Shown here: in pieces, positions 1-32,100 of the stretch | How positions within the stretch are numbered: position 1 is the stretch's first letter | Layout of the letters: every line of letters starts with the position of its first letter | Origin: an uncultured Lachnospiraceae bacterium | GTDB taxonomy: Bacteria > Bacillota > Clostridia > Lachnospirales > Lachnospiraceae | Assembly (NCBI GenBank): GCA_947564645.1 | Contig: CANOCU010000041.1 | Location: 1-32,100 of the forward strand | Direction: 5' to 3' | Length of the DNA: 32,100 nucleotides | Position numbers and translations under genes: made by a program | The notes under the pieces: model-generated | Databases searched by the model: none | What the model was told of the DNA's origin: nothing | Seen by the model: only the letters and a program-made list of their open reading frames with translations

Positions 1-1
1 G

Positions 2-271
2 GGGATCGGTTATATTATCCTTGCCGGAATTATGGGAATTAAATGGGGGCTTCTTTACCGCATAACAGGAAATATATGGGCAGGGCTTGGCGACCATTTA
101 TTCAATAATACCGTTGCTACCAATATGCTGCATGTCGTCTCGCTAAAGGGCGCAGATGAATTACAAATTGTCCGGATCATGGCGGCACAGATAATTTCCT
201 TTGCGCTTGTGACGGTTGTTTATGATTGCAGGAAAAGAAACGCAAATAGTTGTATAAGGGGGATATTCTAA
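2..271 (+). CDS. CPBP-family intramembrane metalloprotease, C-terminal part only
   Basis: The frame is open from the window edge, so the 5' part of the gene is missing; about 89 residues remain. What is seen is a hydrophobic segment, then GDHLFNNT (His and Asn as in the third conserved motif of CPBP/Abi proteases) and a last membrane helix before a short basic tail. Family knowledge: CPBP proteins are multi-spanning membrane proteases related to CAAX prenyl proteases, often linked to peptide or bacteriocin self-immunity. It is convergent with the next gene and shares its terminator. The substrate cannot be inferred. It is unrelated to the polysaccharide cluster. Confidence 0.7.
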   Translation, partial: GIGYIILAGIMGIKWGLLYRITGNIWAGLGDHLFNNTVATNMLHVVSLKGADELQIVRIMAAQIISFALVTVVYDCRKRNANSCIRGIF

Positions 272-323
272 AACGAAAGGAATGAAAGAATTATGAGTAC
301 AGCACTAATGACAAGAAGACCAA

Positions 324-349
324 AAAGAGACTGCAAACGCAGTCTCTTT
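324..349. terminator. bidirectional intrinsic terminator between convergent genes
   Basis: A perfect 11-bp stem (AAAGAGACTGC paired with GCAGTCTCTTT) closes a 4-base loop. A run of five A's at 322-326 on the + strand becomes the U-tract for the minus-strand DUF3048 gene, whose stop codon lies 10 bases away. The + strand end has only a short T-run, so it works best for the minus strand but can serve both genes. Confidence 0.8.
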
Positions 350-359
350 CATTGATTCA

Positions 360-1550
360 TTAATTAGCAGCGCCGATCTTCTGATCGTCCACAAGGAAGG
401 AATCTCCATCCTCCACGATGCATACCATCGTCTTACCGGTATTCAGTTCAATCTCATTGCCGTTATCATCATAATATCTTGTAGCGCCGTAATCGGAAGT
501 CTTCTCCCAGTTTACATGGATACCTTTGCCGTTCGTGAAGTACCATCCGTCTCTTGTATTGTCGATACACTGGAAGGCGAGATAACCCTTCTGGTCGCGC
601 ACTTCGTAGTAGGTGTTCTGAATCAGCACATTTTTGAAAGAAAGCTGTTTGCCGTTGGCCTTGTCTACGTGAGGTCCGTCACTGGAACCGGAAAGATGCT
701 GGAATCTGTCGTACATACCGGTCTCGTCGTTATAAACAAAATAGCAGTTTGTTACCGGATAGGTAGGAGACATATCGATCTTGCCTGCCGTTATGGCGTT
801 ACTATACTGCTCCAGTGTATTAGGAGAGCCAGCCGGTGCAAACAGATAATGGCTTTCGTCGGCATAACCGTCACGGTAGTTCAGGTCATAGCCGAGCTTA
901 TCAATATCCGCCAGGATACCTTCGGTATCTACATAGGCGTTATCCGTGGCATTATTGGCATCTTTGGCACGCCAGAAATTGCTGCTGGACAATCCGTCAA
1001 TATCTTCCGTATCCGGACGGTTGATCACTTCATCTATGTAGAAGGGACCGCCAAAGTGGATATAGAAAGCATCCCACTCGAAGGACCAGTATACGTAATA
1101 ATCGCGGCAGCTTCTGACATTGCCGATCCTGTCATAATCATTCCAGTCCTGAAATAATGCCATCAGTCTTGTAATACTTCCTTCTACATTGCATTCATAA
1201 AGAACATCTGCATCGGAGAGACCATATTGAGCAGCGGTCTTCGTGTTAGGAACCATGACTGTGATCGGTCTTGTATTATTAACCTCTTCGGTTACCCATT
1301 CATTTGTAATACGACTGCGGACCATTCCGTCTTCCGGGGGAACATCATCGTCAGTCTGCGTTGCCAAGTCGCCTGCTTCGTCGGAATCTCCTGCCTCTTC
1401 TGCCTCTTCTATAGTGTCTGGTTCTTCTATGTCATCGATGACCTGCTCCTGCTCGACAACCGGTTCTTTAGATCCTTCCGTGTTACCACAACCAAATAAC
1501 AAAAGAGTAGAAGATAAGGCTACAAGAAAAAGTACCTGTAATCTTTTCAT
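360..1550 (-). CDS. DUF3048 domain lipoprotein (YerB-like)
   Basis: 396 residues. The N-terminus is a lipoprotein signal peptide (basic start, hydrophobic stretch, lipobox LLFGC with Cys21), so it should be anchored on the outer face of the membrane. Residues about 22-78 form a very acidic, Glu/Asp-rich linker. From about residue 79 the sequence matches DUF3048: the NTRPITVMVPN strand, GLSDADVLYE, IGNVRSCRDYY and HFGGPFY, and a C-terminal part with GWYFTNGKGIHVNW and ELNTGKTMVCIV. The start is supported by AGGAGAG about 8 bases upstream of ATG. It is transcribed away from the polysaccharide genes and has its own promoter. The function of the family (B. subtilis YerB) is not established; a cell-envelope role is inferred only. 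Confidence 0.85.
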   Translation of the reverse strand: MKRLQVLFLVALSSTLLLFGCGNTEGSKEPVVEQEQVIDDIEEPDTIEEAEEAGDSDEAGDLATQTDDDVPPEDGMVRSRITNEWVTEEVNNTRPITVMVPNTKTAAQYGLSDADVLYECNVEGSITRLMALFQDWNDYDRIGNVRSCRDYYVYWSFEWDAFYIHFGGPFYIDEVINRPDTEDIDGLSSSNFWRAKDANNATDNAYVDTEGILADIDKLGYDLNYRDGYADESHYLFAPAGSPNTLEQYSNAITAGKIDMSPTYPVTNCYFVYNDETGMYDRFQHLSGSSDGPHVDKANGKQLSFKNVLIQNTYYEVRDQKGYLAFQCIDNTRDGWYFTNGKGIHVNWEKTSDYGATRYYDDNGNEIELNTGKTMVCIVEDGDSFLVDDQKIGAAN

Positions 1551-1598
1551 TCTAAATTCTCTCCTTCTTTCTATTTCGGGTTTGACCCAACTGTTCCT

Positions 1599-1627
1599 AG
1601 TATAGCATAAGCAAAAAGGAGAGTCAC
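1599..1627 (-). promoter_or_regulatory. sigma-A type promoter for the DUF3048 gene
   Basis: Read on the minus strand, a -35 GTGACT (positions 1627-1622) and a -10 TATACT (1604-1599) are 17 bp apart. This is about 50 bp upstream of the lipoprotein start codon. The -10 is a 5/6 consensus match and the -35 is 4/6. Confidence 0.55.
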
Positions 1628-1747
1628 GTAAAAAAACCAGAAAAAATCCACAAAATGTTACAGGCTAATTTTGAAAAGTTTGTAAGTATGTTCAGTCACC
1701 TTTTTCAGACTTTTTTGTATGACAGGATCGTCTTAGAGGGATTGTAA

Positions 1748-1776
1748 TTGCATAATTTGGCTATAGGTTGTATGAT
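1748..1776 (+). promoter_or_regulatory. candidate promoter of the rmlD-gmd-fcl unit
   Basis: A -10 TATGAT (1771-1776, 5/6) has a weak -35 TTGCAT (1748-1753) at 17 bp. It lies about 80 bp before the rmlD start, leaving a leader that contains a GGAGG at 1838-1843. The divergent gene upstream has its own promoter, so this roughly 305-bp gap (1551-1855) holds two back-to-back promoters and no gene that I can support. Confidence 0.45.
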
Positions 1777-1788
1777 AATACTATCATA
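1771..1788. promoter_or_regulatory. operator-like inverted repeat over the rmlD -10 box
   Basis: TATGATA and TATCATA form a perfect 7-bp inverted repeat separated by ATAC. It begins exactly on the candidate -10 hexamer and covers the probable transcription start. The symmetry and position suit a dimeric regulator site, but AT-rich palindromes arise easily, so this is a suggestion. Confidence 0.35.
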
Positions 1789-1855
1789 AGGGAGGTGTCG
1801 TTAGCGGCACAGGAAAACAGTAAAACAAAGGAAAATACGGAGGCAGAGAACCAGA

Positions 1856-2698
1856 ATGAAGAAAGTGATAGTGACAGGCGCCGACGGACAGTTGGGCCGT
1901 GCCATTAATTTGCAGTATGCAGGCAGTGGGGAATATGAGCTGATCAATACGGATGTGGGTGATCTGGATATTACGGATATTGACAGAGTGATGGAATTTG
2001 TGCGGGAAATACGGCCCTATGCTATCATTAACTGTGCGGCATATACGGCGGTGGATGCATGTGAGAAGGAAGAAGATCTGGCGTTTCGTATCAATGCAAT
2101 CGGCCCGAGGAATCTGAGCATAGCAGCTACGGAGACAGGGGCAAAGCTGATGCATGTCTCCACAGACTATGTATTTGACGGAAACGGAACCAGACCTTAT
2201 CTGGAGACAGATCCGACGGGACCCCAGGGAGCGTATGGGAGAACGAAGCTGGCCGGTGAGAACTTTGTCAAAGAGTTTAGCAACAGGCATTATATCGTGC
2301 GGACAGCGTGGATGTATGGGGACGGTAAGAATTTCGTGAAGACTATGCTGCGGCTGTCGGAGACACATGACAAGGTCAGAGTAGTCATGGATCAGGTGGG
2401 ATCGCCGACCAGTGCAGGCGAGCTGGCAAAGGCCATCGCGTATCTGCTTCCGACGGAGAATTACGGGCTGTTTCACGGGACTTGCGAGGGAGATTGCAGT
2501 TGGGCGCAGTTTACGGAGGAGATCTTCAGGCTTGCGGGGCGTAACACGAAAGTGGAAGCCATTACCTCGGAAGAGTATGGTGCGGCAGCGAAGCGGCCTG
2601 CTTATTCTATTCTGGAAAATTATATGTTGAAGATGACAACAGACTTTATGTTTGCAGACTGGCATGATGCCATTGCTGAGTATATCAGGCGTTTGTAA
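1856..2698 (+). CDS. rmlD: dTDP-4-dehydrorhamnose reductase
   Basis: 280 residues, the usual length for RmlD. It makes dTDP-L-rhamnose by NAD(P)H-dependent reduction of dTDP-4-keto-L-rhamnose in the cytoplasm. Seen directly: the N-terminal Rossmann motif TGADGQLG (residues 7-14), the STDYVFDG strand (102-109), the catalytic pair Tyr127-Lys131 in YGRTK, and RTAWMYG, all typical of this extended SDR family. The start ATG follows GGAGG at 12 bases. The usual partners rmlA, rmlB and rmlC are not in the window and must be elsewhere. It is first in a co-oriented set with gmd and fcl. Confidence 0.93.
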
Positions 2699-2807
2699 TA
2701 AGCAGGGTCACTTTACAGAGGGGACTTTTTGTGAGAAAATAGGTCTGCCCGCGTATATGGTCCAATCATTGCCGGGGAGAACACGGGATAAAAGAGAGGG
2801 AAAGAAT

Positions 2808-3872
2808 ATGCAGAAAATAGCATTGATCACAGGTATTACCGGTCAGGATGGTTCTTATTTGGCGGAGTTTTTACTGGAGATGGGGTATGAGGTTCACGGG
2901 CTGATCCGCAGACACAGTATTTCCAATACGGCCAGGATAGATCATCTGATCCAATCAGATTATTATAAGGTTAAGTTTTTCCTGCATTTTGCAGATACCA
3001 CGGATTCCAGTAATCTCATGCGCCTGATCGCAGAGATCCGGCCTACGGAAGTATACAATCTGGCGGCGCAGTCGCACGTGGGGATTTCCTTTGATGTGCC
3101 GGAGTACACGGCAGAGGCGACGGGAGTCAGTACGCTGAAGCTGTTGGAGGCGATCAGGGTAAACGGCGGCACATGCAGATTTTATCAGGCATCTACGTCG
3201 GAATTGTTCGGCGGCATTCCGGAGACGGCTCCTCAGAGCGAGAAGACGCCTTTTTACCCGAAAAGCCCCTACGGCGCAGCGAAGCTGTACTCTTACTGGA
3301 TCACGGTGAATTATCGGGAATCTTATAATATGTATGCCTGCAACGGGATTCTTTTTAATCATGAGTCTCCGAGGCGCGGCGAGAATTTTGTTACGCGCAA
3401 GATTACGCTGGCGATCGCGAATATCATTGCCGGCAGGCAGGAGAAACTGTCTCTGGGGAACATGAACGCTAAGCGGGACTGGGGATTTGCCGGGGATTAT
3501 GTCAGGGGAATGTGGCTGATGCTTCAGCAGGATAGGGCGGATGATTATGTGCTGGCGACCAATGAGACTCATACGGTGAGAGAGTTTGTGGAGGCAGCTT
3601 TCGGAGAGCTTGGCATCGCGATCCGCTGGGAAGGAACGGGTGTCAATGAGAAAGGGTATGATATGGAGACAGGCAGACTGTTGGTGGATGTCAACCCTGA
3701 GTTCTACAGGCCGGCGGAAGTGGAGTTCCTTTGGGGTAACTGTGAGAAGGCGGAAAGAGAACTGGGCTGGAAGCGGGATGTAGACTTTAAGGGGCTTGTT
3801 GCGATGATGATGGATGCCGATTTGAAGGAGATTGCAGGCATAAGCTGTGAGGAATATAGAAAGAACGGCTGA
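2808..3872 (+). CDS. gmd: GDP-mannose 4,6-dehydratase
   Basis: 354 residues. It converts GDP-D-mannose to GDP-4-keto-6-deoxy-D-mannose, the first step to GDP-L-fucose. Motifs seen: [10 protein letters not shown] at residues 9-18 (cofactor binding), ASTSELFG (128-135, with Thr130 and Glu132), Tyr155-Lys159 in YGAAK, and the Gmd signature [16 protein letters not shown] (183-198). The frame is open further upstream, but the ATG at 2808 is preceded by AGAGAGGG at 7 bases and begins the conserved sequence, so longer starts are rejected. Its partner fcl lies downstream of one intervening membrane-protein gene. Confidence 0.95.
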
Positions 3873-3887
3873 GAAATCATAGAGCAT

Positions 3888-3908
3888 CCGTGTCAGAGGC
3901 TGACACGG
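3888..3908 (+). other. hairpin after gmd without a U-tract
   Basis: CCGTGTCAG and CTGACACGG form a perfect 9-bp stem with a 3-base loop, 15 bases after the gmd stop. No T-run follows, so it is unlikely to be a normal intrinsic terminator. It may be an mRNA-stability or processing element between gmd and the membrane-protein gene. Confidence 0.4.
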
Positions 3909-3951
3909 GGTGCAGGTACAGAGGATGGCAGAAGAAAGGTATTGATATGCT

Positions 3952-5739
3952 ATGCTGTCAGTAACGCTAATATGGCTTTATTTATTTTTCACGACTTACC
4001 TTTTGGGATATGGTATCCTGAGGATCCTGACGCGGTATATACCTTATAAAATCAGGCATATGGATTCCTGTCTTCTGTGCGGTCTGGCTGCAGCTACCGT
4101 GTATGCACAGCTGTTCAGTCTGCTGGGGAAGGTCGCGATGGCGGCGAACCTGTTTCTTGTGGCTGTCTGCGTCAGTATTTTGTGGTGCGGCAGGCGTGAG
4201 CTTGGCGGTATGCTGCGAAGGGCGTACGAGAGCGTTAGGAAGGGCGGGATCGGTGGAGCGGAGAGAAGAGGAAGAATACTGATCATCGTATGCCTCTTTT
4301 TTCTGTTTGCCTATGGGACTTCGAGGGGCATGATCCATTACGATACGGGCCTTTATCATGCCCAGAGTATCCGATGGCTGGAAGAGTACGGTGTGGTGAA
4401 GGGACTTGGCAATCTGCATTGCAGACTGGCATATAACAGTTCCTCCTTTGCGCTTTCGGCACTTTACAGCATGGCGTTTCTGGGTGGCCAGTCATATCAT
4501 GCCGTCGCCGGCTGGCTGGCTTTTCTGTTGGCGAAGATCTGTCTGGAAGTAGTGGATTCACTGCGCGCGCGTAGACTGCACACGAGTGATTTTGCAAGAG
4601 TGATGGGAATCTATTATCTGGTCAATATTTTTGATGAAATGATCTCGCCGGCTTCCGACTATTTCATGGTATTGCTGGCCTTTTATATTGTGATTCGATG
4701 GCTGGAGCTGTTGGAAGAGCGTACAGAGGAGATATTTCCCTATGCAATGCTCTGTGTTATGGGTGTATTCTTAATGACGGTCAAATTGTCGGCTGCATTG
4801 ATCCTGCTGCTTGTGTGCTATCCGGCTTACCGGCTGCTTCGGGAGAGACGCTGGAGGGAGACCGGGGGCTACCTGCTTCTGGGGATCATAACGGCGCTGC
4901 CCTATCTGATCAGAAACGTGCTGTTGTCCGGCTGGCTTGTCTATCCTTTCACACAGATCGATCTGTTCCGTGTCAGGTGGAAGATACCCAAAGGTGTGGC
5001 GGATTATGATGCCAGGGAAATTCAGGTTTGGGGCAGAGGGTATTCGGATGTTACCCGCTATGATATTTCCATGAAGGAATGGGCGCCGGACTGGTTTCGT
5101 TCGCTTGCGGGCAGCGACCGGCTGTTAGTGATCGCGGCGCTTACAGCCATAGGCATTCTGGCTGTCTATGCGGCAGGAATGTTTCTGGGAATATGGAGGA
5201 AACGGTGGGATATACTGCTTGTACAGGTCACGGTGGCCGGATCTTTTGTGTTCTGGCTGTGTACTTCTCCGTTGATCCGTTACGGCTGTGTCTATGTGTA
5301 TTTGACTCCTGCAGTCATTCTGGGCGGGATCCACGACGCGGTATTGTCTGCGGACGGTGTCAGATACTTCGCTGCAGATAATGAGAAACCGGGTTTGAAG
5401 GAACCCGGGGAGCGGGGCGTCCGACTCACGGGGCATTTGCCAAATACCTGTATAAAGGTGGCCAGATGGTGCGGTATGGCCGGCGTGATCTTTCTGAGCG
5501 TTTATAAATGTCTGGCGCTTGGCGGGGAGATCGCAACGTCCGGGGAGAAGGGCTATTGGCTGCTGCAGAAAGATTATGAAAACTATGAGACGAGTTCTTA
5601 TGAGATAGAGGGTATTACCTTTTATTATCCGGTGCAGGGGGACCAGGTGGGATATAAGGATTTCCCGTCAGCGCCGGTAAAGGTGGAAATAGAGTTTATG
5701 GGAGAAGCACTGGAGGACGGTTTTGCCGCTGTCCGGTGA
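3952..5739 (+). CDS. large multi-spanning membrane protein, possible GT-C-like glycan enzyme
   Basis: 595 residues with about 10-12 hydrophobic segments. After the third segment there is a conserved-looking loop [20 protein letters not shown] followed by [16 protein letters not shown]. An Asp/His-rich first long loop like this is reminiscent of GT-C membrane glycosyltransferases, and the sequence resembles the poorly characterised LIC_10190-type membrane family as I remember it. The C-terminal 100 residues are a soluble tail. The start is ATG with a GAAAGG about 12 bases upstream. It sits between gmd and fcl, which suggests a link to the fucose-containing polymer. The reaction is unknown; a role as a membrane transferase or polymerase is inference. 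Confidence 0.6.
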
Positions 5740-5783
5740 TAAGGGAATGGAAGCGTTTAACAAAAATGGAGGAGAGTCATATC

Positions 5784-6725
5784 ATGAACAAGACAGATAA
5801 GATTTATGTGGCCGGTCACAGAGGACTGGTAGGAAGTGCGATTGTCAGGAATCTGGAAGCGAAGGGGTATACCAATGTCATAGGAAGAACGCACAGAGAG
5901 CTGGATCTGACAAGCCAGCAGGCGGTGCGGGATTTCTTTGAGGCACAGAAGCCGGATGTGGTAGTATTGGCTGCGGCCAAAGTGGGCGGCATCAATGCCA
6001 ATAATACATCTCCGGCTGATTTTGCGTATGAGAACCTTCAGATTCAGTGTAATGTGATCAAATGCTGCCATGATCATCATGTTAAAAAGCTGCTGTTTCT
6101 GGGCAGTACCTGTATTTATCCCAAGATGGCTCCGCAGCCGATCCCGGAGGATGCGCTTTTGACCGGTCCCCTTGAGGAGACCAATGAGGCATATGCCATC
6201 GCCAAGATCTCGGGACTTGAGATGTGCAGGTTCTTTAAGAAACAGTACGGGGATGACTTCATCAGCTGTATGCCTACGAATCTTTACGGACCTCATGACA
6301 ACTATGATCTTCAAGGCTCCCATGTCATGCCGGCAATGATACGCAAGTTCCATGAAGCCAGGGTGCAGGGAAGCGAGAGTGTCGAGTTGTGGGGAACCGG
6401 TACGCCGCTCAGAGAGTTTTTGTACGTGGATGATATGGCGGATGCCTGTGTCTTCCTGTTGGAAAACTATAGTGGAGAGCAGCATGTAAATATCGGTACG
6501 GGTAAGGAAATTACGATCAGGGAACTGGCAGAGACCGTACGGAAGGTCGTTGGATATCAGGGGAGGATCGTCTGGAACAAGGACATGCCGGACGGTACCC
6601 CGCGCAAGCTGACTGATGTGACCAAATTGCATGATCTGGGCTGGAGACACAAAGTGGAACTTGAGGAAGGGGTGCGGCTGGCTTATGAATGGTTCCGGGA
6701 AAATGTAGAAAAAGCCAGGATGTAG
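5784..6725 (+). CDS. fcl: GDP-L-fucose synthase
   Basis: 313 residues (E. coli Fcl is 321). It performs the epimerisation and NADPH reduction of GDP-4-keto-6-deoxymannose to GDP-L-fucose. Seen: GHRGLVGS (11-18), GSTCIYP (107-113, the catalytic Ser/Cys region), Tyr137-Lys141 in AYAIAK, and [12 protein letters not shown]. An upstream in-frame ATG exists at 5736, overlapping the previous gene, but GGAGGAG at 5768-5774 fits the ATG at 5784, where homology begins. Together with gmd it commits the cell to an L-fucose donor. Confidence 0.95.
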
Positions 6726-6739
6726 GCGATAAATTACAA

Positions 6740-6768
6740 TTTACAGCGAGTGTTTTGTTTGTTATTAT
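6740..6768 (+). promoter_or_regulatory. promoter of the Spo0A-domain gene
   Basis: -35 TTTACA (6740-6745, 5/6) and -10 TATTAT (6763-6768, 5/6) with the optimal 17-bp spacer, about 60 bp upstream of the start codon. This is the best-matching sigma-A promoter in the window. It suggests that the small regulator gene is expressed independently of the sugar genes before it. Confidence 0.65.
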
Positions 6769-6827
6769 GTAAATGTACCAAGTAACTACACTAACAATTC
6801 AATTCAGTTCGCAAAGGAGCAAGTAAA

Positions 6828-7208
6828 ATGATAGAGGATAGTACAGTGACCAGCCGGGAACTGGAACAGGCGATATCCGGTTTCATGTTGGAACTGGGTA
6901 TTCCTGCGCATTTGAGAGGTTATCAGTATCTGAGAAGTGCCGTAGAAATGTGCGTAGGGGATATGGAGTTGGTAGGCAGTGTTACCAAGCTGCTGTATCC
7001 GGATCTTGCAAGGATGCACAAGACTACGGATCAGAAGATCGAACGGGCAATCCGCAATGCGATCGAGGTGTCATGGGAGAGAGGAAATGGTATATTGTTC
7101 GAGGAGTTGTTCGGCTATAATAATTCGGAAGAGTATAGCAGACCTACGAACAGTGAATATATCGCGGCTGTGGCGGATCATATCAGGTTGGAGTATGAGC
7201 TGATCTAG
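6828..7208 (+). CDS. stand-alone Spo0A C-terminal DNA-binding domain protein
   Basis: 126 residues, almost entirely the Spo0A effector domain. ELGIPAHLRGYQYLRSA (residues 22-38), SVTKLLYPDLARMHKTT (51-67), IERAIRNAIEVSWERGN (71-87), ELFGY (93-97) and RPTNSEYIAAVADHIRLEY (105-123) follow the Spo0A C-terminal domain closely. The phosphoacceptor receiver domain of full Spo0A (about 260 residues) is absent. It is expected to bind DNA resembling the 0A box and could act as a constitutive or competing regulator. RBS AAGGAG lies 8 bases before ATG. It has its own promoter and is closed by a strong terminator, so it is a single-gene unit inside the polysaccharide cluster. The target genes are unknown. 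Confidence 0.9.
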   Translation: MIEDSTVTSRELEQAISGFMLELGIPAHLRGYQYLRSAVEMCVGDMELVGSVTKLLYPDLARMHKTTDQKIERAIRNAIEVSWERGNGILFEELFGYNNSEEYSRPTNSEYIAAVADHIRLEYELI

Positions 7209-7267
7209 CGGATGACGATGCTTCATAGAGGGATGGCGCGTTGCCATGGGATATATGAAAAAGTGAG

Positions 7268-7294
7268 GGAAGAGATACGTCTCTTCCTTTTTTT
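7268..7294 (+). terminator. strong intrinsic terminator after the Spo0A-domain gene
   Basis: A perfect 8-bp stem (GGAAGAGA with TCTCTTCC, loop TACG) is followed immediately by seven T's. The loop is a stable tetraloop-like sequence. It lies 60 bp after the stop codon and separates this gene from the glycosyltransferase operon. Confidence 0.9.
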
Positions 7295-7303
7295 GTGGAA
7301 TTA

Positions 7304-7312
7304 TGCTAAAAT
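7304..7312 (+). promoter_or_regulatory. extended -10 promoter for the first glycosyltransferase operon
   Basis: TG at 7304-7305, one base, then TAAAAT (7307-7312, 5/6), an extended -10 element. The -35 region falls in the terminator T-run and is poor, as is tolerated with an extended -10. The predicted transcript starts about 70 bp before the first gene. Confidence 0.45.
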
Positions 7313-7334
7313 AGCGTGAGAAGAACTCATGACG

Positions 7335-7367
7335 GTTCGTGTGAAAACGATTTAAGTGTTTTCGAAC
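7335..7367 (+). other. 5' leader hairpin of the glycosyltransferase operon
   Basis: GTTCG (7335-7339) pairs with CGAAC (7363-7367) and AAAAC (7344-7348) with GTTTT (7358-7362). A 4-base bulge and a 9-base loop separate them. It lies in the untranslated leader between the promoter and the ribosome binding site (AGGAAGG). It could be a recognition element for processive antitermination such as LoaP, but no such protein is encoded here. Confidence 0.35.
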
Positions 7368-7387
7368 GGAAAGGAAGGGTATGGCTC

Positions 7388-8317
7388 ATGAATTTGCTCA
7401 GTGTTATAGTACCCTGTTATAATGAAGAAGAAAACATCAGGGATTTTTATGACGAATTATTTAAGAATGATCTTTTTTTCAGGGAAAAGCAGATAGATGT
7501 GGAAGTGATCTATGTAGATGACGGTTCTAAGGATAAGACGGCAGCTGAGGTAAAGAAGCTGCGGAGCGAAGATGAGAGAGTGCATTTGCTTTCTTTTTCC
7601 AGAAACTTTGGCAAGGAGGCGGCTATCTATGCAGGACTGCAGAAGTCGAAGGGAGATCTGGTAGTATTGATGGATGCCGATCTGCAGGACCCCCCGTCGC
7701 TTTTGCCGGAAATGTACAGGTATATAGAGGAAGGATATGATTCCGTGGCGACGAGACGTGTCACCAGGAAGGGAGAACCGCCGATCCGCTCTTTCTTTGC
7801 CAGAATGTTTTACCGGCTCATGAACAAAATATCCAGGACGGAGATCGTAGACGGGGCGAGAGATTTCCGGCTGATGACCAGACAGGTGGTTGATGCCATT
7901 CTTGCCATGACGGAATATAACCGGTTTACGAAAGGGATCTTTGGCTGGGTGGGTTATGATACCAAGTGGCTGGAATATGAGAACATTGAACGTAAGAAGG
8001 GAGAGACCAAGTGGTCTTTCTGGAAACTGTTCCTCTATTCACTGGAGGGGATTACGGCATTCTCGACGATGCCGCTTACCGCAGCGGCTGTGATCGGGGC
8101 GTTGTTTTGTATATTGGCATTTTGTATGATCATCGTGATCATTGTCAAAACACTGATCTTTGGAGATCCGACTTCCGGCTGGCCGTCGATGGTATGTATC
8201 ATTCTCCTGGTCGGCGGGATACAATTGTTTTGTCTTGGTATAGCAGGGCAATACTTATCTAAGACTTATATGGAAGTCAAGAAGAGACCGATCTATCTTG
8301 TGAAAGAGGATATCTGA
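7388..8317 (+). CDS. polyprenyl-phosphate glycosyltransferase, GT2 (GtrB/ArnC-like)
   Basis: 309 residues. The N-terminal GT2 domain has VDDGSKDK (43-50) and the DADLQDPP motif (96-103), which is characteristic of enzymes that move a sugar from a nucleotide to undecaprenyl phosphate. Two hydrophobic segments near residues 232-260 and 268-292 anchor it in the membrane, again typical of GtrB/DPM-like proteins. The product would be Und-P-sugar, used outside the membrane by a GT-C transferase such as the one at 18035. The ATG at 7388 has AGGAAGG about 10 bases upstream; a longer frame upstream lacks a good start. Its TGA overlaps the next ATG by one base. Confidence 0.85.
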   Translation: MNLLSVIVPCYNEEENIRDFYDELFKNDLFFREKQIDVEVIYVDDGSKDKTAAEVKKLRSEDERVHLLSFSRNFGKEAAIYAGLQKSKGDLVVLMDADLQDPPSLLPEMYRYIEEGYDSVATRRVTRKGEPPIRSFFARMFYRLMNKISRTEIVDGARDFRLMTRQVVDAILAMTEYNRFTKGIFGWVGYDTKWLEYENIERKKGETKWSFWKLFLYSLEGITAFSTMPLTAAAVIGALFCILAFCMIIVIIVKTLIFGDPTSGWPSMVCIILLVGGIQLFCLGIAGQYLSKTYMEVKKRPIYLVKEDI

Positions 8318-9138
8318 TGAAAGAACTGATCAGTATTATCGTGCCGGTATACCGGGCCAGGGACTATATCACACAGGCCATTGAGATGGTACAGGCACAG
8401 ACATGGCGAAAGTGGGAACTGCTGCTGATAGAAGACTGCTCGCCGGATGACAGTGCGGCCGTGATCCGCTCGTTTTTGTCGGACTGTACTGTCCGGAATG
8501 TATTTACAGGACAGGAAGGACTACGCTTAGCCGAAGAGTATACGACTTCTGACGGACAGAAGATCACGCTGCTGTGCAAAGCGCGCAATGAGGGTGCGGC
8601 ATGCGCCAGGAATACCGGGCTTTCCGAAGCCGGGGGCAGATATATCGCCTTTATGGATGCGGATGATGTGTGGCACCCGGACAAGCTGCAGAAAGAAATG
8701 GACTTTATGAGAAAGAAGCAGGCCGGATTTGTCTTTTCGGCTTATGAGTTTGGGGATGAACAGGCAAAACCCACCGGGCGGGTGGTGCATGTCCCGCCGC
8801 AGCTGACTTACAGACAGGCATTATCGAGAACGGTGATCTTCACGACTACCGTTCTGCTTGACAGGACGAAGGTTCCGGATGATCTGATCAGAATGCCGCA
8901 GGTGGAGAGTGAAGATACGGCTACCTGGTGGCAGATCTTAAGAGAGGGACATATCGCTTACGGACTGGATGAAGTGCTTGCGATCTACAGAAGGCCGGCA
9001 AAATCCCTTTCCTCCAATAAACTGACGGCGGTCAGGCGCATCTGGTACCTGTATCGCGTGCGGGAGAAGCTGCCGGTGCCTGCCAGCCTCCGGTACTTTG
9101 TGATGTGGGCATATCGTGCAACCAGGCGGCGGTTGTAG
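8317..9138 (+). CDS. glycosyltransferase family 2 (TuaG-like)
   Basis: 273 residues, cytoplasmic. The GT-A fold motifs are ISIIVPVYRA at the N-terminus, LIEDCSPDDS, NEGAACARNTGL and FMDADDVWHPDKL, where DAD is the metal/nucleotide-binding DxD. The pattern is closest to TuaG-type transferases of teichuronic acid and exopolysaccharide clusters. Translationally coupled to the preceding gene (TGATG overlap). Donor and acceptor cannot be told from sequence. Confidence 0.85.
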   Translation: MKELISIIVPVYRARDYITQAIEMVQAQTWRKWELLLIEDCSPDDSAAVIRSFLSDCTVRNVFTGQEGLRLAEEYTTSDGQKITLLCKARNEGAACARNTGLSEAGGRYIAFMDADDVWHPDKLQKEMDFMRKKQAGFVFSAYEFGDEQAKPTGRVVHVPPQLTYRQALSRTVIFTTTVLLDRTKVPDDLIRMPQVESEDTATWWQILREGHIAYGLDEVLAIYRRPAKSLSSNKLTAVRRIWYLYRVREKLPVPASLRYFVMWAYRATRRRL

Positions 9139-9206
9139 AGGATTATGGATATGCGAATGAGGTTCTTCATGGGAATTTGTGTCAAAGATGACATGGGGGT
9201 GCAAGT

Positions 9207-10592
9207 ATGAAACGTATGGAATCTTTAAAAAGACTGGTCATATTGCAGCTGTCTCTGATCGGACTTCTGTTTCATGTGGGTGTATATGCATTCTACTGGT
9301 TTCAGGAGTATTATCCTTATCTGCGCTATCATGGACATGCCAAGTTCTATTTTAAAGGGCATGTGCTGATCCTGCTGATCTATTTCGTACTGCTGCTTTT
9401 CTTCGCCAGTACGTATGGTGTGCTGAAGATAGGATATTTGAAAGCGGTAGATGTGTTTATCTCGGAATTTTTTTCTCTGTTGTTTGCGAATGTTATTTCT
9501 TACTTTCAGATATCGCTGATGGCGAACTGGGTTGTTCCGGTAAGGCCCATCGCGAAGGTTATGTTTGTCCAGACGGTATTTTCCATTGTCTGGGTGTTTG
9601 TATGCAATACGTGTTATTTCAGGGTCTTTGCGCCCCGGGAGATTCTGGTGGTGCATGGAGAACGGCCGATCGATGATATCGTGGCCAAATTCGAGTCACG
9701 TAAGGAGAAGTATAAGATCGGCAGCAGCATTAATATTTCGGAGGGGATCGATCAGGTCAAGAGAGAGATCGGGAAGGACTATGGGGCAATCGTTCTGTGG
9801 GATATCCCTTCTGCGGAGAGAAATCATCTTCTGAAATACTGCTACAGCCGCTCCATCAGAGTTTATATGATGCCGAAGATATCAGATGTCCTGGTGAAGG
9901 GAGCAACGCAGCTGCATCTGTTTGACACGCCCATCTATCTGACGAGAGAATATGCCCTGAAGATAGAGCAGCGGATCGCCAAAAGAATGATCGATCTGAT
10001 CTGTTCGGTGCTTCTGCTGGTGATCGCGTCACCCTTTATGCTGATCACGGCGATTGCGATCAAGCTGTACGACGGCGGTCCGGTCCTTTATAAACAGGTT
10101 CGGTGCACGATGGGTCAGAGGGAATTCTATATCATGAAATTCAGAAGTATGCGGGTGGATGCGGAGAAGGACGGTGTGGCGCGGCTGGCGTCCAAGAATG
10201 ACTCCCGGATTACGCCAATCGGCAAGTTCATCCGCGCGACCAGGATTGACGAGCTGCCGCAGCTTTTCAATATTGTCAGAGGCGATATGTCCTTTATCGG
10301 GCCGAGGCCGGAGCGGCCGGAGATCATAGCCCAGTATCTGGAGGATATGCCGGAGTTTGCTTTTCGTATGAAGGTTAAGGCGGGACTTGCGGGATATGCG
10401 CAGGTGTATGGCAAGTATAACACGACGCCTTATGATAAATTGAAACTGGACTTAACTTATATTGAGCAATATTCCGTGTGGCTGGATCTGAAACTGATGC
10501 TGCTCACGTTAAAGATTCTGATCAAGCCGGAGAGCACGGAGGGGGTAGACAGCTCACAGGTTACAGCGATCAGGAAGCAAAAGGATAGTTGA
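9207..10592 (+). CDS. polyprenyl glycosylphosphotransferase (initiating sugar-1-phosphate transferase)
   Basis: 461 residues. The N-terminal half has four membrane helices (within 1-140), followed by a Rossmann-like region (about 145-250). The C-terminal bacterial sugar transferase domain starts with RMIDLICS (260-267). Conserved elements are KFRSMRVDAE (311-320), RIDELPQLFN (346-355, with the Asp-Glu pair), GPRPERPE (365-372) and VKAGLAGYAQV (390-400). Such WbaP/WcaJ-type enzymes start polymer assembly by moving a hexose-1-phosphate to undecaprenyl phosphate. It ends in a one-base TGATG overlap with the Wzz-like gene. Confidence 0.93.
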   Translation: MKRMESLKRLVILQLSLIGLLFHVGVYAFYWFQEYYPYLRYHGHAKFYFKGHVLILLIYFVLLLFFASTYGVLKIGYLKAVDVFISEFFSLLFANVISYFQISLMANWVVPVRPIAKVMFVQTVFSIVWVFVCNTCYFRVFAPREILVVHGERPIDDIVAKFESRKEKYKIGSSINISEGIDQVKREIGKDYGAIVLWDIPSAERNHLLKYCYSRSIRVYMMPKISDVLVKGATQLHLFDTPIYLTREYALKIEQRIAKRMIDLICSVLLLVIASPFMLITAIAIKLYDGGPVLYKQVRCTMGQREFYIMKFRSMRVDAEKDGVARLASKNDSRITPIGKFIRATRIDELPQLFNIVRGDMSFIGPRPERPEIIAQYLEDMPEFAFRMKVKAGLAGYAQVYGKYNTTPYDKLKLDLTYIEQYSVWLDLKLMLLTLKILIKPESTEGVDSSQVTAIRKQKDS

Positions 10593-11596
10593 TGAAAGCC
10601 ACGATATCAGGACAGAATGGGGAAATACAGTCTATGCGAGAGATCAGGTATGCAGATGCAGGCATGGATATGAGGAAGTTACTGCTTTGTTTTATGAGGA
10701 AGATAGGGATCGTGCTGCTGGCGGCTGCAGCCGGCGCCATACTTGGCGGTGCGGTCTACGCGGCAGTGCGTACCGTGCCGGAATCAGAGCGGGAGTATCA
10801 GGCGATGTTAAAGATCTATCTGGATTTTGCAGCGGATGAGACGGGCGAGGTCTATCAGGCATATAACGGGTATACGTGGAATGACCTGATGGCGACGGAC
10901 CCGATCCTTGATGTGACGATGGGCTATCTGCCAGGGGACTATGCGCGTGAGGAGGTCATGGCGGCGGTAAAGGCGGAGATTCTTTCGGATTTGAGACTCT
11001 TGACGATCACGGTCACGACACATGAGGCGGATACCTGCGACCGTATTGCGGATGCGGTCGGCCGGTCGTTGACGGATCTGGGGAATACTGCTAAGGAATT
11101 CAGATCGATCAGGGTGATTCAGACTGCGAAGGCAAAGCTGGTCGTGGCGGATGCGAGATGGAGGCAGGCAATACTGATCGGAATGGTATTGGCATCGGCG
11201 TTTGTCCTGACCGGAATGCTGCTTTATTATGTGTTGGATGACCGTATCATGACCGCGTCGGATTTAAGACAGGTGACGGATGCGCCATTTGTCGGTTATA
11301 GCGGCGCCGGAGGGCGGCTGGAGCAGGATTATGCGGCCAATCTGGCCTGTCTGCAGAAGAAGGGCAGGGTCGCCATATTGTCCCTGAAGCAGAAGGAAGC
11401 GGTATCAGAGGAGAAATGGCAGGAACTGTGTGATGCGGACGGTGTGGTGATCAGCGTGGCATATGGAGCGGTACATGCCGTTTATCTGGGATATATAATA
11501 GAGCAGTTTGCGATCAGGGAGTGTGCGCTTGCCGGACTAGCCATTGAAGAGGCAGACGGACGATTTCTCGGCCGGTACTATGGCCTGCGAGGCTGA
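10592..11596 (+). CDS. Wzz/YveK-like chain-length protein with degenerate kinase-like tail
   Basis: 334 residues. One membrane helix near 38-58 (GIVLLAAAAGAILGG), an extracytoplasmic domain, and a second helix near 190-213. This is the arrangement of Wzz/YveK polysaccharide co-polymerases. Unusually, about 115 residues follow the second helix: LRQVTDAPFVGYSG, then ADGVVISVAYGAVHAVYLGYI and a C-terminal RFLGRYYGLRG. This resembles the end of a bacterial tyrosine-kinase (Wzc/CapB) domain, but Walker A and Walker B motifs are absent. It probably interacts with the polymerase without kinase activity. ATG at 10592 is preferred; a later ATG (residue 15) is also possible. Confidence 0.7.
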   Translation: MKATISGQNGEIQSMREIRYADAGMDMRKLLLCFMRKIGIVLLAAAAGAILGGAVYAAVRTVPESEREYQAMLKIYLDFAADETGEVYQAYNGYTWNDLMATDPILDVTMGYLPGDYAREEVMAAVKAEILSDLRLLTITVTTHEADTCDRIADAVGRSLTDLGNTAKEFRSIRVIQTAKAKLVVADARWRQAILIGMVLASAFVLTGMLLYYVLDDRIMTASDLRQVTDAPFVGYSGAGGRLEQDYAANLACLQKKGRVAILSLKQKEAVSEEKWQELCDADGVVISVAYGAVHAVYLGYIIEQFAIRECALAGLAIEEADGRFLGRYYGLRG

Positions 11597-11630
11597 TGTG
11601 ACAGGGTAATAGTTGGGAGAAAGTTGAGAA

Positions 11631-12425
11631 ATGGGAAAGAGGATACAGCTGTTGGTATCTGCTGTGGATCAGGATGCCGCAGCTTTGGCGGAAAAGATGC
11701 AGATAGACAGCGATGCCGTTATCGTTAATCAATGCGGTCAGTATGGCTATGAGGAGTTTAAGAAGGCCGGTCACAGGATACAGGTATTTTCCATGGCGGA
11801 GAGAGGCGTGGGCTTAAGCCGTAATACGGCGCTTCTGCATGCGGATGCGGATATCTGTGCTTTTGCAGATGAAGATATCGTGCTGTATGCGGGTTATCGT
11901 GAGAAGATCAGCCGGATCTATGAGGAACTGCCTGATGCGGACATGATCCTGGTCAATGTGAAAGTTGCGCCTGCCAGACGCACTTACTGGAACGAGGATA
12001 TCCACCGGATCAATTACCGGAATTACGGAAGGTATCCGGCATACAGTATTACGGCCAGGCATGAGGCACTGATGCGGGCAAACGTGCACTATTCGCTGCT
12101 TTTTGGCGGAGGCGCCAGATACAGCAATGGGGAGGACAGCCTGTTTCTGCGTGACTGTCTGAAAGCGGGGTTAAGGATCTACTCACATACGGTATGCATC
12201 GGAGAAGAGAAAGAGCGGGAATCTACCTGGTTCAGCGGTTATCATGAGAAGTTTTTCCGGGACAGGGGAGTGCTTTACCACTATCTGTACGGCAGGATGG
12301 CGCTGCCACTGTCTTTCCGTTTCCTGTGGGTGCACAGGCAGGAGATGTGCAGCAAGGTTCCGGTCAGACAGGCATATCGCTGGATGAAGTGCGGCGTGCT
12401 GGAAGCGCGGCGTCGGATCGTATGA
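11631..12425 (+). CDS. atypical GT2-like glycosyltransferase
   Basis: 264 residues. The N-terminus (RIQLLVSAVDQD, then IVNQCG) departs from the usual VSVIIPxYN pattern. The later GT-A elements are recognisable: GVGLSRNTALLHADADICAFADED, where the acidic cluster would bind metal and nucleotide, and GEDSLFLRDCLKAG, matching the ED-containing acceptor/catalytic region of GT2 enzymes. It is cytoplasmic, without membrane helices. RBS GGGAGA lies about 10 bases upstream. Substrates unknown. Confidence 0.7.
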   Translation: MGKRIQLLVSAVDQDAAALAEKMQIDSDAVIVNQCGQYGYEEFKKAGHRIQVFSMAERGVGLSRNTALLHADADICAFADEDIVLYAGYREKISRIYEELPDADMILVNVKVAPARRTYWNEDIHRINYRNYGRYPAYSITARHEALMRANVHYSLLFGGGARYSNGEDSLFLRDCLKAGLRIYSHTVCIGEEKERESTWFSGYHEKFFRDRGVLYHYLYGRMALPLSFRFLWVHRQEMCSKVPVRQAYRWMKCGVLEARRRIV

Positions 12426-12467
12426 TGCAGCATCGCGTTAGAGAAGGTGAAAGGACAACGGCGACAG

Positions 12468-13607
12468 ATGATCTTATATATTACGGTGGCAGCAGTAACG
12501 GCGCTGCTTGCCGGTATGGTGAACTGCAGACCGGTGACGCAGCCATATAGAAGAACAAGGCAGCAGATGTGCAATCGCGTCTGTTTGTTTGCGGTTTTCC
12601 TGATTCTGTTCGCCTTGTCTGCCTGTCGGCTGAATGTGGGCAACGATTATGCCAAATATGTGGAATTTATGCACCTTGTCAACTGTAATGCCTATGTGCC
12701 TACGGAGATCGGGTTTAATCTGCTGGTGAAGTTTATCTATGGACTGTCAGGATATGAGAATTATCTGTTGGTGTTTGCGGTCTATGCGTTTGCCACGGTC
12801 GGTACTTTCCTGCATGCGATGTATGAGCAGAGTGAGGATTTTCCCTTAACCTTCTTTCTTTTTATGGCGCTTGGTTATTATTTCCAGACTTTCAGCACGG
12901 TCCGCTATTATCTGGCGCTGGCGCTTGCATTGTATTCCATGAAATTTGTCTTGCGCAGGCAATGGGGAAGGTTTGTGGTATTGATCCTGCTTGGCTCGAC
13001 GTTCCATAAATCGCTGCTGGTCGTGATACCGCTTTATATTCTGGCGGTTTTACCATGGAAAAGGTGGCAGCTTGTCCTGGGCGGGCTGTTCTGTACGACC
13101 TTCTTATTCTGCCAGGATTTCTATCTGAGACTGGTGATCCTGTTGTATCCGACCTATGAGGACACGGAGTATCTGGAAGGCGGTACGAGTTATATTAATA
13201 TTTTGCGATGCCTGGCTGTGCTTTTGTTTGCAGGAATCGTATATTTTGCCGGGAAACGCGGGCAGGATGAAACAAAAGCGATGACGGATGAGAGGAAGAA
13301 CGCGGAACATTTTTACTTTTATCTGAATCTTGGTGCGCTTGTGTTATATGTATTCTGCTCCTTTCTGCCGATCATATCCCGCATCGGTTATTATCTGACG
13401 GTCAGCCATATTTTCTATCTGCCGTTTCTGCTTAGACGGATAGAAGACCGGAAATGGCGCAGACTGTTTCGTATGGGGATATTGACGGCAGCAGTTCTGT
13501 ATTTTGCAGTCTATATGAGCAGAGCCGGTCAGGACGGAATGTTGATCCTGCCGTATCGGACCTTTTTCTTTCATGATATGGTCAATATTTTGTCGGATGT
13601 GAATTAA
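12468..13607 (+). CDS. EpsG-family membrane protein, probable polymerase
   Basis: 379 residues, about 10 membrane helices. NVGNDYAKYVEFM in the first long loop, ENYLLVFAVYAF, STVRYYLALALALY and LGSTFHKSLLVVIPLY are the landmarks of the EpsG family (B. subtilis EpsG), thought to act as Wzy-type polymerases of exopolysaccharide. I chose ATG 12468 because AAAGGA sits 12 bases upstream and family members start directly at the first helix; a GTG at 12447 would add 7 residues. It lies with the initiating transferase and Wzz-like gene, forming the assembly core of the first operon. Confidence 0.82.
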   Translation: MILYITVAAVTALLAGMVNCRPVTQPYRRTRQQMCNRVCLFAVFLILFALSACRLNVGNDYAKYVEFMHLVNCNAYVPTEIGFNLLVKFIYGLSGYENYLLVFAVYAFATVGTFLHAMYEQSEDFPLTFFLFMALGYYFQTFSTVRYYLALALALYSMKFVLRRQWGRFVVLILLGSTFHKSLLVVIPLYILAVLPWKRWQLVLGGLFCTTFLFCQDFYLRLVILLYPTYEDTEYLEGGTSYINILRCLAVLLFAGIVYFAGKRGQDETKAMTDERKNAEHFYFYLNLGALVLYVFCSFLPIISRIGYYLTVSHIFYLPFLLRRIEDRKWRRLFRMGILTAAVLYFAVYMSRAGQDGMLILPYRTFFFHDMVNILSDVN

Positions 13608-13666
13608 GCGCAGGGAGTTACGATACAGGAGAGCGGCGGCATAGCGTGCAGAGGAGAGGATATTGT

Positions 13667-14515
13667 ATGATTTTCAGTATCATTGTAGTCTGTTTGAATG
13701 CGGGAAAGAAGCTGCGGGAGACGGTGGAGAGTATTCGTCTGCAGACGGAGCAGGATTATGAGATCATCGTGAAAGACGGGATCTCTTCGGATGCAGTTAC
13801 GATAAGGGTTCTGGAGCAGCTCGAAAAGGATAGCACACATGATAGCCGGATTAAGGTAGTGCGGGGTGAGAAGGACCTGGGCATCTATGACGGTATGAAT
13901 CAGGCCGTGAAGTATGCGGGCGGCGATTATATCTATTTCTTAAACTGCGGGGACCGGTTCTGTGACCGGCAGGTATTGTCCGGAGTGCGGCAGGAGATTG
14001 AGAAACGAAGGAAAGAGAAGGCTCCCTGTATTTTCTATGGCAATATATGCGAGCAGCTGACGGGAAGCATGGTGCAGTCCAATCCCATGATCGACGATTT
14101 TGCATGTTATCGCAATCTGCCGTGTCATCAGGCCTGCTTCTATGCAGCGGATCTGCTCAGGAGGAGGGCATTCGACACCAGATACAGGGTACGGGCGGAC
14201 TACGAGCACTTTCTGTGGTGTTATTACAGAGGCGGCGCCATGCCGGTATATATGGCTGTCACGGTGGCATTCTATGAAGGCGGCGGGTTTTCCGAGACAG
14301 GGGCCAACAGGAAAAGATCGAAACGGGAACACAGGGAGATCGTATCAAACTATATGCCCGCAGGCAAGGTACTTTGGTATCGGACGATCATGCTGCTTAC
14401 ATTGGCGCCACTGCGGACGTGGATTGCGGAGAATCCGGCTACAGCGGGGATATATCAGTCACTGAAGAAGAAGTTGTACAGGGCGGTGAGAGGCTCGGAA
14501 AAGGGGAAAGCATGA
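13667..14515 (+). CDS. glycosyltransferase family 2 (WcaE-like)
   Basis: 282 residues. FSIIVVCLNAGKKLRETVES, then EIIVKDGISSDAVT, DLGIYDGMNQAVKYAGGDYIYFLNCGD. The 'GIYDxMN ... FLNxGD' combination is typical of the WcaE-like GT2 branch found in colanic acid and other polysaccharide clusters. The ATG at 13667 follows GAGGAGAGG at 7 bases. The last bases overlap the next gene by 4 (ATGA), showing translational coupling. Linkage made is unknown. Confidence 0.83.
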   Translation: MIFSIIVVCLNAGKKLRETVESIRLQTEQDYEIIVKDGISSDAVTIRVLEQLEKDSTHDSRIKVVRGEKDLGIYDGMNQAVKYAGGDYIYFLNCGDRFCDRQVLSGVRQEIEKRRKEKAPCIFYGNICEQLTGSMVQSNPMIDDFACYRNLPCHQACFYAADLLRRRAFDTRYRVRADYEHFLWCYYRGGAMPVYMAVTVAFYEGGGFSETGANRKRSKREHREIVSNYMPAGKVLWYRTIMLLTLAPLRTWIAENPATAGIYQSLKKKLYRAVRGSEKGKA

Positions 14516-15798
14516 AGGTATTGTGGATATGTAATATTATGATTCCTACGATCGCCAGACAGTTGGGAGTTTCCCACAGCAACAGAGAGGGATGGCTGAG
14601 CGGTCTTTTGGAGAGGGTGGCTCTGGAGAGAGGAAGGAATCGGATCGAACTGGGGATTGCGTTTCCGGTAGAGGAATCCATGGGGAATCTGCAGCGGAAT
14701 ATGCAGCTGGGGGAGAGCATGTCCTGCCGGTGCTACGGGTTTCTGGAGAATCTGGATACGCCGGAAGTTTACGACACCGGATTGGAGACACGATTTCAGG
14801 AGATCCTGCAGGATTTTGAACCGGACATCCTGCATGTATTCGGGACGGAATTTCCACATGCGCTGGCAAGTGTTAAAGTGTTCGGGCATCCCGAGAGAAC
14901 ATTGATCAGTGTGCAGGGGTTGTGCAGCTGCATCGCGGAGGAGTACATGGCCGATCTGCCGGTTAAGGTACAGCGTCAGGTCACATTGCGGGACAGGATC
15001 AGACAGGACAGTCTCAGGCAGCAGCAGAAGAAATTCAAGAAGCGCGGCGAGCATGAGAAAGAGGCCCTGCGTATGACCGGTCATATCGCAGGCAGGACGG
15101 ATTTTGACCGGGCCCAGACGGCCAAGATCAACCCTGAGGCAGAATACCACTATCTGAATGAGACATTGCGGGGCATTTTCTATCGTGACAGATGGAAGCG
15201 AACGACATGTGAGCCATATAGTATCTTTTTAAGTCAGGGGGATTATCCGCTTAAGGGCTTCCACTATCTTCTGCAGGCATTGCCGAAGGTATTGGAACAG
15301 TTTCCGGAGACGCATGTTTATGTAGCGGGAAGTAATATCATCGACACGCAGACATGGCAGGAGAGATTGAAATTATCGGCCTATGGCAAGTATTTAAGAA
15401 AACTGATCAAGGAGAAGCGCTTAAGCGAGCGGGTGACGATGCTTGGCAGATTATCGGCGGAGGATATGAAGGCGCAGTTCCTGCGAAGTCATCTTTTCGT
15501 GCTGCCTTCGGCCCTGGAGAACTCACCCAATTCGTTGGGAGAAGCCATGCTTCTGGGGGTGCCCTGTGTCGCGGCAGATGTGGGCGGCGTACATAATCTG
15601 CTGACAGACGGCGGAGACGGTATGCTGTATCCTGCAGGCGATGTGGAAGCTTTGGCGGACAGGATCATTGAGACTTTTACCAAGGAAGCGATCGTGGAAC
15701 GTTTCTCCGACAATGCCAGAAAACATGCGCGGGTCAATCATGATGCAGAGCAGAATTATTATCGGTTGATTCGTATTTACCGGGAGATGTTCTCATGA
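14512..15798 (+). CDS. glycosyltransferase family 4
   Basis: 428 residues. A GT-B enzyme: N-terminal acceptor half starting KVLWICNIMIPTIARQLG, C-terminal donor half with PLKGFHYLLQALPKVL, LSERVTMLGRLSAEDMKAQF, and the GT4 signature LPSALENSPNSLGEAMLLGVPCVAADVGG, in which the E...E pair binds the nucleotide sugar. The middle (about residues 165-215) is a charged insertion rich in Arg, Gln and Lys. ATG overlaps the preceding stop, and the TGA overlaps the next ATG, so three genes are coupled. Sugar specificity unknown. Confidence 0.85.
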   Translation: MKVLWICNIMIPTIARQLGVSHSNREGWLSGLLERVALERGRNRIELGIAFPVEESMGNLQRNMQLGESMSCRCYGFLENLDTPEVYDTGLETRFQEILQDFEPDILHVFGTEFPHALASVKVFGHPERTLISVQGLCSCIAEEYMADLPVKVQRQVTLRDRIRQDSLRQQQKKFKKRGEHEKEALRMTGHIAGRTDFDRAQTAKINPEAEYHYLNETLRGIFYRDRWKRTTCEPYSIFLSQGDYPLKGFHYLLQALPKVLEQFPETHVYVAGSNIIDTQTWQERLKLSAYGKYLRKLIKEKRLSERVTMLGRLSAEDMKAQFLRSHLFVLPSALENSPNSLGEAMLLGVPCVAADVGGVHNLLTDGGDGMLYPAGDVEALADRIIETFTKEAIVERFSDNARKHARVNHDAEQNYYRLIRIYREMFS

Positions 15799-16952
15799 CT
15801 TTTACCTTTACCTTTGTATCCAACTATATCAATCATCACCAGATACCGCTGTGTGAGGCGCTTTACAGGCAGATGGGAGAGAATTTTACTTTTATCCAGA
15901 CCATGCCCATGGAGGCGGAGCGGATCGCTATGGGGTGGGGCGTGGATGTGTATGCGCTGCCCTATGTTCGGTGCCTGTATGAGGAAGAATATGAGTGCCG
16001 CAAGAGGATCGCGGAAAGCGATGTGGTATTGTTTGGCTGGACACAGAGAGAGGATATCGTAGCGTCCAGACTTGCGTCCGGCAAGGCGACGATGCGTGTG
16101 AGTGAGCGGCTGTACCGGGAAGGGCAGTGGAAGGCAGTCTCACCGCGTGGACTTATGGCGAAATATCGTGAACATATTAAGTATCGAAAAGAAAATGTGT
16201 GCATGCTGTGTGCCGGGGCATATGCAGCGTCCGATTTTCATCTGATCGGGGCATATCCGGGCAAGCTGTTCCGGTGGGGGTACTTTACAAAGCTGCGGAT
16301 TTACAGTGAGGAGCAGTTTGAACAGATGAAGATAGAGGACGGCAGGCTGCATATCGTGTGGGCAGGACGGTTCATTCCGCTGAAACATCCGGAATATGTG
16401 GTGCGGCTGGCGCAGTCGCTGTATGCGAAAGGATATCCGTTTTTCGTGCATATGCTGGGAGACGGGGAGTTGGAGCCGCAGATCAGGCGGGATGTGGAGG
16501 CAGCAGGGCTGACGGAGTACTTCCGGTTTTATGGGTATACCGGGCCGGAACGGGTGCGGGATGTGATGGAGCAATGCCACATTCACCTTTTTACCAGTAA
16601 CCATCTGGAAGGCTGGGGGGCCGTGGTCAATGAGGGGATGAACAGCGGCTGTGTGGAAGTGGTCAACGAACAGGTGGGGGCAGCGCCTTATCTGATCCGG
16701 CATGGGGAAAACGGGCTGCTCTATTCGAAGGGTAAGTACGAGAAGCTGGAGGCATTGGTGCTTGATCTGTTCGAAAACTGGGAGGTGCGCAAAGGTATGG
16801 GGCGTGCGGCTTACGAGACGATCCGGGATCTGTGGAATGCGGAATGTGCGGCGAAGGAGCTTCTGCGGTTTGAGGAAAGGCTGATGCGCGGGGAGATCGT
16901 GCCGGCGGCGGAGGGACCGCTTAGTGCGGCGCCGGTGGTGCGGCCGAGATAA
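15795..16952 (+). CDS. glycosyltransferase family 4
   Basis: 385 residues. The N-terminal half begins FTFVSNYINHHQIPLCEAL; the C-terminal half has LHIVWAGRFIPLKHPEYVVRLAQ, MLGDGELEPQIRRDVEAAGL and HLFTSNHLEGWGAVVNEGMNSGC. The E-x7-E element of GT4 enzymes appears as EGWGAVVNE. No membrane helices. Coupled to the upstream GT4 by an ATGA overlap. The last residues are Pro/Ala-rich and not conserved in character. Donor unknown. Confidence 0.83.
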   Translation: MTFTFTFVSNYINHHQIPLCEALYRQMGENFTFIQTMPMEAERIAMGWGVDVYALPYVRCLYEEEYECRKRIAESDVVLFGWTQREDIVASRLASGKATMRVSERLYREGQWKAVSPRGLMAKYREHIKYRKENVCMLCAGAYAASDFHLIGAYPGKLFRWGYFTKLRIYSEEQFEQMKIEDGRLHIVWAGRFIPLKHPEYVVRLAQSLYAKGYPFFVHMLGDGELEPQIRRDVEAAGLTEYFRFYGYTGPERVRDVMEQCHIHLFTSNHLEGWGAVVNEGMNSGCVEVVNEQVGAAPYLIRHGENGLLYSKGKYEKLEALVLDLFENWEVRKGMGRAAYETIRDLWNAECAAKELLRFEERLMRGEIVPAAEGPLSAAPVVRPR

Positions 16953-17046
16953 TAGGGGGCAATCGCTTCGGCATGGCGGTAAGAGTGAAAGAATCCGACA
17001 GTACTTTCACAACTTGTTTGTGCCTTGGGAAGGAATGGTTAAAAGT

Positions 17047-18051
17047 ATGACTGAAAAGATCAGCGTGATCATACCGGTATATAATTCGACAGACTGTCTG
17101 GAGCGATGCGTGAGGTCGGTCTGTGCGCAGACCTATGGAGAACTGGAGATTTTGCTGATCGACGACGGCTCTACGGACGGTACAGGAGAATTGTGCGAGC
17201 GGCTGGCCGCAGAGGATGCGCGTATCCGTGTTTACCATAAGGAGAATGGTGGCGCTTCTTCGGCGCGGAATATGGGAATCGGACTGGCATCGGGGGCGTA
17301 TCTGGGGTTTGTGGACAGTGACGATCACATCGAGCCGGAGATGTATGCGCTGATGATGGATGCCATGCATGAGCGGCCGGGGGATATCGTACAGATATCC
17401 CGGGATGAAGTGGATGAAGAGGGACGGCGTCTGCCGGATGTATGTATCCCGCCAAAACAGGCACGGTTTTGTGAGGCGGAAGACTTTCTGCGGGAGCTTT
17501 TGCTGCACAGGGGGGACTGCTCGTTTTGTACCAAGCTGGTCAGGAGGGAAATGTTCAGGAAACACCGCTTTCCGGAAGGGATGCTGAACGAAGATTTCAG
17601 ACTTCTGGTGGAAATGCTGCAGGAGACCCGGGGGATCACGATCCTGCCCGAACAGTGCTATCATGTGGTATGCCGGCAGCAGAGTACGACCCGCAGGAAG
17701 ACGAAGGACAGCTTTTCACGGGTTTTTATCGATATTGTGGTCAATGCGGACCGGATGCAGGAGCTTGTGGACAGGGCTTATCCAAATCTGCATGTATACG
17801 CGGTACGCTTTAATCTGTACCAGAGGCTGGATTATCTTCTTCATGTGCCGATTTCGCAGATGAAGAGAGAGAATGATTTCTACCGGCATGTGAAGCGCTA
17901 TTTGAGGCGGCACGTGAAAGATACGGTCACAAATCCGTATCTGACAGGGAAAAATAAAGGATATCTGCTGCTTCTGACCTCAGCGCCGAAACTGGTGCGG
18001 CAGGTACATGCATGGATAAGAATGGGGAGCCGAAATGAGAGAGTGGCTTGA
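17047..18051 (+). CDS. glycosyltransferase family 2
   Basis: 334 residues. KISVIIPVYNSTDCLERCVRSV, LLIDDGSTDGTGELCE, NGGASSARNMGI and FVDSDDHIEPEMY are a textbook GT-A GT2 series (DDGS and the SDD metal site). The C-terminal third is basic and may sit at the membrane surface. Of several in-frame ATGs, 17047 is preferred because AAGGAATGG is placed 9-13 bases upstream and the conserved sequence starts there. Its end overlaps the following gene by 17 bases. Confidence 0.85.
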   Translation: MTEKISVIIPVYNSTDCLERCVRSVCAQTYGELEILLIDDGSTDGTGELCERLAAEDARIRVYHKENGGASSARNMGIGLASGAYLGFVDSDDHIEPEMYALMMDAMHERPGDIVQISRDEVDEEGRRLPDVCIPPKQARFCEAEDFLRELLLHRGDCSFCTKLVRREMFRKHRFPEGMLNEDFRLLVEMLQETRGITILPEQCYHVVCRQQSTTRRKTKDSFSRVFIDIVVNADRMQELVDRAYPNLHVYAVRFNLYQRLDYLLHVPISQMKRENDFYRHVKRYLRRHVKDTVTNPYLTGKNKGYLLLLTSAPKLVRQVHAWIRMGSRNERVA

Positions 18052-19648
18052 GCAGGGGAAACGAATCAAAAGAAAATATCTTGTTCTATTTCTGATGATA
18101 TGGGCGGTGCAAATGGCAGCCGCCTTCTATTTCTGTATACAGAAACAGGGCTTTCATGAGGATGAGTATTATACTTATTATTCTACGGCGCGCACCAATG
18201 GATTTTACGTGGAGAACGGGCAGTGGATGGAGAGGGATACCTACCGGAATGAGTTTGTAGTGTTGCCGGGACAGGGATTCCGGTACGGACTGGTGAAGCA
18301 GGTGCAGTCCTGGGATGTGCATCCGCCGCTGTATTACTGGGTGTTCCATACCGTAGCGTCACTGGCGCCGGGCGTGTTCTCGAAATGGATTGGATTGTCG
18401 GTGAATCTGGCGTTGTGGGGGATTAATATCATATTGCTTGCCTATCTGGCATACCGGGTGAGCGGCCGGGACGCGCGGATGACGCTGCTTGTGACAGTTT
18501 TCTACGGATTGTCTCCTGCAGCCATGAGCGGCGTGGTCTTTATCAGGATGTATGAGATGCTTACTACTTTCGTTCTGCTGTGTGCGATCCTGCATGTGCG
18601 GGCGACGGAGCATATGCTCACGGGAAAGTGGGCGAAACTGCCGATGCTGCGTTGTCTGGCGCCGATGGCAGCGGTAACCTATCTGGGATTTTTGACACAG
18701 TACTATTATTTTATTTTTCTGTTTTATCTGGCAGCGGCGTTCGGTGTGTGGATGTTATGGAGGGAAAGAAAGATCCGGAACTGCCTGCGGTACGGTGTGA
18801 GTCAGGGGATAGCATTTCTATTGGCGTATCTGACATATCCGTCCTGCTTGGGACAGATGTTTCGGGGACAGAGAGGGGCGCAGGCCACGGAGAATTTCCT
18901 GGATCTGTCCAATACGCTGGAGAGGCTTGTATTCTTCCTCGAATTGCTGGATGAATATGTTTTCGCAAAAATGCTGCCGGTATTTCTGCTGCTGCTTGTG
19001 CTGCTGGCGGTGACTGCATATAGCAGAAGGCGGCTGCGGAAGCTTCAGAATGGCCCGGCATATGGGATTTTGCTTTTTGCCGTGGCAGGGTATTTTCTGA
19101 CGGTGTCTAAGACAGCACTTTTGTTGGGAGATACATCCAACCGATATCAGCTGCCGGTCTATGGCATGATCGTACTGCTGCTTATGCAGGCGATCCGGAA
19201 GACGGGCGGTTTGTGGAAGCGGGTTTGGCTTGAAAGATATGGTTTTGTGATAGCGGCTGCGATCTGTCTTCTCATTGACGTGACCGGACTTATGGCCGGC
19301 AGAGTCGTATTCCTTTACCCGGAGGATCAGGAGCAGCTTCAATTCGCGAGGGAGAGGGAGCGGGAGAATATACCGGTGGTCTATCTGTATGAGCCGGGAG
19401 CGGAATGGTGTATCTGGGACGTGGCGGATGAACTGTTTGTCTATCCGGCGGTTTATTTTGCGGCCGCAGACAGCGCAGAGCAGATTACGGATGAGCGGAT
19501 AGAGAATGCGGAGTCAGTGGTGGTGTATGTGGCGGAAGGAGCAGATGAAGAGGAGCAGAAGAACAGAATCCTGAACAGCAACGGGAGAATTTCCAAGGGG
19601 CGGTGTGTGTTTCAGGAAAAATATTGCAGTGTTTATCTCTACGAATGA
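18035..19648 (+). CDS. GT-C membrane glycosyltransferase (GT39/ArnT-like)
   Basis: 537 residues with about 10-11 membrane helices and a soluble C-terminal domain of about 120 residues. After the first helix comes FHEDEYYTYY and later SWDVHPPLYYWVFH; an acidic pair in the first extracytoplasmic loop and a DxHPPLYY motif are marks of the PMT/ArnT-like GT-C family. These enzymes use polyprenyl-phosphate sugars on the outer side of the membrane, so the GtrB-like enzyme at 7388 is a natural supplier. It is the last gene before the terminator at 19663. Acceptor unknown. Confidence 0.75.
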   Translation: MREWLEQGKRIKRKYLVLFLMIWAVQMAAAFYFCIQKQGFHEDEYYTYYSTARTNGFYVENGQWMERDTYRNEFVVLPGQGFRYGLVKQVQSWDVHPPLYYWVFHTVASLAPGVFSKWIGLSVNLALWGINIILLAYLAYRVSGRDARMTLLVTVFYGLSPAAMSGVVFIRMYEMLTTFVLLCAILHVRATEHMLTGKWAKLPMLRCLAPMAAVTYLGFLTQYYYFIFLFYLAAAFGVWMLWRERKIRNCLRYGVSQGIAFLLAYLTYPSCLGQMFRGQRGAQATENFLDLSNTLERLVFFLELLDEYVFAKMLPVFLLLLVLLAVTAYSRRRLRKLQNGPAYGILLFAVAGYFLTVSKTALLLGDTSNRYQLPVYGMIVLLLMQAIRKTGGLWKRVWLERYGFVIAAAICLLIDVTGLMAGRVVFLYPEDQEQLQFARERERENIPVVYLYEPGAEWCIWDVADELFVYPAVYFAAADSAEQITDERIENAESVVVYVAEGADEEEQKNRILNSNGRISKGRCVFQEKYCSVYLYE

Positions 19649-19662
19649 GTCTTGGATCATAT

Positions 19663-19710
19663 AAAAGTGTTAGGTCAGCGGATGGAAAGCCTGTTGATCT
19701 AACACTTTTT
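19663..19710 (+). terminator. intrinsic terminator ending the first glycosyltransferase operon
   Basis: AAAAGTGTTA (19663-19672) pairs with TAACACTTTT (19700-19709). The stem continues inward with nine further pairs, three of them G-U, to a loop near GATGGAAAG, and TTTTT closes the 3' side. It lies 15 bp after the stop codon and only 34 bp before the left recombination site. Transcription from upstream should therefore not reach the second operon efficiently. Confidence 0.85.
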
Positions 19711-19721
19711 CTTTGCTTTAT

Positions 19722-19728
19722 TGTCGAA
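19722..19728 (+). promoter_or_regulatory. 0A-box-like heptamer
   Basis: TGTCGAA is an exact match to the Spo0A-binding consensus, located 15 bp left of the left inverted repeat. Other exact matches in this window lie inside coding regions (TTCGACA near 14170, 17087 and 24863), about the number expected by chance. It is noted because of its intergenic position and the Spo0A-domain gene at 6828. Confidence 0.25.
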
Positions 19729-19743
19729 AAATTTACCAAACTA

Positions 19744-19771
19744 TTTTCGTAAAATACCGGATTTTACGAAA
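19744..19771 (+). repeat. left inverted repeat of the recombinase cassette
   Basis: Positions 19745-19755 read TTTCGTAAAAT and 19761-19771 read ATTTTACGAAA, a perfect 11-bp palindrome around the core ACCGG (19756-19760). With the extra T at 19744 it is the exact reverse complement of 21191-21218. Two 11-bp arms around a short asymmetric core are what a tyrosine recombinase crossover site looks like. Confidence 0.85.
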
Positions 19772-19801
19772 GTGATATCGTCTTATAGAATCTGCCGGCT
19801 A

Positions 19802-19831
19802 TGTATAAATTGGACAATTCATCGCCTGCAA
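19802..19831 (-). promoter_or_regulatory. weak leftward promoter inside the invertible cassette
   Basis: On the minus strand, -35 TTGCAG (19831-19826) and -10 TATACA (19807-19802) with an 18-bp spacer. In the present orientation it points out through the left repeat against the end of the upstream operon. After inversion it would point rightward into the gene at 21300. Matches to consensus are moderate (3/6 and 4/6), so this is tentative. Confidence 0.3.
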
Positions 19832-19859
19832 ACATGTCCTAATTTAGAAGTTTACCATA

Positions 19860-19887
19860 TTTCCATGAAAAAAGCAACCGTTATAAA
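19860..19887 (+). promoter_or_regulatory. promoter of the recombinase gene
   Basis: -35 TTTCCA (19860-19865, 4/6) and -10 TATAAA (19882-19887, 5/6) with a 16-bp spacer, about 100 bp before the recombinase start. It lies inside the inverted repeats. It faces the second operon in the present orientation and would face away after inversion. Confidence 0.5.
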
Positions 19888-19960
19888 ACTAAATTCCTAA
19901 GACTGAGGGACTTCTATATGGTTAAGGAGAAGGTTTCTATCTGTAAAAGACAGGTTTATG

Positions 19961-19971
19961 ACCGTCAAAAA
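19961..19971 (+). repeat. direct repeat copy 1, possible recombinase arm site
   Basis: ACCGTCAAAAA occurs here and again at 21131-21141, once on each side of the recombinase gene and inside the inverted repeats. The recombinase has an arm-binding type N-terminal domain, which in integrases binds short repeats next to the crossover site. Function is inferred from position only. Confidence 0.3.
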
Positions 19972-19995
19972 TTTTGTCAGGAAAGGAGTTACGAA

Positions 19996-21117
19996 ATGCC
20001 GAAAAGAGGAGAAAACATTTACAGGAGAAAAGACGGAAGATGGGAGGGAAGGATCTGGAGCCGTTCTGCTTCGAAGAAAAGAACTTATAGGTCCGTATAT
20101 GGAAAAAGCTACCGTGAGGTGAAGGACAAGATGTGCCGGATCAGACAGAAGGCAGACTTTAAGGATTGGAATACACATACCTTGTCGGAAGCGGCCGAGA
20201 TATGGATACGGTCGCAGTCCGTATATTGGAAAGCCGGAACCTGCTCTGCCTATAAGCGAATGCTTCAGAAGTATATCATTCCCTGTTTGGGAAATATGCC
20301 GATCGATGAGATTACCAATCAGACGCTGTATGAGTTTGCGGAAAAGATAAATCGGGAGCAGGGTAAAACGCCTCTTTCCAGAAATTACATGTTTCAGATC
20401 TGTTCCATGGTACGCAGGATCTTATATTATATGAGCAGACACTATGGAGACAGTTTGGCGATACCGATGAACCCGGTCGCAAAAGAACAGGTGTGCCATG
20501 TTCTTTTGCCAAACGAATCTTCGCTGATGACTTTAGAGAAGTATCTATATGCCAATACTGACCAGGATACATGCATTGGAATCTTACTAGCGCTTCATAC
20601 GGGAATCCGTATAGGCGAGTTGAGCGCATTGACATGGAGAGATATTGATCTCGAGGAAGGCGTTCTGTATATCAGAAGAAATATTCTGCGAGTGTACGTA
20701 GAAGATGAAGCGGACAGAAAGGAAGTCGTGACGCAGGTGATTGAACAGAAGCCAAAATCATCGGATTCTGTCAGGATCATCCCGCTTCCTCTATGTCTGC
20801 TTACGCCGTTACGGGAGCATCGGAAAGAAGAGGATGCTTATGTGATCAGCGGTGTCAAAGCGGCCTGGGCAGAACCGAGGACGATCCAGTATCGGTTCAG
20901 AAGCATTCTCAAGCGCTGTCAGATTGAATACTTTAATTTCCATATGCTTCGTCATGTCTTTGCCAGCCGGTGTGTATCCATGGGATTAGACGTAAAAAGT
21001 TTAAGTGAGATTTTGGGGCACAGCAGCATACAGCTGACGCTCAGCTTATATGTACATTCCTCGATACAGCAAAAAAGGCTGCTGATGCAGCAGTATGATT
21101 CTCTCATAGGAAAGTGA
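19996..21117 (+). CDS. tyrosine recombinase (integrase family)
   Basis: 373 residues. The N-terminal 60 residues (IYRRKDGRWEGRI and on) resemble the AP2-like arm-DNA-binding domain of Tn916/phage-type integrases, followed by a core-binding domain (about 62-165) and the catalytic domain. All active-site residues are present: Arg205 in HTGIRIGELSALTW, Lys254, His316 and Arg319 in HMLRH, His342 in LGHSS and the nucleophile Tyr352 in LSLYVH. The ATG at 19996 has GAAAGGAG 7 bases upstream; the longer open frame from 19918 is probably not translated. No excisionase or other mobility gene lies nearby. The gene is enclosed by 28-bp inverted repeats, suggesting that it flips its own segment. Confidence 0.93.
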   Translation: MPKRGENIYRRKDGRWEGRIWSRSASKKRTYRSVYGKSYREVKDKMCRIRQKADFKDWNTHTLSEAAEIWIRSQSVYWKAGTCSAYKRMLQKYIIPCLGNMPIDEITNQTLYEFAEKINREQGKTPLSRNYMFQICSMVRRILYYMSRHYGDSLAIPMNPVAKEQVCHVLLPNESSLMTLEKYLYANTDQDTCIGILLALHTGIRIGELSALTWRDIDLEEGVLYIRRNILRVYVEDEADRKEVVTQVIEQKPKSSDSVRIIPLPLCLLTPLREHRKEEDAYVISGVKAAWAEPRTIQYRFRSILKRCQIEYFNFHMLRHVFASRCVSMGLDVKSLSEILGHSSIQLTLSLYVHSSIQQKRLLMQQYDSLIGK

Positions 21118-21130
21118 TCCGGGCTCTATA

Positions 21131-21141
21131 ACCGTCAAAAA
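21131..21141 (+). repeat. direct repeat copy 2, possible recombinase arm site
   Basis: The second ACCGTCAAAAA, 14 bp after the recombinase stop codon and 50 bp before the right inverted repeat. See the copy at 19961. Confidence 0.3.
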
Positions 21142-21147
21142 GATCGT

Positions 21148-21185
21148 CACAGCATGGCAGAATCCACTGTCTGTGCGCCTTTTTT
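21148..21185 (+). terminator. weak terminator after the recombinase gene
   Basis: CACAG (21148-21152) pairs with CTGTG (21171-21175), with further short pairing CAG/CTG inside. Six T's follow at 21180-21185 after a 4-base gap. The stem is imperfect, so partial read-through into the second operon is plausible in the present orientation. Confidence 0.4.
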
Positions 21186-21190
21186 GCTCA

Positions 21191-21218
21191 TTTCGTAAAA
21201 TCCGGTATTTTACGAAAA
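21191..21218 (-). repeat. right inverted repeat of the recombinase cassette
   Basis: TTTCGTAAAAT (21191-21201), core CCGGT (21202-21206), ATTTTACGAAA (21207-21217) and one more A. It is the exact reverse complement of 19744-19771. The core orientation is opposite to the left site, which sets the two sites as inverted rather than direct even though the arms are palindromic. Confidence 0.85.
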
Positions 21219-21237
21219 CAGCATTCCCTGATAAAAG
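21209..21237 (+). promoter_or_regulatory. possible promoter straddling the right repeat
   Basis: TTTACG (21209-21214), which is part of the right repeat, could act as a -35, with an extended -10 TGATAAAAG (TG at 21229, hexamer 21232-21237) at 17 bp. If real it would drive the second operon. Because the repeat arms are symmetric, this -35 would be kept after inversion. Weak match. Confidence 0.28.
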
Positions 21238-21299
21238 AAAGATTATTCCTTTACGGGAACTTTCAAAAGCACAAGAGATGAGTGACAGGAGAGACGATC

Positions 21300-22421
21300 A
21301 TGATTGAAATAGGTGGAAAAAGGTACAGGACGGCGATTGTGCATGACTGGTTTTGCAATATGGGCGGTGGAGATAAGGTTGCGGAAGCCTTTCTGGATAT
21401 TATGCCACAATCCCCCGTGTATACTTGCTGTTATTTGGAGAAAAGCCTGACGCCCAGACTGCGGGCGGCAGATGTCAAAGCTTCTTTTCTGCAGAAATTT
21501 CTGAACCAGAAGAAAGACAATCATCAGAAGTTCCTGCCGTTAATGCCTGCTGCTTTTGAAAATTTTGATATGAATGAATATGACATCGTGTTAAGCAGCA
21601 GTTCCTGCTGCGCGAAAGGTGTGATCACCAGACCGGGAGCGCTGCATTTCTGTTACTGCCATACGCCAATGCGTTATGCGTGGGAATTTTTCGGGGAATA
21701 TACGGAAGACATGAGGCCGGTGAAACGAAGGATCATAGGCCTGATCATGGATTATATCAGAATATGGGATGTGATATCTGCCAACAGAGTGGATTACTTT
21801 ATCGCAAATTCACAGAATGTGGCGAACCGTATCTGGAAGCATTACAGAAGAAAAGCGACGGTCATATATCCGCCGATCGATACGGCTTATTTTACGCCCG
21901 GAAAAGAAGACGGGGATTTCTATCTGTGCATTTCCCGCCTGGTGAAATACAAAAGGATCGATCTGGCGGTAAGGGTCTGTAATAAACTGCAGCTGCCGCT
22001 TGTTGTGATCGGGCAGGGAGCAGAATATGAGGATTTGAAGAAGATGGCGGGGAAGACGGTGCAGATCCTGGGAAGACAGCCTGACAGTGTGATCAGAGAC
22101 CATTACCGCAGATGTAAGGCATTTATTTTTCCGGGAGAAGAAGACTTCGGCATGACACCGCTCGAGGCGCAGGCTTGCGGAAGACCGGTCATAGCCTACG
22201 GAAAAGGGGGAGCGCTTGAGACGGTAATAGACGGAAAGACTGGCGTATTTTTCACAGAGCAGACGGTGGACAGTCTTGTGGAGGGAATCAAAAGATTGCA
22301 GGCAATTCAGATCGATAAGGATGCGTGCAGAGAGAATGCGGAGCGGTTTTCATTCCAGACCTTCAGGGAACGGATGCAGGAGGAGATAGAAAGAAGGTGC
22401 CGGGATGAATGTTTTCTATAG
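21300..22421 (+). CDS. glycosyltransferase family 4 (WbaZ-like)
   Basis: 373 residues. TAIVHDWFCNMGGGDKVAEAF at the start is typical of the WbaZ-type GT4 group (mannosyl- and related transferases). CYCHTPMRYAWEF, SQNVANRIWKHYRRKATVIYPPID, LCISRLVKYKRIDLAV and FPGEEDFGMTPLEAQACGRPVIAYGKGGALE complete the GT-B pattern, with the E-x7-E nucleotide-binding motif. ATG 21300 has AGGAGAG 6 bases upstream. It is the first gene after the invertible cassette, 82 bp beyond the right repeat, and so the gene most directly exposed to a switch. It overlaps the next gene by 17 bases. Confidence 0.87.
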   Translation: MIEIGGKRYRTAIVHDWFCNMGGGDKVAEAFLDIMPQSPVYTCCYLEKSLTPRLRAADVKASFLQKFLNQKKDNHQKFLPLMPAAFENFDMNEYDIVLSSSSCCAKGVITRPGALHFCYCHTPMRYAWEFFGEYTEDMRPVKRRIIGLIMDYIRIWDVISANRVDYFIANSQNVANRIWKHYRRKATVIYPPIDTAYFTPGKEDGDFYLCISRLVKYKRIDLAVRVCNKLQLPLVVIGQGAEYEDLKKMAGKTVQILGRQPDSVIRDHYRRCKAFIFPGEEDFGMTPLEAQACGRPVIAYGKGGALETVIDGKTGVFFTEQTVDSLVEGIKRLQAIQIDKDACRENAERFSFQTFRERMQEEIERRCRDECFL

Positions 22422-23187
22422 AATGAAGAAGGGCACGGAGTACTTGAATTATGGGCGGGAAATCATTACCGGTTACTGTGAAAAGTGTGCGGAGGATTTT
22501 GCGGAAGGTGAAAGTATCAGGATTCTGGATCTGGGGGCAGGCACCGGTGTAGACCTGATAAACTGCAGGAAAAAACTGGTGGGGGGGGGTAAGACCGGAA
22601 TCGAGCTGTGGGCTCTGGAAAGCTATGCACCTAATGTGGAACGACTAAGGAGGCAGGGGATCAGGGTCAGATGCTTTAATATTGAAAGGGACCGGTTTCC
22701 CTTTCAGGATGAGAGTATGGATTTTATCATTATGAACCAGATCCTGGAACATACCAAGGAGATTTTCTGGATCTTTGGCGAAGTTTCCAGAGTATTAAAA
22801 CGAGGCGGCGGATGCATTGTGGGCGTTCCGAATCTGGCGTCCTTACATAACCGGATTGCGCTGCTTATCGGAAGACAGCCCACGTCGATCAGGGCTCTGG
22901 GACCGCATGTGAGAGGCTTTACGAGGAAAGATTTCGTAAAGTTTATCGAGACAGACGGGTATTTTAAGGCAGAATATTTTGCCGGAAGCAATTTTTATCC
23001 GTTTCCGCGGCAGGTGAGCCGGATTCTTGCCAGGATATTTCCGAATCTGGCGGTTTCCGTCTTCTGGGGGATCAGGAGAACCGGGAAGGAAGGATGCTTT
23101 ATTCATATTCTGGATAGCAGATTCTATGAGACACCTTATTACAGAGGGCAGGAGAATGAGGATGGCACACAGGAAGATCGTATTTGA
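22405..23187 (+). CDS. class I SAM-dependent methyltransferase with G9 tract
   Basis: 260 residues. The SAM-binding motif ILDLGAGTGVDLI sits near residues 44-56, then NIERDRFPFQDESMDFIIMNQILEHT and FGEVSRVLKRGGGCIVGVPNL, matching the Methyltransf_11/23 group. It probably methylates a sugar of the repeat unit or the growing chain. Codons 59-62 are encoded by a run of nine G's (22581-22589), in frame here. Gain of one G would place a TAA directly after the tract; loss of one leads to an early stop. The reading frame overlaps both neighbours (17 bases before, 26 after), so a frameshift could also disturb coupled translation. Confidence 0.82.
   Translation: MNVFYRMKKGTEYLNYGREIITGYCEKCAEDFAEGESIRILDLGAGTGVDLINCRKKLVGGGKTGIELWALESYAPNVERLRRQGIRVRCFNIERDRFPFQDESMDFIIMNQILEHTKEIFWIFGEVSRVLKRGGGCIVGVPNLASLHNRIALLIGRQPTSIRALGPHVRGFTRKDFVKFIETDGYFKAEYFAGSNFYPFPRQVSRILARIFPNLAVSVFWGIRRTGKEGCFIHILDSRFYETPYYRGQENEDGTQEDRI
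22581..22589 (+). repeat. G9 homopolymer tract inside the methyltransferase gene
   Basis: Nine consecutive G's in a coding region, the longest G-run noticed in the window, preceded closely by an A-run at 22570-22575. Homopolymers of this length are prone to slipped-strand mispairing, a known cause of on/off switching of surface-glycan genes in other bacteria. Whether it varies here is unknown; it could also be a sequencing-length uncertainty. Confidence 0.6.
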
Positions 23188-24223
23188 CGGACAGGTCTAT
23201 GCCGGCAGGATAAATGGCATGTATCGGTATACGGATGAAATACTGCGGGAATTTGACAAGCTGATCAGCCGGAATGAGTTTGAGATCATAGTGCCGGAAA
23301 ATGTGGATCTGTCAGGTAGATTCCGGAATATCAGGGTGGTTCACTATGGAAGGGTAAAGGGACCGTTGTGGACGCAGATCTGCCTGCTTGCTTATTTGAT
23401 CCAAAACAGGGCAATCAGCATCGGATTCTGCAATGTAACGCCTCTCTTTAAGCCTGGCATTACGGTTGTTCATGATATTGCCTACAAGGTATTGCAGAAA
23501 CAGTATAGAAATCTATACGGCAGGCTGTCACAGTATTGGCACAGGTTAAACTACTGGGTCATAGCCCGCAGCGGAGTTCCTGTGATAACGGTAAGTAATT
23601 TTTCAAAAAAGCAGATTTCCCAGATTTATAATGTAAACCCGCGGCGGATCACCGTGATCGCAAACGGTTGGCAGCATTACGAAAGAATAGGGGAGGATGA
23701 CAGCATCTTCGAGGAGATTCCTGTGCTTAAGAAGGGGAACTATTTCTTCTCGCTCGGAAGTCTGGAGGAACGCAAGAACTTTAAATGGGTAGTGGAGACT
23801 GCAAAGCGGCACAGGGGAGAATATTTTGTCGTTGCCGGAAGTGATGTGAGGAATGTAAAGAACAAGCCGGAGTTTGATCGGATTCCCAATCTGCTCTTCT
23901 TAGGCTATATCAGCGATGAAAGGGCGAAAAGCCTTATGCGGAATTGTAAGGCATTCCTGTTTCCTTCTACTTTTGAAGGATTTGGGATTCCGCCGCTTGA
24001 AGCATTTAGTGTGGGGACAAAGGTAGTCTGTGCACGGGCCGCCAGCTTGCCGGAGATCTGCGAGGATGCAGCTGTCTATGTGAATCCTTATGAGTATGAT
24101 CTGGATCTGAAGATGTTGGATGGTATCGATAAGAGCGAATGCTACGAGGGAGTTTTGTCCAAGTACAGTTGGGAGCGGTCAGCGCGGGAATTGTATGATC
24201 TCCTGAAGAAGTATGGCCTGTGA
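23162..24223 (+). CDS. glycosyltransferase family 4
   Basis: 353 residues. KIVFDGQVYAGRINGMYRYTDEILREF starts a GT-B fold related to mannosyltransferase-like GT4 enzymes. Later parts are ITVSNFSKKQISQIY, FFSLGSLEERKNFKWVVE, LLFLGYISDERAKSLMRNCKAFLFPSTFEGFGIPPLEAFSVG with the conserved E-x7-E. The ATG at 23162 is preferred over one 6 bases earlier because CAGGAGA is 7 bases upstream. It begins within the last 26 bases of the methyltransferase gene. Donor and acceptor unknown. Confidence 0.85.
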   Translation: MAHRKIVFDGQVYAGRINGMYRYTDEILREFDKLISRNEFEIIVPENVDLSGRFRNIRVVHYGRVKGPLWTQICLLAYLIQNRAISIGFCNVTPLFKPGITVVHDIAYKVLQKQYRNLYGRLSQYWHRLNYWVIARSGVPVITVSNFSKKQISQIYNVNPRRITVIANGWQHYERIGEDDSIFEEIPVLKKGNYFFSLGSLEERKNFKWVVETAKRHRGEYFVVAGSDVRNVKNKPEFDRIPNLLFLGYISDERAKSLMRNCKAFLFPSTFEGFGIPPLEAFSVGTKVVCARAASLPEICEDAAVYVNPYEYDLDLKMLDGIDKSECYEGVLSKYSWERSARELYDLLKKYGL

Positions 24224-24242
24224 TAAATGAGGAAAAAGGAAG

Positions 24243-25514
24243 ATGTGGCAAAAAATAAAAGCAATCAGACGGGACTACATAAATGACATTTTATTTTATG
24301 TTCTGCTTTTCTTTGGTCTGTTCGATGCCGCGAGAAACTATACACCGCTGCCGGAATGGATCGGCTATTCGAAGGATATTGCGATTTTCCTGCTCTATGT
24401 GTTGAATCGGAAAAAGATCCGGTTTTTACCGCAAAAAATGATTGTCATTCAATGTGTTTTTTGGTTCTTATGGGGCTTTGCGGGTATTTTTTATTCAGGC
24501 GGATATTCTCCGGTAAAGATTGTGATCGGGATCATAAAGTATCTGGAATTATTTATGCTGATCACTATTTTTCATAATTGGGACAGCCTGTTCTGTTTAA
24601 GTATCGGGCGGGCGCTTAATCTGTATCTATACGGGAGCATGGTCATCTTTGTTGTCAATATCATTGGTTACTATATCCCCAATCCGATCTGCTATGTGGG
24701 GTTGAGCAATGGAAATGTGACGGCAGGTTTTTATGGTGGGAGGCTCTCTGTAGGACAGCCGCCGATTGTGGTATTGCCAATGTTATTTTCCTGTGTATAC
24801 CTGCTTCTTTGCAGGAGCGGCTCTGTTTTTAAAGTATTATATTTGATCACAGGAATTGTGCTTTCGACAACGAATACAGGCATTGTTGCATTAGCTGCCT
24901 GCTTTATTGTTTATGGAATTTATTTTTTAATCAGTAAGAAAAGAATTCCGGGAAAGAATCTTATCGCAGTATTGATTGTTGTGGGTTTGCTTGTGGTCTT
25001 TCACAGACAGCTGATGTTGATCTTTGATGATCAGATTGAAATGTACAGGCGCAAGATCTTCAGTATCCTGCAGGGTGGAAAAGATGCGTCTATGGAAAGC
25101 AGAAAAGCAAACTGGATGTTTGCTTTAAACACACTGCAGACAAATGCGCAGTGGCTGTTTGGGCGTGGCATGTATGGATTCTGTATCGGGGGAGAATACC
25201 ACTACATTGAGAATACCTATGTTTCTATGCTTTGTACGTATGGTCTTCTGGGACTGGGAATGTTTCTGGTGTATCTGGCCAACCTGCTCATTCAGTATAT
25301 TCGAGCCTTTTTTGATAACCACAATGAAATATATGTTTTTGGAATATGCCTGGTACTTATCTATTTATTACATATGTATACACTTGATACTTTAATAATC
25401 TATACAATGTCTTTTGCTTTCAGTTTTTTCTATACGATTATTAGTAGAGGAGTGATGCAGGATGGAAATGAAGAGCAAAAAACAGTTTGCAATTTTGGTG
25501 AGGATCGATCATGA
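24243..25514 (+). CDS. O-antigen polymerase/ligase-like membrane protein (Wzy/WaaL type)
   Basis: 423 residues with about 11-12 membrane helices. The large loop between late helices contains SMESRKANWMFALNTL, FGRGMYGFCIGG and HYIENTYVSMLCTYGLLGLGMFLVYL. This 'GxG ... H..N.Y...L...GLLG' arrangement is the usual signature of the O-antigen ligase/polymerase superfamily. It probably joins repeat units in the periplasmic-side compartment. The cluster also encodes an EpsG-type polymerase at 12468, so two polymerases may serve different glycans. RBS AAAGGAAG is directly upstream; the TGA overlaps the GT8 start. Confidence 0.8.
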   Translation: MWQKIKAIRRDYINDILFYVLLFFGLFDAARNYTPLPEWIGYSKDIAIFLLYVLNRKKIRFLPQKMIVIQCVFWFLWGFAGIFYSGGYSPVKIVIGIIKYLELFMLITIFHNWDSLFCLSIGRALNLYLYGSMVIFVVNIIGYYIPNPICYVGLSNGNVTAGFYGGRLSVGQPPIVVLPMLFSCVYLLLCRSGSVFKVLYLITGIVLSTTNTGIVALAACFIVYGIYFLISKKRIPGKNLIAVLIVVGLLVVFHRQLMLIFDDQIEMYRRKIFSILQGGKDASMESRKANWMFALNTLQTNAQWLFGRGMYGFCIGGEYHYIENTYVSMLCTYGLLGLGMFLVYLANLLIQYIRAFFDNHNEIYVFGICLVLIYLLHMYTLDTLIIYTMSFAFSFFYTIISRGVMQDGNEEQKTVCNFGEDRS

Positions 25515-26503
25515 ATATCATGTATGCAACAGATAAAAATTATGCACCGGTTTGTGCAGCAAGCATAACATCCCTTCTTGAGAATAATCGGGAATGTGGA
25601 CAGATCAGGATATTTCTGTTCGCAGATCGTCTGGGAATCTATGAAGAGAAGATGACCGGACTTGTGAATAAGTATGGACGAGAGATAGAAGTGATACAGG
25701 CCGCTCCAATAGTGGATGCCTTTAAGAAAATGAATGTTCCCAAAGTCAGCGGCAGCTATTCTTCTTATGTCAGATTGGCTGCAAGTGAGAAATTGAAGGA
25801 GATCGATAAATTTTTATACATAGATTGTGATACGCTGATTTTTCATAATATAGAAGAACTTTATGACAGGAATATTGAAAGATATGCAGCAGGGGCAGTG
25901 TGTGATGGTATATCTGCCAGATGTAATCTGGCGCTTGGAAGAACGATTCAGGACTTGTATTTTAATGCGGGAATATTGCTTGTAAATGCTGAATATTGGC
26001 GCAAAAATGATGTGTTGCACGCAATGATCGACGACCTGAACAAGTACAACTTAAATCAGACAACGACGGGAAGTGATCAGGAAATGATCAATTTTACTTT
26101 ATACAAAAAAATATATAAACTTCCTTTAAAGTATAATGTGCTAGCCCAAAACAGAATATATGAACCGCGAAAAATGCGGTATATGATTGAGAAGAATGAT
26201 CAAAATTATTACTCCCTTTCGGAAATGAAGGAAGCGAAGGAAGATCCATACATTGTTCATTTTGCGAGCAGCACATTGATCAGGCCATGGTTCTTAAACA
26301 GTTATGATCCGTTGGTCGGAAAATGGGACGATTATTTATCCCGAAGCGGCTTTTCTTTTGAAAAAAAAGAACAAAAAATATCCCGGTGGCAAAAAATGTG
26401 TATTTTAGCACTTAAAACGTTACCTGCCCCGATTTATATGGTTCTTAAAAGGTATGAAAACAGGATGAAGCAGTATTATATCAGAACATGTAAGAGAAAA
26501 TGA
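25511..26503 (+). CDS. glycosyltransferase family 8
   Basis: 330 residues. MNIMYATDKNYAPVCAASITSLLENN, SSYVRLAASEKL, the DxD motif in FLYIDCDTLIF (Asp105, Asp107), LYFNAGILLVNAEYWR, TGSDQEMIN and IVHFASSTLIRPW match the retaining GT8 galactosyl/glucosyltransferases (RfaJ/LgtC-like) in order. The C-terminal 60 residues are basic and probably associate with the membrane. It is coupled to the upstream polymerase by an ATGA overlap. Base composition is clearly more AT-rich from here to the end of the operon. Confidence 0.9.
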   Translation: MNIMYATDKNYAPVCAASITSLLENNRECGQIRIFLFADRLGIYEEKMTGLVNKYGREIEVIQAAPIVDAFKKMNVPKVSGSYSSYVRLAASEKLKEIDKFLYIDCDTLIFHNIEELYDRNIERYAAGAVCDGISARCNLALGRTIQDLYFNAGILLVNAEYWRKNDVLHAMIDDLNKYNLNQTTTGSDQEMINFTLYKKIYKLPLKYNVLAQNRIYEPRKMRYMIEKNDQNYYSLSEMKEAKEDPYIVHFASSTLIRPWFLNSYDPLVGKWDDYLSRSGFSFEKKEQKISRWQKMCILALKTLPAPIYMVLKRYENRMKQYYIRTCKRK

Positions 26504-26579
26504 GACAAGCTTTATCGTAATATATGTGTTTTTGAAGAGGAAGCAAGACGAAAAAACAAATTTAAGCAGGCGAATGATA

Positions 26580-27440
26580 ATGCAAAATGATCTAGTCAGT
26601 GTAATTATACCTACCTATAACCGGGCAAACTCTTTAGGCCGGGCAATCGAGAGTGTTCTGAATCAGACCTATCAGTTTCTGGAATGTATTATTGTGGACG
26701 ATGGTTCCACAGATAATACCGGGGAAATGGTGAGGAGGATTTCTGATGAAAGAGTGGTATATGTGCGTCTCGATCAAAATGCCGGTGCGTGTCATGCGAG
26801 AAATATAGGTATCTTAAAAGCAAGAGGGGATTATATTGCTTTTCAGGACAGCGATGATATTTGGTATGAGGACAAGCTGGAAAAAGAACTGGCCTGTATA
26901 GAAGAAAAGAATGCGGATGGAGTATTTTGCCAGATGTATTCCAAAAGATATGAAAAGGCTAAAGGTATAAAGTTCCCCGGGTCTTTTTTCACGCAGCGTA
27001 AGGTTACTATAAGGAGAATCCTTACACGTAATTTTGCCAGTACACAGACATTGCTGATCAGAAGATCTGTGTTACGGGAGATCGTATTTGATGAGAAACT
27101 GCCTCGTTTTCAGGATTGGGATTTAATGATAAGACTGGTAAAAGGATATAAGGTTGTATATTTGAAGGAAATTCTTGTCGAACAGAATATGAGCCTGGAT
27201 AGTATAGGCAATGATCCTCAAAAGGGAATTGAGGGAATAAATCATATTATGGAAAAATATGCCAACGACTATAAGAGGTACCCGAAATTAAACTATTTCA
27301 ATTATTATTTATTAGGATCGTATCAAATGAAATTAGGTGAAAAGTCATCGGAAGCATTATGGAATTCGCTACGCAGGAATCCCTTTTCCTGCAAATGTTG
27401 GATAAAGTGGCTCAGTGCAAAATTTTTGATGAAAAAGTAG
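26580..27440 (+). CDS. glycosyltransferase family 2
   Basis: 286 residues from the ATG at 26580. VSVIIPTYNRANSLGRAIESVLNQTY, CIIVDDGSTDNTGEMV, NAGACHARNIGI and AFQDSDDIWYEDKLEKEL show all GT-A motifs. The protein ends with a cysteine- and lysine-rich tail. The start is uncertain: ATGs at 26574 and 26526 are in frame, but AGCAGG at 26565-26570 suits 26580 best. The gene is AT-rich compared with the GT2 genes of the first operon. Substrates unknown. Confidence 0.85.
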   Translation: MQNDLVSVIIPTYNRANSLGRAIESVLNQTYQFLECIIVDDGSTDNTGEMVRRISDERVVYVRLDQNAGACHARNIGILKARGDYIAFQDSDDIWYEDKLEKELACIEEKNADGVFCQMYSKRYEKAKGIKFPGSFFTQRKVTIRRILTRNFASTQTLLIRRSVLREIVFDEKLPRFQDWDLMIRLVKGYKVVYLKEILVEQNMSLDSIGNDPQKGIEGINHIMEKYANDYKRYPKLNYFNYYLLGSYQMKLGEKSSEALWNSLRRNPFSCKCWIKWLSAKFLMKK

Positions 27441-27470
27441 TTATCGTAAACAAGATTTGAAAGGCATGGT

Positions 27471-28553
27471 ATGAATGATTTTAAGCAGATAGTATTTGAA
27501 ATTGTAAATATTTATAAAGAAAAGTACAGAAATTCAGATCATGCAGATGCAGGATGCAATGGGCCATATAAGATGGTACAGTTGCCAACGCGTAACACGG
27601 CACACTGGATCATTTCTTTTTCCATTATGTATAAGTTTACCGGGGACATGGAATATAGAAGGATTGTCGGGAGGTTTACAAAGTATCTTGTAGATGCAGT
27701 AAAAAAGGATAACTATGCGGTTCGTTATCTGGAAGACGAGTTTAATATAATAGGGTTGGCGTGGGTTATTGAAGCGTTGCTCTATGCGTCGGATCTGTTG
27801 GATGATGTAGAGCCGCTGCGAATTGCAGAGAAGATTTTTCTGTCGCAGCAATATGATAAGAAGAAGCATATTTGGATTGCTGTCAACGGAGAAGGAAAAG
27901 AATTGGGAGTAGATGTTGCGTTTAACCATAATCTTTGGTTTGCCATGGCAGGCGCTAAACTATGTAAAAAAGAGCAATGTGATGAAATTGAGTTTGAAGT
28001 ATCAGACTTCCTGAAATTTATGGACAAACAGTTTCTGTCTTATCGCAATGGCCTGATTTGTCATTTTATAAAGAGCAGCGGAGATGTTTTTCGGGATGTA
28101 AAGCATCTTGTCAGAAAAATGATTTTTCAGGTTACCGGTAAAGATTTTCCGTGGAAGAAGAGAAACTGGGTAGAATACGAACGTGCATATCACTTATTTA
28201 GTGTTTATGCATTTGCACAACTCAAATTATTATACCCGGACTTGGATTTGTTTCAGAATAAAAAAATGAGGAAAGTTTTAGCATATTCGTCTAACATAAA
28301 TCATTTTATAACATTTGAACATGCATTTTCTTATTCTTATGCTTATAATTCACCGGCATACGAGTATCCGCTTGTGCAGAAAGTTTTTTTCTCTGAAAAA
28401 CTTGTAGATCCTGAAAAGGTCTTCAAAGTACATTGTGACACTATTTTTGATGAAAAGACAAAAGTTTTTTCGAAAAATACCGTTGATGTGGATACTTTGA
28501 ATGCACGCGTTTATGAAACGATGCAACTTTATGAATTAGAATCTAACGTATAA
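27471..28553 (+). CDS. unidentified helical protein, possible (alpha/alpha)6-barrel enzyme
   Basis: 360 residues, no signal peptide and no membrane helices, so probably cytoplasmic. I do not recognise the family. Visible are repeated helix-like blocks with aromatic-rich turns (NTAHWIISFSIMYKFTGD, NIIGLAWVIEALLYASDLL, FNHNLWFAMAGAKL, ERAYHLFSVYAFAQLKLLYP and a final DVDTLNARVYETMQLY), a periodicity of about 50-60 residues like alpha/alpha-toroid glycosidases, lyases or epimerases. It lies between a GT2 and the flippase in one operon, so action on a lipid-linked oligosaccharide is possible. This is inference from pattern only. Confidence 0.55.
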   Translation: MNDFKQIVFEIVNIYKEKYRNSDHADAGCNGPYKMVQLPTRNTAHWIISFSIMYKFTGDMEYRRIVGRFTKYLVDAVKKDNYAVRYLEDEFNIIGLAWVIEALLYASDLLDDVEPLRIAEKIFLSQQYDKKKHIWIAVNGEGKELGVDVAFNHNLWFAMAGAKLCKKEQCDEIEFEVSDFLKFMDKQFLSYRNGLICHFIKSSGDVFRDVKHLVRKMIFQVTGKDFPWKKRNWVEYERAYHLFSVYAFAQLKLLYPDLDLFQNKKMRKVLAYSSNINHFITFEHAFSYSYAYNSPAYEYPLVQKVFFSEKLVDPEKVFKVHCDTIFDEKTKVFSKNTVDVDTLNARVYETMQLYELESNV

Positions 28554-28577
28554 AAAGAGGTAGAGAAGGATATTTTT

Positions 28578-29975
28578 ATGACTCAAAAGGATTCTTTAAA
28601 AAAGAATACGTTTTTGCTTACAGCAGGTACCTTTCTGAATAAGGGATTACAGTTTTTAGTAATTCCTTTTTTTAGTAAGTGGCTAACGACAGAAGAATAT
28701 GGAGAATTTGATTTATTATGCACATATGTTTCATTGCTCATTCCGGTCATAACGTTGGCGACACAGGAGGCTGTGTTTCGCTTTGCAGTAGATGATGAAG
28801 ACTGGATTCATAGGAAAGTGTATATAACAAATGCTTTTGTATTTCAGATATTTGGTTATTTTGTGATCACTTTTTTGTTATTCTTTTTCAGAAATAAAGT
28901 TGGAAACAGGATTTACATTATTTTTTCTTTTTATTTATTTGCGGAGTTATTTTCTACTTTTTTGCGGGGGTATCTCAGAGCGGTTAGAAAACTGGATTTG
29001 TATTCTGTTTCTATGTGTGTTTCAACTGTCTTTATGGCAATATTTGTAACGATATTTGTGTATTTTTTTCATATGAAATTAGAAGGAATTTTGTTGGGAT
29101 ATGCGCTGGGAACATTTTTGGGGGATCTTTGTATCTGCTTTCTTTCCAGGTTTCACACGATGTTATTATTCAATCGAATAGAGATTGTGAAAATCAAGGA
29201 GTTAATTACGTACTCACTTCCCTTGATTCCGAATGAGTTAGCGTGGTGGGTTATGAATGCTTCTGACAGACAGCTTATTCATTTGTTCTTTGGAAGTACA
29301 GCGAATGGGATATATGCTATTACACATAAAATTCCGTCATTATGTTCAGTGTTATTTAGTATGTTTAGTGTTTCCTGGCAACAGGAAGCGGTAGGGAGAA
29401 TAAAGGATGAAAACCGGGAAGAATATTTTAATCATATATTGAATTCTTTTTTACAATTGCTGCTGACGGTATGCTCCGGTTTGGCAGCCGGAAGCTTTAT
29501 TGTGTACTATTACATATTCGATGTCAAATATTTTGAGGCAATCCTGTATTCTCCCATTTTGATTTTTTCTTCCATGCTGTTAGCAGTCTCTCAATTTTTT
29601 GGAGGAATACAGATCGCCTTGAAACAGCCAAAGCAGAATGGGATTACCACTGTAATTGGAGCTGTCTTGAATATTTTAGTTCATATTGGACTTTATAAAT
29701 ACATTGGATTATATGCGGCGGCAATCTCTACACTTGTTGCCAACGGGATGATCCTGTTTTTAAGAATTATTTTCTTAAGAAATGAATTTCGAGTCCGTAT
29801 CAGGAAAAAGACTGTATTTACCTGCTGTGGATTTCTCTATTTTTTCTTTATGTCTTATTTGTATGATAATATGATTCTTAATTGGTTTAATTTATTTGCT
29901 GCATGTCTCTTTTTTGCATTTATCAACCAGATCATAAAAAAGCTCAGGGCAATTATTGATACAAGATTGCCGTAA
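28578..29975 (+). CDS. Wzx-type oligosaccharide flippase
   Basis: 465 residues with about 12-14 membrane helices. KKNTFLLTAGTFLNKGLQFLVIPFFSKWLTTEEYGEFDLLC is the typical N-terminus of the polysaccharide transporter (MATE-like MOP) family, and SLPLIPNELAWWVMNASDRQLI lies in the seventh-helix region as in Wzx proteins. It should move undecaprenyl-diphosphate-linked repeat units across the membrane. It is the only flippase in the window and is encoded in the second operon. It is strongly AT-rich. No clear terminator follows. Confidence 0.88.
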   Translation: MTQKDSLKKNTFLLTAGTFLNKGLQFLVIPFFSKWLTTEEYGEFDLLCTYVSLLIPVITLATQEAVFRFAVDDEDWIHRKVYITNAFVFQIFGYFVITFLLFFFRNKVGNRIYIIFSFYLFAELFSTFLRGYLRAVRKLDLYSVSMCVSTVFMAIFVTIFVYFFHMKLEGILLGYALGTFLGDLCICFLSRFHTMLLFNRIEIVKIKELITYSLPLIPNELAWWVMNASDRQLIHLFFGSTANGIYAITHKIPSLCSVLFSMFSVSWQQEAVGRIKDENREEYFNHILNSFLQLLLTVCSGLAAGSFIVYYYIFDVKYFEAILYSPILIFSSMLLAVSQFFGGIQIALKQPKQNGITTVIGAVLNILVHIGLYKYIGLYAAAISTLVANGMILFLRIIFLRNEFRVRIRKKTVFTCCGFLYFFFMSYLYDNMILNWFNLFAACLFFAFINQIIKKLRAIIDTRLP

Positions 29976-30661
29976 GGAAATGTTTGAGAAATTGAAGTGC
30001 TAATGTAGTGATGTGATGAAGCGTTGCATAACAAATACATAAGTGGGTCATTGCCCTGGCTATTGCGACGATTGTATTAGTATACAGATTAGCAGATCGC
30101 GAGCAGTTATTTTTCACGGTGATTTTATCGAGCTTTTTTGCCATGAATGTAAGCAAACAGGCAGGGGGATTTGATACATTTAATATGTCAACAATTGGTA
30201 TGGGCATCGCCTATGCCTTTGTGATATTAGTGATCGCTTATGTGGCAGGTAAAGAAAAGAATTTTAATCTTGCCAAGAATATACTCTGTCAGGAACTGCA
30301 GCAGCGAGGCATAGTCACGCAATTCGATCGCTATGGCACATGTGGCGGCTTCGTGCCAGTTGACGTGATGAACTGGCTGTGTCGAAGAATTTTGTGTGAC
30401 AGAAGATATGCTTTTTGTAGATGTCATAGGTGCCATAGAAGTGCCTTTCGTTAGATAAAACAGCAGGTACGCTGCTTCGAAGTGATAGATGTTAAGAAGC
30501 TAAGGCAGGGGCGAGTGCATGAGGCTTTGCCTATTGAGTACTGAGAATTTTTAGGCCAGGACTTGAGAAAACGCAACCTTTTCGGGGAGTCTTCTTATAT
30601 AATATAAAGCGATAGTATTACCACCATGAGGAAATAGCATAAAGTATATTCGCGTTTCTGA
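29976..30661. other. gene-poor stretch with decayed coding remnants
   Basis: About 690 bases between the flippase and rmuC without an intact gene or clear RBS. It includes the membrane-protein remnant listed separately and, further on, short open pieces such as one encoding VKKLRQGRVHEALPIEY before a stop near 30530. An AT-rich segment at 30594-30610 could hold a promoter, but nothing is decisive. No terminator hairpin with a T-run was found for either flanking gene. Confidence 0.5.
30032..30454 (+). pseudogene. membrane-protein remnant
   Basis: The frame is open from 30032 to a stop at 30454, but there is no convincing start: the only candidates are an internal GTG at 30119 or a later ATG, without an RBS. 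The first 70 residues encode two clean membrane helices (WVIALAIATIVLVY and IGMGIAYAFVILVIAYVAG) joined by a well-formed loop. The remainder (ILCQELQQRG to the Arg/Cys-rich end) looks like out-of-frame sequence. I read it as a fragment of a membrane protein truncated at both ends. The family is not recognised. Confidence 0.4.
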
Positions 30662-32029
30662 TTACTCGTCGACTGTATCATCTAATGCATTCATCAAAGA
30701 TGTATTTTCTTCTGTTAATTCTTCTACACTACGCAAAGTGCGGTTAATCGCTCTTGTGCGTCTGCCAACAATTTCTCCAAGTGTTTTATCCGCAGTCTGT
30801 ATCTGCTTTTGAGCCTTGTCTAGCATATCTCCAAATTTCACAAATTCTGATTTCACAGCACGAAGAGTGTCCCATACTTCCTGTGACCTCTGTTCAATCG
30901 CAAGTGTCTTGAAACCCATTTGCAAAGATGCAAGAAATGCCGAAAGTGTAGTTGCACCAACTGCTGTAATTTTATATTTGTCACGGAGTTCTTCAAACAA
31001 AGATGCATTTTGCACCACTTCTGCGTATAGTCCTTCAGTGGGCAAAAACATTAGAGCAAAATCCGTTGTTTTCGGTGGTGTTATATATTTGTCATGTATA
31101 TCTTTTGCGAAAGCACGAATTTTTACTGTCAGTGACCGCCTCGCCTCATCAATAGCCTGTTTATCTTCTGAATCAATTAATCGGTTATAATCCTCAATTG
31201 GAAACTTACTATCAATAGGCAGAAGTAATGGTGTGTCACCGTTACCTGGAAGTTTTATAGCAAATTCTACACGTTTACCATCTTTAATCTCTACATTCAT
31301 TTCATATTGATTCGGCGCAAGAATATCGGAAAGTAACTTCTCAAGACGAACCTCACCATATGTACCGCGTTCTTTTACATTTATAAGGGCGTTTTTTAGC
31401 GACTTCGCATCAGCAGCAAGAGCTTTCATTTCTCCCAATCCTTGACCTACACTTTCAAGTTGCTTACTTACCAACTCAAAAGATTGAGTGAGGCGAGTTT
31501 CAAGAGTTTTTTGCAATTTCTCATCCACTACGCCTTGTATCTGCTCAAGTCGCTTTTCATTACTTTCTTGCAATGATTTCATCTTATTTTCGAGTATAGT
31601 GTTGATCTTTTCAATATTTTCAGAATTATCATGTTGTATAGCGGAAAGACGATTATCAACTTTTTCCCCAAATGTATGGAGCTGTTTGTTTTGCTCTTCG
31701 CGATTAGTTTGCAGTGCAGTAGTTACACTTCTTCCAATTTGCTCATTACTATCTATACTAACTTTTTGAATAGATGTTAATTGAGTTACCATCTGTTTTT
31801 GAAACTCAGCAAGTTGTTGATTGACTTCCCTGCGGTTATCTGAAAGTGTGCCTTGAATACTTTTATGCATAACGTCAAAACGTTCAAATTGCTCTGTTGC
31901 ACCATTCGAAATTTGCTTTTGCACGCCATTACGCTGTTCCTCAGCAGTATGTTTTAGTAAACTTGTTATCTCGCTAATGTCAGATTTCTTATACCCCACA
32001 AGTTGCAAGATGATAACCCCTAAAAGCAA
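30662..32029 (-). CDS. rmuC: RmuC-family DNA recombination protein
   Basis: 455 residues from a TTG start. An N-terminal hydrophobic anchor (LLLGVIILQLVG) is followed by about 180 residues of coiled coil rich in Gln, Glu and Ser. The RmuC domain then has LPGNGDTPLLLPIDSKFPIEDYNRL, KYITPPKTTDFALMFLPTEGLYAEV and AVGATTLSAFLASLQMGFKTLAIE. RmuC is linked to limiting inversions at short inverted repeats in E. coli; its mechanism is not settled. No ATG or RBS exists in frame: the frame stays open only to 32065, while an ATG at 32084 is in another frame. A one-base frameshift near 32066-32080 or a non-standard start is possible. It is transcribed towards the polysaccharide cluster and is probably its chromosomal border. 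Confidence 0.88.
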   Translation of the reverse strand: MLLGVIILQLVGYKKSDISEITSLLKHTAEEQRNGVQKQISNGATEQFERFDVMHKSIQGTLSDNRREVNQQLAEFQKQMVTQLTSIQKVSIDSNEQIGRSVTTALQTNREEQNKQLHTFGEKVDNRLSAIQHDNSENIEKINTILENKMKSLQESNEKRLEQIQGVVDEKLQKTLETRLTQSFELVSKQLESVGQGLGEMKALAADAKSLKNALINVKERGTYGEVRLEKLLSDILAPNQYEMNVEIKDGKRVEFAIKLPGNGDTPLLLPIDSKFPIEDYNRLIDSEDKQAIDEARRSLTVKIRAFAKDIHDKYITPPKTTDFALMFLPTEGLYAEVVQNASLFEELRDKYKITAVGATTLSAFLASLQMGFKTLAIEQRSQEVWDTLRAVKSEFVKFGDMLDKAQKQIQTADKTLGEIVGRRTRAINRTLRSVEELTEENTSLMNALDDTVDE

Positions 32030-32100
32030 AACAATAGTTACAATACCTAGGGAACCGCTGATTAATTAGTTTTATTTTCAGCATTATCCCGTTTTGTCAG

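Follow-up and report, generated by a model that had tools for sequence, protein, structure and literature searches.

The segment 19744–21218 (1,475 bp), situated between two polysaccharide gene blocks, is quite likely an autonomous inversion cassette, which carries its own recombinase and a predicted outward promoter and would switch the operon at 21300–29975. The window, that is, the whole stretch of DNA analysed, is the entire contig C41 (32,100 bp) of genome G000, which consists of 140 contigs (4.1 Mb). The features of the segment and its surroundings are listed in Table 1. The original prediction described a complete tyrosine recombinase gene between two exact 28-bp inverted copies of one sequence, both of them intergenic, with a terminator outside the left copy and a glycosyltransferase operon beginning 82 bp beyond the right copy; the new analysis confirms this architecture in all these points, the terminator being a hairpin at about 19663–19709 and the first operon gene starting with the ATG at 21300. 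It was also proposed that the recombinase flips its own gene and promoter and so controls the operon at 21.3–30.0 kb, and comparative tests support this reading at the level of sequence. The control of the operon, left there in either direction, can be refined: the self-carried promoter is retained, it is predicted to read outward via the recombinase 5' side, and the orientation seen is the predicted OFF state.

Table 1. Predicted features of the inversion cassette and the flanking polysaccharide genes (positions in the window).
Feature	Coordinates	Strand	Comment
Upstream polysaccharide cluster	1856..19648	+	closed by terminator; not predicted to be switched
Hairpin terminator	19663..19709	.	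outside left site; predicted to stop leftward transcripts also
Left inverted site	19744..19771	+	core TTTCGTAAAAT-ACCGG-ATTTTACGAAA at 19745-19771
Predicted outward promoter	19849..19877	-	-35 TTGCTT (19872-19877), 17 bp, extended -10 TGG-TAAACT (19849-19854)
Possible recombinase promoter	19860..19887	+	TTTCCA-16-TATAAA, p 0.47; low confidence
Leader motif, putative arm-type site	19962..19979	+	CCGTCAAAAATTTTGTCA, directly 5' of ribosome-binding site
Tyrosine recombinase	19996..21117	+	373 aa; ORF open from 19918; RKDGRW N-terminus, SAM-like and catalytic domains
Tail motif, putative arm-type site	21132..21149	+	CCGTCAAAAAGATCGTCA, directly 3' of stop codon, direct orientation
Right inverted site	21191..21218	-	exact reverse complement of left site; identical spacer read inward
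Predicted target operon	21300..29975	+	GT4, methyltransferase, GT4, Wzy_C polymerase, GT8, GT2, unknown, Polysacc_synt (Wzx-type) flippase

In the proposed mechanism, the recombinase would bind both inverted 27-bp core sites, and probably also the two internal arm-type motifs, and would recombine the core sites inside their identical 5-bp spacer, so that the segment flips. The leader promoter would read outward through the recombinase 5' side. In the assembled orientation it would fire left into the terminator, leaving the operon OFF; after inversion it would fire into the operon, which would then be ON. As the recombinase would flip with its own leader, the two would remain together in either state. 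Since the predicted outward promoter points away from the operon, the assembled orientation probably corresponds to OFF and the flipped one to ON. We infer flipping in the window strain, the promoter activity, the ON/OFF assignment and an effect on the surface polysaccharide.

The tyrosine recombinase is the only substantial gene within the segment. The 28-bp copies are exact and extend to 31 nt at 97% once the flanking bases are counted. It had been overlooked earlier that each copy is itself a core site, formed by two inverted 11-bp arms and an asymmetric 5-bp spacer (11-5-11, 27 bp in total), and that the spacer ACCGG reads inward from both cassette ends. The arm pattern, with at most three mismatches allowed, has five matches across the 4.1-Mb genome and the reversed-pattern control has none; thus the site pair of the window is not due to chance. 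Two of the matches are at the window cassette, two surround a paralogous recombinase (62% identical) on contig C128, whose own site pair has the spacer ATTTG, and the third site of this genome, with the spacer AATAA, is at base 1 of contig C47. In the sister species G099, the ATTTG cassette precedes a CpsB gene, identified by Pfam, and then Wzz- and kinase-like genes, identified by eye. A glycosyltransferase-like gene (by eye) follows the AATAA site both on C47 and at the G099 counterpart on C78. A further site of G099 (locus L092, C59:17897–17923), probably the left site of the third cassette, with the spacer AATAA, adjoins a tRNA-like gene (by eye); it is 35 bases from the contig end, and the recombinase for the AATAA cassette was not found in the G099 bin.

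The recombinase start at 19996 was picked by eye, using the upstream ribosome-binding site AGGAAAGGAG and comparison with relatives. The protein matches Phage_integrase (PF00589, E 3.1e-23) and the SAM-like and central domains in Pfam. All its family matches are to tyrosine recombinases or integrases, with no match to the serine recombinases (resolvase/invertase fold). The catalytic motif of tyrosine recombinases is R...HxxR...H/W...Y; residues R231, H342, R345, H368 and Y378 (399-aa numbering) do not vary among the 55 aligned relatives, and we assume that they play the respective catalytic roles in the window recombinase. The closest solved structure is an Int protein, 6emy, aligned chiefly over the catalytic domain, which we take to be Int of Tn1549. 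The N-terminal RKDGRW motif presumably resembles that of Tn916 Int, and 53 of the 55 aligned relatives have the R-DGRW N-terminus.

The putative arm-type motifs are direct repeats. The motif CCGTCAAAAnnnnGTCA occurs in the direct orientation in the leaders of 18 out of 56 loci, besides the window, and in 12 of 56 tails, and in the reversed orientation in none, these counts being judged against shuffles that preserve base composition only. The leader motif is present in 13 of the 16 loci that are at least 40% identical, the exceptions being L050, L095 and L053. We infer that the leader and tail motifs are arm-type binding sites. The recombinases of L050 and L095 have no N-terminal RKDGRW domain, and their cassettes also have no full CCGTCA-type motif; judged from the alignment range, this domain is missing in L102, too. 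The majority of the distant relatives have the N-terminus but not the motif.

The predicted cassette belongs to a family, of which dozens of homologues adjoin a variety of genes. Relatives of the recombinase are found in 36 of 77 genomes of the genus (E≤1e-45), in 27 of 299 genomes of the family (E≤1e-60) and in 10 of 398 genomes of the phylum (E≤1e-45), the own genome being counted each time. Among named records the closest recombinases are mostly from the Lachnospiraceae. The genome-contig scan, from which records of the own genome were possibly excluded, yielded 11 relatives, the best being 64% identical; near-identical copies elsewhere were rejected for the scanned contigs. A viral origin was also rejected, as the viral contigs contained neither a recombinase relative nor an exact copy of the site.

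Of 90 loci taken for longer flanks, some of which share one genome, 83 have a recombinase match and seven do not. A flanking inverted pair is present at 60 of the 83 loci with a related recombinase, the window included; the other 23 have no inverted pair scoring at least 15, some of them being clipped by contig ends. Outside the family, nine of ten loci have such a pair. Hence the architecture tends to accompany the protein, to identities as low as about 35%. For the comparisons below, two of the 60 pairs were removed, L072 as a duplicate of L166, and L172 as the repeat was judged to be due to chance, although this locus nonetheless has a CpsB-type operon on the 5' side. Further removal of L051, a near-duplicate of L052, and L054, which has a 166-bp repeat, left 56 pairs, and the promoter set consists of 55 cassettes (without L038). 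The loci across all comparisons are relatives, and hence the counts are not independent.

The spacer is identical within all 56 pairs (0 mismatches at 280 positions), whereas the arms are mismatched at 99 of 1232 positions. In the 26 pairs whose arms have two or more mismatches, the respective values are 0/130 and 88/572. As the pairs were detected by matching, the identity within a pair is partly built in, but the arms, detected likewise, still differ. The centre of L052 looks misplaced by eye and was counted as printed. The spacers mostly differ between loci, there being 43 distinct ones among the 56 pairs. Matched spacers accompanied by diverging arms are the mark of predicted strand-exchange sites: the identity of the spacers fits conservative strand exchange, which needs it, and would be unexpected for transposon ends.

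The leaders of the 55 cassettes were scored for extended sigma-70 promoters against dinucleotide shuffles. On the minus strand, p≤0.05 was observed in 42 of 55 cassettes, many of the promoters being TTGACA-17-TATAAT, compared to 5 of 55 on the plus strand. In tails and flanks, the same threshold was reached in 2–5 of 55–56 cases, with shuffles retaining base composition only. The same type of shuffles was used for the cassettes from outside the family, where the outward promoter was seen in 7 of 9, against 1 of 9 on the other strand, and in an earlier run on 17 loci, with p<0.1 in seven minus-strand and two plus-strand leaders. The strong signal stems from more distant relatives and is weaker in the window, where p is 0.15 by the weighted score, and in its close relatives: of the 14 scored loci that are at least 44% identical, five reach p≤0.05 on the minus strand of the leader and two on the plus strand, and in two of these five (L044, L096) the promoter is at other positions. 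However, in 15 close relatives hand-picked by identity (window included), the pattern TTGnnn-17-TAnnnT is present on the minus strand in 14, with 1.6 expected from dinucleotide shuffles, and on the plus strand in two, with 1.2 expected. The minus-strand pattern means that the predicted promoter diverges from the recombinase; in the window it reads left, through the left site. A plus-strand leader promoter as the promoter of the switch was rejected, its scores being near chance and the TATAAT-like motifs on this strand often being reverse complements of the outward -10 box.

A hairpin similar to that of the window is seen by eye in the sister species G099. In the family, hairpins with the energy of at most -8 are found in 42 of 56 5' flanks and 33 of 56 3' flanks, a modest asymmetry, some of the counted hairpins being the near-palindromic sites themselves.

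Several observations are consistent with inversion. At least five of 49 arm-matching sites in the genus fall exactly at contig ends (the end of C128 and the start of C47 in G000; the end of C10 and the starts of C36 and C78 in G099), this being a lower bound, since the contig ends are known for part of the contigs. At the window's own locus in G099, the left flank (C36) stops at the counterpart of base 19771 and the right flank (C10) at that of base 21191; the recombinase of this locus was not found in the G099 bin. Contig C128 ends at the outer edge of the right site, the assembly being continuous through the left site. Such a break is the branch expected from inversion, with the cassette joined to either flank, and not from simple loss. 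The contig ends at the sites could also have another assembly cause.

Further, six loci (L025, L061, L142, L150, L151, L158) have the cassette reversed beside a homologous target: the target homologue is on the recombinase 5' side in these loci and on the 3' side in others, e.g. in 10 of 14 loci of target cluster 0. In the best reversed pair, L025 and L141, the identity in the best tblastx segments is 83% for the recombinase and 86% for the target. The reversed loci L061 and L158 have a strong hairpin on the 3' flank, that is, on the opposite one, as would be expected if the cassette alone flipped. No reversed copy of the window locus itself was seen, nor were reversed cassettes found among close relatives, and the 3'-side neighbour is codirectional with the recombinase at 49 of 55 loci; thus flipping may be rare. 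In two of the six remaining loci, L056 and L153, the non-codirectional neighbours are short ORFs ahead of a longer codirectional ORF.

Two loci are atypical. The 166-bp inverted repeats of L054 extend over the first codons of two homologous sugar-transferase genes, which are the first genes on each side and both read away from the cassette. Given homologous genes on both sides, a flip there could choose between two polysaccharide operons rather than act as an ON/OFF switch. In G083 (locus L105, C1:461048–461437), there is an inverted pair of the family type, 363 bp apart from start to start, and the surrounding 18 kb contain no recombinase of the cassette family. Perhaps this is a miniature switch flipped in trans.

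The main rival reading has the opposite polarity: the present orientation would be ON via read-through from the recombinase across the right site, and inversion would disconnect the operon. The codirectionality of the recombinase and the 3'-side gene mentioned above is consistent with this, as are the weakness of the outward promoter in the window itself, the start of the operon close to the right site, and the apparent lack of a strong terminator in the stretch that separates the operon from the recombinase. However, the conserved promoter pattern points the opposite way, plus-strand leader promoters are near chance, and the stretch from the right site to the operon contains no plus-strand promoter candidate. 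We consider this polarity rather unlikely. It is improbable, moreover, that the segment is a relic, i.e. a former inversion cassette that has become locked and whose recombinase persists by chance or in a different role. Both window junctions are indeed assembled, in one orientation, and the promoter of the window scores below those of distant relatives, but the 28-bp repeats are exact, the catalytic residues are invariant, and the contigs of the sister species break exactly at both inner edges of the same site pair. The recombinase could also act mainly in trans on other sites, or else the sites could serve another recombinase. The G083 pair shows that trans action is possible in the family, but both close recombinases of G000 have their own flanking pairs with their own spacers, and just five arm-matching sites exist in the genome; this makes the least plausible case, with a very small chance of being correct.

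There is also little chance that the segment is a small mobile element, a transposon or an integrative element, that has inverted repeats at its ends by coincidence. Homologous cassettes do adjoin many different genes, and the recombinase resembles a solved Int of the transposon type and has the RKDGRW motif at its start. The original prediction named homologues at unrelated loci flanked by target duplications as the sign of a transposon; different neighbours are seen, but target duplications of at least 3 bp were observed at just one of 56 loci. This near-absence and the spacers, matched within pairs and different between loci, for which transposition has no need, disfavour the transposon reading. 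Neither does it agree with the conserved one-sided outward promoter, nor with the composition of the listed cassettes (1.2–1.7 kb), none of which contains a cargo gene.

The cassette shares features with several known systems. Like the integrases of Tn916 and Tn1549, its recombinase has a 6emy-like catalytic domain and an N-terminus of the RKDGRW type, and there are core sites and internal repeats. Tn916-like elements have mobile cargo, are excised and have unmatched coupling sequences; here, in contrast, no cargo is seen, the end spacers are matched, duplications are absent (with the single exception given above), and the geometry is that of inversion. The H segment of Salmonella, flipped by Hin, contains a promoter, and its orientation sets transcription of the flagellin operon, resulting in phase variation; Hin belongs to the serine recombinases, and its system includes hix sites and an enhancer. 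In both cases the recombinase gene and an outward promoter, predicted for the cassette, are inside the segment, and the orientation decides, here by prediction, whether the neighbouring operon is transcribed. Unlike Hin, the cassette has a tyrosine integrase, 11-5-11 core sites, putative arm-type motifs and a predicted promoter at the recombinase 5' end.

RecV of Clostridioides difficile (cwpV, flg and Cdi sites) is also a tyrosine recombinase, with inverted repeats before surface-related operons in the Clostridia, but in the family considered here each recombinase is enclosed in a cassette of its own, with an individual spacer. The capsule promoters of Bacteroides (Mpi and relatives) and gut invertons are similar in having an invertible promoter before polysaccharide operons. 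PMC5903667 cites Hin to illustrate a recombinase encoded inside the segment that is inverted, and describes RecV as acting at several genomic sites and Mpi as a master serine recombinase. The hCom2 survey (PMC11892184) reports enriched invertase families as neighbours, not overlapping with the inverton, and, in the Clostridia, an inverton group 139 with invertase group 35. A search of the open-access literature produced among the matches listed no inverton with an internal tyrosine recombinase in such bacteria. Surveys of invertons may have overlooked these cassettes, as the segments are 1.2–1.7 kb long and contain a gene.

On balance we favour the view that the family is an undescribed class of autonomous promoter cassettes from several classes of one phylum, in which an integrase of the Tn916/Tn1549 type no longer transposes but inverts itself along with an outward promoter, being thus a tyrosine counterpart of Hin. 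Copies would be placed before capsule, LCP/sortase, secreted-protein, signalling and dead-TnpB operons, and insulated from each other by different 5-bp spacers. If this is true, part of the surface-polysaccharide phase variation in gut Lachnospiraceae is driven by self-contained cassettes, which can be recognised in sequence by the recombinase, inverted sites with matched spacers, the outward promoter and the terminator, and whose ON/OFF states can be read from an assembly or a read set. The cassette would be a small portable memory element, showing a route from a transposon-type integrase to a regulatory switch whose spacer is particular to the locus.

The two polysaccharide blocks of the window differ in composition. 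The left block (1856–19648) encodes a sugar transferase, an EpsG polymerase and many glycosyltransferases, and three of its scanned proteins have no Pfam match. The sole flippase match among the scanned proteins is in the right block, genes 1856, 2652 and 5736 of the left block being outside the scan. The polysaccharide cluster also contains a gene for a 126-aa protein (6828–7208), whose single match is to the C-terminal DNA-binding domain of Spo0A (PF08769, E 4.2e-36); it has no receiver domain.

The targets of the family cassettes are in many cases surface-related, but not in all. The genes immediately downstream that were identified by Pfam encode CpsB, an LCP protein, a sugar transferase, a GlcNAc epimerase and a PP2C phosphatase. 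One more encodes a sortase-like protein, with the Pfam match below the curated cut-off, and others, lacking Pfam matches, look secreted by eye. Fourteen cassettes, forming target cluster 0, adjoin TnpB-like proteins (e.g. L144:7809–9113). The one such protein scanned has a Cas12f1-like TNB domain (E 3.8e-7) and weak matches to TnpB/Cas12f among solved structures. The usual RuvC motifs are acidic, and the TldR proteins are RNA-guided repressors that have lost the acidic residues of RuvC. In the TnpB-like targets these residues also look lost by eye (e.g. GLSVGI, KKxNAA). Possibly, these targets are phase-variable dead TnpB regulators.
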